From Terriglobia bacterium (GTDB lineage Bacteria > Acidobacteriota > Terriglobia > Terriglobales > Acidobacteriaceae), in NCBI GenBank assembly GCA_020073665.1, contig JAIQEU010000004.1, positions 62,001 to 126,000 of the forward strand: a DNA stretch of 64,000 bases, in the 5' to 3' direction. The stretch's first letter is position 1. Each line of letters begins with the position of its first letter. Below, in pieces: positions 1 through 64,000 of the stretch. Below the pieces are notes generated by a model that was not told the origin of the DNA, searched no databases, and saw only the letters and a list, made by a program, of their open reading frames with translations. The translations under genes were made by a program, and so were the position numbers.

Positions 1-96
1 TTCGGCGCGGTGGACAAGGAACTGGAGCGCCTGATTTTCGGTAATGACCTGCTGGTGCTGATCCCGAACGCGACGGCCTCAAAGCAGATCCAATAG
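1..96 (+). CDS. C-terminal fragment of an unidentified protein
   Basis: The first 31 codons of the window read open from base 1 and stop at TAG (94-96). The visible tail is mixed hydrophobic and charged and ends in an NATASKQIQ-like sequence that I do not recognise. The gene is cut by the window edge, so neither its length nor its family can be judged. Its stop lies only 15 bases before the -10 box of the following toxin-antitoxin operon. Confidence 0.4.
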   Translation, partial: FGAVDKELERLIFGNDLLVLIPNATASKQIQ

Positions 97-111
97 ATAC
101 TTGAGTTGTGC

Positions 112-139
112 TATACTGTTCCTAGGTAATACCTAGGAA
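112..139 (+). promoter_or_regulatory. Promoter and palindromic operator of the vapBC-like operon
   Basis: A good -10 box, TATACT, lies at 112-117; the -35 is weak. It runs straight into a perfect inverted repeat at 119-139: half-site TTCCTAGGTA, one central base, then its exact complement. The AGGAA of the right arm (135-139) also serves as Shine-Dalgarno six bases before the antitoxin ATG. An antitoxin dimer bound here would cover the transcription start and the ribosome site, the usual autoregulation of type II systems (inference). Confidence 0.75.
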
Positions 140-145
140 TCAGAT

Positions 146-397
146 ATGGCTACCCTATACGTAGAAAACGTCCCTGAGGAGCTGTACGAAGCCCTGCGGG
201 CTCGAGCCCGCAAGAACCGTAAGTCGATGGCTGCCGAACTCGTCAGTGTGTTGGAGCAGGCGGTTCCCACGGCCAAGGAACTGAAGCGCCGTGAGCAGCT
301 GTTGCAGCAGGTCTTGCGATTGCACAGCCAGAGCTCGCCCGGCGCCGGCCCGTTTCCCTCCACCGAACAAATGGTGCGTGAGGACCGCGAGCGGTGA
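146..397 (+). CDS. Ribbon-helix-helix antitoxin (VapB/FitA-like)
   Basis: An 83-residue protein. The N-terminal 38 residues have the pattern of an RHH DNA-binding domain: a short strand (TLYVENVP) followed by two amphipathic helices rich in Arg and Ala. The C-terminal half is charged and proline-containing, as expected of the segment that threads into a PIN toxin. The ATG at 146 follows an AGGAA ribosome site. The stop overlaps the GTG start of the next gene (GTGA), so the two are translationally coupled. It probably neutralises the PIN toxin and represses its own promoter at the palindrome 119-139. Family assignment is firm; the subfamily is not. Confidence 0.85.
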   Translation: MATLYVENVPEELYEALRARARKNRKSMAAELVSVLEQAVPTAKELKRREQLLQQVLRLHSQSSPGAGPFPSTEQMVREDRER

Positions 398-825
398 CCA
401 CGTTCGTGGTCGATGCGGGCGTGGCCGCAAAGTGGTTGTTGCCAGCGTCTGGCGAGCGCCTGGCACCCGAAGCGGTGTCTCTACTCCGCCGCTACACTCG
501 GGATGAGGTCCGCTTTCTAGTGCCTGACCTGTTCTGGACCGAGTTAGCGAACGTGCTGTGGAAGGCCGTGCGGCAACGGAGGTGTTCTGCCTCAGATGCC
601 CAATCCTCCCTGCACCGTGTATTGCGATTTGGCTTCACTACGGTTCCTTGCACCGGTCTGCTGGAAAATGCGCTGAGCATCGCTCTGAGATTCGACCGCA
701 CGGCTTACGACAGCCTTTACGTGGCATTGGCAGTCGCAACCGACTCGGCGCTGGTCACCGCCGACGAACGCCTCGCCCGCGCTTTGGCGGCCCATTTTCC
801 CGTGCGGCTGTTAGGAAGCGTCTGA
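394..825 (+). CDS. PIN-domain ribonuclease toxin (VapC-like)
   Basis: A 143-residue PIN-domain protein starting at GTG 394 inside the antitoxin stop. The four acidic residues expected of the metal-binding active site can be placed at Asp7 (in FVVDAG), Glu50 (in WTELAN), Asp106 (in AYDSLY) and Asp124 (in TADERL). The length is normal for VapC. Family members cleave tRNA or rRNA; the target here cannot be read from sequence. It pairs with the upstream RHH antitoxin in a two-gene operon. All catalytic positions are present, so the toxin is probably functional. Confidence 0.88.
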   Translation: MTTFVVDAGVAAKWLLPASGERLAPEAVSLLRRYTRDEVRFLVPDLFWTELANVLWKAVRQRRCSASDAQSSLHRVLRFGFTTVPCTGLLENALSIALRFDRTAYDSLYVALAVATDSALVTADERLARALAAHFPVRLLGSV

Positions 826-863
826 AACTGCGCGTTATTCCGTAGTAAGCTATCCATAATCGC

Positions 864-2333
864 ATGCCTGCCGAGAAAATCCTGATCGTGGACGACGAGC
901 GCCTGGTGCGCTGGTCGCTGCGCCAGAAGTGTGAGGAATGGGGCTATCACGTGGTGGAGGCCGAGGCCGGGGAGCCCGGGCTGAAGCTGGCGCAGCACGA
1001 GTCCCCAGACTTGGTCCTGCTCGATGTCCGCATGCCCGACATGAGCGGTCTCGAAGTACTCGATCAGCTACGGAAGAACGGCGACGCCCGTGCCGTGATC
1101 ATGATCACCGCCGACCCCCAGCTCGATGATGTGAAGGCAGCCCTGAAACTTGGTGCCTACGACTTTGTGGGCAAGCCGCTCGATTTCGACGAGCTCAACG
1201 TCGCCATCAAGAACGCCCTCGAAGCCACCCGCCTGCGCAGTGAGGTACAGACCTTGCGCAGCGAAGTACGGCGACGCGCGGGCTACCATGAAGTGATCGG
1301 CACCTCGGCCAAGATGACCGAGTTGATGAACTTCGTCCGCAAGGTCGCCGCCAGCGAAGCCACCACCATCCTGATACAGGGCGAGAGCGGCACCGGCAAA
1401 GACCTGATCGCCAAAGCCATTCACTACGAGAGCACGCGCCAGGAGAAACCGTTTGTCGCCATCAACTGTTCCGCCATCCCCGAGACCCTGATGGAAGCGG
1501 AACTGTTCGGCCACGAAAAGGGCGCTTTCACCGACGCCAAGGCGATGAAAAAGGGCTTGTTCGAAATGGCCGACGGCGGAAGCCTGTTCCTTGACGAAAT
1601 CGGCGAACTCTCGCCCCTGCTGCAGGCCAAGCTGTTGCGCGTGCTGGAAGACCAGGTGATTCGACGGGTCGGCGGGGTGCGCGACATGCAGGTGGATGTG
1701 CGGGTGATTGCAGCTTCCAACCGCGATCTGGAGAAGGCGGTCCGCGAATCCCAGTTCCGCCAGGACCTTTACTACCGGTTGGCCATCATTGCGATTTTCA
1801 TTCCGCCGCTGCGCGACCGTAAAGAAGATATCTTGCCGCTGGTAGATTTTTTCATTGGACGCTACAACCGCAAGTTCAAGAAATCAGTGCAGGGAATCGC
1901 CGACGAAACCCGCCGCCTGTTGTTGGGACACACTTGGCCCGGCAATGTGCGTGAGTTAAAGAACTCGATCGAGCGCGCCATGATCCTGGAAGATGAGCCG
2001 CGGCTGCGCCCTGCGTACCTGCCGTTCTCAGTGGCGGAATCCGGGGGGCTCACCGTATTTGAGCGCACCGCCCCCCGCGATGGCGGCCAGCAACTGCCCA
2101 ACGGCCGCAGCTTGCCCCGGCTCTACATCCCGGAAGGCGGCACTTCGCTCGAAGAAGTCGAGCGCACCATGGTGGAGATCGCCATGCGCCAGGCCAACGG
2201 CAATCAGACTCACGCCGCGCGCCTCCTTGATATCTCCCGCGACGCCCTGCGTTACAAGCTGAAAAAATTTGGGCTCTTCCACTCTGATGAGGAAGAGCCC
2301 GAACATTCCTCCGACACGTCCAGCGGAGGCTGA
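864..2333 (+). CDS. NtrC-family sigma54-dependent response regulator
   Basis: A 489-residue three-domain activator. The receiver domain (about 1-120) has the acidic pair Asp10/Asp11, phospho-acceptor Asp54, Thr82 and Lys104. The AAA+ domain (about 143-375) has Walker A GESGTGKD at 173-180, the sigma54-contacting GAFTDA loop at 220-225 and a Walker B LFLDEIG at 241-247. A Fis-type helix-turn-helix lies near the C terminus (about 440-475, ARLLDISRDALRYKL). It should activate sigma54 promoters after phosphorylation by a histidine kinase. No kinase gene is adjacent and I found no convincing -24/-12 promoter in the window, so its targets are probably elsewhere. Confidence 0.93.
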   Translation: MPAEKILIVDDERLVRWSLRQKCEEWGYHVVEAEAGEPGLKLAQHESPDLVLLDVRMPDMSGLEVLDQLRKNGDARAVIMITADPQLDDVKAALKLGAYDFVGKPLDFDELNVAIKNALEATRLRSEVQTLRSEVRRRAGYHEVIGTSAKMTELMNFVRKVAASEATTILIQGESGTGKDLIAKAIHYESTRQEKPFVAINCSAIPETLMEAELFGHEKGAFTDAKAMKKGLFEMADGGSLFLDEIGELSPLLQAKLLRVLEDQVIRRVGGVRDMQVDVRVIAASNRDLEKAVRESQFRQDLYYRLAIIAIFIPPLRDRKEDILPLVDFFIGRYNRKFKKSVQGIADETRRLLLGHTWPGNVRELKNSIERAMILEDEPRLRPAYLPFSVAESGGLTVFERTAPRDGGQQLPNGRSLPRLYIPEGGTSLEEVERTMVEIAMRQANGNQTHAARLLDISRDALRYKLKKFGLFHSDEEEPEHSSDTSSGG

Positions 2334-2336
2334 CCC

Positions 2337-2705
2337 TCAGCGAGCAGAGGCATCCGGCTGCATCATTCCGAACGTGTTGCCTTCGGTGTCCAGGCAATAG
2401 GCCAAGTGGCCTACGCCGGGAATGGCCATTCTCGGTACGACCGTCTTTCCGCCGTGTTTTGCGACCGCGTTCAGGCTCTGGTTCAAGTCCTCCACCTGGA
2501 TCGTGTTCACCACAGGCGCCCCGGGATGCGGGCGCGGCAACAGGCCGCCGTTGATGCCCGGCTTTTCATTCGGCCCGGTATTGATGAGCCAGTAGTCCTG
2601 CGGACCCGGGAACTTCTGGAATTTCCAGCCGAAAATCTCGGCGTAGAATTTCTCTGCCCGCCCGCAATTGTCAGCGGGAATTTCAAAGTGCACAACACGT
2701 GACAT
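2337..2705 (-). CDS. VOC (glyoxalase/bleomycin-resistance) family protein
   Basis: A 122-residue protein beginning MSRVVHFEIPADN, with the paired beta-alpha-beta-beta-beta pattern of the vicinal-oxygen-chelate fold: 'RAEKFYAEIFGWKF' early and 'GHLAYCLDTEGNTFGMMQ' late. The chosen ATG (2703-2705) has a GGAGG ribosome site just upstream; extending the frame further left gives non-conserved sequence. Many members of this short single-domain type are of unknown substrate. It ends three bases from the convergent sigma54 regulator. It could be transcribed with the small membrane protein upstream at 2750-3112. Confidence 0.82.
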   Translation of the reverse strand: MSRVVHFEIPADNCGRAEKFYAEIFGWKFQKFPGPQDYWLINTGPNEKPGINGGLLPRPHPGAPVVNTIQVEDLNQSLNAVAKHGGKTVVPRMAIPGVGHLAYCLDTEGNTFGMMQPDASAR

Positions 2706-2749
2706 GACTCCTCCAAAGGTTGAATAGATTTCTGATCTTTCTCTTGAAG

Positions 2750-3112
2750 CTACCGGGTCGCGGTTTGTGGCCCGCTGCCGAACCGTTGCGTGGCATAACC
2801 CACAATCATGCCCACGATTCCGCCCGGCAGCATGATCTCGAAGTAGTAGTGCTTGCCCGACGGGTCCGGCATGGCGGCCACCGCGAAAGCCAGCACCAGG
2901 CCCACGGCCAGTCCGAAGACGATGCCCAGCGGCAGGGACTGCACTTTGCGCGCGAAATACCCGATGAGCACTCCGGCGATCAGGCCCTTCACGGTCGACC
3001 CAATTACGATTCCCAGCAGTTGTGCGCGGACCGCCGGTGTAAACCATGCGGTTAGCCCGTCGAAAATGCCGAGAATACCGCCCACCACCAGTCCCAACAC
3101 GGCTTTGTTCAT
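2750..3112 (-). CDS. Small glycine-rich membrane protein of unknown function
   Basis: A 120-residue protein with four hydrophobic segments (roughly residues 3-25, 29-50, 59-81 and 90-110) rich in Gly, Val, Ile and Leu, separated by short charged loops. An AAGGAGG ribosome site precedes the ATG at 3110-3112, which decides the start. I do not recognise a named family. The repeated Gly-x-x-x-Gly spacing suggests a packed helical bundle. It is followed 44 bases later by the VOC gene on the same strand and preceded by the kinase/sigma pair. Confidence 0.72.
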   Translation of the reverse strand: MNKAVLGLVVGGILGIFDGLTAWFTPAVRAQLLGIVIGSTVKGLIAGVLIGYFARKVQSLPLGIVFGLAVGLVLAFAVAAMPDPSGKHYYFEIMLPGGIVGMIVGYATQRFGSGPQTATR

Positions 3113-3183
3113 GACGCCTCCTTGAACTTGGGCTTTCCAGCCCGCTGCATTTCTATTCAACACCCTGGAGAAATCCTTTAAAC

Positions 3184-4137
3184 CTATTTCCCCCGCCACA
3201 AAATAAACAGCGTGCGCATGAGGGCATAGGCCAAAATCAGCAGGAGCCAGGCCCGATTCCGCACCGTCCACCGCCAGATGCGAGTCGGTGCACTCTCGGG
3301 ATAGGCACTAACCGGTAGTCCATCCAGATAGTGGGCCACATCGGCAGCGAGTTCTTGAGCCGCCTCATATCTCAGTGCCGGATCTTCTGCCACGGCTTTC
3401 TCGGCGATGGCGACCACTGGCCTCGGCGGCCGTTCTCCAAAATTCAGCAGGAACTTGAGAATCGCGCCCAGGGAGTAGACGTCCGCCCGCTGGTCGAGCT
3501 TCTCTCCGCGGGCCTGCTCCGGCGCCATGTACCCGGGAGTGCCCAACACAGCGCCGTGGCCGGTGCCCGGCCCAGCGTTCGAAATCGCGCCCGGCAGGCG
3601 TGCGGGTGGATTGGCATCTGCCAGCACCTTGGACAGGCCCCAGTCCATGACCAGCACTTCGCCGAACGGCCCCACCATGATGTTCTGCGGCTTCAGATCG
3701 CGATGCAGCACGCCATGGGCGTGGGCGAACGACACCGCCTCGCAGATCTTCTCAAACACCCGCAGCCGGTCGGCGATGCTGCCCAGTTGCGGAACATGCT
3801 CGTCCAGACTGCGACCCTGCACCAGCTTCATGGTGTAAAACACGCGGCCGTCCGGCAAGGTGCCGATGTCGTGCACAGGAACAATTCCGGGGTGTTCCAG
3901 TTGCGCGATGACACGCGCCTCGCGCAACAGCCGTGCCGCCAGTTCGCCACCGGGGTCGGCCACGCCGATCACTTTGAGGGCGACCTTACGCTCCAGAGCG
4001 GTGTCCTCGACGCGGTAAACACCGCCCATACCGCCCTGTCCGAGCTTGTCGACGAGTTGGTAGCGAGTGCCGCTGAGGTCGGGCGCATCTGCGGCGGCGC
4101 GCAGGCGGTCGAGCGCGGCATTGGAGAGAAACTTCAT
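3184..4137 (-). CDS. Ser/Thr protein kinase, short membrane-anchored form
   Basis: A 317-residue Hanks-type kinase. The glycine loop is GQGGMGGVY, the ATP lysine is in VALKVIG, the catalytic loop is HRDLKPQN and the activation segment ends GTPGYMAPEQARG. The metal motif reads DWG instead of DFG, a variant common in kinases of soil bacteria. One hydrophobic helix lies near the C terminus (WLLLILAYALMRTLFIL), with almost nothing behind it, so there is no extracellular sensor domain. Its ATG overlaps the TGA of the sigma factor gene (ATGA), so the two are translationally coupled. The kinase probably modulates the partner sigma factor (inference). Confidence 0.88.
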   Translation of the reverse strand: MKFLSNAALDRLRAAADAPDLSGTRYQLVDKLGQGGMGGVYRVEDTALERKVALKVIGVADPGGELAARLLREARVIAQLEHPGIVPVHDIGTLPDGRVFYTMKLVQGRSLDEHVPQLGSIADRLRVFEKICEAVSFAHAHGVLHRDLKPQNIMVGPFGEVLVMDWGLSKVLADANPPARLPGAISNAGPGTGHGAVLGTPGYMAPEQARGEKLDQRADVYSLGAILKFLLNFGERPPRPVVAIAEKAVAEDPALRYEAAQELAADVAHYLDGLPVSAYPESAPTRIWRWTVRNRAWLLLILAYALMRTLFILWRGK

Positions 4138-4889
4138 GGCAGGTCCACATCCATGCCCAGCAGGGCGCGCGCCTCGCGATGAAACTCGGCTTCGCTCCCG
4201 GTCATCTCTCGTAGTTGTTCGAGCACAATGCGGCGAAACTCGCGTCGTGCGTAAGCCAGATAGTTGGTCACGTCCGAAGCCTTCACGCCGAATTGACGCG
4301 CTACCTGCTCGTAAGTTAACTCCTTGCCACCTTCGTCAATGTCATACAGCTCGAGCAACTGAAAATGTCTCTGCTTGCCCTGCGCCTCGCATTCCCGCCG
4401 CAAGCGCTCCACCGCCAGACTGAACAGGCTGCGCACCCATTCGCGCGCGAAGAAATCATCCATGGTTTCAGACGATGGAATCTCCAACTGCTGCAACTCG
4501 CCTTCGGCTGACTCGAAATCTAAGGACTGGAATTGGACGTTGCCGCCGCGCTTGAGGCGCTGGGCAGCTTTTTCCTCATTTGCGAGGAAACGGTCGACGC
4601 ACACCCGCAGGAATGTCCGCAGGCGCGCTTTTTCGGGGTCGTAGGACTCGAGAAAGTCTTTCTCCAGCAAGCGGGCGAAGAACTCCTGGGTCAAATCTTT
4701 GGATTGCTCGTTGTCCCTGCCCCAGCGCAGGCGGATGTACTTGTAAACCGGCTTCCAGTAGGCGGCGATGAGGGTATCGAGGGCGCGCTGGCGCTCTTCC
4801 GCTTGCGCGCTGCGCGACGCCACGATCAGCGACCAGCGGGTCGCGGGAAATTTACCGTTGCGTCCGCCGATTTGGGTGTCGTCCGGCAT
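4134..4889 (-). CDS. ECF-type RNA polymerase sigma factor
   Basis: A 251-residue sigma-70-like protein. Region 2 (about 15-110) contains the typical 'SKDLTQEFFARLLEK' and 'RLRTFLRVCVDRFL' helices. Region 4 (about 170-225) ends in a helix-turn-helix, 'TYEQVARQFGVKASDVTNYLAYARREF'-like. An acidic linker of about 50 residues separates them, longer than in ordinary ECF factors. No Shine-Dalgarno is visible before the ATG at 4887-4889. The following kinase gene overlaps it by four bases, and no anti-sigma factor gene is present. This matches ECF groups thought to be controlled by Ser/Thr phosphorylation instead of an anti-sigma factor. Confidence 0.86.
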   Translation of the reverse strand: MPDDTQIGGRNGKFPATRWSLIVASRSAQAEERQRALDTLIAAYWKPVYKYIRLRWGRDNEQSKDLTQEFFARLLEKDFLESYDPEKARLRTFLRVCVDRFLANEEKAAQRLKRGGNVQFQSLDFESAEGELQQLEIPSSETMDDFFAREWVRSLFSLAVERLRRECEAQGKQRHFQLLELYDIDEGGKELTYEQVARQFGVKASDVTNYLAYARREFRRIVLEQLREMTGSEAEFHREARALLGMDVDLP

Positions 4890-4940
4890 GAAGGGGGAGT
4901 GTACGACCGGCGGTGTGGGCGGGACAAGGCGGGAAACATT

Positions 4941-4967
4941 ACGGGGGAAGTCTTAGGCTTCCCCCGT
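4941..4967. terminator. Stem-loop between hemA and the sigma factor gene
   Basis: ACGGGGGAAG at 4941-4950 is exactly complementary to CTTCCCCCGT at 4958-4967, with a seven-base loop. It sits just beyond the hemA stop (hemA reads leftward) and upstream of the sigma gene. There is no clear T run after it on the hemA-sense strand, so it may be an attenuating or RNA-stabilising hairpin rather than a strong intrinsic terminator. Confidence 0.5.
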
Positions 4968-5035
4968 TGGGCGCTCCGTAGGAATGAGGGTTATGAGGTA
5001 GCGCCAAACCCCTTCCGTGTTGCTTTGCCTTCGCT

Positions 5036-6334
5036 CTACATTCTGGTGCCGGCAAGCGCCGCTTGGGGCGTTTCCAGGTGGAACAGCCGCTGCACGGCTG
5101 CCGTCATCTGTTCTTGTTCCACCTTTTCCGGAAGATCCTTGAGTTCGCGGGCCAGCGAGCCAGCAATTCTCTGCGTGATCCGGGATGTCACCGCGTCCAG
5201 CATCTGGTCCTGGTCATGGGAAAATGGCCCGTTCTCCTGTTTGAAGGACTCCATCTCTTGCCGGCAAATCTCGTCCAGCCGGTTGCGCAGGGCGATAATC
5301 GTGGGCACCACCCGTTCCGCCAGCAGCCTGCGGCGGAACCCCTGCACTTCGGCGGCAACAATCTTTTGCGCTTCGGAGGCCGCAGCTTCGCGTTCGCCGG
5401 CGTTGTGCTTCACCACGTTCTCCAGGTCGTCAATGTCATAGAGAAAGACGCCGGCCACTTCTCTCACGCTGGGATCAATGTCTCTTGGTAAGGCGATATC
5501 CACCAGCACCAGCGGCCGCTGCTTGCGCTCGCGGGCGATGATTTCCGCCTCGTCGCGGCTCAGAATCGTGTGTGGGCAGGAAGTCGAACTGATGACGATG
5601 TCCGCATCCACCAGATGCTGCCAGCGATCGTCGAAGGGAACGGCTTTACCGCCGAGCTTGGTTGCCAGTTCGACCGCGTGTTCCAGCGTGCGGTTGACTA
5701 CAAGGATGGAAGATGCCCCGCTGTTCACCAGGTAGCGGGCGGAGAGTTCGCCCATCTTGCCCGCGCCCAGCAGCAACACTTTCTTGTTGTCCAGAGACCC
5801 GAGCCTCTGGCGGGCAAGTTCCACCGCCGCGTAGGGTATGGATACCGCCGAGTTGCCGATCGCGGTCTCGTTGCGCACACGCTTGGAGACGGTGAGCGCT
5901 TTCTGCATGACCGCGTCGAGGAAGCGGGCGGTGCTGCTGACTTTTTGCGCCTGCTGCCATGCCCCCTTTACCTGGGAAACAATCTGCGGCTCGCCCAGAA
6001 CCATGGAGTCCAGGCTGCTGGCCACGCGGAAAATGTGCATCAGGGCAGCGTCGTCCAGCAGGCGGTAGAAGTGTTGCCACTCGCACAACTTCAATCCGTA
6101 TTCGGCGGAAAGCAACCGCAAGACAGAATTCGCGGCCAGAGAAGCGTCGTTCGCCCACAGGAAGAATTCGGTGCGGTTGCAAGTGGCCAGCACCATCACT
6201 TCTTCAATGCCTTCGGCCCGCGACAACTGCACCAGGGCTTCATAGCGGCGGGGTTCGCTGATCCAGAACCGTTCGCGCACGGCCACCGGGGCGGTACGGT
6301 GATTCAAGCCAACAACCATCAAGGTGGGGTCCAC
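5036..6334 (-). CDS. hemA: Glutamyl-tRNA reductase
   Basis: A 432-residue enzyme that reduces glutamyl-tRNA to glutamate-1-semialdehyde, the first step of C5 tetrapyrrole synthesis. The N terminus carries the family signature [15 protein letters not shown], and the catalytic cysteine lies in LATCNRTEF. An NADPH-binding segment ([17 protein letters not shown]) and a C-terminal helical dimerisation domain follow. The start is taken as GTG 6332-6334, nine bases behind a GGGAG ribosome site. A longer frame exists upstream but its residues are not family-like. No other haem genes are adjacent, unlike the common hemA-hemC-hemD arrangement. Confidence 0.95.
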
Positions 6335-6898
6335 GGCGATATTCTCCCAAAGCGACTTCCCTCCTCTAATGGCATCCCGGGGGCCAAAGCACGAACTCCT
6401 GACCCGCCAACAGGCGGCTTTCTTTTCATATGCTTGCCGGATTGCATAACTTTGGATTCTTGGCCCCTTTCGCCGGAAATGCGGCATATTCCGCGAATCG
6501 AGGGTGTTTTCCCGCGACCCCCTGGCGTGGAACTGACACTCTTGTCCCTAGCTTCTGACCCTTTTCTTGAAGCGGGACGGTTGTTGACCAGGAAACGTCA
6601 AAGCCGAGAGCCGGCGGACTAGAGTGTCCGCCCGATATGGGCAGACTGCGCCAGATTGCTCATGCCTTGGGAGAAACGCCCCAACTCAACCGGCATCACG
6701 ACTTGTCATCGGCCTAAGAAAGGATTACTGTGGGCAACATTCGCCTGATCTAAGTGTTTGAAACAGTAGGCAGCAGAGTGCGGAAGTATCCCCACGGCTG
6801 CCGGCAACCGTACTCGGGCCTTAATATGGCGAGGCACGTGCTTCTCTGTTTGATTAGGAGTGTGCAGGTACTTCGTCAATTTCTTAGGAGAGAAAAGA
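6335..6898. other. 564-base intergenic region between divergent hemA and cytochrome c
   Basis: I see no convincing gene here; the open frames are short and lack family-like sequence. It must hold the promoters of hemA (leftward) and of the small cytochrome gene (rightward). A weak hairpin, CCGCC-aaca-GGCGG at 6404-6417 followed by a T-rich stretch, is the only obvious structure. Close to the cytochrome gene, TAGGAG at 6885-6890 is its ribosome site. Confidence 0.4.
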
Positions 6899-7216
6899 AT
6901 GAAGAACGTCTTGAAAGCAGTTCTGGCAGTGATGACTTTCGCACTGGTATTTTCCACTTGGTCGCTGGCAGATGGCGGCGCCGATTTCAAGGCCAGGTGC
7001 GCCATGTGCCACGGCGCCGATGGCAAGGGCGACACCGCCATGGGCAAGAAGTTCGGGGTCAAGGACATGGGCTCGGCGGACGTACAGGGCAAGTCCGATG
7101 CCGATCTCACCACCATTATCACCAAGGGCAAAGACAAGATGCCGCCCTACGATGGCAAGCTGACCAAGGAACAGATTGACGGACTGGTGAAGTACATCCG
7201 CACGCTCAAGAAGTAG
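6899..7216 (+). CDS. Small secreted monoheme cytochrome c
   Basis: A 105-residue protein with a signal peptide (about residues 1-24, ending SLADG) and one haem-binding CAMCH motif at about 34-38. The likely axial methionine is in DKMPPYDGKL near residue 80. The size and the C-terminal 'EQIDGLVKYIRTL' helix are typical of class I c-type cytochromes such as cytochrome c6/c551. The ATG at 6899 is preceded by TAGGAG. It lies 275 bases upstream of the molybdenum hydroxylase operon on the same strand and could accept its electrons in the periplasm, but that link is inference from position only. Confidence 0.9.
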   Translation: MKNVLKAVLAVMTFALVFSTWSLADGGADFKARCAMCHGADGKGDTAMGKKFGVKDMGSADVQGKSDADLTTIITKGKDKMPPYDGKLTKEQIDGLVKYIRTLKK

Positions 7217-7491
7217 CAATCCGGCTCCTGATCCTCCGACCGCTGCCTCAGTGCAATCCCAACCCCCGTTCGCTGAGTAACCTTGGCGGGCGGGGGAGTA
7301 TTTGCTTAGTCCTATGCTCGGCTAAATTTACGTGTACATTCGTCCGCACCTTCCAAGTTGTATACTTTCTCCGTCGCCGACCCAAACCAGCCAACGGCTA
7401 ACCAAAACACTCGTGCTCTGTCCAAGTTTTCCATCCGGCAGAGATAATCCGGCAGTGGCGGCCGGCAAGAACCGCCACGCGGAGGTTTGAG

Positions 7492-8115
7492 GTGCCAGAA
7501 AACGATCCGAAGCAACCACACGACGAGGGTTCCGGCGTTTCCCGCCGCGAGTTCCTGAAAATCTCCAGCATTTCAGTTGCGGCCGTGCCAATCATGGGCA
7601 CCCACGTGGTTGAGGCCGCCGGCGAACCGGTCAAGGTCTACGGCCCCGGCAAGGTTCCGGTCGAGCTTACCATCAATGGCAAGAAGCACGCCCTGCAGCT
7701 CGAACCCCGCGTCACCTTGCTTGACGCCCTGCGCGATCACCTCGAGATCACCGGGGCCAAGCGGGTCTGTGATCGCGGCGAGTGCGGCGCCTGCACCGTC
7801 CTGATGGACGGCAAGGCAGTCTATGCATGCGCGGTGCTGGCCATCGAGACCCAAGGCAGGCCGATTACCACCGTGGAATCGCTGATGCAGGGCGAGCTAC
7901 TGCATCCTGTACAGCAGGCATTCGTGGACAACGACGCCTCGCAATGCGGGTTCTGCACCCCGGGATTCGTGGTCGCCGCCAAGGCATTTCTGGATAAACA
8001 TCCTCAACCCACCGCCGAAGACATCCGTCGCGGGCTGAGCGGCAATTTCTGTCGCTGCGGCACCTACCACGGCATTCAGCAGGCCATCGCGCAGATGGCG
8101 CAGAAGGGAGTGTAA
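7492..8115 (+). CDS. Tat-exported 2Fe-2S subunit of a xanthine dehydrogenase-family hydroxylase
   Basis: A 207-residue iron-sulfur subunit. A twin-arginine signal, SRREFLKIS, lies at residues 17-25, so the enzyme is assembled for export. The plant-type 2Fe-2S cluster motif (CDRGECGACTV with a later Cys) is followed by the second 2Fe-2S motif (CGFCTPG and FCRCGTY). The start is GTG 7492, six bases behind GGAGG at 7481-7485. It leads an operon with the Mo-binding and FAD subunits, in the order small, large, medium. Periplasmic aldehyde oxidoreductases of the PaoABC type are the closest well-studied model. Confidence 0.93.
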   Translation: MPENDPKQPHDEGSGVSRREFLKISSISVAAVPIMGTHVVEAAGEPVKVYGPGKVPVELTINGKKHALQLEPRVTLLDALRDHLEITGAKRVCDRGECGACTVLMDGKAVYACAVLAIETQGRPITTVESLMQGELLHPVQQAFVDNDASQCGFCTPGFVVAAKAFLDKHPQPTAEDIRRGLSGNFCRCGTYHGIQQAIAQMAQKGV

Positions 8116-8118
8116 GCC

Positions 8119-10482
8119 ATGCCGGATTACAGTTGGCCAGCCGCTGAACAGCGCACCCTGATCGGCAAGCGTGTCTCCCGGGTGGACGCCCCTCTCAAGG
8201 TCTCCGGCCGGGCCAAGTACAGCTACGACTACACCCGCCCCGGCATGCTGTTCGGTAAGATCCTGCGCTCTCCCTACGCCAAGGCGCGCATCGTCAGCAT
8301 TGATACCAGCGCTGCCGAGAAAATGCCGGGGGTTAAAGCAGTCGAGATCATTCAGAAGCCCGGAACCACGGTGCAGTGGGCGGGCGATGAAATTGTCGGC
8401 GTGGCAGCGGTAGACGAACCCACCGCTGAAGATGCCATCCGCGTCATCAAAGTGCAGTACCAGCAACTGCCCCACCTGGTCAGCGACGCCGAGCCGCCAG
8501 CAGGAGTAGGAGGCGTTCCTGGCCCCATGAGCGAGGACGACATCTGGGATGCGACTGACCTGATGTCCCCGCCGCAAGTGGCCAGCCAAGTTTCGCAACT
8601 GGGCGTGACCTTCAAGGCGTCCCCGGATGTCATTGACGAGTTCAAGAAATTTGGCTTGCCCGCCGAAATTGTAGAAGCTATCCAAAAGGCGGCTTACCAT
8701 CCCCTGGCGGAAAGCAGCCACTCCGCCTCGTGGTATCAGAAGGCTTCGGCGCTTCATCAGGGCGACCCTGACAAGGCCTTCGCGGGAGCCGAAGCGGTCT
8801 CCGAAGGCCTCTACGGCGCTCCCGTCATCACCCACTGTTGCCTGGAAACGCACGGCTCTACCGCCGAGTGGCCCGATAAGGACCATCTGCTCGTCCACCT
8901 CTCCACTCAAAACGTTTCTGGCATTCCTGGGCAGATGGCGGAACCGCTGGGCCTGCCCGCGGCCAACATCCGCCAGCAGCAGGACCACATCGGAGGTGGA
9001 TTCGGCAGCAAGTTTGCCGCTGACCGCTGGGACATTACTGCGGCCCGGCTCTCGAAGAAGGCCGGCGGCAAGCCGGTGCGCATGATGCTGGAGCGCGATT
9101 CGGAATTGCAGGTCGCCGGCGCCCGGCCCTCGGCCTACGCCCGGGTGAAAGTCGCGGCCAAGACCGACGGAACCCTGACCGCCTGGCACTCGGAATCGTG
9201 GGGAACAGGAGGACCCGGTGGCGGCGGTATGCCTCCGATTCCATATCTCTTCAACATTCCCAACCAGCACAAGGAACACACCGCCATCCGCAACAACATC
9301 GGACCGGCGAGGGCTTGGCGCGCGCCCAATCATCCGCAAGCCGCTGCGATAACTATGTGCGCGCTCGATGACTTGGCGGCCAAGCTCAATCTGGATCCGC
9401 TCGAGCTTTTCCGCAAGAACCTCGGCATCACCGGGCCGCGGGCAGAGAACTACCGCGAAGAGTTCGCCATCGCCGCCGACCTGATGGGCTGGAAAGACAA
9501 ATGGCGTGGTCGTGGCCAGGATCGCTCTGGCAGTGTGGCCCGCGGGCTTGGCCTTTCCATCCACACCTGGGGCGGACGCGGCCATAGCAGCGATTGCGAC
9601 CTCACCCTTCATCCCGATGGCTCGGTGGACATCAAGCTGGGCTCTCAGGACCTGGGCACCGGTACCCGCACCTGCATATTGATGGTGGCTGCGGAGACGC
9701 TGGGTCTTCCGATCGAAGCGATCAGCCTCTATATCGGCGACACCATGTATCCCCCTTCGGGTGGGTCCGGAGGCTCGACCACTATCGGAGGAGTAAGTTC
9801 CTCAACCCGGCGCGCCGCAGTGGATGCCCGGGAAGGGCTATTCACCAAAGTTGCGCCCGCGCTCAACGCGCAGCCTGCGGACTTGGAATGCGTGAATGGC
9901 ACGGTGCGGGTGAAGAGTGATCCCAGCCGCTCCCTGAGTTGGAAGCAGGCTTGCTCCAAGCTGGGGGCCGTGCCGCTTACGGCACGCGGCAAGAATCCCG
10001 ACAAGTCGAAGCCGCCTGATCTCACCAACAGTGGTGTGGGCGGTGTGCAGATGGCCGAAGTCGAGGTCGACACCGACACCGGTGTAGCCAAGGTCAAGAA
10101 AATAGTGGCGGTACAAGATTGCGGCCTCATCATCGATTTGAAAACGGCGGAGAGCCAGTGTTACGGCGCGCTCATCATGGGCATCACCTATGCGCTGTAC
10201 GAAGAGAAGATCATGGACCAACTCACCGGGCGAATGCTGAACCCCAACATGCAGTTCTATCGTCTGGCCGGGATCAGCGACATCCCCGAACTGGTTGTCC
10301 ACATGATGACCGGCAAGGGCTACGACGAGCGCGGCGTGATTGGCCTGGGCGAGCCGCCCGTGATCTCGCCCGGAGCCGCGATCTCCAACGCAGTCGCCAA
10401 TGCCATTGGCGTGCGCGTCCCCTTCTTGCCACTCACCCCGGACCGAGTGCTGAAGGCGCTCGCGGACCACAATCTGGACTAG
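8119..10482 (+). CDS. Molybdopterin-binding catalytic subunit, xanthine dehydrogenase family
   Basis: A 787-residue large subunit. It opens with the family's 'GKRVSRVDAPLKVSGRAKY' domain, has the Mo-cofactor loops (IGGGFGSKF and later SGGSTTIGG), and ends with the catalytic glutamate in GLGEPPVISPGAAI. Between about residues 130 and 200 there is an extra helical segment rich in Ser, Val and Asp (around 'MSPPQVASQVSQLGVTF') that interrupts the usual hammerhead-to-Mo-domain junction; I do not recognise it. It has no signal peptide and presumably hitch-hikes on the Tat signal of the small subunit. The substrate is unknown; aldehydes or N-heterocycles are plausible. Confidence 0.93.
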   Translation: MPDYSWPAAEQRTLIGKRVSRVDAPLKVSGRAKYSYDYTRPGMLFGKILRSPYAKARIVSIDTSAAEKMPGVKAVEIIQKPGTTVQWAGDEIVGVAAVDEPTAEDAIRVIKVQYQQLPHLVSDAEPPAGVGGVPGPMSEDDIWDATDLMSPPQVASQVSQLGVTFKASPDVIDEFKKFGLPAEIVEAIQKAAYHPLAESSHSASWYQKASALHQGDPDKAFAGAEAVSEGLYGAPVITHCCLETHGSTAEWPDKDHLLVHLSTQNVSGIPGQMAEPLGLPAANIRQQQDHIGGGFGSKFAADRWDITAARLSKKAGGKPVRMMLERDSELQVAGARPSAYARVKVAAKTDGTLTAWHSESWGTGGPGGGGMPPIPYLFNIPNQHKEHTAIRNNIGPARAWRAPNHPQAAAITMCALDDLAAKLNLDPLELFRKNLGITGPRAENYREEFAIAADLMGWKDKWRGRGQDRSGSVARGLGLSIHTWGGRGHSSDCDLTLHPDGSVDIKLGSQDLGTGTRTCILMVAAETLGLPIEAISLYIGDTMYPPSGGSGGSTTIGGVSSSTRRAAVDAREGLFTKVAPALNAQPADLECVNGTVRVKSDPSRSLSWKQACSKLGAVPLTARGKNPDKSKPPDLTNSGVGGVQMAEVEVDTDTGVAKVKKIVAVQDCGLIIDLKTAESQCYGALIMGITYALYEEKIMDQLTGRMLNPNMQFYRLAGISDIPELVVHMMTGKGYDERGVIGLGEPPVISPGAAISNAVANAIGVRVPFLPLTPDRVLKALADHNLD

Positions 10483-10495
10483 AGGCAGGTGCAGC

Positions 10496-11482
10496 ATGCG
10501 AGCTTTTGAATACGCAACTCCGCAAACCAAAGAGCAGGCGGTCGGACTGCTGGGCACCAAGTGGGGACCGATCGCGGTCCTAGCCGGCGGCACCGACTTG
10601 CTGGCGCTGATGAAGGACGACGTGGAGCAGCCCAAGCGGCTGGTCAATATCAAGGACATCAAGGAACTTCATGGCGTTACCAGCAGCGCGCAAGGCCTTC
10701 GCATTGGCGCGCTGACCACGCTCGGCGATCTCGCCGACAACGCCAACGTCCTGCAAGACTACCCTGCGTTGGCCGAGGCTTTGAATGATGCCGCCAGCCC
10801 GCAGATTCGCAATCTGGCCACGCTCGGCGGGAACCTGTGCCAGCGCCCGCGCTGCTGGTACTTCCGCAACGGCTTTGGGTTGCTGCCTAAGGACAAAGTT
10901 GGCAAAGACCTGGTGGCCGAAGGCGACAACCGCTTTCATGCCATCCTCGGCAACAGCGGCCCGGCGAAGTTCGTCAGCCCCTCGACCATCGTCCCAACGC
11001 TGATCGCCTACGGTGCCAAGGTGCGGCTGGCAGGTCCCAAGGGAAATCGCGAGCTGCCGCTGGAGAAGTTCTATGTCATCCCCAAGACTGACACAGAGCG
11101 CGAGCATGATCTGCGTCCCAACGAAATCATCACCGAAGTATTCATTCCGGCTGCGGGCGGGATGAGAGCTGCGCATTACGAAATCCGCCAGAAAGCTGCT
11201 TTCGACTGGCCGCTGGCGGTCGCGGCGGTTGCGCTCAACCTGAGTGGTTCGAAGGTGCTTTCCGCGCGGGTGGTGCTGGGATACGTCGCGCCGGTGCCGT
11301 GGCCGTCGCCGGAGGCGGAGCAAGCGCTGGCGGGAAAGGTCATCTCCGAAGACGTGGCCAAAGCCGCCGCCGACGCCGCCCTGCAGAAGGCCCAGCCCTT
11401 CACCCATAATTCCTACAAGGTCCAACTTGCCCGGGTGGCAGTCAAGCGCGCCATCCTGAAAGCCGCGGGAGGTGCCGCATGA
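10496..11482 (+). CDS. FAD-binding subunit of the molybdenum hydroxylase
   Basis: A 328-residue medium subunit with the FAD motifs 'AGGTDLLALMKDD' and 'IRNLATLGGNLCQRPRCWYF' and a CO-dehydrogenase-flavoprotein-like C-terminal domain. After the RCWYF motif there is an insertion of about 40 residues like that of PaoB and 4-hydroxybenzoyl-CoA reductase, which hold an extra 4Fe-4S cluster there. Here I see the first two cysteines but not the distal pair, so the cluster is probably absent. Its TGA overlaps the ATG of the next small gene (ATGA). Confidence 0.92.
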   Translation: MRAFEYATPQTKEQAVGLLGTKWGPIAVLAGGTDLLALMKDDVEQPKRLVNIKDIKELHGVTSSAQGLRIGALTTLGDLADNANVLQDYPALAEALNDAASPQIRNLATLGGNLCQRPRCWYFRNGFGLLPKDKVGKDLVAEGDNRFHAILGNSGPAKFVSPSTIVPTLIAYGAKVRLAGPKGNRELPLEKFYVIPKTDTEREHDLRPNEIITEVFIPAAGGMRAAHYEIRQKAAFDWPLAVAAVALNLSGSKVLSARVVLGYVAPVPWPSPEAEQALAGKVISEDVAKAAADAALQKAQPFTHNSYKVQLARVAVKRAILKAAGGAA

Positions 11483-11712
11483 TCGCCGAGTCCGATCGCT
11501 TCGATACCAACCATCCGAATCTCTGCCCCGGGCTGCGCTGGAAGGGGCAATTCATCCTGGCCGAGCCCGATCCAACAGTGCCACGCTCCAATGAAGGATT
11601 GTTTTGGTGCATCCACACCCAGAACTGCATTGGCCCGGATGGAAAGCTGGCTGAGCCCGGCAACTGCAGTTCGTCGCACCGCATCTGCCACAACACCGGG
11701 AAATGCGGATAG
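11479..11712 (+). CDS. Small six-cysteine protein coupled to the molybdenum hydroxylase operon
   Basis: A 77-residue protein starting at ATG 11479 within the stop of the FAD subunit gene (ATGA overlap), so it is almost certainly translated. It has cysteines at about positions 16, 44, 50, 63, 70 and 76, with FWCIHTQNC and HRICHNTGKC spacing. There is no signal peptide and no recognised domain. The cysteine and histidine content suggests a metal or Fe-S site. The coupling suggests a role in maturation, metal insertion or electron transfer for the hydroxylase. Function is unknown. Confidence 0.72.
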   Translation: MIAESDRFDTNHPNLCPGLRWKGQFILAEPDPTVPRSNEGLFWCIHTQNCIGPDGKLAEPGNCSSSHRICHNTGKCG

Positions 11713-11873
11713 CAGAACCGCAACGCCGGCAGCCTGCCCACTGACCGAATTCGCAGGGTATCGCCGGCCGCCCATCGGCCTGGTGCTTTTTCCAGGCTGC
11801 TCGTTGTTTCCACGCGTTCTTACGGTGGATAATACGTCAGTCCGATTTCGTCCTCTGTCAGTGGGTTTCAACC

Positions 11874-13229
11874 ATGAAGCATTTAGCCGCAATCGGTTGG
11901 CTGACGCTCATGTTCGGCGGCCTGGCCTGGGCACAGTCTCCAACCGGCGCGACTGCGGTCGCGTCTCAGGATCTCAACTTCGCGGTGTCGACCGCTCAAC
12001 CCTGGACCGACACTGGTCTCGAACTTCAATCGGGAGACTACCTCGAGATCGCCGCGGCCGGTCCTGCACCCGCTGCGATCCCGGATCGGCATACAGTCTC
12101 GCCACCTGCAACCATCTGCGATCCACTCGGTGTGAGCACCGCTACCAAGGATCCGAAACTTCCCGTGCCCGACGCCCTTCCGGGGTCTCTGGTGGCGCGG
12201 CTTCAGCCATCGGCGCCAGCATTCCTCGTCGGCGGCGGCAAGGCATTGAAAATCGATGCCCCTGGCCACTTGTTTCTCGGCGTCAACGCGGATGGAACGC
12301 CACCCTGCGCGGGGACATTCTCGGTGAAGGTGCACCTGATCGGATCGCGGGCTGCGTCTTCCCCGACGAGCCCCGCAAAATCCGCAATGGCGGCCGACCA
12401 AACCCAACCCGCCGCCGGACAAACCCAGCCCGCTCCAGCTGAGCCCAACGTCAAGCAGAAGCTGGCAGCAGCGGCACAAACCTGGCTGGCAGGACAATTC
12501 GGCAGCGGCGCCACGTCTGCTCCAGCTACGGCGAATCCGTCTTCCGCCGTTGTGGCTGGCAATGGGGTCAATGCTCCGACGACCACCGCCACCGCGACCC
12601 CAGCCAAGCTCACGGTCTCGACCACTCCTCTCGACGCCGGCTTGAGTAAGGAGATCGACGGCCTGCCGCGCCGGGTTAACGACCAGTTCAACAATCTGGG
12701 CGACATGGTGAATTTCGTTCTGGTCGGCTCCCAGCAGCAGGTGCAGACCGCGCTGGAGGCGGCGAACTGGCATGTGGCCGACACTAACAACACGCAAGCA
12801 GCAGTAAAAGCCGTTTTCGAAACCATCAACAAGAAAGACTACCTGGCCATGCCCATGAGCCCGCTGCAGCTGTTTGGCCGGGTGCAGGATTTCGGCTACG
12901 AGCAGGCAGAAGCCTATTCCGTCGTGGCCAGCCGGCATCACTTCCGCATCTGGAAGGCCCCAACCAGTTGGAACGGGCAACTCCTCTGGGCGGGCGCGGG
13001 CACGCACGACATCGGTTTCGAAAAAGACCAGCGCAACGGCAAGGTGACCCACAAGATCGATCCCGCGGTGGACGGTGAGCGCGACAACATCGGCGCCAGT
13101 CTCGAGAAGTCCGGCAAGGTCAAGAGCATGTATTATTATCTGCCGCCGAACCCCATACAAGACGCGCGTAACGCCACCGGCGGCGGCTACCACTCGGACG
13201 GAAGAATCCTGGTGATTGTTTTACAGTAG
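11874..13229 (+). CDS. Secreted LssY C-terminal domain protein
   Basis: A 451-residue protein with a signal peptide (1-21, ending AWAQ). An N-terminal beta-rich domain (about 30-140) looks like the sugar-binding fold seen in PA-IL-type lectins. A low-complexity Ala/Pro/Thr linker follows (about 150-245). The C-terminal domain (about 265-440) has the LssY_C pattern: 'VNFVLVGSQQQVQTALEAA', 'SPLQLFGRVQDFGYEQ' and 'HHFRIWKAP'. LssY_C proteins are often linked to surface phospholipid or export functions, but the biochemical activity is not established. It is convergent with the large kinase gene to its right. Confidence 0.8.
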   Translation: MKHLAAIGWLTLMFGGLAWAQSPTGATAVASQDLNFAVSTAQPWTDTGLELQSGDYLEIAAAGPAPAAIPDRHTVSPPATICDPLGVSTATKDPKLPVPDALPGSLVARLQPSAPAFLVGGGKALKIDAPGHLFLGVNADGTPPCAGTFSVKVHLIGSRAASSPTSPAKSAMAADQTQPAAGQTQPAPAEPNVKQKLAAAAQTWLAGQFGSGATSAPATANPSSAVVAGNGVNAPTTTATATPAKLTVSTTPLDAGLSKEIDGLPRRVNDQFNNLGDMVNFVLVGSQQQVQTALEAANWHVADTNNTQAAVKAVFETINKKDYLAMPMSPLQLFGRVQDFGYEQAEAYSVVASRHHFRIWKAPTSWNGQLLWAGAGTHDIGFEKDQRNGKVTHKIDPAVDGERDNIGASLEKSGKVKSMYYYLPPNPIQDARNATGGGYHSDGRILVIVLQ

Positions 13230-13356
13230 AGAAACCGGACTTCGGGCATCAGACCGCAGACTGGCGGTCGCAGGCCGCAGGATTCAGATACGGCCTCATA
13301 TTGAGGAGAACCAGAACCTTGGGCCGCCACCTGCGACCTGCTAGCTGAATCCTGCC

Positions 13357-16194
13357 TTACTGCACTTTCGCGTATTCCGCCTTGGCCTCGCGGAGCAGAG
13401 GCACATCAGGGTCGGCATCCTTCCACATCGCGAAGAAGTCCTGGTAAGCAACCCGGCTGCTGGCTTTGTCGCCCTGCAAGGCATATGCACGGCCCAAACC
13501 GAGCTTGGCGACGGCCATCGCCGGATCAAAGAAGGAAACTCCGCGCAGATCAAGAATGCGCTGGAACGCCTGGATTGCGTCCTCGGGCCTGCCCAGCTTC
13601 AAGTAAGCCACGCCACGCAAGTACAACAAGCCGGTGTTCGAGCGGGCGTACACCATGGCCCCATCCAGTTCATCAATCACCTTGGCAGCGTCCCCGTGGT
13701 CCAGAGCGATCGAAGCTCGGACCAGCGGAATGGCGACAAACTGCACATTGGTATCATAGGGGCGGCGCTTCGAGATATCGTCAACCAGTTTCTGGGCTTC
13801 CTTTTCTTGCCCGGCAAAACCCAAAATCGACGCCGCGCTCAGGATGACGTTGGGCGAATCCGACATCTTCAGGGCTTGTTGCGCGTCCGCCAACCCGTTC
13901 TTGTTCGCCCCGAAAATAACCTCGAACAGCCCCTCCTGCGCGTATTCATTGGCTGCCTGGTCTTTGAGTTGCAGGCGCAGTGCCGCTTCCCGGGCTTTGC
14001 TGCCCGTTTCCCTCATCTGGCGAAGCTGCCCGTGCAAAGCAGCGATCGCAGTGCGCGTGAAGACAACATTCAACTCGCCGTCCGGACCCTTGTTGGCCAG
14101 AGTTAGTTCGCGTTCTACCTCTGCATCATCTCCCTTGGCCCACGCCAATCCCGCGAGCTGGGTGTGCATACCCGGGCCGCCCAGTTTGCGCTGCACTGCC
14201 TGATCGAGTGTTGCCTTGGCTTCTTCCAGACGACCCAGGCCGGCATACGCCTGCGACAGATTGCTATAGCCACTCACGCTGTCTGGATCCAGTTCTACTG
14301 ACTGGCGCGCATTGTCGAGCGCGTTTTCGTACTGGCCGAGCGTGTTATAGATAGCCGCGACGTTGTTGTAGGGGACCGAATCCCGCGGATAGGTCTGCTT
14401 GTACAGCTCGAGCGCCGTGATTCCCTTGTCCAGTTGCCCGGAATCGCTGTAGTAGTGCGACATGATGTAGAGCTTCTCGTGCTCGCTGGCACGGTCGCGC
14501 AACTCAAACGCCTTCTGGCGATTCTGTTCGGAAAGGTCGACTTGTCCCAGGTTGTTGTAGACCGCTCCCAGGCGGGCGTACGCCATGGCGAAGTTGGGAT
14601 CCAGTTCCACCGCACGCTGATACAGGGGCAGTGCGGCGAGCTCGTCACCGGTCTCGTGCTTGATGTCGCCCAAGGAGAGCGCTTTCAGCGCCTCCAGCGA
14701 AGACGTAGTCGCTTCTGACAACGGCTTGTCGTATTTCTGCACCGAGACCAGCGACTCTCCCAGCTTCGACCGCAGGCTTGATCCCGCCTTGTGCAGCGAG
14801 TTCAGGACATCTTCCTTGCGGCTGGCCTGGATTTGTTCGCGCGCCAGCGACTCACCGCTCGAGGCGTTGACCGCGTCCAGGGTAATCACATACTCGCTGC
14901 CCAGGTTGGTGATGGAACCGTTCAGCATCGCCTTGATGCCGTCACGCAGGCAGATTTCGCGGCCCACATCGCTGGTGATGCGCTCATCCGGCGAGCGCCC
15001 CATGAACTGCAGCGTCTGCCTTGCCTTCTGCTCGGGAAAGACATTCACATACGGAGACTGCTCCAGGTCCACGGCCAGCGCCTTCTTGAGCGTGCCATCG
15101 AACACCGGGTCGGCCGTGGTATTGACGAAATCGGTGAGCAGGATGACGTCCTTCTCCGACATCACGGCGCGCCCACGACGCGCAAAGAACGTCAGCGCCA
15201 GGCCCGTTATGCCGAGCACCACGATGATGCCGGCCACCAGGTTCCACAGATTTCGCGGCTTTTTCTGAGGCGAACTTCTCGTCCGTATCGTGCTCGACGA
15301 ACTAGCCGCCGCAATGGCTCCGGATTCCGTGTCCCGCTTCAGGCGTTTCAAGTCGGCACGAACTTCTGCCGCACCCTGGTAGCGCAGATCGCGATCTTTC
15401 TCCAGCAGCTTGAGGATGATCTCTTCCAGCTGCAAAGGAACGTCGGGATTGAGCCGCACCGGCGGGACGGCCGGACGGTTCAGAATGGCCTCGAAGATCA
15501 CGGCGGAGGTATCGCCGCGAAACGGCAGCGAGCCCGTGGCCATCTCGTACAGCACCGCGCCGAAGGAGAACAGATCGGTACGCGCGTCCAGGTCCTTGCC
15601 CCGCGCCTGCTCCGGAGACATGTAAGCCACCGTACCTACGGTCGAGCCGGGACTGGTCAGCAGGTTGTCATCCACCGTGACCGCCATACCCAGGGTGGAA
15701 CCGCCCAGCAGGGCGTCAGGCCTGAGCGTCTGCTTAGCCAGCCCGAAATCCAGCACCTTGGCCTGGTTGCGCGTGGTCACGAAGATGTTGGCCGGCTTGA
15801 TATCGCGATGAATGATGCCCTTGGCGTGGGCCGCTTCCAGCGCATCGGCAATCTGGATCCCCAAGTCAAGCAGGAGATTCATCTCCACGGGCTGTTTCCC
15901 AATGCGCTGCTTGAGGGTTTCGCCTTCCAGCAACTCCATGGCGATGAAGTAGCGGCCATCGGCCTGGCCGATCTCGTAAATGGTGCAGATGTTGGAGTGA
16001 TTCAGCGCCGACGCGGCTCGGGCCTCACGCTGAAAGCGTTCCAGCGCTCCCGCATCTTTCTCCAGTTCCGGAGGCAGGAATTTCAGGGCCACATGGCGGC
16101 CGAGGTTGAGGTCCTCGGCCTCATACACCACACCCATGCCACCACCACCAAGCTGACGCAGCATGCGGTAGTGGGAGATAGTTTCGCCGATCAT
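13357..16194 (-). CDS. PknB-type Ser/Thr kinase with C-terminal TPR array
   Basis: A 945-residue membrane kinase. The kinase domain (1-270) has [13 protein letters not shown], the ATP lysine in [15 protein letters not shown], a canonical DFG (VLDFGLAKQ) and [10 protein letters not shown] single transmembrane helix lies near residues 308-330 ([19 protein letters not shown]). The outer half contains about nine TPR-like units (for example around residues 510-720). This architecture is greatly expanded in acidobacteria; partners are unknown. The gene stands alone, convergent with the LssY_C gene. Confidence 0.93.
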
Positions 16195-16382
16195 CCGCCG
16201 ATTTACTCCGGGAGAATCTATTGATGGTAGGCTGCGGGGGGATTCAAGTCAACGCAGGCAGGAATGCTCGCTTGCAGACAACACTACCACTGGGAATTGT
16301 TGAGTCAGCGCTGGCGCCTCTTCCCTCCGACCATCCCTTTGGCGCACAATAGGGTCATATTTCTGGGGTTGAGGTGGTTCCC

Positions 16383-17039
16383 ATGCGTTCCCTGTTTGTA
16401 CTCGCCGTCGTCCTGGCTTTCTCCGCTTCCCTATTCGCGCAGCAGATTCGCGGTGACTATGTCGAGACCCGCAGCGCTGACGTCTACACCGGACAGTGTT
16501 TCGCCAATGGCGAAGTCAACCTGGTCGGCAACGAGGCCATCCTGGCATGGCACGTACAAAGCGGAAGCTGGGACGGCGTGCCGCTCGATGGGTTGACCGT
16601 CGCGGCCGCGGTCCGCGCCCACGGAACCCTGGGCGATCCTTACGAGAATCCTTATCCCGCACATGCGATCCTGCTGGTCGACGACCAGGCCACCGAGCAG
16701 CAGCGTGCCGCACTGGTGTCGTTCGCGCACCAGATGGGCGGCGAACTTCTCAGCCAGGTGGAGCAGGTGATCGCCGCACCCATGGAGCTGGTGGTGAACC
16801 ACCAGCAGCACGGTGTGGCCCTGCTTCGCGCCGGCCAATTCGCCACCGTGCAGACCCGCTCCATCGGCGACCAAGACCATCTCTGCGGCAACGAGGTGAC
16901 TTTCTATCCGCCACTCACCGAACTGGCCCATTCCATGCCGGCAGTGGCGCTGACCGACAGCTATCACGGCCCCGGCCTGGGTGTGGACTGGGAATCGCAC
17001 GGCAAGCGCAGCGCCTTCGTCGGCAGTTTCGCGCGCTAG
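16383..17039 (+). CDS. Secreted DUF1326-like protein
   Basis: A 218-residue protein with a clean signal peptide (1-20, ending SLFAQ). The body matches my recollection of DUF1326 proteins: 'GDYVETRSADVYTGQCFANGE' early and 'DDQATEQQRAALVSFAHQMGG' centrally. A GAGG ribosome site lies eight bases before the ATG at 16383; an in-frame GTG nine bases upstream is less likely. Function is unknown. It forms a two-gene unit with the next secreted protein, 24 bases downstream. Confidence 0.78.
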   Translation: MRSLFVLAVVLAFSASLFAQQIRGDYVETRSADVYTGQCFANGEVNLVGNEAILAWHVQSGSWDGVPLDGLTVAAAVRAHGTLGDPYENPYPAHAILLVDDQATEQQRAALVSFAHQMGGELLSQVEQVIAAPMELVVNHQQHGVALLRAGQFATVQTRSIGDQDHLCGNEVTFYPPLTELAHSMPAVALTDSYHGPGLGVDWESHGKRSAFVGSFAR

Positions 17040-17063
17040 GGATTGGCCCTCGGAAAGAGAAAC

Positions 17064-17717
17064 GTGAGAAAACTACTTGCTCTTGTGTGCCTGGTCACGC
17101 TGTTCAGCGCGTCCTCTGCCGCCCAGACCGGCAAGGTTGACCCGATTGGACCGCCGAGTGACGCAAGCATCTCCGACGCGGTCAAGAAAGCGCTGGATTC
17201 CAAAGGGTACCGTGTCACCCTCGACGACGGCACGGTGACTTGCGAGATATGGCTGCGCAAGAGTCTGCCCGCGCAGCCGAAGAAAGATACCGAAGGGGCC
17301 ATCTATCCCCTCGGCGAGTCCTCGCTGGTGGGCGTAATTTCCTTCCCCCAGGCCACCACCGATTATCGCGGCCAGGCCATCAAGCCCGGAACCTATACCC
17401 TGCGTTACGAAATGATCCCCAACGACGGCAACCATCTAGGCGTAGCCCCGAACCGCGACTTCCTGCTGCTGGTCCCGGCGTCTTCTGATGCAGATCCGGA
17501 TGTGGTTCTCAAGTTTCAGGATCTGCTGGACCTCAGCCGCAAGGCCACCGGAACCCGCCATCCCGGGCCATTGAGCCTGGTGCAGGCAAAAAGCGGAACC
17601 GCGGCCAGCATCTCCAAGGACGAAGAAGATCATTGGGTATTTTCCGCTGGACTCAAGACGGCGTCAGGGGAAGACTTGCCGATTGCGCTGGTCGTGAAAG
17701 GCACCGCACCGCAGTAA
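17064..17717 (+). CDS. Secreted protein of unknown function
   Basis: A 217-residue protein starting at GTG 17064 behind GGAAAGAGA; this start gives a perfect signal peptide (RKLLALVCLVTLFSASSAAQ). A TTG 21 bases upstream is possible but spoils the signal. The mature protein is beta-rich, with strands such as 'GVISFPQATTDYRGQ' and 'GTYTLRYEMIPNDGNH' that recall immunoglobulin-like or transthyretin-like folds. No named family is recognised. It follows the DUF1326-like gene closely and is probably cotranscribed with it. Confidence 0.7.
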   Translation: MRKLLALVCLVTLFSASSAAQTGKVDPIGPPSDASISDAVKKALDSKGYRVTLDDGTVTCEIWLRKSLPAQPKKDTEGAIYPLGESSLVGVISFPQATTDYRGQAIKPGTYTLRYEMIPNDGNHLGVAPNRDFLLLVPASSDADPDVVLKFQDLLDLSRKATGTRHPGPLSLVQAKSGTAASISKDEEDHWVFSAGLKTASGEDLPIALVVKGTAPQ

Positions 17718-17729
17718 GACAAGAGATCA

Positions 17730-17789
17730 ACCGCCGAGCACGCCGAGAAGAACGGTCCTGTGCCTGGGTCCTGTTGATTCCTCGGCGGT
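17730..17789. repeat. Inverted repeat between convergent genes
   Basis: ACCGCCGAG at 17730-17738 is complementary to CTCGGCGGT at 17781-17789, with about 42 bases between the arms. It lies between two convergent stop codons, so it may serve as a weak bidirectional terminator or be a remnant of a dispersed intergenic repeat. No T run follows either arm. Confidence 0.4.
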
Positions 17790-17806
17790 GGAATGCTTTG
17801 GGAGAC

Positions 17807-18883
17807 TTAGCGGAACCGCAGCAGCACAACCACTAGGACCACAACCGCCACCAGGATTCCGACCAAGTACTTGTGGGACTGCAGCCAGCCTTCCTGGTTG
17901 CCGGCGGTAATCTGGGAAAGGAATTCTGGAGCTTCGTTCCCGGCCTCGCTGGGCTTGAGTTCCCCAGCCGGTACGCGTGCTGCTTCGCAATCCAGGCACA
18001 GCGTTCGTCCCTCGGAGACCGGAAATCCGCAGGCCTCGCATTTGCGGATTTTGCCCGTCTCCGTCAACAGCACAGGTTTGGGCTGATCGGCTGCGGGTGC
18101 AGGCAGGGTTTCGGGCAGCTTCGCCACCGTCTCCACTGCTGGCTTTGCCGCTTGCAGTTTTGCGGGCTGCTGGTTGATCGCGGGATGCTCGAATTCGGGA
18201 TCGAACTGGGGCGCGTCTTCTAAGGTACCCACCGCCACAATGGCGGCCGTTGGCGGGTCCACCTTCGCGGCAATTTCCTGCTCCGCCCGCTTGGCCGCGT
18301 CGGCGTGTTCAAAAGCCGTCTGGATCATCTCGGCCAGCCGTTGCAGGGCGGTAATGTCCCGCTCCTCAAAGGCGTAGGCCCTGCCGGAAAAAAGTTCGAA
18401 GACCCCGTTCACTTCCTGCTCGCGCTGCAGCGGCATCACCACCACCGACGCAATGCCCAGGGCACGACAACTTTCCCGGTTCACGCGGGGATCGGTCTCG
18501 GCGTTGTCGCAGCGCAAAATCTGCCGGGTGCGGACGCTTTCCCCCGATAGCCCGGAATTAATCTGGAGATGCGCACCCAGTTCTGGCGCCGACGGTCCCG
18601 CGGTGGCGCGGCAGATCATGTCTCCGCCGACTCGCAATGCGATCGCCGCTCCGGAAGCCCCGGTAATGTACTGGGCCCGCTCCACCAACAGTTGCAGCGC
18701 GGAATCGAGATCGCGCAGCGCCATTTCGCTTAGCGACTTTCCGCCGTCATCGCCGGGAAAACGCAGAGGCTCCCGCACCGGGACCGGCGCAAGCGCAGCC
18801 GATTCGCCGCCCTCACCCGGGGCCGCAACGGCTTCGGGCAAAGGCTGCGCAGAGCCACGATCAACAATGGAATATCGGTCCAT
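17807..18883 (-). CDS. GAF-domain protein with zinc ribbon and C-terminal membrane anchor
   Basis: A 358-residue protein. A GAF domain (about 60-190) contains 'ALQLLVERAQYITGASGAAIAL' and 'VVVMPLQREQEVNGVFELFS'. A two-CxxC zinc ribbon (CEACGFP and CLDCEAA) lies near residues 285-305. A single C-terminal helix, YLVGILVAVVVLVVVLL, would make it a tail-anchored protein facing the cytoplasm. The start at ATG 18881-18883 follows AGGAG at short spacing; a TTG-initiated extension to 18976 is possible. It may be the last gene of the chr operon (same strand, about 125 bases after chrA) or independent. The signal sensed by the GAF domain is unknown. Confidence 0.76.
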   Translation of the reverse strand: MDRYSIVDRGSAQPLPEAVAAPGEGGESAALAPVPVREPLRFPGDDGGKSLSEMALRDLDSALQLLVERAQYITGASGAAIALRVGGDMICRATAGPSAPELGAHLQINSGLSGESVRTRQILRCDNAETDPRVNRESCRALGIASVVVMPLQREQEVNGVFELFSGRAYAFEERDITALQRLAEMIQTAFEHADAAKRAEQEIAAKVDPPTAAIVAVGTLEDAPQFDPEFEHPAINQQPAKLQAAKPAVETVAKLPETLPAPAADQPKPVLLTETGKIRKCEACGFPVSEGRTLCLDCEAARVPAGELKPSEAGNEAPEFLSQITAGNQEGWLQSHKYLVGILVAVVVLVVVLLRFR

Positions 18884-19007
18884 GCACTCCTGACAGCGCA
18901 CCAATGAACGTATGGCCGGAGTTTCGCTCACCGGGAGATGCAGTGTCAACGAGAAAGCCGGAAGCCCCCACACCAAAGGTCGTAATCGTATCGCCGAGCC
19001 GAAATCG

Positions 19008-20135
19008 TCAGTGCCGCAGCGCCAGGCCAGCCACGGCTGCTACCGCAATAATCACCGGTTCGGGGATTCTCCATTTCATCAGCACCCCCAGGCTCACAGC
19101 GCCAATCAGGATGGTTGGGACGTCGTAGATGGATCGCCGGGCAAGCACAATCACGGACCCAGCGATGGCTCCGGTGGCGGCGGCGGTCACTCCACGCACA
19201 AACGCGTTGAGCTGAGGATTTTTCGCCCAACGCTTGTACGATGGCGCCAGAATAATCACCACCAAGTATACCGGCAGGAATACGCCCAAAGCCGCAGCCG
19301 TCGCGCCGCTGACTCCCGCCACCAGATATCCGATAAAGCCGACCGTGATCACCACCGGCCCGGGAGTAATCATGGCGACTGCGACCGCGTCGACGAACTG
19401 GCGGTCGGTGAGCCAATGATGTCCCTGCACCACGCCACCGTAGAGAAACGGCACGATAGCGAGTCCACTGCCAAAGACAAACATCCCGGCTTTGGCGAAG
19501 AATCCGAAAATCTCCCACAGCGGGCCGCTCACCGGCAGGGCGAATCCGGCCAGCAGCAGGTTCGTCACTCTGCTTGCCCGGAGTACCTTCGGCCAGGCTT
19601 TCACCAACAGTGCGACCACGCCACCCATCAGGAATAACCAGATTTTCTCCTGCGAAGTCCAGGCGGTCGAAACCGCAAGCACCAGGAAAATCGCCCAGAG
19701 CAGCGGGTCTTTGCCCAGGGTCAGTCTGGTCAGCTTGAATGCTGACCGTGCGATGATCCCGATGACCGCTGCGCCGATCCCGTAGAACATGCCCTGCATC
19801 CAACTCAGCCCGCCATATCGCACGTACGCCGCGGAGAGCGCCAATACCATTACGAACGATGGGAAAATGAAGGCCCAGCCCACCAGCGTCGCGCCCAGAA
19901 TCCCGGCGCGCAGGTAGCCGAGATAGATTGCCAGCTGGGCTGCCAGGGGACCGGGTGCGAGTTGCGCCAGGGCCAGGCCCTCGACGTAGTCCTCTTTGGT
20001 GATCCAGCCCCTTGAGTCCACCAGGTCCTGCTGCATGTGCCCGGCCAGGGCAATGGGGCCACCGAATCCAACCGTCCCCAGCCACAGGAAGTAGCCGACG
20101 AACCGCGCCAGGGATACGGGCTTGGTGGGTTCCAT
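19008..20135 (-). CDS. chrA: Chromate transporter
   Basis: A 375-residue membrane protein with two homologous halves of the CHR superfamily. The N-terminal half carries 'TVGFGGPIALAGHMQQDLV' and 'ALAQLAPGPLAAQLAIYLGYL'. The C-terminal half carries the matching 'AVAMITPGPVVITVGFIGYLV'. About ten transmembrane helices are visible. Characterised members export chromate. It is the last gene of the leftward operon beginning with chrB, nine bases after the DUF1259 gene. The presence of two ChrB-type proteins in the operon supports the assignment. Confidence 0.93.
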   Translation of the reverse strand: MEPTKPVSLARFVGYFLWLGTVGFGGPIALAGHMQQDLVDSRGWITKEDYVEGLALAQLAPGPLAAQLAIYLGYLRAGILGATLVGWAFIFPSFVMVLALSAAYVRYGGLSWMQGMFYGIGAAVIGIIARSAFKLTRLTLGKDPLLWAIFLVLAVSTAWTSQEKIWLFLMGGVVALLVKAWPKVLRASRVTNLLLAGFALPVSGPLWEIFGFFAKAGMFVFGSGLAIVPFLYGGVVQGHHWLTDRQFVDAVAVAMITPGPVVITVGFIGYLVAGVSGATAAALGVFLPVYLVVIILAPSYKRWAKNPQLNAFVRGVTAAATGAIAGSVIVLARRSIYDVPTILIGAVSLGVLMKWRIPEPVIIAVAAVAGLALRH

Positions 20136-20144
20136 CGGGAATTC

Positions 20145-21068
20145 CTATTTCTTCGAGTTGGTCAGGTCCAGCACAGCTCTTAGCCCCTTCGCTAGCGTCA
20201 CGGCATCGTCGTTGGCCCAGAAATGCATGAAGATCAAGCGCGGCTCTTCCATCAGCATGTGACTGTGCACCGCCGTGACCTCGATGCCATTCTCCCGTAA
20301 CGCCTTCATCACCGGGTTGACCTCTTTCCCGGTCAGCACGAAATCGCCGGTGATCGCCGCCTTGCCATCGCCCGTGGGCTGGAAGTTGAGCGCCGTGGCC
20401 ACGCCCATGGTGGGTGGCACGACCATGGCATTCTCGGTAATGGTCTCCGCCCGGGGCACTCCAATCTGCAAAATGCCGCCGTTCACCTTTCCGGTGTGCC
20501 CCAGGATGTCCTCGATTTTCTTCTGATCGATGCCCAGTTCCACCTGTGCCACGGGCACACCGGCGGTATCGGGACCCGGCGTCTTGGTCAGCGCCACCGC
20601 GTCATGGATCGCGTGGGCCATCTTGACTGCATCCCCGTGACTGGCAATGTGCATATACATGACATGCGGCGACTCGCCGAGCAGGTGATTGTGGAGCGCC
20701 GAAATTTCGATCCCGCCCTGCTGCAACTTGCGCATTACCGGTTCGACCTCATCCTCTGTGAGCACCAGGTCGCCCATCACCATGGCACCACCGTCCACAC
20801 GCTGAAACGCTGCCCACGAACCCAGCGCGAATCCGGGCTTGATGGCAATGCTGCCCACCATCACGTGCAGATCCTTGCGCGGCATGCCGAAGCGAATTAC
20901 ATCGCCGGGCTGCATTTGCCCGGGACGGCCCATCACGTCTTCGACCGCCTTCCAATCTGAAACAGCCTGAGCCTGCGCCGCGGCTCCGGGGCTCCCGACA
21001 ACCAGCAGCGCGGCAACAATCACGGTTGATAAGTTGAGCTTTGAAACGGCTACTCGCATGAAAGGCAT
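20145..21068 (-). CDS. Secreted DUF1259 protein (duplicated domain)
   Basis: A 307-residue exported protein with a signal peptide (about 1-32, ending AAAQA) and two copies of the DUF1259 domain. Copy one has 'VMVGSIAIKPGFALGSWAAF', 'GDLVLTEDEVEPVM' and 'ISALHNHLLGE'. Copy two repeats 'GDFVLTGKEVNPVM' and 'VTAVHSHMLME'. The conserved His pairs (HNH, HSH) could bind metal. GGAGG lies just before the ATG at 21066-21068. It sits between the ChrB paralogue and chrA, nine and fourteen bases from its neighbours, so it belongs to the chromate-type operon. Function is unknown. Confidence 0.85.
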   Translation of the reverse strand: MPFMRVAVSKLNLSTVIVAALLVVGSPGAAAQAQAVSDWKAVEDVMGRPGQMQPGDVIRFGMPRKDLHVMVGSIAIKPGFALGSWAAFQRVDGGAMVMGDLVLTEDEVEPVMRKLQQGGIEISALHNHLLGESPHVMYMHIASHGDAVKMAHAIHDAVALTKTPGPDTAGVPVAQVELGIDQKKIEDILGHTGKVNGGILQIGVPRAETITENAMVVPPTMGVATALNFQPTGDGKAAITGDFVLTGKEVNPVMKALRENGIEVTAVHSHMLMEEPRLIFMHFWANDDAVTLAKGLRAVLDLTNSKK

Positions 21069-21082
21069 ATCGCTCCCTCCAA

Positions 21083-21535
21083 CTAGGCCTTCGTCGTTTT
21101 CGAATTCTCTACCCGTAAATATTCATACAACGCGTCGTACAGCGGAAACTGCCGCGCCAGCCGTTCTTCATCGCACAATCCTATGGCCTTGAACCCTTCT
21201 GCGATGGCCTTCAGTCCCGCTCCCTCCGCAGCCACCGCTTCCTGTCCCTTAACATCTGCGGCGCGCACAATCAGGGCTAGCCGTTCGAGTGCAAGATCTC
21301 TTAACTTGTAATCCTCCAATATCGCCTCGAAAGTACAGCGCTCTCCGCGGTGGTTCAATTTGATCTGGCTCAACCGCGGGGCATCGAACGGAATCGCCGG
21401 TTCCCGATTGGCGCGATCTGCCAGTTCACTCTCTTCGACGAATAGGAACTCCGCCTGTGGATCGACAAATCGCCGAATCAGCCACGGACAGGCCACCCGA
21501 TCCACCTTCACATTCCGCCGCGTGATCCATTTCAT
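21083..21535 (-). CDS. Single-domain ChrB C-terminal paralogue
   Basis: A 150-residue protein that aligns by eye with the C-terminal half of the ChrB protein encoded at 23296-24225. Both have a WLIRRF(V/I)DP motif and an HRGE-x-C-(S/T)-FE motif, and both end in a helical region. The ATG at 21533-21535 is preceded by GAGG at six bases; an upstream in-frame start would overlap the previous gene. Stand-alone ChrB C-domains are known beside chromate transporters, sometimes annotated ChrB1. The conserved Cys/His/Asp set could form a metal site. Confidence 0.85.
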   Translation of the reverse strand: MKWITRRNVKVDRVACPWLIRRFVDPQAEFLFVEESELADRANREPAIPFDAPRLSQIKLNHRGERCTFEAILEDYKLRDLALERLALIVRAADVKGQEAVAAEGAGLKAIAEGFKAIGLCDEERLARQFPLYDALYEYLRVENSKTTKA

Positions 21536-21551
21536 GTAGTCCTCGTTGCCG

Positions 21552-22547
21552 CTAGGCTGCAAGATCCAGAGTCAAACCACACTCGGCAGCCACCGCCTTC
21601 TCATACACCAGTGCCGCGGCTGCCACGTCCTGCAACGCCATGCCCGTGCTGTCGAAGATCGCGACCTCTTCTGGCGAAGTCCGGCCGCTCTTCTTGCCGG
21701 CCACCACCTCGCCCAGTTCCGCATGTACTTCAGCCTGATTCATCACTCCGGCAGCGATGGCATGATGCAGATCGCCGATGGTAGCGCACTGCTCCACCAT
21801 GTCGGCCACGACTTTGCTTGCCGCCATGAGCGCGGGGGCCAATTCCTGCTTTTCGGGATTGTCGGCGCCCACGGCCGCGATGAACGTTCCCGGACGAATG
21901 TGCGGCAGCGCCAGCAACGGCTGTCGCGACGTCGTGCAGGTCACACAGACATCGCTTCGGGCCGCAGCGCTTGCCAGATCTGAAACCGCCTCGATTTCGA
22001 TTCTCAATTCTGCGCCGAGTTCCTGGGCAAACTTTCGGGCCTGATCCGGATTGCTGTCGTATGCATATACCTTACGCAAAGGAAGAACCTGCATCAGGGC
22101 GCGCAGCTGTACCCGCCCCTGGCTGCCGCAACCGCAGATCGTCGCCACCTCCGAATCCGGACGCGCCAGGTACTTGGCCGCTACCGCGGTGGCCGCACCG
22201 GTTCGCTGCGCCGTGATTTCCATCGAATCCATGAGCGCCAGCGGCCTGCCGTTTTCGCCATCGCACAAGACGATTACACCCTGGATGGTAGGTAGCCCGA
22301 AACGCTCCCGGTTCTGCGGAAAATTCCCGTTTACCTTGGCGGCAAAATAAGTGCGGCTCAGCCCGAGCACTCCCGCCTTGATGTGGAAGCCACCCCCTTC
22401 CACATGCAGGCCCAGCACTCCCGGAGCCGCTGCCTTGCCTTCCCCAAATAAGCGAAAAGCATCTTCCACCGCCGCGATGCAGGCCTCCATCGTCAGCAGG
22501 CTGGCAATTTCGCCGCGCCGCAACAGCAGGGTGGCCGGGCAGGTCAT
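21552..22547 (-). CDS. Ornithine cyclodeaminase / mu-crystallin family protein
   Basis: A 331-residue NAD(P)-binding protein. The N-terminal substrate domain includes 'KAGVLGLSRTYFAAKVNGNFP', and 'MDSMEITAQRTGAATAVAAKYLA' precedes the Rossmann segment 'VATICGCGSQGRVQLRAL'. Members act as ornithine cyclodeaminase, alanine dehydrogenase, ketimine reductase or similar; the substrate is not readable. Its start overlaps the stop of pepE (four bases), so the two are coupled. An amino-acid enzyme inside a chr operon is unexpected. Confidence 0.88.
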   Translation of the reverse strand: MTCPATLLLRRGEIASLLTMEACIAAVEDAFRLFGEGKAAAPGVLGLHVEGGGFHIKAGVLGLSRTYFAAKVNGNFPQNRERFGLPTIQGVIVLCDGENGRPLALMDSMEITAQRTGAATAVAAKYLARPDSEVATICGCGSQGRVQLRALMQVLPLRKVYAYDSNPDQARKFAQELGAELRIEIEAVSDLASAAARSDVCVTCTTSRQPLLALPHIRPGTFIAAVGADNPEKQELAPALMAASKVVADMVEQCATIGDLHHAIAAGVMNQAEVHAELGEVVAGKKSGRTSPEEVAIFDSTGMALQDVAAAALVYEKAVAAECGLTLDLAA

Positions 22548-23263
22548 GCGGCCTCCACCATGGGTTGCAACAGCGAGCCGAGTTCCGCTCCCGGAGTAAC
22601 TTCTACGGGATTCTCCCCGCGACGAAAGATCCGCGCTCCCGTCACCCCGCGCAGCACTACGGACTCGCCCTCGACCCGCAGCATGGCACCCTCGCGCAGC
22701 CCAATCACCGGTGCGTCATTTTCCTCCAGAAACTGCAAGATGCGTTCCTCCTGCGTCTCCCCCATATGGGTCGACGCGGGATCGGGATCGAGGTAGTGCG
22801 GGCTGATCTGAAAATCCACCAGGCCCAATGAATCGAACGACGGAGGCTGCACGATGGGCATGTCCTTAGTGGTTTTCAGCGTGGGGCAAGCCACGATCGA
22901 ACCTGCGCTTGACCCGATGTACGGCATAGCTTGCATGACTTTGTGGCGGATCATCTCCAGCAAGTCAAAGCTGTAGAGACCAGCCAAGAGTCGAAAGGTA
23001 TTTCCGCCGCCTACGAAAATGGCGTCTGCCTGCTCAATTTCGCGGCGCGGGTTCGAGACATCGTGCAGAGACACCAGCGTGCACCCCATGGCCCGGAACC
23101 GTTCCCGTGCTCGCGCTGTGTATCCATTGCGCTCGTGGACCGCGAACGGCACAAAGGCAATCCGGCTCGCAGGACCAAGAAAATCTCGAATCGCGTTTTC
23201 GGCGTGGTCCAGATAGCCGCTGCCGTAAAGGGTCGAGTTGCTGATCAGTAAAAGACGTTTCAT
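22544..23263 (-). CDS. pepE: Dipeptidase E (alpha-aspartyl dipeptidase, family S51)
   Basis: A 239-residue serine peptidase cleaving Asp-X dipeptides. The sequence closely follows the known PepE pattern: LLLISNSTLYGSGYLDHA at the start, 'VGGGNTFRLL', the nucleophile serine in GSSAGS, 'TTKDMPIVQPPSFDSL' and 'GETQEERI'. The start at ATG 23261-23263 fits the family N terminus. It is followed with overlap by the ocd-like gene. PepE would feed free aspartate or other amino acids, giving a possible metabolic link to its partner. It lies 32 bases after chrB. Confidence 0.92.
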   Translation of the reverse strand: MKRLLLISNSTLYGSGYLDHAENAIRDFLGPASRIAFVPFAVHERNGYTARARERFRAMGCTLVSLHDVSNPRREIEQADAIFVGGGNTFRLLAGLYSFDLLEMIRHKVMQAMPYIGSSAGSIVACPTLKTTKDMPIVQPPSFDSLGLVDFQISPHYLDPDPASTHMGETQEERILQFLEENDAPVIGLREGAMLRVEGESVVLRGVTGARIFRRGENPVEVTPGAELGSLLQPMVEAA

Positions 23264-23295
23264 ATTATCTCCGCGAACGCTGCGGCAAGGTTCTT

Positions 23296-24225
23296 TCATC
23301 CCAATCCGGAATACAATCCCTCGATCAATTCCATCCCGCGCCGAAGCAGTTCATCGTCGGGCACATCCTGCCGAGCCCAGCCGTTCAGCACACGATCCAG
23401 GCCCTGCCCTTCCACCCGACCGAACTTTTCATCTTCCAGGTCGGCATCGTGAATGATCTGCGCGATGCGCTTCACTTTGCCGTCACGGATGGCGAACTCC
23501 TTACAAAGCGTTTCGAAACTGCAATCCTCGCCGCGATGACCGAATCCCTCTGCGGCAAACATGTCGAAAGGAACTGCCTCCGGATGCAAGCCGGGATCAT
23601 CGCCGAAAACAAACCGCGCCCGCGGGTCGATGAATCGCCGGATCAGCCACGCCGACGACACCCGATCGATACCCGGTCGTGGCCGGGTCATCCACACCCG
23701 GTTCAGATACTGCGCCTTGGCCTTCTGTCCGGGCTTGGTGGCAGGCTCGTCGGCCCGTGCCAGCGCCGTCTCTACTTGGGCCCGCAGCGGGTTTTCGAAA
23801 AAGTCGATGGCCGCGATCTCCTGAAACTGGCGGCGCAAGCGGCTTAGCGTGCCCGCGGGGCGGCGCGCGGGCGACAGGCTCAGCAGCTTCTTTAGTTCGC
23901 GCAGCAGCTTTTCGTAGTCACGGACTCGCGCTTCCGTAAACAACTGCCGCAGCCGCTTGTCGGAAAGATCGTCGAACGCCTGCACCCTGACCACTGAGGC
24001 TTGGCCTTTGTAGTTGCGGATGGCTGTTGCCAGCCATTCCAGTTTCTCCTGGTTAGCAGGCCGGTTCGGGAGCACGTATCCGGAGGAGCGCAGCGCCAAT
24101 GCTCCATAACGTTGCAGTTTGCGCCACACTTCCACCCGCGCGCTGGCCCGGCCGGAAGGCAGGCTGAACACCAGCAGCAGCCAGGGAGCCGGACTCGGTT
24201 GAGTCGTTACAGTCATTGCTGACAT
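23296..24225 (-). CDS. chrB: Chromate resistance/regulatory protein ChrB
   Basis: A protein of up to 309 residues. The N-terminal domain (about 14-150) begins 'WLLLVFSLPSGRASARVEVWRKLQRYGAL', as in ChrB proteins. The C-terminal domain (about 175-305) has the WLIRRFIDP and HRGEDCSFE motifs. ChrB is a chromate-responsive regulator in proteobacterial chr operons. Two ATGs compete: 24223-24225, at the edge of the operator, and 24214-24216. No Shine-Dalgarno precedes either. The predicted -10 box (24226-24231) abuts the first ATG, so the transcript may be leaderless and use the second. It is the first gene of the operon. Confidence 0.88.
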   Translation of the reverse strand: MSAMTVTTQPSPAPWLLLVFSLPSGRASARVEVWRKLQRYGALALRSSGYVLPNRPANQEKLEWLATAIRNYKGQASVVRVQAFDDLSDKRLRQLFTEARVRDYEKLLRELKKLLSLSPARRPAGTLSRLRRQFQEIAAIDFFENPLRAQVETALARADEPATKPGQKAKAQYLNRVWMTRPRPGIDRVSSAWLIRRFIDPRARFVFGDDPGLHPEAVPFDMFAAEGFGHRGEDCSFETLCKEFAIRDGKVKRIAQIIHDADLEDEKFGRVEGQGLDRVLNGWARQDVPDDELLRRGMELIEGLYSGLG

Positions 24226-24254
24226 GTTATATCTATAACATTGTCACTTGGCAA
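24225..24254 (-). promoter_or_regulatory. chr operon promoter with overlapping perfect dyad
   Basis: Reading leftward, a -35 box TTGCCA (24249-24254) and a -10 box TATAAC (24226-24231) are separated by exactly 17 bases. The dyad TGTTATA-N2-TATAACA at 24225-24240 is a perfect inverted repeat covering the -10 box and touching the first chrB ATG. A repressor bound there would block the operon. ChrB itself or an unlinked regulator could be the ligand-responsive factor (inference). Confidence 0.7.
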
Positions 24255-24341
24255 GCCGGATTATGCAGGAAGGGGAGCGCGGGCGGCGGGTCGCAGCTCT
24301 TGCGTTCGAAGTCTGAGACCTGAAGTCTATGACGCTTTCGG

Positions 24342-24713
24342 TTACGCCTTCAGGTTGAGTGCCGCCGTCACTTTCTTGGCAATTTCCACGGGATCGTCAT
24401 GCAGTTCGACGCCGATCGACAGATGCCCCTGGGCATACGGCATCAGCAGTTGAAACTGCGTTCCATAGCCGATCACCACGTAGCGAATCCCTCGCATGTC
24501 AATATTGCCGCGCCGCGCCGCAATCTCCAGGACCGTCGGGTTGACGATGAGTTCCTCCATCACATCGCTCTCGGGCGGGTTGTAGGTTGGATGGGCTGGA
24601 CTCTGTTCCATCTCCTCGAGATGGCCACCCTGGTTCACTGCCACGTACCGGATTCTCGGCTCAAGGCGAAACAGCTGCGTACTCAGTTTTTCTTTGCTGA
24701 CAGGACTTGCCAT
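24342..24713 (-). CDS. Small cytosolic protein of unknown function
   Basis: A 123-residue protein with no signal or membrane segment. GGAGGAG lies six bases before the ATG at 24711-24713, a strong translation signal. The C-terminal half, 'GIRYVVIGYGTQFQLLMPYAQGH' followed by an acidic helix, resembles small alpha/beta proteins of the roadblock type, but that resemblance is weak. The N-terminal half contains 'QGGHLEEMEQSPAHPTYN', which has no known motif. It lies between chrB and the DMT transporter, all leftward, 50 bases after the latter. Confidence 0.68.
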   Translation of the reverse strand: MASPVSKEKLSTQLFRLEPRIRYVAVNQGGHLEEMEQSPAHPTYNPPESDVMEELIVNPTVLEIAARRGNIDMRGIRYVVIGYGTQFQLLMPYAQGHLSIGVELHDDPVEIAKKVTAALNLKA

Positions 24714-24762
24714 TCCAGACTCCTCCGATGCAATGGAGAATTAGCGCGCGCAAAGACCTTCT

Positions 24763-25806
24763 TCAATCTGCTGCCGTAGGTTGGGCTGCTGACATGGCCA
24801 CCGCAGCGCGGCCATTCTGTTGTGGATTGGGCCTGCCGCGCGTATTCACCAGCGCCACCGCGGTCAGGATGATCACCGTCGCCGCAATGGTGTGTACCCC
24901 GATGGCTTCTCCGGCCAGCGTCCAGCCGAGGAACACCGCCACCACCGGATTCACATAAGCGTAGGTCGATACCCGCGACGGCGACGCTACGGTCAGCAGC
25001 CAGGTGAACACGGTGAAAGCAACGATCGAACCCATCACCGTGAGGTACGCCAGCGCCAGCACCGAGCGCAGGGTCACCGTGGCCACGTGCACTTGCGCCG
25101 CTTCCCCGGACACACCTGCGGCTAGCAGGAGCCAAACTCCTCCGGTCAGCATCTGCATGGATGCGGACAACACCGTGGAGTTTGGCAGGCGTACGCTCTT
25201 GCTATAGATGGTGCCTACCGCCCAGGCAAAGGCGCTGAACATTGCGGCTGCTGTCGCCAGCAAGTCCAGGTTCCCGGTCTGGCGTAGCGAATCTGGCCCA
25301 ATTAGTAACGCAACTCCGGCAAATCCCAGCACGATTCCCGCCCAAGCCTTGACGCCCAGCCTGTGTTCGGCCCCCTTGGTCCGCCCTAACAATACCGTCC
25401 ACAGCGGCAGCGTCGCGCACAACAACGCCGCCAGTCCCGAGGGGACTCTCTCCTCGGCCCAGGCCAGCATGCCGTGCCCTGCGAGGAACAGAAACGCTCC
25501 CGCGACCACGGCGTATCCCCACTGTTGAGCGGTTGGCGACGGAGTTCCTTTCCGTCGCGCCCACGCGTAAACCAGCGCTCCCGCTAGCGAGTGACGAATA
25601 CCCATCATGAGTAGCGGAGGAATGGTCTCGACGGCATAGCGAATCCCCAGATAGGTGGATCCCCAGATCAGGTACACCGCGGCAAATCCCAGAATGATCG
25701 GCATTCGAGAATGCGCGGATTTCGGCGGATGCGGGCTCGCCCCGATTTCGACCTCAGGGCCGCTGCGAAGCACGGCACGGATATCAGTTGCGCTTTGGCT
25801 GGGCAT
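24763..25806 (-). CDS. EamA-type drug/metabolite exporter (DMT superfamily)
   Basis: A 347-residue inner-membrane protein with ten hydrophobic helices arranged as two EamA repeats. The first begins 'FAAVYLIWGSTYLGIRYAV', the second 'ATAAAMFSAFAWAVGTIY'. The pattern is close to YedA/RhaT-like exporters. The ATG at 25804-25806 follows GGTGAG at eight bases. It is divergent from the ABATE/CGNR regulator gene and has a well-formed promoter between them, suggesting the regulator may control it. The substrate is unknown. Confidence 0.9.
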   Translation of the reverse strand: MPSQSATDIRAVLRSGPEVEIGASPHPPKSAHSRMPIILGFAAVYLIWGSTYLGIRYAVETIPPLLMMGIRHSLAGALVYAWARRKGTPSPTAQQWGYAVVAGAFLFLAGHGMLAWAEERVPSGLAALLCATLPLWTVLLGRTKGAEHRLGVKAWAGIVLGFAGVALLIGPDSLRQTGNLDLLATAAAMFSAFAWAVGTIYSKSVRLPNSTVLSASMQMLTGGVWLLLAAGVSGEAAQVHVATVTLRSVLALAYLTVMGSIVAFTVFTWLLTVASPSRVSTYAYVNPVVAVFLGWTLAGEAIGVHTIAATVIILTAVALVNTRGRPNPQQNGRAAVAMSAAQPTAAD

Positions 25807-25847
25807 GATCGGCACTCACCATCAAAATACATTTAGATGGTCAAAAC

Positions 25848-25876
25848 ATGCTAAAGCTGCTATTCTCACTTGTCAA
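25848..25876 (-). promoter_or_regulatory. Promoter of the DMT exporter gene
   Basis: Leftward -35 TTGACA (25871-25876) and -10 TAGCAT (25848-25853) with a 17-base spacer. In the divergent region the word GATGG (or its near copy AATGG) recurs several times between 25834 and 25890, which could be binding half-sites for the neighbouring ABATE/CGNR protein. The region serves both genes. Confidence 0.62.
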
Positions 25877-25918
25877 GATGGTTTTAATGGTTAGACAATA
25901 ACGTAGACTATCTGTTGG

Positions 25919-26536
25919 ATGACACCATCGAACTCAAAGTCGCGATTTGAATTCACCGGCGGCAATCTCTGCCTCGACTTCGCCAATACCATCGACAACC
26001 GTGCCAGCGAGAATCCCAAAGACCTGCTAACCGCGTACACCGATCTGGTGGAGTGGGGCACGGAGGCCGGCGTGCTTCCGCCGACTTGCTTGCAGGGCTT
26101 GTATCGGCTGGCACTCGATACCCCCGGACATGCGCAAACTGCGGTGCGCCACGCCGTTCACCTGCGGGATGCGATCTACACCATCTTCGCTGCGGTGGCG
26201 GATCGGCGGGGAATTTCCGGCGCCGCACTAGCGGCTTTAAACGTTGCCGTGCAGGACGCTGGCGAGCATGCCCGAATCGCGCATACCAGCCGACGCTTTG
26301 CCTGGGAATGGGTCTTGCCGGGGGAGAGCCTGAACTCCGTGCTGTGGCCGGTGGCGCGAGCCGCGGCTGACCTGCTGGTTTCCGACGATCTGGCCTACGT
26401 ACGCCAGTGCGCTTCTTCAGATTGCACCTGGCTGTTCCTGGACAAAACCAAGAACCATCGCCGCCGCTGGTGTGAGATGCGCACCTGCGGAAACCGCGAC
26501 AAGGCGCGGCGGTACTATGCCAGGAAGAAGAAGTAG
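25919..26536 (+). CDS. ABATE-domain/CGNR zinc-finger regulator
   Basis: A 205-residue protein with an N-terminal ABATE-type stress-response domain (FTGGNLCLDFANTIDNR near residue 10) and a C-terminal CGNR zinc finger. The finger reads CASSDCTWLFLD, then 'RRRWCEMRTCGNRDKARRYY', with the four expected cysteines. These proteins are putative transcriptional regulators. The gene is divergent from the DMT exporter and likely regulates it. A hairpin terminator lies directly downstream. Confidence 0.9.
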   Translation: MTPSNSKSRFEFTGGNLCLDFANTIDNRASENPKDLLTAYTDLVEWGTEAGVLPPTCLQGLYRLALDTPGHAQTAVRHAVHLRDAIYTIFAAVADRRGISGAALAALNVAVQDAGEHARIAHTSRRFAWEWVLPGESLNSVLWPVARAAADLLVSDDLAYVRQCASSDCTWLFLDKTKNHRRRWCEMRTCGNRDKARRYYARKKK

Positions 26537-26542
26537 CCGGAG

Positions 26543-26595
26543 AAGCTCTCAGCTTGGCTTCATATGGCCAAGTGCTAACTGCTGAGGGCTTTTTT
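26543..26595 (+). terminator. Intrinsic terminator after the ABATE/CGNR gene
   Basis: AAGCTCTCAGC at 26543-26553 pairs with GCTGAGGGCTT at 26581-26591 (one G-T pair). The loop contains a second small hairpin (TTGGC/GCCAA). A T run at 26590-26595 follows. The gene's TAG is at 26534-26536. Confidence 0.72.
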
Positions 26596-26812
26596 CCTGC
26601 GTTCTGCATGCCTGCAAAACGCACTGATTACCTGCGAAACGCAGGTGTAGAGATGTCCTTTCGCACTAACGCCCTCGCCTAAGTGGTTGTCCTGCAGCAG
26701 ATTCAGCCGCTGGCCAGTTTTGCCATCCACGTGCACTTACCAAGGCTGAAAGCAGATGCGAGCGAGCGCTGGTCGAGCACTCCGGATAAGTCGCAGATGC
26801 GGAGGAGGTCCC

Positions 26813-27475
26813 ATGTCGATCCTATTTGTCCTCCTGATGTTCCTGCTGATCATCAGCATCAGCTACTTTCGCCGGCCGGAAGAGCGTCCAGCGGTTAAGC
26901 CGGAATTTTGGGCTGCCCCGCAAGCGCCGCGCATCGAGCGCGAGTACGGGTTCGAGATTCCCCAAGGGTATTGCTTCCATCCCGGGCATACCTGGGTGCT
27001 GAAGGAAGCTCCCGAGACCGCGCGCGTGGGTCTGGACAGTTTTGCCAGCAACCTGCTGGGCAAGATCGATCGTATCGAGGTGGCGGGTCTGAACCGCTGG
27101 GTCCGTCAAGGGCAAAAGCTGATGACGGTGTTCAGTGGCAGCCAGTCTCTCGACCTGCTCTCGCCGGTCGAAGGCGTGGTCACAGCCGTCAATCACGATG
27201 TGATCGCGGATCCCAGCCTCATCACGCAGGATCCCTACCGCAACGGCTGGATTGCCATGGTGAAAGCGCCCGATCTGGCGGTCAACCAGAAGAACCTGGT
27301 CCAGGGCACGATGGTGGCGCCGTGGCTGCAGAACAACATCACGCGCCTCAACGGCATGCTGGCCCAGGTTTCACCGGCGCTGGCGCAAGATGGCGGACTG
27401 CCGGTTAGCGGCCTGCTGACGCGGGTCACACCTGCATTGCGCGAGAAGCTGACGCAGGAGTTCTTCCTGTCGTAG
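26813..27475 (+). CDS. Membrane-anchored glycine-cleavage H-protein-like protein without lipoyl lysine
   Basis: A 220-residue protein. Residues 1-17 form a membrane helix (ILFVLLMFLLIISISYF). From about residue 60 it has the hammerhead/lipoyl fold of GcvH: 'HPGHTWVLKE' (GcvH HEWV), 'VGLDSFASNLLGKI' and 'SLDLLSPVEGVVTAVN'. Aligned with GcvH, the lipoylated lysine of the ESVKAVSDLY motif is a serine here, so it cannot carry lipoate in the usual way. GGAGG precedes the ATG at 26813. It is first in an operon with a HybA-like ferredoxin and a HybB/NrfD-like subunit. A structural role in the complex is likely. Confidence 0.82.
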   Translation: MSILFVLLMFLLIISISYFRRPEERPAVKPEFWAAPQAPRIEREYGFEIPQGYCFHPGHTWVLKEAPETARVGLDSFASNLLGKIDRIEVAGLNRWVRQGQKLMTVFSGSQSLDLLSPVEGVVTAVNHDVIADPSLITQDPYRNGWIAMVKAPDLAVNQKNLVQGTMVAPWLQNNITRLNGMLAQVSPALAQDGGLPVSGLLTRVTPALREKLTQEFFLS

Positions 27476-27506
27476 CGGTACCGAAGCACGAGGAAAGGAG
27501 ACGACC

Positions 27507-28250
27507 ATGGAAACCACACGAGCCATCCTGGTAGACATCACGAAGTGCATCGGATGCCGGAGCTGCGAGCAGGCCTGCAAAGAGGTCCACGGGTTCCCGA
27601 TGGAAACCGAGGCCAAGCTCTCGGTCACGGCACTGACGGTGATCGAGGAGCGTGGCGACAAGTTCGTGCGGCGGATGTGCATGCACTGCCAGGACCCGGC
27701 GTGCGCCTCGGCCTGCCTGGTGGGCGCGCTGAAGAAAACCGCGGCCGGGCCGGTCACCTACGACGCCTCCAAGTGCATCGGCTGCCGCTACTGCCTGGTG
27801 GCGTGCCCGTTCAACGTGCCGCGCTACGAGTGGTCGAAGCTGGTGCCCTATGTGAAGAAATGCGACATGTGCGCCCAGCGCCAGGCCCAGGGCCAACCGC
27901 CCGCGTGCGTGGAAGCTTGCCCGACAGGAGCTTCGATCGTGGGCAACCGGGACGAGATACTGGAAGAGGCGCAGCGCCGCATTGTGACCGACTCCAAGTA
28001 CGTAAAGCACATTTACGGCAGCGAGGAAGCGGGCGGGACATCGGTGTTCTTCATTTCCGATGTGCCGTTTGAAAAGCTGGGCTTCGTCGCAGCACCCAAG
28101 CAACCCATGCCGGTCCTGACCGCCAACGCTCTGGGCGATGGACCGACCGTGATCCTGCTGGGCGGCGCATTGCTCTCAGGACTGTACTGGATCACACAAC
28201 GCCGCGCGGAAGTGGCGCTGGCGGAAGCGCAGGATAAGGAAAGGAGCTGA
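27507..28250 (+). CDS. Four-cluster 4Fe-4S ferredoxin subunit (HybA/DmsB-like)
   Basis: A 247-residue electron-transfer protein with four complete cysteine groups: CIGCRSCEQAC, CMHCQDPACASAC, CIGCRYCLVAC and CDMCAQRQAQGQPPACVEAC. A C-terminal hydrophobic helix (TVILLGGALLSGLYWI, about 210-228) anchors it, as in E. coli HybA. Unlike HybA there is no twin-arginine signal, so it either stays on the cytoplasmic side or travels with a Tat-bearing partner. It should pass electrons between a catalytic subunit and the following HybB-like quinone protein. No catalytic subunit gene is nearby. Confidence 0.92.
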   Translation: METTRAILVDITKCIGCRSCEQACKEVHGFPMETEAKLSVTALTVIEERGDKFVRRMCMHCQDPACASACLVGALKKTAAGPVTYDASKCIGCRYCLVACPFNVPRYEWSKLVPYVKKCDMCAQRQAQGQPPACVEACPTGASIVGNRDEILEEAQRRIVTDSKYVKHIYGSEEAGGTSVFFISDVPFEKLGFVAAPKQPMPVLTANALGDGPTVILLGGALLSGLYWITQRRAEVALAEAQDKERS

Positions 28251-28253
28251 GCC

Positions 28254-29426
28254 ATGACAACTACTCGGTTTCCCAGAATCACCTTGTGGCGCATCATCGT
28301 GGCGGTGATTTTCGCCGCTGGCCTCTATGCCACCTACGCGCGGTTTGCGCTCGGCTTCAAGCTGGCCACTAATCTGACTGATCCCCAACCCTGGGGCCTG
28401 TGGGTGGGATTGGGGACGCTTTGCGGCGTGGGACTCTCGGCCGGCGGGTTTGCCATTGCCGCCGCCGTCTACCTCTTGGGCTTTGAGCGCTATCGTCCGG
28501 TGCTGCGGACTGCCGTGCTGGTGTCGTTCCTCGGCTACATGTCCGTAATCGTGGGCATGATGTACGAACTGGGGCTGCCGTGGAGGATCTGGCATCCCAT
28601 CGTGATGTGGAACCGCCACTCGGTGCTGTTCGAAGTCTCCTGGTGCGTGATGCTCTACACCACAGTGCTGGCTCTAGAATTCTCGCCCTCGCTGATCGAG
28701 AAGATTCCCTGGGCCGGATTCCGCGAGTTCTACCTGCACTGGCATCACAAGCTCCTGATCGCGCTGGTACTGGCAGGAACCCTGCTCTCTTCGATGCACC
28801 AGTCGTTCCTGGGCGCCCTCTACTTGATCACCAAGGGCAAACTGGATCCGCTCTGGTACAGCCCGTATCTGACCACCGAGTTCTACCTGTCGGCAATTCC
28901 CGCCGGTCTGGCGGTAACCATCATGGCATTGTATCTGTGCGTGCGTTCACTGAACGTGCGCCTGGACCTGAGTGTTCTTAGCGACGTGAGCCGGGTGATC
29001 GCGCCGTTACTGGCGCTCTGGGGACTGTTCCGAGCTGTTGACCTGATCACCCACGACGCCACACCATACTTGTTCATGTGGCGCGAGGAGACCCTCTCCT
29101 TCTGGGTGGAGATCGGACTGTTCGTGCTGGTGCCGGTAGTTCTTCTGAGCCGCGACAAAGTGCGGAATAACCCGCAATACCTGTACTGGACCTGCGCCCT
29201 GGTGGTGATGGGCTTTATGGCGAACCGGCTAAACGTATCCATCACCGGGCTGCAAGCCAGTTCCGGGGTCTACTACGTGCCGAAGTGGACCGAGTTTGCC
29301 GCTACGCTGGCAGTGCTCACGGCTGCGGTGATGGCGTTCCGTTACGCGGTCATCTACCTGGACATTCTGCCCAAGAACCCGCCGCGGCAGCGCTGGATGG
29401 TCGCAAACACGGCGGCGGAAGCTTAG
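28254..29426 (+). CDS. HybB/NrfD-family quinone-interacting membrane subunit
   Basis: A 390-residue polytopic protein with about ten transmembrane helices. Family features include 'GLWVGLGTLCGVGLSAGGFAIAA', 'VGMMYELGLPWRIWHPIVMW' and 'HWHHKLLIALVLAGTLLSSMHQSFLGAL', resembling the hydrogenase-2 HybB branch rather than short NrfD. It exchanges electrons with quinone and the ferredoxin encoded just before it (three-base gap). It is the last gene of the module; a strong terminator follows. Confidence 0.93.
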   Translation: MTTTRFPRITLWRIIVAVIFAAGLYATYARFALGFKLATNLTDPQPWGLWVGLGTLCGVGLSAGGFAIAAAVYLLGFERYRPVLRTAVLVSFLGYMSVIVGMMYELGLPWRIWHPIVMWNRHSVLFEVSWCVMLYTTVLALEFSPSLIEKIPWAGFREFYLHWHHKLLIALVLAGTLLSSMHQSFLGALYLITKGKLDPLWYSPYLTTEFYLSAIPAGLAVTIMALYLCVRSLNVRLDLSVLSDVSRVIAPLLALWGLFRAVDLITHDATPYLFMWREETLSFWVEIGLFVLVPVVLLSRDKVRNNPQYLYWTCALVVMGFMANRLNVSITGLQASSGVYYVPKWTEFAATLAVLTAAVMAFRYAVIYLDILPKNPPRQRWMVANTAAEA

Positions 29427-29459
29427 GGTTAGGAGTCAGTTGCTGGTCGTTGGCCTCCG

Positions 29460-29490
29460 AACCGGGAGCGACATGCTCCCGGTTTTTTTT
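29460..29490 (+). terminator. Intrinsic terminator after the HybB-like gene
   Basis: AACCGGGAGC at 29460-29469 pairs perfectly with GCTCCCGGTT at 29475-29484 around a five-base loop, with eight T residues at 29483-29490. It ends the 26.8-29.4 kb operon and also faces the convergent DUF4397 gene. Confidence 0.92.
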
Positions 29491-29499
29491 GTTGATGAC

Positions 29500-30177
29500 T
29501 TAATTCAGATCCGCCAGGGTCACGGACCCGTACCCCGCGAGGTCGCTGACCAACACAATGGTGCGGTTCTGGCCGGCCGTGAAGGTGACCGGGCCGATGG
29601 CGAGATATGAGAATGTATTTCCCGCGCCGGTGACAATGATCTCGTACAGGCCCGCAGTCATGGACAGGTAGGCACTCGTGGAATCGAGGCCCAGGTTGCT
29701 GATCGTAGGCGGAACCGACCCGGGAATCGTTCCCGGGGCCACGACATAGACGTCAACCCCGCCCACCGAGGGCATGTCGTTTACCAGGCGTAGCTGAAAC
29801 TGGCCCGAACTGGGCGCGGTGGTGTCGTCAACCAGCAAAAGCGGGGCAATGCTCGACACGAAGTTCGCCGAGATCAGAGTGTATTTCGTGCCGCTGTTGA
29901 GACTGACAGTTTCATCGACCAGGGGACTTGTGGAGTTAGTCGATTCGATCTGAAGGTGCCGTGAACCCGCGTTTACCGCCGCATAGTTTGAGGGCACGGC
30001 GAATGTCAGATTGCCGAATAGCGTGGTGCCGTCGACCAGGACGTTCACCGTGCCGGCATCAGCAGAGCCCTGCAAAACCCTTAGCTCTGTGTGATTTCCT
30101 CCTCCCCCGCAACCGACAGCGGTAGCCAGGGCGCTTACCAACAGTAAACACGCAGTCGTGCTGAATCGTTGGGTCAC
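29500..30177 (-). CDS. DUF4397 lipoprotein
   Basis: A 225-residue exported protein. A signal peptide ends in a lipobox-like ATAVGC followed by glycines, so the mature protein is probably lipidated. The mature part has DUF4397-type beta-strand repeats: 'LRVLQGSADAGTVNVLVDG' and 'LRLVNDMPSVGGVDVYV'. The start is taken as GTG 30175-30177, eight bases behind AGGAG; a GTG nine bases upstream is an alternative. It is likely a surface adhesion or scaffold protein; function is unproven. It follows the cupredoxin gene on the same strand after about 240 bases. Confidence 0.84.
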   Translation of the reverse strand: MTQRFSTTACLLLVSALATAVGCGGGGNHTELRVLQGSADAGTVNVLVDGTTLFGNLTFAVPSNYAAVNAGSRHLQIESTNSTSPLVDETVSLNSGTKYTLISANFVSSIAPLLLVDDTTAPSSGQFQLRLVNDMPSVGGVDVYVVAPGTIPGSVPPTISNLGLDSTSAYLSMTAGLYEIIVTGAGNTFSYLAIGPVTFTAGQNRTIVLVSDLAGYGSVTLADLN

Positions 30178-30369
30178 GTTGCTCACTCCTCTTCCGGAAA
30201 CTCACGGCCGCACTTGGGCTTGCGACGTACCTGCCCCCAGGCGTTGCCGGAACGCAACGCGTGAGAGTGCTGCCGTATGAATCGGAGATGTGATCTGAAC
30301 ACACGCCCGTGTGAAGTTGGGTAAAGAGTTCGTCAAGCTGGGTAAAGGTTTGTAACGGCAGGGGGCAGG

Positions 30370-30410
30370 GGCAGATCGCAGGTTCCCAGGCCCGCGACCT
30401 GCGATCTGCC
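30370..30410. terminator. Hairpin beyond the copper-protein gene
   Basis: GGCAGATCGCAGGT at 30370-30383 is exactly complementary to ACCTGCGATCTGCC at 30397-30410, with a 13-base loop. It begins ten bases past the stop of the leftward copper-protein gene and probably terminates or protects the 3' end of that operon. No T run follows. Similar GCAGG/CCTGC-containing words recur in the 13.23-13.35 kb gap, suggesting a dispersed repeat. Confidence 0.55.
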
Positions 30411-30420
30411 GTGCTTCCGA

Positions 30421-31173
30421 TCACATGCTGGGGCGGGCCTTGAAGACGAACTCCACCTGCTTCGACTCGGCGGCGCCGATGGTGATGGTTTGCGTCGCCG
30501 TGCCAAGGGTTTCGTGCCATGCCTTCAGGGTGTAGGTTCCCGGGGGAAGGCCCTTGAGGTCGAAGCTGCCGTTTTTCCCAGTCACCGCAAAGTACGGGTG
30601 CTTGAACACCGCGATGTAGCTGCGCATCCAGGGGTGCATGTTGCACTTCACCGGGATCGATATCTCCTCGCGGGCGAAGGTCTCTTCGATCTGGAGGCCG
30701 GGCGGCTGCGACTTGTTCCACTCACGGTTGTTGGCGGGCTGCGGATGGATGTTGTGCGTGGTCACGTCGTTGTTCACGACTTCCAACTCCTGGTTAGCGC
30801 GCATGGCGACCACATGGGGCTCATACAAGCAGCCTTTCTGCTCGATCACTGCCGGTTCGGTGGGAGGATCGAACGTACGGTCACCCAGGCCGCTGGCCAC
30901 GAACACGACCACGTTCTCAAGTCCGCCGTTGCCGTCGGCCACGATATCCGCGTAGCGGACGCCGGCGGGGTGCAGCTTGGCGCACTTGGGATCCTGCGAC
31001 ATGTCGATGTGGGTTGGCTTGGGGACTGTTCCTTCAAACTTCACTACGCCGGTCACCACCGCCGACGCGTTGCTTGGATTGTTGGGAGCGGAACCGGTAC
31101 GCGCGGCAACAACACTGGCGGAGCAGACCAGTAACACGACTGTTACAACGAGGGGGAGGTTATTTTTTTTCAT
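30421..31173 (-). CDS. Secreted type-1 copper (plastocyanin-like) protein with carboxypeptidase-regulatory-like domain
   Basis: A 250-residue periplasmic protein with a signal peptide (about 1-24). Copper ligands of a type-1 site can be placed at His140 (in VTTHNIHP), Cys177, His180 and Met183 (KCNMHPWM). After the cupredoxin part, residues 190-250 ('GSFDLKGLPPGTYTLKAWHETLG') form a carboxypeptidase-regulatory-like beta domain. The start at ATG 31171-31173 has only a weak ribosome site. It is the third gene of an operon with a diheme cytochrome and a cytochrome-barrel fusion, and is a plausible one-electron carrier between them and the inner membrane. Confidence 0.88.
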   Translation of the reverse strand: MKKNNLPLVVTVVLLVCSASVVAARTGSAPNNPSNASAVVTGVVKFEGTVPKPTHIDMSQDPKCAKLHPAGVRYADIVADGNGGLENVVVFVASGLGDRTFDPPTEPAVIEQKGCLYEPHVVAMRANQELEVVNNDVTTHNIHPQPANNREWNKSQPPGLQIEETFAREEISIPVKCNMHPWMRSYIAVFKHPYFAVTGKNGSFDLKGLPPGTYTLKAWHETLGTATQTITIGAAESKQVEFVFKARPSM

Positions 31174-31214
31174 AAGACACCAGCCTTCTATTTCTGGATT
31201 AAAATTTCTGCAGT

Positions 31215-32042
31215 TCACTTACCGGTTTCGGTTTTTGACCCAACCATGGCCGCTTCGCCATCCTGGCCATGGTTCGTCTGCAACGATCGGATGTAATGCA
31301 CCACGTCCCAAAGCTGGTCCGGCTTCAGGGCGTCGGTGAACGAGGGCATAGGGGTCCCGTCGAGACCGGTCATCAGGTCGCGGAACAGGTCGCGATCGGA
31401 CTCTCCACACTTGAAGCGGGATCCGGTCGTCAGGTCGTAAGGAGTGATTGGATATCCGCGGCTATCGGTGAGAGTGTGCGCCGAGGGACCGTTCCCGCGC
31501 CCGTCCTTGCCGTGGCAACTCCAGCAATTCATGTCCTGGAAAACAGCCGCGCCGCGTTGCGTGCTCTCCGCTGAGGCCGGAGGTTCGGCAGGGATGGGCA
31601 GCGCAGGCCCGGGTTGCTCCTCGTGAAAACGGGGAGAAAACGTTTTGATGTAGGCGATCAGGTCCGAGCGATCCCGGCTGGGAAGCGGGTTCCATGACGG
31701 CATGCCGCTGGCATGGATGCCTCGGGTGATAGTCGCATAGAGGTCGCTGTCGAGCGGCAGGCTCCCGCTCGCGGTTGAACGGCACTTGAATGTCGCCTGG
31801 GTAAAGTCGCGAGGCTTGGGATCGAGATAAGGCGCGTTCTCTCCGTTTCCGTCACCGCGTACGCCGTGACATCCCACGCAGTAGCGGCGGTAGAGCCCTT
31901 TGCCCCGGTGCTCCGGTTCAGTCAGCTTGCCTTGCGCGACCGGGTAGCCGGAACTGGCTCCGGCGTTCTGGGCCGAGGCCACACCGGTGGCCAGAGAGAT
32001 CAGCAAGATGCTGCAGTAAAGAATCTGGGGACGGATTCGCAT
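31215..32042 (-). CDS. Secreted diheme cytochrome c
   Basis: A 275-residue protein with a signal peptide (1-24, ending ASAQ) and two class-I cytochrome domains, with haem motifs CVGCH at 55-59 and CWSCH at 173-177. Candidate axial methionines lie in 'HASGMPSWNP' and 'DGTPMPSFTD'. Two further cysteines (FKCRS, FKCGE) occupy equivalent positions in both halves, suggesting an internal duplication. It is located 18 bases after the barrel-cytochrome gene and 41 before the copper-protein gene, so it is probably the periplasmic relay of this electron-transfer operon. Confidence 0.92.
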   Translation of the reverse strand: MRIRPQILYCSILLISLATGVASAQNAGASSGYPVAQGKLTEPEHRGKGLYRRYCVGCHGVRGDGNGENAPYLDPKPRDFTQATFKCRSTASGSLPLDSDLYATITRGIHASGMPSWNPLPSRDRSDLIAYIKTFSPRFHEEQPGPALPIPAEPPASAESTQRGAAVFQDMNCWSCHGKDGRGNGPSAHTLTDSRGYPITPYDLTTGSRFKCGESDRDLFRDLMTGLDGTPMPSFTDALKPDQLWDVVHYIRSLQTNHGQDGEAAMVGSKTETGK

Positions 32043-32060
32043 CGCGAAGTCGCTCTCCTC

Positions 32061-33401
32061 TCAGAAGGCAAAGTCAAAGCCCATGAACACGCTGGTGCTG
32101 CGCTGGTCCTGCCCATTCAGCGAGGTGAGTTTGGAGCGCACCGTCGCAACCTCCTGGTGCCAGGCCAGCCCGGCGCGGCTGTGCATGAACGGGTAATAGC
32201 GATATCCGAGGGTGAAGGCGTCGAGGTTGGCGAAATCTCCTGGGTTCGTGGCCAGTGCCTGCCGGGTCATGCGAACCAGTTCGTAGCGTCCGATGAACAC
32301 CAGTTGGGGGGAATAGGTGTAATGCGCTTCCAGAGTGCCGGTGTTCCAGACCGGCGATTGCGCGCCGTCGGGAAGCGTCTGATTGGCGGCGGTGGCGTTG
32401 GCCAGAAACACATTGTCAGAGGCACGCTGGACGAGGCCGGTGAAATCGAAGCGTCCCAGGTAGAAGCTGGCGTAAGCGCCAGCGCGATAAAACGACCGGT
32501 TGCCACGGCCGCTGCCCGGTATGGGCACCCCGTCCGAGGTGAGAAGGAATGTCGGCGCCAGCCCGACGTATCCGTACGCACCCACCCGCTGCAAGCCCAG
32601 GTGAGGCAACAGAAACGCCTGGCTGAGATGGAAGTAGCCGTCGTAGCTGCGCCCTCCGGGCAGCCCCAGTTCGCCATCGCTGCTACTGAGCAGCGAAAGC
32701 GCGTAGCGAGTGTGATCGTCCGCAGAGTGGCCCAGCAGTTCGGCGCCCAGCTGGTTGTCTCCCATGCTGGTCGGGGTGACGTCGCCGGGAGGCAGGAAGT
32801 GGTAAAGCTGGTAAAAGCCGCCATTATTGGACAAGGTCATGATCCGCTTCTCGGAGATGGGTAAATCCAGCTCGAACTTGCCGAACTTGAAGTTCAACCA
32901 CGGCGATCCGTGAAGGCGGTCGAGCCGCACCCAGGCGGACTCGAAGCTGATGGTGCCGCTATCCGACTCGATGGATGGCACCAGGAGGAAGGAAATGTTT
33001 TTCGCCAGCGTGCCGCCGGTCAGGATGTCGATTCCGGGCAAATCGAAACCGGAGGCATTGATGGTGCTCTGCTGCTGGCCGCTGGTGCCATCTCCCGGCA
33101 CCACGTCGCTAGCCACACGGCTGTTGCCCTCAAAGTGCCAGTGGGGAGTAATCCGCATGGCGACCGGCCAGTACGCTGGATTCTGGTAGAAGGGAGCATC
33201 CCGGTCGTTGTTCAACTGGTAGCCCTCATCCTTGAAGGTTTGGCCGAAGCTGTTCAGCTTGGGCCACGCCTCATGACAGGCCGAACAGGGTAGGCCGTAT
33301 TTGCGCGCGAATGCAGGGATCGCCTGGGCAGGTTGGACCAACGCCAGCGTCGCTCCTAGAAGCAACGCCAGTGCCCCAAGCTTGTTGGTCACGATGCTCA
33401 T
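32061..33401 (-). CDS. Monoheme cytochrome-beta-barrel fusion (Cyc2-like outer-membrane cytochrome)
   Basis: A 446-residue protein: signal peptide (about 1-27, ending AQA), one haem motif CSACH at 39-43 embedded in 'IPAFARKYGLPCSACHEAW', then 'PKLNSFGQTFKDEGYQL'. The remaining 380 residues show alternating polar/aromatic strands ending in Phe, as in an outer-membrane barrel. Fusion of a single N-terminal haem to a porin is the architecture of Cyc2, the iron oxidase of iron-oxidising bacteria, and the flanking motif resembles the Cyc2 pattern as I remember it. Length also fits. Broader relatives with other or unknown roles exist, so iron oxidation is only a hypothesis. It is first in its operon. 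Confidence 0.78.
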   Translation of the reverse strand: MSIVTNKLGALALLLGATLALVQPAQAIPAFARKYGLPCSACHEAWPKLNSFGQTFKDEGYQLNNDRDAPFYQNPAYWPVAMRITPHWHFEGNSRVASDVVPGDGTSGQQQSTINASGFDLPGIDILTGGTLAKNISFLLVPSIESDSGTISFESAWVRLDRLHGSPWLNFKFGKFELDLPISEKRIMTLSNNGGFYQLYHFLPPGDVTPTSMGDNQLGAELLGHSADDHTRYALSLLSSSDGELGLPGGRSYDGYFHLSQAFLLPHLGLQRVGAYGYVGLAPTFLLTSDGVPIPGSGRGNRSFYRAGAYASFYLGRFDFTGLVQRASDNVFLANATAANQTLPDGAQSPVWNTGTLEAHYTYSPQLVFIGRYELVRMTRQALATNPGDFANLDAFTLGYRYYPFMHSRAGLAWHQEVATVRSKLTSLNGQDQRSTSVFMGFDFAF

Positions 33402-33660
33402 GCTCGGTCCTCAGGGTTGGAGTATGCACAGCCACTGCGCTAGAGACGGCTACGGCAGCAGGAAACTGCGGATCATCATCGGGGAAGCAGCGCGAGTAGG
33501 TTGTCACCAAGCGGTTAACTGGACGTCATATTGTTGTCAAGGCCTGAGGTGGAGGCGCCAGTCCACGTTTGCAGCCAATTGGAAAGCTGGTGACAAACCA
33601 GCGGGCAAAAATGACAACCTGATGACAATTCCCCGGCGGGATGGGCTGGGGGTTGGAGGA

Positions 33661-34122
33661 CTAGCCCGGAGCTTGGCGACTGTCCATGAACGATTGCAGA
33701 ATCAGGACAGCCGCCATCTGGTCGACGACTTCGCCGCGGCGCTTGATCGACATGTCGGTCTCGCGCAGTAACCGGTTGGCTTGGGCAGAGGTGAGGCGTT
33801 CATCCCAGAGATGCACCGGCAGGTGGAAACGCCGGCGCAACTCCTCGGCGAAGGCTTGCATCTTTTCCGCCTGGATGCCTTCCTGCCCGCTCATGCGGAG
33901 CGGCAAACCCACCACGATTTCCTGTATCTGGTATTCCCGGATCACCTGCTCCAGTTGCCCGAAATCAAGGCGTTTATTCTGGCGATGGATGGTGGCCAGA
34001 CCCTGCGCGGTAATGCCCAACAGGTCGGAAACCGCCACCCCGATTCGGCGGGAACCGACATCCAGGCCCAGGATGCGCGGGTGAGACGGGTTCTCCGGGG
34101 TATTGGTTGGAAGAGAAGGCAC
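33661..34122 (-). CDS. ruvX: Holliday-junction resolvase-like protein YqgF
   Basis: A 153-residue RNase H-fold protein with the YqgF signature LGLDVGSRRIGVAVSD, 'EIVVGLPLRMSG' and 'LWDERLTSAQANRLL', plus a final DQMAAVLILQ helix. The acidic active-site residues are present. Homologues process pre-16S rRNA 5' ends and were first predicted as resolvases. The start is GTG 34120-34122; the ribosome site is weak. It is divergent from, and close to, the AI-2E family transporter gene. Confidence 0.93.
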   Translation of the reverse strand: MPSLPTNTPENPSHPRILGLDVGSRRIGVAVSDLLGITAQGLATIHRQNKRLDFGQLEQVIREYQIQEIVVGLPLRMSGQEGIQAEKMQAFAEELRRRFHLPVHLWDERLTSAQANRLLRETDMSIKRRGEVVDQMAAVLILQSFMDSRQAPG

Positions 34123-34174
34123 CTCAGGATTATATGTCGGGCACGAAATCGTGAAGTTAGACTACGATGTCTGG

Positions 34175-35251
34175 ATGGCGGACGAGGCATCGAACCAAAA
34201 CGCATCGCCGCGTCATTCCGAAGCGGCAAGAACTCCAAAGCAGCATTGGGCGTTCAACCTGATTGGCATCGCCGTCATCCTGGGACTTTGCTACTGGGGC
34301 GAAATGGTGCTGGCGGTGATGCTGGTGTCGGTGCTGCTGGCGTTCGTGCTGGCGCCGGTGACGGAAGCGTTCATGGTGCTTCGGCTGCCGCGCGGGTTAG
34401 CGGCCGCCGTGGCCGTGCTCTTGCTGCTGGCGGTGATCTCCGGACTGGCCTACTACTCGTACAATCAAGCTGCCACGTTCCTGGCGACCCTGCCCAAGTA
34501 CACCAGCCAAATTCGCGCGGAGTGGAAGAGCCTCCGGGAGAAGACCGCCACCCTGGAGGGTTTGACTCCCCCGGAAGAAGCCGAGACCGGGGTGGTTAAC
34601 GTTCACACCACCACCAATTGGACGGACCTACTTACGCGAGGCTTTGGTTCCCTGACCGCCGCTCTTCTGGGGGCGTCGTTCGTGCCATTCCTGGCGTATT
34701 TCATGCTGACCTGGCAACAGCACGTCCGCTCTGCCACGGTGATGCTGTTTCCGTTTGAGAACCGCCACACCGCCTATGTGACGTTGGGCCTGATCTCGGC
34801 CATGATTCGCAGCTTCATGGTGGGCAATCTGCTGATCGGGCTTTTCATGGGGGTCGCGAGTACGATTGTGTTCGGGCTCCTGCATCTTCCCTTCTTCTAT
34901 TTTGTAGGATTCATCAGCGGCTTTCTGAGCCTGATTCCCTACCTGGGGGTGGTGCTGGCCATGGCGCCTCCCATCTTCGTGGGGATTGGATACATGGGCT
35001 CGGGAGATGTGCTGGCGGTTGTGGCCACGGTGTTCGGCCTGCACCTGTTCTCGCTCAACGTGCTCTATCCCAAGTTCCTGGGGAATCGCCTGCAGTTGAA
35101 TCCGCTGGCCGTGACCATGGGCCTACTGTTGTGGGGCTGGCTGTGGGGGGCGATGGGCCTGCTGCTGGCCATCCCGATTACGGCCGCCATGAAAATCGTG
35201 TTTGATCACGTGGAACGGCTGAAACCGTATGGAGCGTGGCTGGGGGAATAG
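34175..35251 (+). CDS. AI-2E family transporter
   Basis: A 358-residue membrane protein with about eight helices. It has the paired N-terminal helices 'GIAVILGLCYWGEMVLAVML', a long extramembrane stretch (about 100-165) and the family motif region 'FFYFVGFISGFLSLIPYLGVVLAMAPP'. The family exports diverse small molecules, including AI-2 and Na+/H+ in some members; the name is historical. The ATG at 34175 is chosen over an upstream frame start that would overlap ruvX. The stop (35249-35251) lies one base from the left arm of the 31-bp inverted repeat. Confidence 0.88.
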   Translation: MADEASNQNASPRHSEAARTPKQHWAFNLIGIAVILGLCYWGEMVLAVMLVSVLLAFVLAPVTEAFMVLRLPRGLAAAVAVLLLLAVISGLAYYSYNQAATFLATLPKYTSQIRAEWKSLREKTATLEGLTPPEEAETGVVNVHTTTNWTDLLTRGFGSLTAALLGASFVPFLAYFMLTWQQHVRSATVMLFPFENRHTAYVTLGLISAMIRSFMVGNLLIGLFMGVASTIVFGLLHLPFFYFVGFISGFLSLIPYLGVVLAMAPPIFVGIGYMGSGDVLAVVATVFGLHLFSLNVLYPKFLGNRLQLNPLAVTMGLLLWGWLWGAMGLLLAIPITAAMKIVFDHVERLKPYGAWLGE

Positions 35252-35252
35252 C

Positions 35253-35283
35253 AGTCGTCCGTCGTCAGTCGTCCGTCGTCAGC
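35253..35283 (+). repeat. Left arm of a perfect 31-bp inverted repeat
   Basis: Composed of two tandem copies of the 14-base unit AGTCGTCCGTCGTC plus AGC. Its exact reverse complement lies at 35774-35804, on the other side of a four-helix-bundle gene. It begins one base after the stop codon of the AI-2E family gene. Confidence 0.9.
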
Positions 35284-35375
35284 CCCTTCCTTCCTAAGAC
35301 TTGGTCATTTGTCACAGACTCACCCTCAGGCTCTTGCTACAAGAGAACGGAGTGATCTGCTCCGGGAGGTGCCTC

Positions 35376-35753
35376 ATGAGTGGATCCTATCGAGATCTTA
35401 AGGCTTGGCAGAAATCGATTGAGCTAGTGTTGGAAGTTTACACGTGTACTCGTACATTCCCTCGGGACGAGTTGTACGGTTTAGCTAATCAACTCAGGAG
35501 GGCGGCGGTATCAGTTCCTAGCAATATCGCCGAAGGTAAGGGCCGTTCTTCGGACAAGGAGTTCGTTCTGTTCCTGCATCATGCTCGCGGGTCAGTCTGC
35601 GAAGTCGAGACCCAATTGACCATGGCAAACCGCCTGGGCTACCTCACACAAAGTGAAACCGATAGGCTAGTCGGGCGGGCCTCCGAAGTGGCAAAGATAG
35701 TCAACGGGCTAATCAACTCCCTAAAGCCGGGTGACTCTACTGCCGCAACATGA
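35376..35753 (+). CDS. Four-helix-bundle protein (23S rRNA intervening-sequence type)
   Basis: A 125-residue all-helical protein with the family pattern 'SYRDLKAWQKSIELVLEVY', 'ELYGLANQLRRAAVSVPSNIAEG' and 'FLHHARGSVCEVETQL'. Members were first seen inside intervening sequences of 23S rRNA genes and also occur scattered in genomes. GGAGG lies six bases before the ATG at 35376. The gene is enclosed by a perfect 31-bp inverted repeat and inserted between the convergent AI-2E and carD genes, which suggests a small mobile or RNA-structured unit. Confidence 0.88.
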   Translation: MSGSYRDLKAWQKSIELVLEVYTCTRTFPRDELYGLANQLRRAAVSVPSNIAEGKGRSSDKEFVLFLHHARGSVCEVETQLTMANRLGYLTQSETDRLVGRASEVAKIVNGLINSLKPGDSTAAT

Positions 35754-35773
35754 GAAGCAAGAATTTGGGTATT

Positions 35774-35804
35774 GCTGACGACGGACGACTGACGACGGAC
35801 GACT
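35774..35804 (-). repeat. Right arm of the perfect 31-bp inverted repeat
   Basis: Exact reverse complement of 35253-35283. Its last two bases are part of the carD stop codon (35803-35805 on the minus strand). The two arms could form a long hairpin in a transcript crossing the unit from either side. Confidence 0.9.
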
Positions 35805-36336
35805 AAGCTTCGAATTCCGAAGCTTCCGGGAAGCGGAGTTTGCACTTGGACAAGGCTTTGGAGAGCATCTCTTCGACGTGGGGTTCTTCCACGTTCTTGG
35901 CCATGGCCAGTTCACTGACCAGCAGGTAGCGAGCCCGTTCCAGCATCTTCTTTTCGCGGAAGGAAAGGGGCTTGCTCTGGCTGAGGACCAGCAGGCCCTT
36001 TAGGACGGCGGCTACGTCCAGGAGTGACCCGGTACGCATGCGCTCCGAGTTCTCCTTGAAGCGGTACTTCCAGTCGGCGTTGTTGTCACACTCGCCGTCC
36101 ACCAGGAAATCGACGATCTTCTGGATTTCCCCGTTCCGAACCACCCGCCGCAGCCCCACCGTGGCCACGTTGTGAAACGGCACCATCACCTTGAGGCTGC
36201 TGGACTTAATCTTCAGCAGGTAGAAATTCTCCACGGTGGCGCCAATGGTCCGGCTGCTGATCTGCTCAATAATTCCGACGCCGTGATTGGGGTAAACGAC
36301 TTTGTCGCCTATGTGGAAAGATTCGCTGCTCATCAT
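35803..36336 (-). CDS. carD: CarD-family transcription regulator
   Basis: A 177-residue protein. The N-terminal RNA-polymerase-interacting Tudor-like domain carries 'FHIGDKVVYPNHGVGIIEQI' and 'KVMVPFHNVATVGLR'. A C-terminal helical DNA-binding domain contains 'SFREKKMLERARYLL'. CarD binds the RNA polymerase beta subunit and stabilises the open complex at rRNA and other promoters. Two adjacent ATGs (36334-36336 and the next codon) are possible starts; no strong ribosome site is seen. It is divergent from greA, another RNA-polymerase factor. Confidence 0.93.
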   Translation of the reverse strand: MMSSESFHIGDKVVYPNHGVGIIEQISSRTIGATVENFYLLKIKSSSLKVMVPFHNVATVGLRRVVRNGEIQKIVDFLVDGECDNNADWKYRFKENSERMRTGSLLDVAAVLKGLLVLSQSKPLSFREKKMLERARYLLVSELAMAKNVEEPHVEEMLSKALSKCKLRFPEASEFEA

Positions 36337-36550
36337 GAGAGGACACCCGCGAGCGCAGGGGGACAGAGGAACAACACTCGTTCAGTCTAGTCCAAGTGTG
36401 CGGTAAAGGCAATTGGGACGCGGGGTTTGCGACGGAGGCTTTCGGCTCTGAGACTTAGGTTTAGCCACGGGGCTGGTTTGCGGCGCGGCCAGCCAGCCCC
36501 CCGCAACCAAGCATGCCTTCTAAAGCCCAGAGCTTGACCTCAACAAGGTT

Positions 36551-36556
36551 TATAAT
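36551..36556 (+). promoter_or_regulatory. -10 box of greA
   Basis: A perfect TATAAT eleven bases before the greA ATG. The predicted start of transcription would be only a few bases upstream of the ATG, and no Shine-Dalgarno is present, so greA may be translated from a leaderless or near-leaderless message. The -35 region is poor. Confidence 0.5.
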
Positions 36557-36566
36557 TCGGCCAAGC

Positions 36567-37046
36567 ATGACCGAGCACATCAAGAAAAAGCTGCGCGAAG
36601 AGATGGACGCGCTCGAACACGAGTTGAATCATGAGCTTCCAAAGGAGCTCAAGAAAGCCGTGGCGATGGGTGACCTCAGCGAGAACGCCGAGTACCACAT
36701 GGCCAAGCAGCGCCAGGAGTTTGTGAAGGCGCGGCTGCGGCAGCTGGGACGGCGCCTGGCCGACATGTCGCTCATCAATATGAACAACATTCCCAAGGAC
36801 AAGGTCGGGCTGGGATCCACCGTTAAGGTGTTTGACAACACCAAGAACGCGGAAGTCGAGTACCAGCTGGTCACCAGTGAAGAGAGCGATGTGGCCTCAG
36901 GCAAGATCTCCACCACTTCGCCGATCGGGCGCGCCTTGCTGAATAAGAAGGTAGGAGACACGGCCATCTTCGCCACGCCGAATGGCCAGCGGGAGATGGA
37001 AATTCTGAGCCTGACCACCATCCACGACGGGGCCGCCGCCGAATGA
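36567..37046 (+). CDS. greA: Transcription elongation factor GreA
   Basis: A 159-residue Gre factor with an N-terminal coiled coil carrying the catalytic acidic tip 'GDLSENAEYHMAKQRQ' and the C-terminal FKBP-like domain 'STVKVFDNTKNAEVEYQLV' and 'SPIGRALLNKKVGDTAIF'. GreA rescues backtracked RNA polymerase by stimulating transcript cleavage. The ATG at 36567 fits the family N terminus; a longer frame start is not conserved. Its stop overlaps the ATG of the following phosphatidyltransferase gene by four bases. Confidence 0.95.
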   Translation: MTEHIKKKLREEMDALEHELNHELPKELKKAVAMGDLSENAEYHMAKQRQEFVKARLRQLGRRLADMSLINMNNIPKDKVGLGSTVKVFDNTKNAEVEYQLVTSEESDVASGKISTTSPIGRALLNKKVGDTAIFATPNGQREMEILSLTTIHDGAAAE

Positions 37047-37666
37047 GCATGACTTGGACCCGCGCGTTCGGACGGGCTTGCGGGGTCCTGCTCGACGCCA
37101 TCGTGCGCTGGTTAGCCTTGGCCCGCATCAATCCCAATGTGCTGACCTTCCTGGGGCTGGTGGTCAACACCATTGCCGCGTTTCTGTTCGGCTATGCCAA
37201 TGGCGACAACCAGGCGCGGATGTTTTTCTATGCCGGCCTGGTGATCATCGGGTCCGGCTTCTTCGATCTGGTGGACGGCCGGGTGGCCCGCGCGTCGAAC
37301 CAGGTGACCAAGTTCGGTGGCTTCTTCGATTCGGTCATCGACCGCTACAGTGATGCCTCCCAGTTCTTCGGCCTGCTGGTGTTCTACGCCCGCGGAGACC
37401 GCTTCTTCTATGTAGTACTGAGCGCCTTCGTGATGGTCAGCGCCATCATGGTGAGCTACAGCCGGGCGCGCGCCGAGTCGCTGATCGGATCCTGCCGCGT
37501 CGGCTTTATGGAACGTCCCGAGCGCCTGGTGCTGATCATCATCGGGGCACTATTCAACCGCATGGCGCCGGTGCTGTGGTTGATTGCCGTGCTTTCCACC
37601 ATCACCGTGATCCACCGCATCCGCTACACCTATACCCGGACGCAGGGCGTGGACGCTACTGCGTAG
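37043..37666 (+). CDS. CDP-alcohol phosphatidyltransferase
   Basis: A 207-residue integral membrane enzyme with six helices and the complete CDP-alcohol motif D-G-x2-A-R-x8-G-x3-D-x3-D, seen as VDGRVARASNQVTKFGGFFDSVIDR. It joins an alcohol such as glycerol phosphate or inositol phosphate to CDP-diacylglycerol. The sequence alone does not separate PgsA from phosphatidylinositol-phosphate synthase. It is translationally coupled to greA (ATGA overlap) and convergent with an alpha/beta hydrolase gene. Confidence 0.9.
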   Translation: MSMTWTRAFGRACGVLLDAIVRWLALARINPNVLTFLGLVVNTIAAFLFGYANGDNQARMFFYAGLVIIGSGFFDLVDGRVARASNQVTKFGGFFDSVIDRYSDASQFFGLLVFYARGDRFFYVVLSAFVMVSAIMVSYSRARAESLIGSCRVGFMERPERLVLIIIGALFNRMAPVLWLIAVLSTITVIHRIRYTYTRTQGVDATA

Positions 37667-37668
37667 TA

Positions 37669-38631
37669 CTACAAACTCTGCTGGCTTAAGAAACTGACGA
37701 GCATCGGATTCACAATCTCGGGATGCTCGTAGTAAGGGACGTGTGCGGCATCGTCAATGGGGTGAAACTCCGCATTGGGGATCGCCCGCAGCACATCCTG
37801 ACTGACCGCGAAGGGAACGTCCTTATCCGCTTTTCCCCACACCAGCAGCACGGGCTTGCCACTCTTGCGTAGCGCCCGGTAATCGGGGCGGTCGTCGCGC
37901 GACAGGTAACTGCGGGCGGTCGAGAGCAGGGCCCGCCGGAAGCCGCGATACTTCATCTGCTGTTCATACCGGATGAAGTATCCGGGATAACGCTCGGGGT
38001 GCAGGAAGTCTTCCTGCTGGGCCGCCACTAGGGTTGGGAAAATCTCCACGCTGTTCAGATATTCACCAACGAGCGGCGTCCGGAGAGGCCACGGAAGCGG
38101 TCCGCCTTCGCTGTATTTCGGATCCAGCAACGCAACCGTGATCACTTTCTCGGGATGGCGCACCGCGAAACTGACCGCGATGGCCCCTCCCATCGAAGCT
38201 CCCACCAGGTGTACCGCGCCCGGAATTTTGAGGTGGCTCAGCAGTTCCAGCAGTTGCCGGTCAAAGAGGTCGGCATCGTAGCGAACGTCTGGGCGGTCGG
38301 AAAGTCCGCGGCCGTAAAGGTCGTAGCGGAGCACGCGGAAACCGGCTTTGACCAGCGGATCGAAGGTCTGGTCCCACAGAAAATAAGGGACGGAAAAACC
38401 GTGAACCAGGACCACTGTGTGTTTGTCTTCGGGACCTTCGAGTTGGTAGTGGGTCAGGCCATCCGATAGCCGGATGAAATCCCCAGACGCCTGGTGGCGG
38501 ACCGCCTCGGTCAGGTCAGCGGTTTCCAGATCGTGACGGGCGTAGTTGCTGGCGAAATAGCCGATAGCGCTGCACAGGGCGATGGCCAGCAGCACTGCAA
38601 GGATTTTCAGTGGGCCGCGTTGGGAGGGCAT
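37669..38631 (-). CDS. Membrane-anchored alpha/beta hydrolase
   Basis: A 320-residue hydrolase with an N-terminal helix (ILAVLLAIALCSAIGYFA). The oxyanion HG is in VLVHGFSVPY, the nucleophile serine in GASMGGA, the acid in KADKDVPF and the histidine in DDAAHVPYYEHP, so the catalytic triad is complete. The substrate is unknown; esters or lactones are likely for this group. It is convergent with the phosphatidyltransferase gene, two bases apart. Confidence 0.9.
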   Translation of the reverse strand: MPSQRGPLKILAVLLAIALCSAIGYFASNYARHDLETADLTEAVRHQASGDFIRLSDGLTHYQLEGPEDKHTVVLVHGFSVPYFLWDQTFDPLVKAGFRVLRYDLYGRGLSDRPDVRYDADLFDRQLLELLSHLKIPGAVHLVGASMGGAIAVSFAVRHPEKVITVALLDPKYSEGGPLPWPLRTPLVGEYLNSVEIFPTLVAAQQEDFLHPERYPGYFIRYEQQMKYRGFRRALLSTARSYLSRDDRPDYRALRKSGKPVLLVWGKADKDVPFAVSQDVLRAIPNAEFHPIDDAAHVPYYEHPEIVNPMLVSFLSQQSL

Positions 38632-38780
38632 TGGACCTCTGACCTCCGACTTCAGAAGTCAGGCTCTAGTTCTATACCACCGAGGGAGACAGGCACGCAA
38701 AGATAAAGAGGCTAGCAAGGCTAGCCCCTTACGAACTCTCCGGAGTATGAAGCGAAACCACAGGTGACGGGGTTCCCGTA

Positions 38781-39245
38781 TCAGCGGCGATCCCCATCGT
38801 GGTCGTGCCGGTCGTCCCGATCGCGGAGGCGCCGATGGTCACGATCATGGTCACCGTCGCGCCGGTCGTCCCGGTCGCGGGAGCGGTGGTCGTCTCGATC
38901 ACGGTCGCGCCAGTCCTGACGCCGGTCCCAGCGGCGATCGGCGCGCAGGAAGCGGGATGGGTTCTCGCGCAACTCCTCGCGTACGCCGGAATGACGCTGC
39001 AGGAACTCGCGAAATTCAGGATGCTGTGCCAGGTACCCGGGATTCTCCGCCAGCCCGGGGTTGCGGCTCAACTCACTCTGAATCGCGGAATGGGAGTCGA
39101 GAAACTCGTCGAAATTGCGCAGTTCCGTGCCGTTAATGTCGCCATCGCCGTTTCGAACCCTCCACTCCTGTCCCCACGCCAGCGAGGTTAACCCGCCGCC
39201 GAGAAGCACTGCCACCAGCATGGTGCGAAAATATTTGCTGAACAT
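38781..39245 (-). CDS. Secreted protein with Arg/Asp/His-rich tail
   Basis: A 154-residue protein. A signal peptide (1-25, ending AWGQ) is followed by a short helical part (about 30-95), in which 'NPGLAENPGYLAQHPEFREFLQRHSGVREELRENP'-like text shows repeated N-P and H-P turns. The last 55 residues are almost only Arg, Asp and His in RDRDD/HDRDH patterns. AAGGAGG precedes the ATG at 39243-39245. The tail resembles metal-binding or intrinsically disordered zwitterionic segments. Function unknown. Confidence 0.75.
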   Translation of the reverse strand: MFSKYFRTMLVAVLLGGGLTSLAWGQEWRVRNGDGDINGTELRNFDEFLDSHSAIQSELSRNPGLAENPGYLAQHPEFREFLQRHSGVREELRENPSRFLRADRRWDRRQDWRDRDRDDHRSRDRDDRRDGDHDRDHRRLRDRDDRHDHDGDRR

Positions 39246-39425
39246 ATTGACCTCCTTCGCTACCTGAGAGTTGTTACTCTCCACACTTGTTAGTGGGAAC
39301 CCGCGACCTTCGGCGAAGTTTCGCGGTTTTTCTGCGTTCGCAAGGCAACCCTCAGCTCGCTGAAATCATCCTTGGCGATACACTGGCCCAAGCCGATGCT
39401 AGACTATTCGTTCACTTCCTGACGT

Positions 39426-40355
39426 GTGGGGATCGCTTTGACAAACAATCCTGTTCTTGTCGTCCACGGCGGCGCATGGGCCATCCCTGATGACATGGTC
39501 GAGGCCCACCTGAATGGCGTGCGCAACGCACTGGCGGCGGGCTGGCGCGCGCTGAACCGCGGCGGTTCCGCCCTCGACGCCGTGGAAGAAGCCGTAGTGG
39601 TGATGGAGAACGACGAAACTTTCGATGCCGGACGCGGCAGCTTTCTCAATCACGACGGCAAAGTCCAAATGGATGCACTGATCATGGACGGCGCCACGCT
39701 GCGTGCGGGCGGCGTTGGCTGCGTGGAGCGTATCGCCAACCCGGTCTGCGCCGCGCGCAAAATTCTGAGCGAAAGTCCTCACGTCTACTTTGTGGCTGAG
39801 GGAGCGGAGCGCTTCGCCGCCGAGCACGGCATCCCCCTGTGCCGGAACGAAGACCTGATCATTCCGCGCGAGGTGGAGCGCCTGCGCGAGTACCAGTCAC
39901 ATCTGGAGCAACATCGCGCCGACCTGTTTGCCCCCACTATCTCGCACGACACGGTAGGGGCGGTTGCGCTCGATGCCGGCGGGGACATCGCCGCCGCCAC
40001 CTCGACCGGGGGCACGCTCAACAAGGCGCCCGGACGGTTGGGCGATTCGTCCTTGATCGGCTGCGGCTGCTACGCCGACAATAAAACCGCCGCGGCTTCC
40101 ACCACGGGATGGGGCGAGCCCATTATGAAACTGGTGCTGGCCAAGTGGGCGTCGGACCGGGTGGCATCCGGCAACGCGCCGGAATGGGCGGCGGCCGAAG
40201 CCATCGACTACCTGAAAATCAGGGTCAACGGGCACGGCGGGATGATCCTGCTGGACGCCCGCGGCCGGCTGGGCATTGCCCACAGCACCCCGCGGATGGC
40301 TTGGGCTTTCAAGACCAGCCTGCAAGAGGCTTCCGGGATTACGCGCAACGATTGA
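39426..40355 (+). CDS. Isoaspartyl peptidase / plant-type L-asparaginase
   Basis: A 309-residue Ntn-hydrolase precursor. The N-terminal 'VLVVHGGAWAIP' and 'GGSALDAVEEAVVVMEND' are characteristic. The autocleavage and catalytic threonine is Thr176 in HDTVGAVALD, and 'GDSSLIGCGCYAD' follows as in family T2. The enzyme self-cleaves into alpha and beta subunits and hydrolyses isoaspartyl dipeptides or asparagine. The start is GTG 39426 or a TTG a few codons on; neither has a strong ribosome site. It is cytoplasmic (no signal). Confidence 0.93.
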   Translation: MGIALTNNPVLVVHGGAWAIPDDMVEAHLNGVRNALAAGWRALNRGGSALDAVEEAVVVMENDETFDAGRGSFLNHDGKVQMDALIMDGATLRAGGVGCVERIANPVCAARKILSESPHVYFVAEGAERFAAEHGIPLCRNEDLIIPREVERLREYQSHLEQHRADLFAPTISHDTVGAVALDAGGDIAAATSTGGTLNKAPGRLGDSSLIGCGCYADNKTAAASTTGWGEPIMKLVLAKWASDRVASGNAPEWAAAEAIDYLKIRVNGHGGMILLDARGRLGIAHSTPRMAWAFKTSLQEASGITRND

Positions 40356-40412
40356 CGCGCGGCATGTTTCTTGCACTTGTGACTACGGCAGATTCCCTGT
40401 TCTTCTTCGTCC

Positions 40413-40441
40413 TTGACAAAAGCCACAGGCCTGCATAAAGT
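40413..40441 (+). promoter_or_regulatory. Promoter of the small coiled-coil gene
   Basis: Consensus -35 TTGACA (40413-40418), a 17-base spacer and -10 TAAAGT (40436-40441), 45 bases before the ATG at 40486. It is the best housekeeping-type promoter in the window. Confidence 0.7.
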
Positions 40442-40485
40442 GCGAAAAACTGTTTTATTTGAAATGTACGATCAGGTGCCCAAGC

Positions 40486-40746
40486 ATGAAGAATGTTTAC
40501 GAGGTTTTGAGACAGAAAGAACTGGAGTTGTCGCGGCTGGAGAAGGAAGTCGAGGCCCTACGGGTAGCGGCGCCACTGCTGTCCGATGACAAAGAGGCAG
40601 TACTGGACGGAACCACCAACAAGCCGACGCTAGCTCCCGCGGCCACGACCCAGCAACCCATCCGTATTCCGCAACCCGCGGTGAACGCGAATCCGCAGCC
40701 CGCGCGCGCGGCGGGATGGGAAGACACCGCTAAGCGCTGGCCGTAA
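40486..40746 (+). CDS. Small coiled-coil protein of unknown function
   Basis: An 86-residue protein. Residues 1-33 form a strongly predicted coiled coil (YEVLRQKELELSRLEKEVEAL). The rest is a Pro/Ala/Gln/Asn-rich disordered tail. It has its own consensus promoter and a downstream hairpin terminator, so it is a real monocistronic gene. I do not recognise a family. A small structural or partner-binding role is possible. Confidence 0.75.
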   Translation: MKNVYEVLRQKELELSRLEKEVEALRVAAPLLSDDKEAVLDGTTNKPTLAPAATTQQPIRIPQPAVNANPQPARAAGWEDTAKRWP

Positions 40747-41070
40747 GCGGCGCGACCAGAGAAATTCGGCTTGCTGCCATTCTTTCCGGCGGCGAGAGAT
40801 CCTTATTGGCCCGGAGCCAAGCTCCGGGCTGAACTGTTTTTGACCCTCTCCTGTCCCACGAGTTCACAGCACACCACCAACCCGGTAACCTGTTACCCGC
40901 CCACGCTTCAATCCGCCAGTTCCTCCAAATCCCGCTCGGGCTGTGGAAATACCAGCGGGTGACGCAGAAAAAATCAGTGCTATACTCCGCTCAAGAAAAC
41001 CTCACAAGCGCCTCTTTCGTCGCGTCTCCAGCCGAGACGACTGGTCGGCTTTGTACGCGAAAGGTGAGCC
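40747..41070. other. Intergenic region upstream of the PilZ-TonB gene
   Basis: Besides the hairpin at 40809-40829, the only clear signal is a TATACT -10 box at 40981-40986, with a GTGACG -35-like box 16 bases upstream (40959-40964). This probably drives the gene at 41071 with an 80-base leader. No gene is seen. Confidence 0.5.
40809..40841 (+). terminator. Hairpin terminator after the coiled-coil gene
   Basis: GCCCGGAGC at 40809-40817 pairs with GCTCCGGGC at 40821-40829 around a three-base loop, followed after a few bases by TTTTT. It lies about 60 bases past the stop at 40746. Confidence 0.68.
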
Positions 41071-41940
41071 ATGAGTGCAGCAGCGCAAGCGCCGGTCACA
41101 GCCGGAAGAGTCCAGCGGCGCCGCGTGTTTCGTCATGCGGTCGCGGTCCCTGTGGATCTGACGGTATTGCGGTCGGGCGTCCCGGACAGCATTCCGGGCC
41201 GCACCGTCGACGTCGGCGAAAATGGCCTGGCGGCCGTGATTGCCGGGGAGCTTCATGCGGGAGATTTGGTGGGCCTGGAGTTCCGGCTACCCACGGTGGG
41301 AGCGCGGCTGCGGGCAAAAGCCGTGGTGCGTCATCAGGAGCAGTTGCACTGCGGGCTGGAGTTCCTCGGGCTTTCGCTGGAGCAGCGCGCCATGCTCCGT
41401 TACTGGACCGAGCGGACGGATCAGTCGCCAGTCGCCACCGATCAGTTGCCGGACGCAAACCAGACCCGGCCGACCTCGGAAACAAACCCTAGGGAAACAA
41501 AAACGAGTGAACCTCGCCGCCTGGTGACTTTGCGCCGCCTGCTCCTGCTGGCGCTGGCGGCGTTCGCAATCATTGGCGGCCTGGGCTGGTGGCAGTGGTA
41601 CCGGGCGTGGCAGGAACTGGAATCACGCGTCCCGGACACCGAAGTTACGGCCGCACAGCCTGCCCAGGTGCCGGCGGAGGTGATGGAACAGCTGGTAACC
41701 CACAAAGTGGAACCCCAGTATCCGGCGAGCGCCCGCCAGGCCAATCTGCAGGGAACCGTGTTGCTCGATACCTTGATTGGGCAAGATGGCACGGTGGTGA
41801 AGGTGAAACCGGTGAGCGGACCCGAGGCATTGGCTTCGGCGGCCATGGAGGCGGTGCGCTGGTGGCGGTTTCAGCCCTACCAGCTCAACGGCCAACCTGC
41901 GGAAGTAGAGACCACGGTGGCAGTAGAGTTTCGGCCGTAA
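41071..41940 (+). CDS. PilZ-TonB fusion protein
   Basis: A 289-residue protein. An N-terminal PilZ domain (about 15-115) has the RxxxR motif at Arg17-Arg21 and a second motif DVGENG at 47-52, where the usual serine of [D/N]xSxxG is glycine. A charged linker leads to one transmembrane helix (about 157-178). A periplasmic TonB C-terminal domain (about 205-289, 'EPQYPASARQANLQGTVLLDTLI') follows. The orientation puts PilZ in the cytoplasm and TonB in the periplasm, so cyclic-di-GMP could modulate an energy- or contact-transducing protein. No ExbB/ExbD genes are adjacent. Confidence 0.85.
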   Translation: MSAAAQAPVTAGRVQRRRVFRHAVAVPVDLTVLRSGVPDSIPGRTVDVGENGLAAVIAGELHAGDLVGLEFRLPTVGARLRAKAVVRHQEQLHCGLEFLGLSLEQRAMLRYWTERTDQSPVATDQLPDANQTRPTSETNPRETKTSEPRRLVTLRRLLLLALAAFAIIGGLGWWQWYRAWQELESRVPDTEVTAAQPAQVPAEVMEQLVTHKVEPQYPASARQANLQGTVLLDTLIGQDGTVVKVKPVSGPEALASAAMEAVRWWRFQPYQLNGQPAEVETTVAVEFRP

Positions 41941-41978
41941 GTAGGGGGCCGGGCAGCGAGTCGCCCCCAACCTGGCAC

Positions 41979-42359
41979 TCACTTGGGAACGGCGCGGTTC
42001 TTGCGGAAGGCATGCAGGATGATGGCGCTGCTGATGGCGAAGCTGCCTACGGCTCCCAGCGCCAGCAGTTGCGTCACTTGCAAGCTGAACCGGAAGACGT
42101 CGGCAAAAAGTGCAGCCAGCGCGAGAGCGATTCCCACGACATTCAACCAGACCGGCGGGTGTACTGCGACCGCCTGGTCGCGGTTGCGCAGCTGCAATTG
42201 CAGCAACACGGCCGCCAGCCCAATCGCTGCCACCACCACGACTGCCATTGGACTGTAGAAAGCACGACGTTCGGTGAAGAGCACGATGAGCGCCAGCAAT
42301 CCGCAAAGCAGGCCGGAGGCAATCACGGTCCAACGGCGCGGTTTGGTGACGGGGCTCAT
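41979..42359 (-). CDS. Small four-helix membrane protein
   Basis: A 126-residue protein with four hydrophobic helices (about 12-30, 37-57, 70-90 and 98-118) and a basic N terminus (SPVTKPRRW). The ATG at 42357-42359 is preferred; an in-frame GTG 33 bases upstream exists. No named family is recognised. It is convergent with the PilZ-TonB gene and divergent from the acyltransferase gene. Confidence 0.65.
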   Translation of the reverse strand: MSPVTKPRRWTVIASGLLCGLLALIVLFTERRAFYSPMAVVVVAAIGLAAVLLQLQLRNRDQAVAVHPPVWLNVVGIALALAALFADVFRFSLQVTQLLALGAVGSFAISSAIILHAFRKNRAVPK

Positions 42360-42558
42360 TTGGCTTCTTTGGCGAAAGGCTATTGTAGACACACTGGCGA
42401 ACGATGCAAACCGGCAATTGCAACCTGGGGATGTGAGCAGCCTGCGGCTGCGAACGGCATTCGCACCGGCTTGGGTGCCGAACCGGCTCTGCTATGATGG
42501 CGCAGTCGCAAATCACTCACATCGTTGCTGATTTCACGCTGGGGACAAACTAGGCTCC

Positions 42559-43677
42559 GTGAAAAACAACCGTATTCCCAGCCTGGATGGGCTTCGCGCG
42601 ATCTCCATCGCGCTGGTGATTGTAGGTCACGTCTACCGCTCGGCTACCCACACTGGGCCCCATACCCCTTTCTGGCTAGTGGTCGGAAACGCCAGCCTGG
42701 GTGTCTCGATCTTTTTTGTCATCAGCGGATTCCTGATCACCAGCCTCCTGTTGCGTGAGCACGAGCGCTACGCGGCCATCAGCCTGCGAAACTTCTATAT
42801 ACGGCGTTTCTTTCGAATTTTCCCGGGTTTCTACGCCTACGTGGGCTGCATCGCGCTGCTGGGCGGCCTGGGCTGGTTGCGCCTCAGCCGGGGGGACCTG
42901 GTAAGCGCTGCCACTTTCACCTGGAACTATTCCCGCTTTGCCACTTCATGGGCGCTCGAACATATCTGGTCGCTCAGCGTCGAGGAGCAGTTTTACATCC
43001 TGTGGCCATCTGCGCTGGCGATCCTGTTGCGACGCACCAGCAAGCAGGCAGCGGCGAAAGTGGCGCTGGCGGTGATCATCGCTGGACCGTTCAGCCGGGT
43101 TGCAACCCACTTCTGGGCGGGCTCCTTCTACGCCGATCATTCTTATTATTTGCTGCACACGCGTCTTGATACCTTGATGTTTGGCTGCCTGTGCGCGCTG
43201 CTGACTGGATCTGACGTCCTCGAACAGGTCTACCGGGCGACCGCGAAAGTCATTTGGATTTTCCCGGTCTTCTTTCTTATCCTGTCGCCCTTGTTGCGCT
43301 TCTGGTTCGGCGATCGGTATCTCTTTGTTGCCGGCTACACCCTGGAAGGATTCAGCATAGCGGCAACCATGCTCTGGCTGGTACGCAACCGTTCTTCTCT
43401 GGTCGGAAGAGCGCTCAATTCCCGCGTCCCGGTATTCATTGGAGTTCTGTCGTATAGCCTTTATCTTTGGCAGCAGTTGTTCTTGAATCCCGGGAACACC
43501 TCGGTCACGGGCAAGGTCCCGCTGGCTCTCATTTGTGTCGCCATTGCGTCCGTCCTTTCCTACTACTTTGTTGAACGGCCCTGCCTTGAATATCGCACCC
43601 GGTTTGAGCGGCCGCCGGTCAAAGCTGCTTTGATTGACCAGTCTGCGCCGCAGGGGTCTGAGATGCCGGCAGCGTAA
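42559..43677 (+). CDS. Acyltransferase-3 family protein (OafA/YrhL-like)
   Basis: A 372-residue polytopic membrane enzyme. The N-terminal 'IPSLDGLRAISIALVIVGHV' with the catalytic-site His, and 'FFVISGFLITSLLLREHER' with 'RNFYIRRFFRIFPGFY', are diagnostic. About ten helices are present. It acylates (often acetylates) surface carbohydrates using cytoplasmic acyl-CoA. GTG 42559 is the start. It precedes the methyltransferase/glycosyltransferase genes and may modify their product. Confidence 0.9.
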   Translation: MKNNRIPSLDGLRAISIALVIVGHVYRSATHTGPHTPFWLVVGNASLGVSIFFVISGFLITSLLLREHERYAAISLRNFYIRRFFRIFPGFYAYVGCIALLGGLGWLRLSRGDLVSAATFTWNYSRFATSWALEHIWSLSVEEQFYILWPSALAILLRRTSKQAAAKVALAVIIAGPFSRVATHFWAGSFYADHSYYLLHTRLDTLMFGCLCALLTGSDVLEQVYRATAKVIWIFPVFFLILSPLLRFWFGDRYLFVAGYTLEGFSIAATMLWLVRNRSSLVGRALNSRVPVFIGVLSYSLYLWQQLFLNPGNTSVTGKVPLALICVAIASVLSYYFVERPCLEYRTRFERPPVKAALIDQSAPQGSEMPAA

Positions 43678-43828
43678 GAGAGCTGGGAAAAATCAAGCAC
43701 TAGTATCGGATGAGTTTCGCGACCGCAGCGCAGGAGCGGCTTCTGTCCTCGGCGGTTGCGTTCGCGTGTACGCACCAAAATGTACGATTGCGAGAGACTG
43801 AAATGCTCACGTAGAATCGCTCCAACCA

Positions 43829-45385
43829 ATGTCCCTGGAAGAGAACCTTAAGAGCATGGAGCGTAGCCGCGAGGCTTACTGGCGACGCTACCCGAATACG
43901 TCGCCGCTCAAGCTGCGCTGGCGCGCGCTCACCGTCCGCCACTCCTTCCACGTGCTGCCCGGGGAGTCGATCCTCGAACTGGGCGCGGGCAGCGGCCTGT
44001 GGACGGAACATCTTTCCGCTGTGCTGCGGGGCGAAAATCCGATCACCGCAGCGGTATTCAATGAGGAATTCGCGGAGTCGCGGCGAGACATCGCCAACGT
44101 CAAGTTCGTAAGAATAGCCAGCCTGTACGAGGACCTGCCTGCAGAAAGCTTCGATTACGTGGTAGGTACCGCGATTCTCTGCCACGACCAGTTCCCGCAA
44201 AACCTGGCGGCTCTTTACCGGCTGTTGAAGCCGGGCGGCCAGTTGCTTTTTTTCGAATCCAACTACTGGAACCCGCAGGTCTTCGTTAAGAACTATGTTC
44301 GACCGGTCGGCCGCTGGGCGGGAGTGGCGCCTTGCCAGGTGGGCATGCGCCGCTACAAGCTCATGAAAGCCGCATCGCACCAGGGTTTCACCAACCTGGA
44401 AATCATTCCTTACGACATTATTCATGCGCGGACGCCACGCTCTCTCATCCCGCTGCTGCAGGCCAGCGCCTTCGTGGCGGAACATACTCCGCTCATCAAG
44501 GAGATGTGCGGGACGCTGTACATCTGGGGAAAGAAACCGGGCAACGAGCAGGCGCGCCGGCCACGCGTCAACCTGGCTACGCATCGCACGCTCTTTGACT
44601 CGGTCTCCGTGGTGGCGCCTTGCTACAACGAGGAGATGAACATCCCTCCCTTGGTGGACGCGCTGGTCCAGATGTATGGCGACTATCTCCACGAGATCAT
44701 CATCGTCAACGACAACAGCACGGACCGGACCGGCGAGGTAGCCCGGCAAGTCGCGCTCAAAGAGCCGCGGGTGAAAGTTGTGGATCGCAAGCCTCCGGGC
44801 GGCGTTGGCAGGGCATTCCGCGACGGGTACGCGGCTGCCACCGGACGCTACATCCTCACCATGGACAGCGACTTTCTGCAGATTGTCCCCGAGCTTCGCG
44901 ACCTGTTCGACGTGGTTGCCGCGGGGCATGACGGCGCCATCGGCAGCCGCTTTTCGCACGATTCGGTGCTGATGAACTACCCGTTTTTCAAGATTCTGTG
45001 CAACCGCAGCTTCCATTTGCTGGTGAACCTGTTCCTTCCCTGCCGCATTCGTGACATTTCCAACAATCTGAAGCTTTACCGGGCCGAGATCCTCAAGAAC
45101 CTTGAGATCACGCAAAACCATTTTGCCGCCAACGTAGAAACCGGGCTGAAACCGATCTTGTCGGGCTACGATGTGCGCGAGGTGCCCATCTCCTGGATTA
45201 ATCGCAGCATCCACATGGGGAGTTCGTCGTTCAAGATCGTGAAGGTAGCCCCCAACTATTTCCTGGAATTCCTCAACATTGTTTCGGCGACTTGGCGGGG
45301 CCGGCGCCGGTTCGTGAAAGGCAACAATGTCGCGGTATTGGAGAAACCAGCTTCCGAGCCGCCTGCCGAGCGGTCCGCCAGCTGA
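43829..45385 (+). CDS. Fused SAM methyltransferase - family 2 glycosyltransferase
   Basis: A 518-residue two-domain protein. Residues about 1-235 form a class I methyltransferase, with SAM motif ILELGAGSGLWTEHL and 'LYRLLKPGGQLLFFESNYW'. Residues about 255-480 form a GT-A glycosyltransferase with 'VSVVAPCYNEEMNIPPLVDAL', 'HEIIIVNDNSTDRTGEVA' and 'YILTMDSDFLQIVPEL', close to dolichol-phosphate-mannose-synthase-like enzymes. No membrane helix is evident. It starts a three-gene unit with a second methyltransferase and a GT39 enzyme, probably making and transferring a methylated sugar. Confidence 0.88.
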   Translation: MSLEENLKSMERSREAYWRRYPNTSPLKLRWRALTVRHSFHVLPGESILELGAGSGLWTEHLSAVLRGENPITAAVFNEEFAESRRDIANVKFVRIASLYEDLPAESFDYVVGTAILCHDQFPQNLAALYRLLKPGGQLLFFESNYWNPQVFVKNYVRPVGRWAGVAPCQVGMRRYKLMKAASHQGFTNLEIIPYDIIHARTPRSLIPLLQASAFVAEHTPLIKEMCGTLYIWGKKPGNEQARRPRVNLATHRTLFDSVSVVAPCYNEEMNIPPLVDALVQMYGDYLHEIIIVNDNSTDRTGEVARQVALKEPRVKVVDRKPPGGVGRAFRDGYAAATGRYILTMDSDFLQIVPELRDLFDVVAAGHDGAIGSRFSHDSVLMNYPFFKILCNRSFHLLVNLFLPCRIRDISNNLKLYRAEILKNLEITQNHFAANVETGLKPILSGYDVREVPISWINRSIHMGSSSFKIVKVAPNYFLEFLNIVSATWRGRRRFVKGNNVAVLEKPASEPPAERSAS

Positions 45386-45391
45386 GAGTAA

Positions 45392-46339
45392 ATGGTGACG
45401 CCTTCCGCCTTCGGTAAGCAGCCACCTCCAACCGCAGAAGTGGAAACCGGTCTACCTGCATGCCCGCTGTGCTCCCGGCAGGATGTGGAGACCTACAGCG
45501 ATGATCGGGGCCGGCAACTGGCGGCCTCGAACCTGGGTTCCTCGCGGCAGGATGTCTCGCATGGCAAGATCTTGCGCTGCCGCACTTGCGGATTCGGCTT
45601 TCGCCAGCTGCGCCCCACGGATGAAGAACTCTCCCGCCTCTACCGCCAGCTTGATCCCGAGGTTTACGAGCGCGAAACGCGGGGCAGGTTACGCACCGCG
45701 CAGCGCCACCTGAAAATTGTTCAGCGGTATGTGGCGGGCGGCCGCCTGGTGGATGTGGGCTGCGCCTCGGGGAGCTTCTTGCGCTGCGCGGCGGATGCCG
45801 GCTGGAGCGTGGTGGGAGTGGAGCCTGCCCAGACTCTTTGCGCCAAGGCGAAGCAACTGCTCAGTGGGCGAGGCGACATCCTCTGCACCAGTTTGCAGCA
45901 AGCCGGCCTGGCCCCGTCCTCTTTCGACGCGCTCACGCTGTGGGACGTGCTGGAACACGTTCCCGATCCGCTCGAGTTCATGAAGTATTGCGCGTCCTTG
46001 CTCAAGCCAGGCGGATATCTCTTCGCCAATGTTCCCGACTTGGACAGCCGCCAAGCCCGCTTCCTGGGCGAGCGCTGGCCGTTATTGCTGGCCGAACATC
46101 TCAACTACTTCAATCGCCGCAGCCTGAAGTTCTGTGGAGAACGCGCCCAACTGCAGTGGGTTGATTTCGGGCGGCGGCCCGCTTCGTTCTCGCTGGAATA
46201 TGTTTTCTATCGGCTGGCACAGCACCACGTGCTGGGGGCGACACTGAGCCATAGGATGGTGAGTGGAAATTTCCTGGGCGGGATCAGCATCCCGGTATTC
46301 CTGGGCGAGAGCTACGGAGTTTGGAGCCGTCCAGCGTAA
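45392..46339 (+). CDS. Class I SAM-dependent methyltransferase with zinc-ribbon head
   Basis: A 315-residue protein. The N-terminal part has paired cysteines (CPLCSRQD and CRTCGFGF) forming a zinc-binding head, as in many sugar or natural-product C-methyltransferases. The SAM motif VDVGCASGSFLRCAA and 'LWDVLEHVPDPLEFMKY' follow. It is six bases downstream of the fusion gene. It likely methylates a sugar or lipid-linked sugar in the same pathway. Confidence 0.88.
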   Translation: MVTPSAFGKQPPPTAEVETGLPACPLCSRQDVETYSDDRGRQLAASNLGSSRQDVSHGKILRCRTCGFGFRQLRPTDEELSRLYRQLDPEVYERETRGRLRTAQRHLKIVQRYVAGGRLVDVGCASGSFLRCAADAGWSVVGVEPAQTLCAKAKQLLSGRGDILCTSLQQAGLAPSSFDALTLWDVLEHVPDPLEFMKYCASLLKPGGYLFANVPDLDSRQARFLGERWPLLLAEHLNYFNRRSLKFCGERAQLQWVDFGRRPASFSLEYVFYRLAQHHVLGATLSHRMVSGNFLGGISIPVFLGESYGVWSRPA

Positions 46340-46365
46340 GATCCAGGCCGATTGAGGAGAACCGA

Positions 46366-48099
46366 TTGAATCGTGGGAAATACGCAGTGGCTGCCGCACT
46401 CCTGAGCTTGGTTGCGGTGCTTCGGGTGGTGGGAACCTATCGAGTCACAGCGCAGGCATTCGACGAGCCTTGTCACGTTTCATCGGCGATCGAACTTCTG
46501 GACAAGCGCACCTATACGCTGGATGCGTACAACACGCCGCTGGCGCGGATTGGGATCGGTCTCCCGCTCTATCTCGCCGGAGAACGCTATCCCCAAATGC
46601 CGCTCGACGACCCCAACAGTCACAATTACAACTACGTCGGGAACCAGGTCCTCTATGGCGACGGGCACTACCTGCGCAACCTGACCCTTGCCCGTTGCGG
46701 GATTCTTCCCTTCTTAGTGCTCTGTGCAGGGGTGGTCTTTCTCTGGGCTCGCCGCGAGTTTGGAGACTTTGCCGCGGTGATGGCGGTGGCCCTGTTCACC
46801 ACGATCCCGTCGATCCTGGCGTTTTCAAGTATTGCCTACAGCGACATGGCGCCGGCGTTTGCCCAATCGGCAGCCCTGTTTGCGTTTGCCACGTGGCTCG
46901 ACAAGCCTTCTAAAAAGACATGCGTGTGGATGGGCATCACCGCTGGCCTGGCGTTGCTGGCAAAGTTCACGACGTTGGCTTATCTGCCGGCAGCGGGAGC
47001 AGCGATCGTTTTGGGCAGATGGCTGGTGGGCCGCCATGAACGCCTGCCTCAAGCAGCCACGAGACGCCACTCCTTGCGGCAAGTTGCCAGCGCGTTGCTG
47101 ATTGCCGTCGCGGTTATCTGGGCCGGGTACGGGTTCTCGACGGGCCGTGTTCAGGAGAGCATGCAACTCTCGCCGCAGTCGATGCCATCGTTCCAGCATT
47201 TTCCGGGCCCGCTCAGGCCGCTCGCGCGCAACCTGGTCCTCTCGAATCCCGCGATACCAGCCCCCGGACTTTTCCACGGTATAGCCTTGGCATACGCCTT
47301 CAACAACCAGGCGCCACCCTCTTACTTCCGCGGGAGAATTCAGCGCGGAGGGTGGTGGTATTTCTTTCTTGTGGACCTGGCGCTTAAGGCGCCGCTGCCA
47401 TTTCTCCTGCTGAGCGTGGCGGGATTTGTTGCGCTGGCGGGGGTGGCGCGCCGCAAGCAGTGGACTCCGCTCGTCCCGGGGCTGTCGGTTCTTGCCATTC
47501 TCCTGGCGACCACCACGGTGAAGGTCTACTACGGCATCCGCCACGTGATTGTGCTTTTTCCTCTGCTCGCCATCGTGGCGGGCTGCGGCGCCGCTTACCT
47601 CTGGCAACTGCAAGGGAGCCGGCGCGTTTGGGGACGAGCGCTGCTCATCGGGTTGCTGCTGTGGCAGGGCGTTTCCACCGTGGCCGCCCGTCATGATTAC
47701 ATCGCGTACTTCAACGAACTCGCGGGCCAAGATCCCAGCCGGATATTTGTCGCCGGCTGCGACCTGGACTGCGGACAAGACCTCTTCCGGCTGGCGGAAG
47801 AGTTGCATGCCAAACACATTTCAAACCCAAGCATCGCGATCTGGACCAGCGCCGACGTAAGCCAGTCCGGCTTGCCGCCCTTTCGCATTCCCGAACCGTT
47901 CAAGCCGGTCACCGGCTGGTTCGCGGTCAGCCTGCGGGCCCAACGCATGGGAGACTTTTTCCATTCAAGTTATCCTGGCGCGTTCGCATGGCTGGACCAA
48001 TATCGACCGGTGGAGCGGATTGGGAAAACGATATTGCTGTATTACATTCCGGAGAATGGAACTGGCGGCCAGCCTACGGCTCCGAATCAAGGCAAGTAA
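46366..48099 (+). CDS. GT39-like membrane glycosyltransferase (ArnT/PMT type)
   Basis: A 577-residue enzyme with about eleven hydrophobic helices. The acidic motif near the N terminus (AQAFDEPCHVSSAIEL) corresponds to the DE/DD catalytic motif of the lipid-phosphate-sugar-dependent GT-C fold. 'AYSDMAPAFAQSAALFAFAT' and 'KVYYGIRHVIVLFPLLAI' are typical GT39 segments. TTG 46366 follows GAGGAG at six bases and is the preferred start; an upstream TTG at 46321 overlaps the previous gene. It probably transfers the sugar made by the upstream genes on the periplasmic side. Confidence 0.86.
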   Translation: MNRGKYAVAAALLSLVAVLRVVGTYRVTAQAFDEPCHVSSAIELLDKRTYTLDAYNTPLARIGIGLPLYLAGERYPQMPLDDPNSHNYNYVGNQVLYGDGHYLRNLTLARCGILPFLVLCAGVVFLWARREFGDFAAVMAVALFTTIPSILAFSSIAYSDMAPAFAQSAALFAFATWLDKPSKKTCVWMGITAGLALLAKFTTLAYLPAAGAAIVLGRWLVGRHERLPQAATRRHSLRQVASALLIAVAVIWAGYGFSTGRVQESMQLSPQSMPSFQHFPGPLRPLARNLVLSNPAIPAPGLFHGIALAYAFNNQAPPSYFRGRIQRGGWWYFFLVDLALKAPLPFLLLSVAGFVALAGVARRKQWTPLVPGLSVLAILLATTTVKVYYGIRHVIVLFPLLAIVAGCGAAYLWQLQGSRRVWGRALLIGLLLWQGVSTVAARHDYIAYFNELAGQDPSRIFVAGCDLDCGQDLFRLAEELHAKHISNPSIAIWTSADVSQSGLPPFRIPEPFKPVTGWFAVSLRAQRMGDFFHSSYPGAFAWLDQYRPVERIGKTILLYYIPENGTGGQPTAPNQGK

Positions 48100-48734
48100 G
48101 TTCTGCCTTGTAAGTCTCCCGGGAAGCGCCGACGCGAGAAAGGTTCCACGTGGAACATTCCCCTAACGGCAAGCGATTGAGCGGAAGTGCCGGTGTCCGG
48201 CACCGTAGTATCGCTTCAGACCTCGAGGCATGCGTGTGATCGTATCGCCACCAGGAAGGGAAGGTCGGTGACGCTGCACACACCCGCCCCTAGCAAAAAG
48301 CGCAAGGAGCGGGGCGGCCCCGAATTATTATATGACTTACAATTATCGCCAAGGGTGGGGCACCCGGCGAAAGGTGGGCCACCCGCCAGTTTGCGAAAAG
48401 GGTAGGTGCTGGGAATCGCCGGTGCAGGCTCCGGGACGACGGTCCGTAGAATTAAGGGAGAAACCCCAAGCGGGAGACGACCGTGGAATCCCACCCTTCG
48501 CAAAAAGCGCGAAGGATGGGGCACCCGGCGAAGGATGGGGCACCCGGCATTCGCACGGACTTTAGAGCCAGATCATTTTGCCGGGTGCCCCACCCTTCGT
48601 TTTTTGAAGGGTGGGATTCCACGGTCGTCTCCCGCTTGGGATTTCTCGCTGGCGCTTGAAGTGGCGGTCGTCCCCAGGGTGCAGCGATGATCCCCGGCAC
48701 CCACCCTTTTCGCGCTCTTTCCGCGCGCGCCCTT
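48100..48734. repeat. Intergenic palindromic repeat island
   Basis: No credible gene; the open frames here encode only translated repeat. A perfect 35-bp inverted repeat has arms at 48465-48499 and 48606-48640. Inside it lie two direct copies of GAAGGATGGGGCACCCGGC (about 48511-48548) and their inverted partner (about 48579-48599). Degenerate copies of the GGTGGGGCACCC word occur at 48352-48375, and a partial one near 48690-48712. Such GGGTGCCCCACCC repeats are common between genes of acidobacteria (recollection). The arms could fold into a large cruciform or RNA hairpin. Confidence 0.8.
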
Positions 48735-50645
48735 TCAGCGCACGACGATCTTGCTGACCAGCTTTGCGTTGCTGAGGGGGTTGAGGATCTCGAGCGGGAC
48801 CTCTCCGGGCGATTGGGCGCGATACTCGAAGTCGTAGGTCTCCCCGGAAACGATGTGCAGGGCGGCGTTGGATTCCCCCGCAAGGCGCGCGGGGACATCG
48901 GCGCCGTCCTTGGCAAGGGCGCGCCAAGTCGCCGGATGCTCCTGGCTGCCGAGGCGGAAATTCGCCAGCAGGTTCGGAGCCATGTTGATCAGGCGCAGGC
49001 GGTAGGTTGTCCCTTGCGCCAGGGTAATCGGTTCAGGCGTTTCTACCCCGTTGATGGTGATGCGCTTGGCATCAAAAAATGTGTCCCGCGTGCCGATGAC
49101 CAGCAGCTTGTCGTGCTCGGGATCGAAAGACTGGCCGGGCTCGAGGACGATGAGACCGCCGTACACGCCGCCGCTGAGCTGGGTCGGGTCCTCGGCGTGG
49201 GTGTGATAGATGAAGGTGCCGGCACGGCTGGGAGTGAAGCGCGCCACGAAGCTCGCCCCGGGTGCGATTGCGGGAGTCACCTGGTCGCCGACGCCGCCGC
49301 CGACCACGCCGTCATAGTAGCTCTCCAGTTCAATGCCGTGCCAGTGAATGCTAGTCGCCGCATTCAGGTGATTGACCACGGTGATTTCGGTGGGCTGGCC
49401 GCGGGTGACGACGATGGGTGGGCCGACCGCGCGGTCGTTTGAAACCACGAGCTTCTTTCCCTCGCGCACCGAACAGGCGAATGTCGGCTCATTGGCTTTC
49501 GCCGCCGCCGGTTCAATCACCAGGTCGATCTTCCGCGCTGCCTCCACGGGAGGCGGCGCTGCCGGCGCGCCGGCGGGCGCTTTCACATTGATGACTAGCA
49601 CCAGGCCGGCCATGTCGAGCATGCCCGGCATGGCGCTGCCATCGTGATGGTGCGCGGCCAGGGCCGGCTCGGCAGGCGCGGATTGGCCGGCAGGCGTGAA
49701 CGTGGGCACGCGTTCGTCCTTCGAAAAGTGGAATTGAAAGTGGCAATGGAACAGCCAACGGCCAACATGCTCAGGCGACCACTCCATCATCATGGTGCTG
49801 GCGGGTTTGACAACCTGCGTAACCACCGACTGGCGATCGTTACCCGCAAACTGGGTGTCCGAATCCGAGTCGCCCAGACTCAGCAGCTTGTAGAAGGCGC
49901 CATGCAGGTGCATGGGATGCTCCGCAAAGCCGGGATTGATCACGCGCCAGCGGACCGTGTCGCCGGCCGTGTATTCCAGCGGCTCGGTGAATGGATAGGA
50001 CTTGCCATTGATCGTGACCACTTCGAAATTGGCGTGCACCATGTCGGGGGGAACCAGGAGCACATTGATCACGAACACGCGATCGGCAACGACGTCGCCA
50101 GGCGGGTCGACGATGAAGGCGCCGTTGAGATGGGCGTCTTCAAAGACTGGCTGCTGAAGCACCCCCAGCAGGCCGACGGCGCGTGGCACCGTGGTGCGCG
50201 CCCAGTAGTAGTAGGTTCCGGGAGCGCCAGCCAGAAAAGTGCGCTCGCGGCTTTCGCCGGGAGACACCGGCAGTTCATCTTTGGCGTCGCCGGGGCGGGT
50301 GTGCAACCCGTATACCTTGGCTGGGACCTTCAGTTGGTTGGTGACCGTGACATGAACCATGGTGCCCTGCGGCACGCGCAGCATCGGCCCGGGAATCTGC
50401 GCCGGGTGACCGGGTTCGCCGAATGCCTGGACGAATAATTGTGGTCCGTCCTCGGCCTCCGGATGCCAGGCCCCGCTGCGGATCTCGAGTTGAAGGTTCA
50501 GAACACCGCCCTGCAGCATGCCGGCGGGCGTGCGGTTCTGGTTGGCAACAACCGGACCCGGCTGTGCGAACCCGCAAACCGGCAAGAGGCAGAACAGCGA
50601 AACACAACAGCGAAACACTAAAGTTCTCAACAGACCACCCCGCAT
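48735..50645 (-). CDS. Multicopper oxidase with permuted copper motifs
   Basis: A 636-residue secreted protein (signal about 1-27, ending GFAQ). The copper motifs occur in unusual order: HPMHLHG at 243-249 and HCHFQFH at 300-306 come first, HWHG at 434-437 and HTH at 481-483 come second. In ordinary laccase-like enzymes HWHG/HTH are N-terminal and HPxHLHG/HCH C-terminal. The first cupredoxin domain has only vestiges (GLHTRP where HWHG is expected). A His/Met-rich linker (AHHHDGSAMPGMLDM) lies near 331-346. All motifs for one mononuclear and one trinuclear site are present, so activity is plausible. Confidence 0.88.
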   Translation of the reverse strand: MRGGLLRTLVFRCCVSLFCLLPVCGFAQPGPVVANQNRTPAGMLQGGVLNLQLEIRSGAWHPEAEDGPQLFVQAFGEPGHPAQIPGPMLRVPQGTMVHVTVTNQLKVPAKVYGLHTRPGDAKDELPVSPGESRERTFLAGAPGTYYYWARTTVPRAVGLLGVLQQPVFEDAHLNGAFIVDPPGDVVADRVFVINVLLVPPDMVHANFEVVTINGKSYPFTEPLEYTAGDTVRWRVINPGFAEHPMHLHGAFYKLLSLGDSDSDTQFAGNDRQSVVTQVVKPASTMMMEWSPEHVGRWLFHCHFQFHFSKDERVPTFTPAGQSAPAEPALAAHHHDGSAMPGMLDMAGLVLVINVKAPAGAPAAPPPVEAARKIDLVIEPAAAKANEPTFACSVREGKKLVVSNDRAVGPPIVVTRGQPTEITVVNHLNAATSIHWHGIELESYYDGVVGGGVGDQVTPAIAPGASFVARFTPSRAGTFIYHTHAEDPTQLSGGVYGGLIVLEPGQSFDPEHDKLLVIGTRDTFFDAKRITINGVETPEPITLAQGTTYRLRLINMAPNLLANFRLGSQEHPATWRALAKDGADVPARLAGESNAALHIVSGETYDFEYRAQSPGEVPLEILNPLSNAKLVSKIVVR

Positions 50646-50819
50646 TCGCTTGTCATTATGTCAGTTCGCGCACTCCTGTCAACCGGGATGATCCCGGGTC
50701 GGCTTCGGAGGAGAATCACGCCTGTCCGCCAGTTTGTCATCCCTGAACACGCTAACAATCTATTGTCCGGTGGCAGGCGGCCCTGGCTCTTATCGTGGGC
50801 CACCTCAGAAGACGCGTCT

Positions 50820-52301
50820 CTAGTTTGGGCCAACCCTGGCGGCCGCCCTCAATTCTTCTACGATCTTCCGGAAGTCAGGGTCAGGTCGTAGGGCCTCCAA
50901 ATTGCCGTCCTGCTCGATGGCATCCGGGTTCTTCAGGCCTCGCTTGATGGCTTCGCGAAGGTCTTTGATGGCTTGCTTCCTGTTTCCCATGGCGGCGTGG
51001 GTTTCGGCCAGCAGCAGCGATGGCCAGGGTTCGTCCGTCTGGACGTCGGCCATCAGACGGAAATAGAATTCGGCTCGTTCAAAACGATGGTTGGCAAACT
51101 GCGACTGCCCGGCTTCGATTCCCTGAGCCCAGACGTCGTTGAAAGACCGCTGCAGCACCAGGCGCCGGTCGCCGCTTTTGGCGTGCTCAGCCTGGGCCCG
51201 CAACTGGGTCATGGCATCCAGCAGGTCGCGGCGCAAGGTGATTCGTTCGTCGCTACCGGCATTTTCCACCGCGGCCAGCTTGCTGGAAACGTCCTCGGTC
51301 AGCGTGCGCTGCTCGGCGATAGTCTCATCTTCTTTCTTAAGCGCCTCTTTCAAGGCGGCGGATTTCTTCAGGGCCGCCAACTTCACTTCGTACTCGCTCA
51401 CATCCTTAAGACCCTTGAAGTCAGAAGCCAGCGAGCGGTAGGCGCTCAGTTGCGCAATAGCATCGGATTGCTTCACAGCCTGGTCCGCTTCCGCCTGCCT
51501 TTTCTTGAACATTTCGTCGATGAAGGCGGGATCGGGACGGAGCGTGCCCGCCTGCATAGCTTTCAAATGGATCCACTCCACGGCCTCCGCAATGACCGGC
51601 GGCGTTCCCCAGCGATGCGGACCGGAAAAAACGACCTCGCGGTAGGGCTGGCCCAGGTCTTCGCGTTCGCGGCGGAGCATGGTGATCTCGGCCCAGTTGA
51701 AATCCTGGTCTCCGACGGCGAGGAAGTAGAGTAAGGCATCCTTGGGCGAAGGCTTCTGGGACATTGGATACCCGGCCCCATACGCTATCACCCCCGCGAT
51801 CCGGCATTGCGGACAACTCAGCGCCACCATGCCCGCGACCCGCGCGCCACCGGAAAAGCCGGTGGCGTAGACGCGGCGTTCGTCGAGGGTGAGTCGCAGA
51901 TGGGTGTCCTGCCACATGGCGTTGATGCCTTTCGACGCAGCATCCATGGAAAAATTTCGCGAGTTGTTGGAGCCCGCGACGATGTAGCCGTATTTCTCGG
52001 CCAAGTCTTTGTAGAGTTTGACCGGGACGGCGCCGCGGGCCAGCGGGTCGAAGGCGTAGATGATGGGCCAGGGCTTGCCGGGCGTGTAAGCCGAGGGCAA
52101 ATACAGCGCGTAACTCTGCGTGGGATCGTTGTAGCAGGCCACGCTTTCGATGATCTGGCCGGGAGGAAGAGGCGCAGGGGGCCTGGTTTGGGCGGGCGCC
52201 AGGGCTGTCGCCCAGCTCACGAACAGCATAAGGATATTTCTGGCCGACGACTGCAACGCGCTCCCCCGGAATTTGACATGATACGTCAAGGCTCGGGTCA
52301 T
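50820..52301 (-). CDS. Secreted esterase-like alpha/beta hydrolase with TPR-like tail
   Basis: A 493-residue protein. A hydrophobic export signal lies near residues 24-38 (ILMLFVSWATALAPAQ). The hydrolase domain (about 45-260) has 'SYALYLPSAYTPGKPWPIIYAFDP' and the nucleophile serine in YATGFSGGARVAG, resembling PHB-depolymerase/feruloyl-esterase-like folds. A helical coiled region and one TPR pair ('LLAETHAAMGNRKQAIKDLREAI') complete it. The ATG at 52299-52301 is chosen because an upstream extension would run into the neighbouring gene. The substrate is unknown. Confidence 0.78.
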   Translation of the reverse strand: MTRALTYHVKFRGSALQSSARNILMLFVSWATALAPAQTRPPAPLPPGQIIESVACYNDPTQSYALYLPSAYTPGKPWPIIYAFDPLARGAVPVKLYKDLAEKYGYIVAGSNNSRNFSMDAASKGINAMWQDTHLRLTLDERRVYATGFSGGARVAGMVALSCPQCRIAGVIAYGAGYPMSQKPSPKDALLYFLAVGDQDFNWAEITMLRREREDLGQPYREVVFSGPHRWGTPPVIAEAVEWIHLKAMQAGTLRPDPAFIDEMFKKRQAEADQAVKQSDAIAQLSAYRSLASDFKGLKDVSEYEVKLAALKKSAALKEALKKEDETIAEQRTLTEDVSSKLAAVENAGSDERITLRRDLLDAMTQLRAQAEHAKSGDRRLVLQRSFNDVWAQGIEAGQSQFANHRFERAEFYFRLMADVQTDEPWPSLLLAETHAAMGNRKQAIKDLREAIKRGLKNPDAIEQDGNLEALRPDPDFRKIVEELRAAARVGPN

Positions 52302-52389
52302 AGTGCGGGAGCGCCGCGGAGTGGGCTGGCTGAACAGCAAAGCGGGATGGGAGGCGCCGGGCCCGATTCCCTGCCTCCGCCGCTGCTTC

Positions 52390-52899
52390 CTATTTACTGC
52401 GGGTGAAGTGAATGGTCTGGACGCTGTCGTGACCGTTCTGGCGCCAGGTCCACGACTCGGTGATGTGGTTTTCGTCTTCGACGCGCATGTCGAGTTTCTG
52501 CTGATGGCCGGTGGTGGGTACCGGCATGTTGCCGGCATCGCGGAAGATAAAATTCAGTTCCATGCGCATGAGGTTGCCAGCCCCGGGCAACGCGCGCATC
52601 CGCGGCTGGTTGTTGGTGGGACAATAATGGATCAGGGCAACTCCGTCGCCGTCCACGCTGTAAACAGTGAGCATGTCTTCCATTCCCGACATGCTCAAGG
52701 TTTCCAGCACGGCGGTGCCGGCAACCACGACCTGGAAGTTGGTTTTGGCCGGTTTGCCGTCGTCATCCTTGCCCTCCCATTGTCCGGCGAGAGACTTGAT
52801 CTTTTGAAATGCCGCGGCGGCTTGGGATTCTGCCGCGCAGATGTGGGTGAAGACGGAAAAGAGCAACAGCAACACTGACAAGCTACTCTTGGTTTTCAT
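52390..52899 (-). CDS. Secreted lipocalin-like / DUF1579-type protein
   Basis: A 169-residue protein with a signal peptide (about 1-22, ending CAAES). The mature part has 'FQKIKSLAGQWEGKDDDGKPA' followed by antiparallel strands and a final 'ITESWTWRQNGHDSVQTIHFTR'. This is the pattern of small beta-barrel proteins annotated DUF1579 or heme/fatty-acid-binding-like. Its ATG overlaps the stop of the GlxA-type regulator gene, so it is the second gene of that operon. Function unknown. Confidence 0.78.
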   Translation of the reverse strand: MKTKSSLSVLLLLFSVFTHICAAESQAAAAFQKIKSLAGQWEGKDDDGKPAKTNFQVVVAGTAVLETLSMSGMEDMLTVYSVDGDGVALIHYCPTNNQPRMRALPGAGNLMRMELNFIFRDAGNMPVPTTGHQQKLDMRVEDENHITESWTWRQNGHDSVQTIHFTRSK

Positions 52900-53930
52900 G
52901 AATGAACACCTCGCTCCCGAAAGTCAGGTTTGGATCCGTCAGACTTCCCCAGCGCGGGCTGCGGACGATGGCCAAAAAATCGGCGATAGCTGCTAGGGTT
53001 CACTCCGAAACGTCTCTCGAAGACCCGGCGAAAGGCGTCTGCGCTGTGGAAGCCTACCGAAGTGGCCACGTTTTCAATGCTGTTGCCGCGCATGGCCAGC
53101 CGGCGGCGAGCCTCGCTGAGCCGGAGATCTTCCACAAAAGCTCCCGGCGTGTTGCCAAAGACGTTCCTGAACTGGCGGCTGAAATGCCTGGGGCACAGGC
53201 AGGCTTTTTGCGCCAAGGCCTCGACGGACAAGTCCTGCTGCAGGTGGCTGATCATCCACGCGGCCAGGTCGGCGAATCGATCGGTCGCCCGCGCCTGGAA
53301 CTGCAGCGGTTCGGAGTATTGCGCCTGGCCTCCGGGACGCTTCAGGTACACCACCAATTCACGTGCCACGTGAAGGGCGACGCCGGGGCCGTAGTCCTCC
53401 TCGATCAGCGCCAGCGCAAGATCAATCCCCGCGGTGACCCCGGCGGAGGTGTAGATAGGGCCGTCCTTGACGAACAAGGCGTTGGGCTCGATCTTCAGTT
53501 TCGGGAAACGTTTTGCCAGGTCTTGGGTGAACCGCCAGTGAGTGGTGACGCGGCGGCCATCCAGCAGGCCCGACGCGGCCAAGCCGTAGATGCCGGTGCA
53601 GACCGAGGCAATGCGCCGTATCTTTCCAGCGCGGCGCTTGAGCCAAGCCGCAACGCGCGCATTCGCTTTCGGCCGGCGGATACCCTCGCCACCGGGAATT
53701 ACCAGCGTGTCGAGCGCGGGGGCGTTCTGCAGGGTACGCGGTGCGGTGAAAGCCACCCCGGAATCGGCAGCGAAGCTCCTGGTCAGGCCAAGCACCACGA
53801 CTTCGTAGCCCCGGCGGACTCCGCCCTGCCCATCGTCAACGACCGCGGTGGCGAAGGCTTCCAGCGGCCCGACCAGGTCGAGCGCCACCACTCCATCGAA
53901 TCCCATAAACCCGATGCGCTTTGGGCGCAT
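52896..53930 (-). CDS. GlxA-family transcription regulator (DJ-1/PfpI-AraC)
   Basis: A 344-residue regulator. The N-terminal DJ-1/PfpI domain (about 1-190) has the nucleophile-elbow Cys in SVCTGIYGLAASGLL and 'LDTLVIPGGEG'. The C-terminal AraC domain (about 220-325) has two helix-turn-helix units, 'SVEALAQKACLCPRHFSRQFRNVFG' and 'IENVATSVGFHSADAFRRVFERRFG'. Members regulate diverse catabolic genes, with the PfpI part probably sensing a ligand. It is translationally coupled to the downstream lipocalin-like gene. Confidence 0.92.
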   Translation of the reverse strand: MRPKRIGFMGFDGVVALDLVGPLEAFATAVVDDGQGGVRRGYEVVVLGLTRSFAADSGVAFTAPRTLQNAPALDTLVIPGGEGIRRPKANARVAAWLKRRAGKIRRIASVCTGIYGLAASGLLDGRRVTTHWRFTQDLAKRFPKLKIEPNALFVKDGPIYTSAGVTAGIDLALALIEEDYGPGVALHVARELVVYLKRPGGQAQYSEPLQFQARATDRFADLAAWMISHLQQDLSVEALAQKACLCPRHFSRQFRNVFGNTPGAFVEDLRLSEARRRLAMRGNSIENVATSVGFHSADAFRRVFERRFGVNPSSYRRFFGHRPQPALGKSDGSKPDFRERGVHS

Positions 53931-54030
53931 GCTCCACCGTCCTCACAGGCAAGAGTAGAGGCGACGGTACAAGTCGCCTAGGACATTCATACGACAGTTT
54001 AGGACATCGCGGGAAAGCCGCAAACGACGG

Positions 54031-54735
54031 CTACGCCCCGGCCACCCACTCGGCCTCGCGATGGTCGCCGTGGTTGACGACGTAGAGCACCAGCTCGACG
54101 CGACTGGAGATGCCTAGCTTGTCGAAAATACGGAACAGGTATTTCTTGACGGTATGTTCGGTGAGCCGCAGTTCGTGGGCGACTTCGCGATTGCTGAGTC
54201 CATCGGCAACCAGCGCGACCACTTGCTCCTCGCGCGGAGTCAGCAGACTTCGCCCGCGGGCGTTCACCACGCGCAAGGAGGGCACCCGCGTCACCAGGTC
54301 AACCAGATATTGAATCTGTTCGGCATTGGCCCAGATCTGGCCGTCACGAACGCTGTGGATGCACCGGCACAAAAGTCGGAACGGATATTCGGCGAAGCAG
54401 AATAATCCCTTAACCCCGGACCGAAAGGAATTCACCACCAGGTCCCGGTTGTAACTGTCGAGCAACAGGATTTTGGGGATCTTGGGATGGGCCAGGTGCA
54501 GGCGGCGAACCATGGCCATATCAGGCGAGCCGGCTTTGGTATGGTCAGCATTGATGACGGCAACGTGTACCTCGGCGGACTTGATGGCACTGAGCATCGC
54601 CTCCATATTCATCTCGCAGGCGACAACCTGGAATTCCGGCCGGCGGCGGAGAGCGCTGACCAGCAACTGAGACTGCATCTGATTGGAATCGGCGACGAGC
54701 ACAACAATGGCTTTTGACGACGTGGCGGATGGCAT
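54031..54735 (-). CDS. LuxR/NarL-type response regulator with atypical receiver
   Basis: A 234-residue protein. The receiver-like domain (about 9-130) lacks a clear acidic pair (ADSN at 15-18, where DD or DE is usual). The phospho-acceptor position falls on Asn62 or a displaced Asp64 in 'AVINADHTKAG'. The LuxR helix-turn-helix (about 165-225) is intact, with 'LTPREEQVVALVADGLSNREVAHELRLTEHTVKKYL'-type residues. It may be controlled by protein or ligand binding instead of phosphorylation. It is divergent from the exopolysaccharide operon and is a candidate regulator of it. Confidence 0.88.
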   Translation of the reverse strand: MPSATSSKAIVVLVADSNQMQSQLLVSALRRRPEFQVVACEMNMEAMLSAIKSAEVHVAVINADHTKAGSPDMAMVRRLHLAHPKIPKILLLDSYNRDLVVNSFRSGVKGLFCFAEYPFRLLCRCIHSVRDGQIWANAEQIQYLVDLVTRVPSLRVVNARGRSLLTPREEQVVALVADGLSNREVAHELRLTEHTVKKYLFRIFDKLGISSRVELVLYVVNHGDHREAEWVAGA

Positions 54736-55270
54736 AAGACCTCAAGGTGGATTAGGAACGCCTATTTTTATGATTGCAGTCATTCACTGTAGGCCATTGG
54801 GTTTCCCGTTTCTGTGACGGTTTCACATTGGAACGAGGGTAAGTAACTGTGGAAAAGTCGCCGTCTCTGCGCATGTCCGGAGACTCGGTCGTGGCCGACC
54901 GATTTAGCAAGTCATTGCTGGGAAAGGTTGGCTTTGGCTCGCCGGCGAGGTTTCGACGCTTGTTGTGGGGCCGTCGCGCACTAGCAAGTCTACTTTCGTA
55001 GACACCACCAGCGAGGCCACTCACATCTCTCCTCGTCCACTGGCTCAACCGGCACGAACGCAGGCCGCTCCCCCATCTGGAAGCGGTTGCTACCGGCACG
55101 GCACTACTGATTAGCGTGCGAATTGGTGCGACGGCCCTTGCCCACGTTTGTGGACAGTACTTCCCATGTCTTGTTGACCACGAGTCTGTGCGGATACAGT
55201 CGCAGGTGGCCAGCAATAAAGAAAAGAGATTTCCGCCGCCGGTGGGGCGAGCAGCGGTGGCGAGGCGAAG
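54736..55270. other. 535-base divergent regulatory region before the exopolysaccharide operon
   Basis: I see no gene. It separates the LuxR-type regulator (leftward) from the polysaccharide export gene (rightward). About 80 bases from the regulator start there is a dyad, TGTGA-CGGTT-TCACA at 54813-54827, that resembles a CRP/FNR-type site with a one-base-short spacer. A long untranslated leader of the export gene is possible, where the specialised NusG paralogue encoded downstream could act; no ops/JUMPstart sequence was recognised. Confidence 0.45.
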
Positions 55271-56017
55271 ATGAACCGGCTCAAGGTATCCACGATTCTC
55301 GCTCTTGCCTGTTGCGTGTTGCAGCAGGTCTTGGTGGTAGCAGTCGCCCAGGAAAAACGGCCAAGGGTAGCCATAGAAAGTGCTGGGCAGGCAGCGACCA
55401 CGAAACCCGGAGCAGCGGGCGGCGCATGGAGTCCAGCCCTGACGGGGGAACGCCGTCCGCTCTACCGGTTACGCAAAAGTGATGTGCTGGAGATCGGATT
55501 CACTTTTGCCCCCGAGTTCAATCAGACCGTCACCATCCGGCCCGACGGTTTCATCACACTAAGAGGCGTGGACGAGCTGTACGTGGAAGGGATCACCGTC
55601 CCCGAATTGCGGGAGGCGGTCCGTAGCGCATGCGCCGCCATGTTTAACGATCCGGAGGTGACAGTTGTCCTCAAGGACTTTGACAAGCCATATTTCATCG
55701 CCACGGGTGAGGTGACGCACCCGGGCAAGTACGAACTGCGCGGCGATACCACGGTGACGGAGGCCTTAGCGATTGCTGGAGGTTTTACCGGCCAGGCCAA
55801 ACATTCCCAGGTCGTTTTGTTCCGCCGAGCCTCCCCGGAGCTGGTGGAGGCACGGTTGCTCGACGTTAAGCGGATGTTGAACTCGCGAAATCTGGAGGAA
55901 GATGCCCACTTAATGCCTGGAGACCTGTTGTTTGTGCCGCAGAACCTGATTTCAAAGGTGAAGCGGTACTTGCCGGCCTCGAACCTGGGCATGTTCTGGA
56001 ATCCCGCGCAGTTCTAG
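55271..56017 (+). CDS. Polysaccharide export protein (Wza-like)
   Basis: A 248-residue exported protein with a signal (about 1-27). The poly-export domain (about 64-145) has 'YRLRKSDVLEIGFTFAPEFNQTVTIRPDGFITL', and a SLBB domain follows ('PYFIATGEVTHPGKYELRGDTTVTEALAIAGGF'). There is no lipobox cysteine at the expected place (Cys14 and Cys15 are within the hydrophobic core), so it may not be lipidated like Wza. The C-terminal amphipathic helix of Wza is not obvious. It is first in the exopolysaccharide operon. Confidence 0.9.
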   Translation: MNRLKVSTILALACCVLQQVLVVAVAQEKRPRVAIESAGQAATTKPGAAGGAWSPALTGERRPLYRLRKSDVLEIGFTFAPEFNQTVTIRPDGFITLRGVDELYVEGITVPELREAVRSACAAMFNDPEVTVVLKDFDKPYFIATGEVTHPGKYELRGDTTVTEALAIAGGFTGQAKHSQVVLFRRASPELVEARLLDVKRMLNSRNLEEDAHLMPGDLLFVPQNLISKVKRYLPASNLGMFWNPAQF

Positions 56018-56168
56018 AGGGGACGGACCGGAACCATTACGGAGAAGATTGTTCTAACGCACGGGCGCCGAATCCCCAGGGGACGAACCGTGCCTATCGG
56101 CAGGGCTAAAACCCCTGTTCCGTTGCAGGATTCGGGGCCAATACAACGGCTGTCAGCACGAGCACCTC

Positions 56169-57677
56169 ATGCCGGAAGAACTGAGCCTTATTCGAAGATC
56201 AGCACGAGCGCCCTCCCCCACGATGCGCGACCTGCTGGCAGTTCTTTTCCGGCAGAGGCGCTTGGTGTTGATCTCGTTTATCGCCACTTTCCTGGCAGTG
56301 GTGATCTACGGGTTGGTAGCTCCTTCCTACCAAGCCCACATGAAAGTGCTGGTGCGGCGGGGACGTGTGGATCCGGTAGTAACGCCGGCTCCGACCCAGT
56401 CGCTGCAGTTCATTCGCGAGGAGGTGAGCGAGGAAGAGCTGAACTCAGAAGTCGAGTTGCTGCGCGACCAGGAGATTCTCCACACCGTGGTTAAAGCCGC
56501 CGGACTGGTTCCGGAGAAAGAACCCTGGTTCCGTGTGCTTGGGGACAGCGGTCCCGAAGCGCGGGTTGCGCGGGCGGCGCAGCGGCTCAGCCAAAGGCTG
56601 AACGCAGAGCCGGTGCGAAAAACATCTCTGATCGCGGTGGCCTATTCCTCTTCTGATCCGGAACAGGCGGCTAAGGTGCTGCATTGCCTAGCCAGCGCCT
56701 ACCTCGAAAGGCACCTCCTGCTAAGACGGCCGTCGGGAGAACTCACATTCTTCGAGCAGCAGATGAAGGAGTCGGCACGCGCCTTGGCCGAGGCGGAGTT
56801 CCGCTTGGCTGCATTCAGCGACAGCGAGGGGGTGGTATCGGCGGCTCTGGAGCGTGACCTCGCCTTGCAAAAGCTGAGTGATGCCAATGCCAGTGACAGT
56901 CAATTCCAGACAGCAATTGCCGAGACTGGTGAGCGCATCCGCATGCTGGAATCGAAACTGCAATCGCTACCGCAGAGGCGGACTACCCAGATTCGCACAT
57001 CCGACAACCCGCAACTGCTGGAGAAGATGAAGACTCATCTGCTGGAACTGCAACTCAGGCGCACTGAGTTGTTGACCAAGTTCCAGCCTTCGTACCGGCT
57101 GGTGCAGGAAGTCGATCGCGAGATTGCAGACACTCAGGCCGCTATCACGGCGGAGAGATTATCTCCGGTGCAGGAGCAGACCACCGAACAGGACCCAAAT
57201 TTTGACTGGGTGAAGTCCGAACTGGTGAAGGCGCAGGTTGAGTTGAGCGGCTTGCGGGCCCGAGCCGGAGCCAGCGGCGCGCTTCTGGCCCGTTCGCGCT
57301 CGGTAGCGCAGCGGCTGGGCACTAATGCCATCAAGCAGGAAGAACTGTTGCGCGACATGAAAACAGCAGAAGAGAAGTACCTGCTGTACGTGAACAAGCG
57401 CGAAGAGGCCAGGATTGGCGATGCCTTGGACGAACGCGGCATCCTGAACGTCGCCATCGCAGAGCAGCCCACGGTACCGGCGCTTCCGATGCGGTCCCAG
57501 TGGAGCTTCGGATGGATGGGATTGCTGTGCGCGGCCACGTTCAGCACCGGGATAGCGGTTGCCGCGGACTACCTGGATCCCGCCTTCCGCACCCCGGACG
57601 AAGTCATCTCTTACCTGGGCGCAGCGGTGCTGGCTTCCCTGCCACGCGGAACCAGCGAACGAGGACTGTCATCATGA
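56169..57677 (+). CDS. Wzz/GumC-type chain-length determinant
   Basis: A 502-residue co-polymerase. One transmembrane helix lies near residues 31-55 (LISFIATFLAVVIYGLV). A long periplasmic coiled-coil part follows (about 75-445), and a second helix (SFGWMGLLCAATFSTGIAVA, about 450-470) precedes a short cytoplasmic end. It lacks a fused tyrosine kinase domain; the following overlapping gene (ATGA) supplies a kinase-like protein, as in split GumC/CpsCD systems. The ATG at 56169 has no strong ribosome site. Confidence 0.88.
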   Translation: MPEELSLIRRSARAPSPTMRDLLAVLFRQRRLVLISFIATFLAVVIYGLVAPSYQAHMKVLVRRGRVDPVVTPAPTQSLQFIREEVSEEELNSEVELLRDQEILHTVVKAAGLVPEKEPWFRVLGDSGPEARVARAAQRLSQRLNAEPVRKTSLIAVAYSSSDPEQAAKVLHCLASAYLERHLLLRRPSGELTFFEQQMKESARALAEAEFRLAAFSDSEGVVSAALERDLALQKLSDANASDSQFQTAIAETGERIRMLESKLQSLPQRRTTQIRTSDNPQLLEKMKTHLLELQLRRTELLTKFQPSYRLVQEVDREIADTQAAITAERLSPVQEQTTEQDPNFDWVKSELVKAQVELSGLRARAGASGALLARSRSVAQRLGTNAIKQEELLRDMKTAEEKYLLYVNKREEARIGDALDERGILNVAIAEQPTVPALPMRSQWSFGWMGLLCAATFSTGIAVAADYLDPAFRTPDEVISYLGAAVLASLPRGTSERGLSS

Positions 57678-58405
57678 GCACGCGCGCGGAACTCTTCCAC
57701 GGGTTGAAAGGCGGCATTTTCGAAACTGCGGTGCCCCGGCTGCGGTTAGCCGAGAGCCGAAGCCGGGTGCTTTGGGATCCCGACCAGTTTGCCGCACAAC
57801 AGATTCGCGGCCTGGTGAGAAGAATATTTTTCCCCGGCTGGCCCCGGCCCGCCCGCCAGGTGGTGTTCAGTGCCGTTGACCGGGGTCGTGACATTGGCGG
57901 TATCTGCATGCAGATTGCCCACGCTCTAGAGACACAGACTCCGGGCACGGTTTGCCTGGTTGAGGCAAATCACGAGGCACTGGAGCTCACCAACACTTAT
58001 GGGAGGACCACCGGAGACCCGATCTCGGTCGAGCCAAAGACCGGGTGTTTGCGGAAGTCCTCCCGCCAAGTTTCAGAGCGACTTTGGTTCATGCCCATAG
58101 AGACATTTCTGGGTGAGAACGAGTCGGAGCTGTCCGCCTCCTGGTTGCGCGGCCGAATCGGACAGCTCCGCCTGGATTTCGACTACACGGTTCTGCATGC
58201 CCCTCCGGCCGGTCAGTCGAGTGAAGCTGCGCTGCTTGGCCACCTGAGCGATGGGGTCATCCTGGTGTTGGAAGCAGGTTCGACGAGGCGGATCGCGGCA
58301 CAGCAAAGCCGGGCCATGTTGCAGACGGCGAATGCACGTTTGCTGGGAGCGGTGCTGAGCGGGCGCACGTTCCCCATACCGGAGGGGCTATACCGGAGGT
58401 TGTAG
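57674..58405 (+). CDS. Degenerate BY-kinase-like protein (CpsD/EpsB relative)
   Basis: A 243-residue protein translationally coupled to the Wzz-like gene. The fold pattern 'ESRSRVLWDPDQFAAQQIRGLVRRI', 'RQVVFSAVDRGRDIGGICMQIAHAL' and 'LDFDYTVLHAPPA' matches capsular tyrosine kinases. However, the Walker A lysine and Ser/Thr are replaced (GRDIGG at 71-76), the Walker A' segment reads VCLVEANHE, and the tyrosine cluster is missing. It is probably not an active kinase but a structural partner of the Wzz-like protein. Confidence 0.82.
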   Translation: MSTRAELFHGLKGGIFETAVPRLRLAESRSRVLWDPDQFAAQQIRGLVRRIFFPGWPRPARQVVFSAVDRGRDIGGICMQIAHALETQTPGTVCLVEANHEALELTNTYGRTTGDPISVEPKTGCLRKSSRQVSERLWFMPIETFLGENESELSASWLRGRIGQLRLDFDYTVLHAPPAGQSSEAALLGHLSDGVILVLEAGSTRRIAAQQSRAMLQTANARLLGAVLSGRTFPIPEGLYRRL

Positions 58406-58558
58406 AGCGCATTTTCGGCGAGTGCGTGACGGTTAGATGCGTCCATTACAAGGGACTCTGGGCGCAGCGCGAGTTGAGCTCAACGGAATGTGCAAAACCG
58501 CAGCAAAACGGGCTTGGGGCTCAAATGGCGGAGCCGTGCCCGGTAAAGATGTCGTCGA

Positions 58559-59092
58559 ATGAAGTTACGCCCCAACCCATCTGGCCAAACTTTCTTCGAG
58601 GCTCCGCAGTGGTACGCGATCCAGACTCGCTACCGCGCCGAGAGAAAAGTGAAGAACCGTCTCGGCACTAAAGGGGTCGAGATCTTTCTTCCTGTGCTCG
58701 AAGAGATTCATCGCTGGAGCGACCGCCGCAAGACCCTGGAGATCCCCCTTTTTTCCGGCTACGCCTTCGTTCGCGTGGCCTTGTCCCCCGAGTCGCGGAT
58801 GGGCGTGCTGCACACCGAGGGAGTGATCCGCTTCGTGGCCTTTGGTGGCGATGCCACGTCAATTCCGGCCAAGCAGATCGAAGATATCCAGAAGCTGCTG
58901 GCCAACAAAGTTCCCTGCTCCATTCATCCCTTTCTCAAGGTCGGTCGCCGGGTAAGAATTCGCGGCGGGTGCCTCGACGGCCTGGAGGGTATCCTGGAAC
59001 AAAGCGAAGGCAAGCATCTGGTGATCTCGATCGAGTGCATTCAGCGCTCGGTGGCCGTAAGAATCGAAGGATACGACCTGGAATTGATCTGA
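58559..59092 (+). CDS. Specialised NusG paralogue (RfaH/UpxY/LoaP class)
   Basis: A 177-residue transcription factor. The N-terminal NGN domain has 'WYAIQTRYRAERKVKNRLGTKG' and 'IPLFSGYAFVRVALSPESRMGVLHTEGVIRFV'. A KOW domain ('VGRRVRIRGGCLDGLEGILEQ') completes it. Such paralogues inside polysaccharide operons promote full-length transcription of their own long operon. It is located between the kinase-like and priming-transferase genes, with 153 bases before it that may hold an internal promoter. Confidence 0.9.
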   Translation: MKLRPNPSGQTFFEAPQWYAIQTRYRAERKVKNRLGTKGVEIFLPVLEEIHRWSDRRKTLEIPLFSGYAFVRVALSPESRMGVLHTEGVIRFVAFGGDATSIPAKQIEDIQKLLANKVPCSIHPFLKVGRRVRIRGGCLDGLEGILEQSEGKHLVISIECIQRSVAVRIEGYDLELI

Positions 59093-59093
59093 A

Positions 59094-60728
59094 GTGACCC
59101 CTCCTGCAGCCATCAAGCCTGAATTCTCCGCCCGCAAAATTGCGCCAGCGTCGCGGTTAATCCCGGGCAGAGCGGCAACCAGCGGAACCGTCCCCCGAAA
59201 AATGCCGCAGTCGGTCTCGGTTGACGGACGGCATTGGGTGGCCGAAGAAGCCGAGCAGGCATCCGCGACCCAGCCGGACACCTGGGAAATGCTAGCTGAG
59301 ACGGTGTTACCGAGGCCGTCGGTTGCTGGAGAGCGTTCAAGACTTGCCGCAGAAGTGATGGCGGACTTCATTTGCCTGCTGGTGAACTTTGTCGCAGTCA
59401 GCCAACTGCGGCTTGTGCTGGATTTCACCATCCATCGCGCTCCTTCCCTGTTCCCTTCCACGGTCCTCCCGGGGTCGGTATTGGGAATGCTCCTGCTGCA
59501 GGGGATCCTGCTGACCCTGCTGGGCTACACGGAGGGTTTGTATCAGACCACCCTGACCCGTTCTGCCGAGGAACAACAGGTCGCTGTCGGAAAGGTGGTG
59601 GGGTGGTCGACCTTGCTGGTAGCGACCGCCATGCGTCTGTCAGGAATTTACTTGATCTCGATGTGGGTAATTCTCGCCGGCGCTCCTCTGAACTATTGGG
59701 CCATGCTGGGCTGGAGGCGGTGGCAGCGGCGAGTGACCGCGCGGGACACGGAGAACGGCTATCGGACGAGAAATGTCTTGATTGTTGGGGCTGGAAGGCT
59801 TGGCCGGGAAGTGGCTGCCTGCCTGGCCCGGGAGCCTGCGAGGGGACGCGTGGTGCGCGGCTTCCTGGTAGAGAGCGGGCCGATTGGCGGTGAAATATGC
59901 GGCACGGTTGACGATCTGGCCCGGATTGCGAGGGGCCAGTTCGTCGACGAAATTATCCTGGCGATTCCAGGCCAGCCCGATCTGGCGCGGCGGGTGATCC
60001 GTGAAGCCCAAAGGAACAGGCTTGACGTAAAAGTCGTCCCTGACCTCCTGGGATTTGAACTGAGGTCGGGAACCTTGGAAAAGTTCGGCCATGTGCCAGT
60101 CCTGACGCTCCATCAGGAGCCCATTCCGGCTTTCGGTCTTTTTCTGAAACGGTCGATCGATGTGGTAGGCTCCGCAGCCGCCTTGCTGTTGTTGGCACCC
60201 CTGATGGTCGTAATCGCCCTGCTGATCAGGACTGACTCGGCGGGGCCCATCTCATATCGAGCACAACGGGTTGGGCGAAAAGGAAGAAAATTTGTTTGTT
60301 ACAAATTTCGCACCATGGGAATTGATGCGGACCAACGAAAGGACGAACTGCGAGACCGCAACCAACGGCAAGGGGCCTTCTTCAAGATCACGAATGATCC
60401 GCGCATCACCCGCGTGGGCCGCTTCCTGCGACGCTACAGCCTGGATGAGTTGCCGCAGTTGTGGAACGTTTTGAAGGGGGACATGAGCCTGGTTGGACCG
60501 CGGCCGCACCCGCTGGATGACTTCGCGCACTACGACCTGAACGATCTGCGGCGGCTGGACGTGACTCCGGGAATCACAGGCCTGTGGCAGGTAACGGCGC
60601 GCCGCGATCCTTCGTTCGAACGCAACATGGCGCTCGATCTAGAGTACATCGAGCGCTGGGACCTGTGGATGGATCTGCGGATTCTGTACAAGACGGTGGC
60701 CGTAGTGACACAGGGGACAGGGGCATAG
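59094..60728 (+). CDS. Priming polyprenyl-phosphate sugar-1-phosphate transferase (WbaP/ExoY type)
   Basis: A 544-residue membrane enzyme. About four N-terminal helices begin near residue 85. A CoA-binding-like Rossmann domain (NVLIVGAGRLGREVAACLA) follows. The C-terminal bacterial sugar transferase domain has 'KRSIDVVGSAAALLLLAPLM', 'QRVGRKGRKFVCYKFRTM' and 'LPQLWNVLKGDMSLVGPRP'. It starts repeat-unit synthesis by moving a sugar-1-phosphate onto undecaprenyl phosphate. GTG 59094 is used; the first 80 residues are poorly conserved, so a later start is possible. Confidence 0.92.
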   Translation: MTPPAAIKPEFSARKIAPASRLIPGRAATSGTVPRKMPQSVSVDGRHWVAEEAEQASATQPDTWEMLAETVLPRPSVAGERSRLAAEVMADFICLLVNFVAVSQLRLVLDFTIHRAPSLFPSTVLPGSVLGMLLLQGILLTLLGYTEGLYQTTLTRSAEEQQVAVGKVVGWSTLLVATAMRLSGIYLISMWVILAGAPLNYWAMLGWRRWQRRVTARDTENGYRTRNVLIVGAGRLGREVAACLAREPARGRVVRGFLVESGPIGGEICGTVDDLARIARGQFVDEIILAIPGQPDLARRVIREAQRNRLDVKVVPDLLGFELRSGTLEKFGHVPVLTLHQEPIPAFGLFLKRSIDVVGSAAALLLLAPLMVVIALLIRTDSAGPISYRAQRVGRKGRKFVCYKFRTMGIDADQRKDELRDRNQRQGAFFKITNDPRITRVGRFLRRYSLDELPQLWNVLKGDMSLVGPRPHPLDDFAHYDLNDLRRLDVTPGITGLWQVTARRDPSFERNMALDLEYIERWDLWMDLRILYKTVAVVTQGTGA

Positions 60729-60729
60729 C

Positions 60730-62049
60730 GTGGCATCGTCCGGACATTTCCCCCTACGATCCTCCCTGAGCGATGTGGCCCAGTGGACCGGAGTGGCTGC
60801 CGTGCGGCCGTTGCAAGCCTTGATAACCCAGCCATCCCTGGTCTTCCTGTGTACGTTAGCCGTGATGTTGTTGCGCCCGCCGGATGTGCAGTTCTACGCT
60901 CTCGATCGCATTGCCTTCGTGTTGCTGGCGTTCGTAGTCTTGCTGCGCGCGCTGTTGCTGCAACAACCGCTGCCCGCGGCGGGGCTGGTGACCTGGCCAA
61001 TGCTGGGGTTGCTGCTCCTGGCCTTTGCAGGCGTGGTGGGCCAGCCCTATGAAGCCCAGACCTGGAGCGTGTTCGCGGCCAAGTGGGTGGTGCCTTTCGT
61101 TCTTTACCACCTGGCGGGGCTGGCGTTCGAGGACGACGTCTCGCGCCGTCGCTTCGAGACCTTCGCCTTGATCACGCTGGCCTACCTCAGTTTCACCGCA
61201 ATTGCCTTCCTGCTCGGGCTGAAGGAATTTGTTTTCCCACGGTTCATCCTGGACGAAAGCGTGGGAATCCACGCCGACCGCGCTCGCGGGCCATTCTTGC
61301 AGGCAGTCGCTAACGGAGTGACGCTTAACTTGCTCGGGCTAATGGCGTTGGATGCGTACCGGCGCAGGCGACTGCGAGGCGCTCTGGGATTGGCGTTCCT
61401 GGCCACCTTGCCGCTTGCCATCCTTGCCACCCGGACACGAGCAGTCTGGCTCTCGTTTGCTGGATCCATCTTGCTTTTGCTTCTGCGCTCCTCGAGTGCG
61501 TGCATGCGTCGGGTGTGCCTGGGCCTGGTTTTGGCTGGCGCGACGGGATTGCTGCTCGCGATGAGTTTTGGAAATACCAGCGCCCTTAGTGATCGATTGG
61601 CGGAACAGGGCCCCCTGGACTATCGCGTATCGGTGTATGACGCGGGCCGGCAGATGTTCCTTGAGAAACCGCTAGTGGGGTGGGGTGCTTCGCAGGTGCA
61701 GCCGGAACTGGCAAAACGCATCAGCGGCTTTCGTGTGGAAGCTTTCTTCTTTCACAACACTTATCTCGAAATCGCGGTTGAGCACGGATTGTTGGGGCTG
61801 GGCTTGTACCTCTGGATGGTGATTGATCTGTTCCGCATCGGCCGACGGCGCCCATCGGATTGGTCGCGTGCGTTCCCCGACCGCGCGTTCCGTTCTCTCT
61901 GGCCAATCATGGTGCTGGTCTACCTGGTCAACGCCAGTTTTGTGGGCATGAACTACCAGTTCGTAAACGGCTTTCTGTTTACGCTGGCCGGAATACTGGC
62001 GGCGCAGAATCGCCGCTCTGAATTGCAAGGTGATGTCCTCCCAAATTAA
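60730..62049 (+). CDS. O-antigen ligase / Wzy polymerase-like membrane protein
   Basis: A 439-residue protein with about twelve hydrophobic helices. It has the large periplasmic loop typical of the family, containing 'DYRVSVYDAGRQMFLEKPLVGWGASQ' and 'FFFHNTYLEIAVEHGLLGLGLYLWM', the Wzy_C/WaaL signature. It is expected to polymerise or ligate lipid-linked repeat units in the periplasm. GTG 60730 follows the previous stop by one base. Its 3' end overlaps the next gene by 17 bases. Confidence 0.88.
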   Translation: MASSGHFPLRSSLSDVAQWTGVAAVRPLQALITQPSLVFLCTLAVMLLRPPDVQFYALDRIAFVLLAFVVLLRALLLQQPLPAAGLVTWPMLGLLLLAFAGVVGQPYEAQTWSVFAAKWVVPFVLYHLAGLAFEDDVSRRRFETFALITLAYLSFTAIAFLLGLKEFVFPRFILDESVGIHADRARGPFLQAVANGVTLNLLGLMALDAYRRRRLRGALGLAFLATLPLAILATRTRAVWLSFAGSILLLLLRSSSACMRRVCLGLVLAGATGLLLAMSFGNTSALSDRLAEQGPLDYRVSVYDAGRQMFLEKPLVGWGASQVQPELAKRISGFRVEAFFFHNTYLEIAVEHGLLGLGLYLWMVIDLFRIGRRRPSDWSRAFPDRAFRSLWPIMVLVYLVNASFVGMNYQFVNGFLFTLAGILAAQNRRSELQGDVLPN

Positions 62050-64000
62050 AGCCCGAACGATCAAGTCACGAGCGGCGAAGTTGCAGCCGGACCGTGGGCA
62101 GGAACCTGGCGGCGGGCTCGCGGATTGCGGTGGCAGTTATCTGGCGGCGCGTTATGGCCTGGGCGTACTGGTCAGTCTGGGCAACATGCTGGTGCTGACC
62201 TGGTGGATTGGGCCGCACGCCTACGGGCTGTTCGTGACCACGATCGGATTGGTCGCATTTCTGTCGAGCCTGGCGCGGGCGGGCGTGGATACGTACCTGG
62301 TGCGCCGCGAGCCGGCTGCCGAAGATCGCGTGTACGACATGGCGGGCACCATCGTGCTGGTCATCTCCTTATTACTAGTGTTCGCGGGTGCCGCAGTGGT
62401 GCCGCTGCTCATCCGCTGGTACGGCAGCCGGGAATTCGTTGCGCCGTATCTGGTGTTGCTGCTGAATATTCCGGTAACTGGTTTGACCGGAATTCCCACC
62501 GCCAAGCTGGAGCGGGATTTGGATTTCCGCGCCGTCGCTGGGTTCGAAGTGGCCGGGCAGTTCCTCGGATTAATTGTCTCCGCGATTCTGGCCTGGTCAG
62601 GTTCGGGGGTGTGGGCGGCCGTGGCCGGTCAAGTCGTCTGGCAAATATTTGTCGCTGTTGCTGCTTACCGCCGGGCAAGGATGATCCCACGCTGGCGATT
62701 CGATGCCGGCGAAGCACGAGCGATGCTCACGTACAGGATTGGGCTGACCGCGTCCTTGCGAGCGTGGCAATTGCGCACCCTCGTCAATCCGCTGCTCGTG
62801 GGGAGGTTCGTCGGCGCCGAGGGAGTGGCTTTCGTAGCGCTGGCGATTCGCGCCGCCGAAGCACTTGGCGCGGTGCGATTGGCTGCGGGGCGGCTTGCGA
62901 TTGCCACTCTAGCGCGGTTGCGTGACCGGCACGAAGAATTTCGCTCAACTCTGGAGCGGGCCCTGTATCTGCAAGTGCTGGTGCTCGGCCCACTGCTCTG
63001 CGCCTTTGCTTTGTTCGGCCCCTTCGTCATGCGCCATGTCGTCGGCCTCCGGTGGATGCCCAGCCTGGCGGTGTATCCCTTTGTCGCCGCTGGAGTCCTG
63101 GTGAATTCGGTCTACAACCTGCAGGCTTCGGCGTTGTTCGTCATGGGAAGGCAATGGCTGGTGATGTGTTCCTACGTCGCGCATGTGGCGTTGCTCGGGG
63201 TCGGGACTGTGATGCTTGTGCCTCGGGTTGGAATCGCCGGCTATGGTTGGGCTGAGTTGCTGGCGTGCGGCGGCTACCTGCTCATTCATTTTGGTTTCCC
63301 GGGTCCGGCCGCAATCTCGTACCAAAAACTCGCACCCTTGGTCGCGGTCTTGCTTACACTTTTGTTCGCCAGTCACACCTGGGCGCCCGTGCTATGGTTC
63401 GCGCTGCTTGTTGGGATAGCCTGGAAATGGGTACCGGCATTTTCGCTTCAGAAATTCTGCAGGATTCTGGAGCGGGCTCCCGCCAAGGCTGGGTCTCTGT
63501 GCATCCTGGTTACGCTTGGCCTTGGGTTTTCGGTAGCTCCGCAAGTACACGCCCAGGAAGTTGCCAACCATCCACCGGAAACTATCCCGGCCACCTTGTT
63601 CGGTCTGCATTTCCGCCTCGACAAACTGTCGTGGCCAAGCGTGCCTTTCAGTGCGCTCCGGCTGTGGGACACCGACACTCGCTGGCAGAATCTCAATTCC
63701 AAACCAGGCGTCTATGATTTCGCCACTCTCGACCGCTACCTCTCCGCCGCCAAGCGCCACGGCCTCACAGACGTGCTTCTAACTTTGAGTTCCACGCCCG
63801 CATGGGCCTCGGCAGACCCGACTCACAAGAGGTGCGACTACGAGTTTGCCGGACTGGGGGACTGTGCCCCTCCGTCGGACTTGAACGCGGACGGCACCGG
63901 CGCCAACCAGTACTGGCGCGATTTCCTCTACAACCTGGGAGTGCACCTGGCGAGCCTCGATCCGGCGAAATATGCACCACTGAGTTACTTCCAGGTTGGG
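62033..64000 (+). CDS. Polysaccharide flippase fused to a glycoside-hydrolase-like domain (runs off window)
   Basis: The frame opens at ATG 62033, overlapping the ligase gene by 17 bases, and continues for 656 codons to base 64000 with no stop. Residues about 35-480 form an MATE/Wzx-like flippase with about 12-14 helices ('YLAARYGLGVLVSLGNMLVLTWW' early; 'RTLVNPLLVGRFVGAEGVAFVALAIRAAEAL' mid). A further hydrophobic segment (488-506, CILVTLGLGFSVAPQVHAQ) looks like a signal peptide. From about 520 on, 'FGLHFRLDKLSWPSVPFSALRLWDT', 'YLSAAKRHGLTDVLLTLSSTPAWAS' and 'YWRDFLYNLGVHL' resemble GH39-like barrels. No ATG, GTG or TTG restart lies just before the segment. Confidence 0.8.
   Translation, partial: MSSQIKARTIKSRAAKLQPDRGQEPGGGLADCGGSYLAARYGLGVLVSLGNMLVLTWWIGPHAYGLFVTTIGLVAFLSSLARAGVDTYLVRREPAAEDRVYDMAGTIVLVISLLLVFAGAAVVPLLIRWYGSREFVAPYLVLLLNIPVTGLTGIPTAKLERDLDFRAVAGFEVAGQFLGLIVSAILAWSGSGVWAAVAGQVVWQIFVAVAAYRRARMIPRWRFDAGEARAMLTYRIGLTASLRAWQLRTLVNPLLVGRFVGAEGVAFVALAIRAAEALGAVRLAAGRLAIATLARLRDRHEEFRSTLERALYLQVLVLGPLLCAFALFGPFVMRHVVGLRWMPSLAVYPFVAAGVLVNSVYNLQASALFVMGRQWLVMCSYVAHVALLGVGTVMLVPRVGIAGYGWAELLACGGYLLIHFGFPGPAAISYQKLAPLVAVLLTLLFASHTWAPVLWFALLVGIAWKWVPAFSLQKFCRILERAPAKAGSLCILVTLGLGFSVAPQVHAQEVANHPPETIPATLFGLHFRLDKLSWPSVPFSALRLWDTDTRWQNLNSKPGVYDFATLDRYLSAAKRHGLTDVLLTLSSTPAWASADPTHKRCDYEFAGLGDCAPPSDLNADGTGANQYWRDFLYNLGVHLASLDPAKYAPLSYFQVG

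Follow-up and report, generated by a model that had tools for sequence, protein, structure and literature searches.

The locus examined here raises the question of whether three adjacent genes encode a route by which electrons pass between the cell exterior and the periplasm and, if so, from which donor and to which acceptor. The genes lie in a stretch of 64,000 nucleotides (the window) and are intact open frames on one strand, the reverse, running from 33401 down to 30421. P0001 (32061..33401) encodes a Cyc2-like protein of 446 residues, a monohaem cytochrome fused to a predicted porin, recognized by its open frame and Cyc2 signature; P0002 (31215..32042) encodes a dihaem cytochrome c of 275 residues; and P0003 (30421..31173) encodes a type-1 copper protein of 250 residues from its ATG, with a C-terminal part resembling CarboxypepD_reg. 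The first two genes are separated by 18 bases (32043-32060) and the last two by 41 bases (31174-31214) if P0003 starts at the ATG at 31173, while the longest P0003 frame has a GTG start at 31218 and overlaps the P0002 gene by 4 bases. An earlier note, made from the letters alone, had described a CSACH monohaem protein, a dihaem cytochrome and a copper protein with these same spacings, and our analysis confirms the trio, the 41-base spacing holding with the ATG start. Since orthologues at 50-70% identity occur in dozens of genomes, chance open reading frames are untenable as an explanation of the trio. A scan for promoters and terminators revealed nothing resembling a promoter, and terminator-like sites were fewer than in shuffled sequences; an Rfam scan of the window gave zero matches at gathering scores.

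The N-terminal part of P0001 is where its kinship with Cyc2 is clearest. A signal-like N-terminus, judged by eye, is followed by one CSACH motif and then by about 380 residues. In the excerpts of Keffer and colleagues (PMC8406198) used here, Cyc2 is defined by AXPXFAR[Q/K][T/Y] before a single CXXCH, by PXL four residues after it, by a length of at least 365 residues and by a 16-strand porin; P0001 reads AIPAFARKY-GLP-CSACH-EAW-PKL over its 446 residues and thus carries the sequence elements of that definition. Of 32 orthologues, 28 keep the full signature including PXL, 30 keep P.FAR[QK][TY] with the haem motif, and all 32 have the single CXXCH and a length of at least 365 residues. As references we used the Cyc2 proteins of rus operons (the Acidithiobacillus ferrooxidans type), retrieved via a rusticyanin search. 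In a profile comparison by hhalign, the P0001 family aligned with these over 62 columns, spanning the signal and haem region, with a probability of 96.6, and no barrel columns were aligned; by blastp, the haem domain (residues 27-66; 33204..33323, reverse strand) is 44% identical to the Cyc2 of locus L074 over 41 residues. No other part of P0001 is clearly homologous in sequence to A. ferrooxidans-type Cyc2.

P0001 and rus Cyc2 share a signal-like N-terminus, the haem signature, a single CXXCH, a long C-terminal region whose last residue is aromatic, and the first position in a set of redox genes. They differ in that P0001 carries FARKY where rus Cyc2 carries FARQT, in being alignable only across the signal and haem region, and in tree position. 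In a tree of 39 Cyc2-like proteins, in which the alignment of the barrel region is weak, rus Cyc2 (cluster 2) groups with two plasmid-borne proteins, from Caballeronia and Methylocystis, and with three proteins from relatives of the window genome (100/100). The P0001 family falls on the opposite side of the midpoint root, together with further proteins from its phylum. We read this as one superfamily in which P0001 occupies a separate branch. The description as Cyc2-like in the earlier note is thus supported by the haem signature and haem-domain homology, with the tree setting the protein apart from A. ferrooxidans-type Cyc2. FARQT-type (rus-like) Cyc2 was found in 40 of 150 related genomes, the window's own not among them; counted from two tables, it is present in 7 of the 32 genomes that contain a long match to P0001 and in 33 of the 118 others, and hence shows no sign of linkage to the P0001 family. 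A plasmid search with P0001 returned three records covering 11-34% of the protein. Viral contigs were also considered as a source of P0001 relatives and rejected, as 20 stretches fitted a pattern and zero were confirmed as relatives.

The C-terminal half of P0001 is predicted to form an outer-membrane barrel. Outer-membrane barrels usually terminate in an aromatic residue, and the last residue is aromatic in 32/32 orthologues. In a Pfam scan at E<=0.1, BBP2 matched 3 of 31 orthologues (best 3.7e-05; P0001 itself 0.0052, under its cut-off) and Porin_O_P matched one of 31 (0.027), and searches of the PDB with P0001 and two profiles returned nothing credible for the barrel protein. AlphaFold gave a mean pLDDT of 34.7 for P0001 alone and of 28.6 together with six rus Cyc2 sequences. 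An alternating-strand test gave z 0.8 for the P0001 family (not significant) and 3.9 for rus Cyc2, with controls of -0.6 for the dihaem cytochrome, -0.1 for the cupredoxin and 2.9 for SH3b; this test is home-made, its residue scales having been chosen by hand, and is given no weight in view of the SH3b value. Thus, of the monohaem-barrel fusion proposed in the earlier note, the CSACH motif and the region of about 380 residues were recovered, whereas the Pfam, pLDDT and strand results leave the barrel as a prediction.

The two partner proteins are better defined by homology. P0002 contains two c-type haem domains (PF00034, 4.1e-24; PF13442, 1.8e-21) and matches chain B of PDB 6h5l (E 1.1e-54), to which it is homologous along 211 residues; that chain is without two extra cysteines, Cys87 and Cys212, which are invariant in the P0002 family. 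Both CXXCH motifs are kept in 31/31 P0002 orthologues together with Met114 and Met232, which would serve as haem ligands. In P0003, numbered from the ATG at 31173, the copper ligands named in the earlier note are confirmed: His140 and Cys177 are present in 31/31 orthologues and His180 and Met183 in 30/31, one row being gapped. PF13620 covers residues 209-258 as numbered on the long form, and the Cys-x2-His-x2-Met spacing is that of amicyanin. In the window genome, the three Cyc2-like genes found (in the window and on contigs C41 and C33) all adjoin a P0003-type cupredoxin gene, the Cyc2-like gene coming first on C33. Five P0003-type matches occur in this genome, of which the one on contig C17 precedes a CtaA gene, whereas that on contig C48 is a weak match and unplaced. 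Such recurrence indicates that the cupredoxin belongs to respiratory wiring. A plasmid search with P0003 gave 39 records, mostly from Sinorhizobium, partial and below 60% identity.

The strongest indication of what the trio does comes from its relatives. Of 150 genomes, own included, 32 contain a sequence that matches P0001 over at least 255 residues at 50% identity or more (count from a table). From the best P0001 matches we chose 32 loci of 29 genomes, the window included, each with a full-length orthologue; this set omits the short-contig fragments G085, G014 and G075. Neighbouring genes were sought with tblastn up to a distance of 9 kb from the barrel gene. The dihaem cytochrome was found at 31 loci, the cupredoxin at 31, CoxB at 26, CoxA at 25 and a CoxC-like gene at 25. 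The order cyc2-like, dihaem c, cupredoxin, coxB is shared by 26 loci, namely that on contig C41 of the window genome and 25 more, with coxA and coxC next in 25 of the 26; the contig of L065 ends inside the oxidase genes. Two SH3-domain genes are inserted after the cyc2-like gene at L062, and a STAS-domain gene lies ahead of coxB at L044 and L063. The CuA motif is kept in all 21 CoxB frames examined. CoxB was not found within 9 kb at six loci, namely the window, L050, L052, L056, L069 and L067, the last on a contig that ends 2.6 kb past the barrel gene and is too short to judge. At L050 the barrel gene stands alone, with neither partner gene, and the oxidase-less L069 has a 22-haem cytochrome encoded downstream of it on its own strand. 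That orthologues are linked to a CuA-type oxidase, a copy in the window genome among them, strengthens the reading of the trio as an electron route. The route proposed in the earlier note is thus supported by conserved redox partners and by oxidase-linked orthologues, while the window copy itself is without its own oxidase.

The C41-type order of cyc2-like, dihaem c, cupredoxin, coxB, coxA and coxC corresponds to the layout of the Acidithiobacillus rus operon as given in the excerpts of PMC10654088; the window copy, without cox genes, departs from it. The components are another matter. The CoxA encoded on C41 shares 29% identity with rus CoxA vs 58% with a different oxidase encoded in that genome. 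Identity between the dihaem protein and rus Cyc1 is 21.5% (E 0.001, the database being very small), and the cupredoxin gives only chance-level matches to Cup and rusticyanin, so that these comparisons do not support the rusticyanin parallel drawn in the earlier note. The order coxB-coxA-coxC is common, and the likeness to rus therefore rests on the upstream trio. With relatedness of the rus partners distant or undetectable, these comparisons point to a set put together separately around a haem-porin of a kind common to both, suggesting that a rus-like set arose independently of the rus operon. The parts so assembled would be a Cyc2-like porin, a 6h5l-type dihaem cytochrome, a CarboxypepD-type cupredoxin and an aa3 oxidase of its own.

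The genome thus carries two versions, an oxidase-linked set on C41, whose barrel protein is 70% identical to P0001, and the window trio, with no oxidase genes detected by tblastn within 9 kb of its barrel gene. Besides that on C41, the genome holds two higher-scoring oxidase subunit I genes, one weaker match over the cut-off and two under it; given the two higher-scoring genes, the housekeeping role may belong to an oxidase other than that of C41. A plasmid search with the C41 CoxA gave 930 records, none at 60% identity or above, and so offered no clue to lineage. In the barrel tree, P0001 clusters with copies linked to oxidase genes, from its own genome and from three relatives (100/100), and is nearest by path to the C41 copy. 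In contrast, the dihaem tree places the window copy with the oxidase-less L052 and L056 (100/99), and the cupredoxin tree with L052, L056 and L069, all oxidase-less (100/99). The barrel and dihaem proteins of L069 group with the oxidase-linked L062 of the same genome, L067 falls outside the groups of the window copy, and the oxidase-less state is not one clade, requiring 4, 3 and 2 changes on the barrel, dihaem and cupredoxin trees. These mixed groupings indicate that the window trio is a mosaic that has been kept intact. Its closeness to C41 on the barrel tree and its lack of adjoining oxidase genes could also be expected of a decaying duplicate of the C41 set, an explanation we regard as very unlikely, since all frames and ligands are intact and its dihaem and cupredoxin proteins sit in supported oxidase-less groups (100/99 each), which implies a type kept in several genomes. 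As judged from these alignments and trees, the window copy is a second, oxidase-less type.

Together, our findings allow us to propose, as the probable explanation, that the trio forms an inward electron route from an outside donor to O2. P0001 would reside in the outer membrane, its one haem lying close to the pore mouth on the periplasmic side, and would accept electrons singly from a dissolved donor outside the cell. The dihaem cytochrome and the cupredoxin would then ferry them through the periplasm to an aa3-type cytochrome c oxidase, which they would enter at its CuA site, and thence to O2. The C41 genes would be the complete set and the window copy an oxidase-less second version, sharing the cell's oxidases or using another donor. 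Gene order, cofactor motifs, haem-domain homology and repeated oxidase linkage are observed directly; the outer-membrane barrel, the direction of flow, the order of the two carriers and the donor are inferred.

As for the donor, Fe(II) is our leading candidate, at somewhat less than even odds and by analogy; the characterized Cyc2 proteins act on Fe(II) in the excerpts of PMC8406198. A donor other than iron, for instance reduced humics or some other small reductant outside the cell, Fe(II) then being incidental, is likewise a somewhat less than even prospect: Cyc2 trees hold organisms not known as iron oxidizers (in the excerpts of PMC7029218), related genes occur on plasmids of Caballeronia from soil and Methylocystis from peat bog, and the P0001 family is common in one lineage (32/150 genomes). 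Moreover, no RuBisCO match was obtained in the window genome, which thus gives no sign of Calvin-cycle lithoautotrophy; on the other side, no donor-specific gene was noticed adjoining the trio.

Two further readings depart from an inward respiratory route. The oxidase-less window trio might instead export electrons to Fe(III) or minerals, fed by quinol via its HmcB/HmcC-like neighbours. Cyc2 and Cyc1 isoforms are described as an Fe(III)-reduction path in acidithiobacilli (in the excerpts of PMC10715153), a GcvH-HmcB-HmcC-like cluster adjoins the trio, and L069 lies near the 22-haem cytochrome noted above. That cluster, however, is convergent with the trio and hence not co-transcribed with it, and its three genes have no clustered relative among the called open reading frames at other loci (the caller missed some genes), for which reasons we dropped it as part of the system; as the oxidase-linked orthologues also point inward, reverse flow seems unlikely. 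We consider it more doubtful still that P0001 is an ordinary porin whose haem plug serves haem or metal sensing or uptake rather than respiration. The BBP2 porin-like trace in 3/31 orthologues would suit such a protein, barrel and electron transfer being predictions alike, but a dihaem cytochrome, a cupredoxin and an oxidase recur beside its orthologues and their cofactor ligands are kept, which argues against this reading.

Cyc2 homologues have already been published for Acidobacteriota and, in the excerpts of PMC9671151 and PMC10367259, are treated as iron-oxidation markers in metagenomes. Those of metagenome-assembled genomes are assigned to cluster 3 in the excerpts of PMC9671151, with further cases in those of PMC10367259 and Cyc572 homologues in those of PMC10654088; if the host is an acidobacterium, they may belong to the same broad group as P0001. 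The excerpts of these three papers report homologues and do not describe an operon with a dihaem c, a cupredoxin and an oxidase, and our search of one open-licence library of papers returned no description of a Cyc2-like/dihaem/cupredoxin set with its oxidase. It is conceivable, at slightly under even chances in our estimate, that one family holds both an independent rus-like respiratory operon of largely unrelated parts and an oxidase-less version with its own carriers, by which supposed heterotrophs use an extracellular metal or humic donor. If this holds true, presumed plain heterotrophs would gain energy from such a donor and, if the route is respiratory, the rus arrangement would have had a second, independent origin. 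Cyc2 is a marker gene in use for iron oxidation, and a divergent Cyc2-like set warns that the marker reaches past proven iron oxidizers; at the same time, a conserved set of Cyc2-like and cytochrome oxidase genes provides such genes with a testable physiology.

Pairing of a Cyc2-like gene with a c-type cytochrome gene extends beyond these loci. A cytochrome gene beside cyc2 is already published for Acetobacteraceae (in the excerpts of PMC10715153), and Caballeronia and Methylocystis have, as in the trio, a Cyc2-like gene adjoining a c-type cytochrome gene. The carriers differ in these pairs, Caballeronia having a HiPIP gene, and the two plasmid proteins carry a FARQT-type haem domain. Closer to the window, the relative at L094, from another family of the phylum, is 31% identical to P0001 and is followed by a frame that contains, by eye, a P0002-like dihaem sequence, which indicates that the Cyc2-like/dihaem pair predates the family.

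The dihaem cytochrome c encoded beside the Cyc2-like barrel protein in the window (P0002, 31215-32042, minus strand) carries a third cysteine in each of its haem domains, Cys87 and Cys212. Equivalents of both residues are kept in all 31 of the 31 dihaem proteins, whereas the PDB homologue of P0002 (6h5l, chain B) has no counterpart of either. The two cysteines may perhaps be joined in an interdomain disulphide.

On the same minus strand, 234 bases downstream of the cupredoxin gene that ends the trio of barrel protein, dihaem cytochrome and cupredoxin, lies a gene for a DUF4397 protein with a lipoprotein-like N-terminus (29500-30186). The trio is convergent with a plus-strand cluster (26756-29426) encoding GcvH-like, HmcB/HybA-like 4Fe-4S and HmcC/HybB-like membrane proteins, whose NCBIfam scores fall under the cut-offs; no match to a NiFe-hydrogenase large subunit was found within the 64,000-nt window.

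Around the 32 loci with a full-length barrel gene, two SH3-domain-like families were detected by tblastn at 23 and 22 loci, respectively, often upstream and divergent (both at L042, 105-2182, one above and one below the Pfam SH3_3 cut-off), and a TetR-type gene stands immediately upstream at 10 of the 32. At L069, the barrel-dihaem pair is oxidase-less; after it on the same strand (11803-18147) come genes for a sigma-54 response regulator and a CHASE2 histidine kinase, together with one for an MtrC-like cytochrome with 22 haems. In genome G004, the barrel gene belonging to the oxidase-linked set has a gene for a rus-like Cyc2 of the FARQT type (L134, 3185-4861) roughly 8.6 kb downstream.

Elsewhere on the minus strand of the window, a multicopper oxidase-like protein (48735-50645) shows a Cu-oxidase_2 match preceding its best Cu-oxidase_3 match, and at 21083-24225 ornithine cyclodeaminase-family and S51 peptidase genes sit between a pair of ChrB-type genes.
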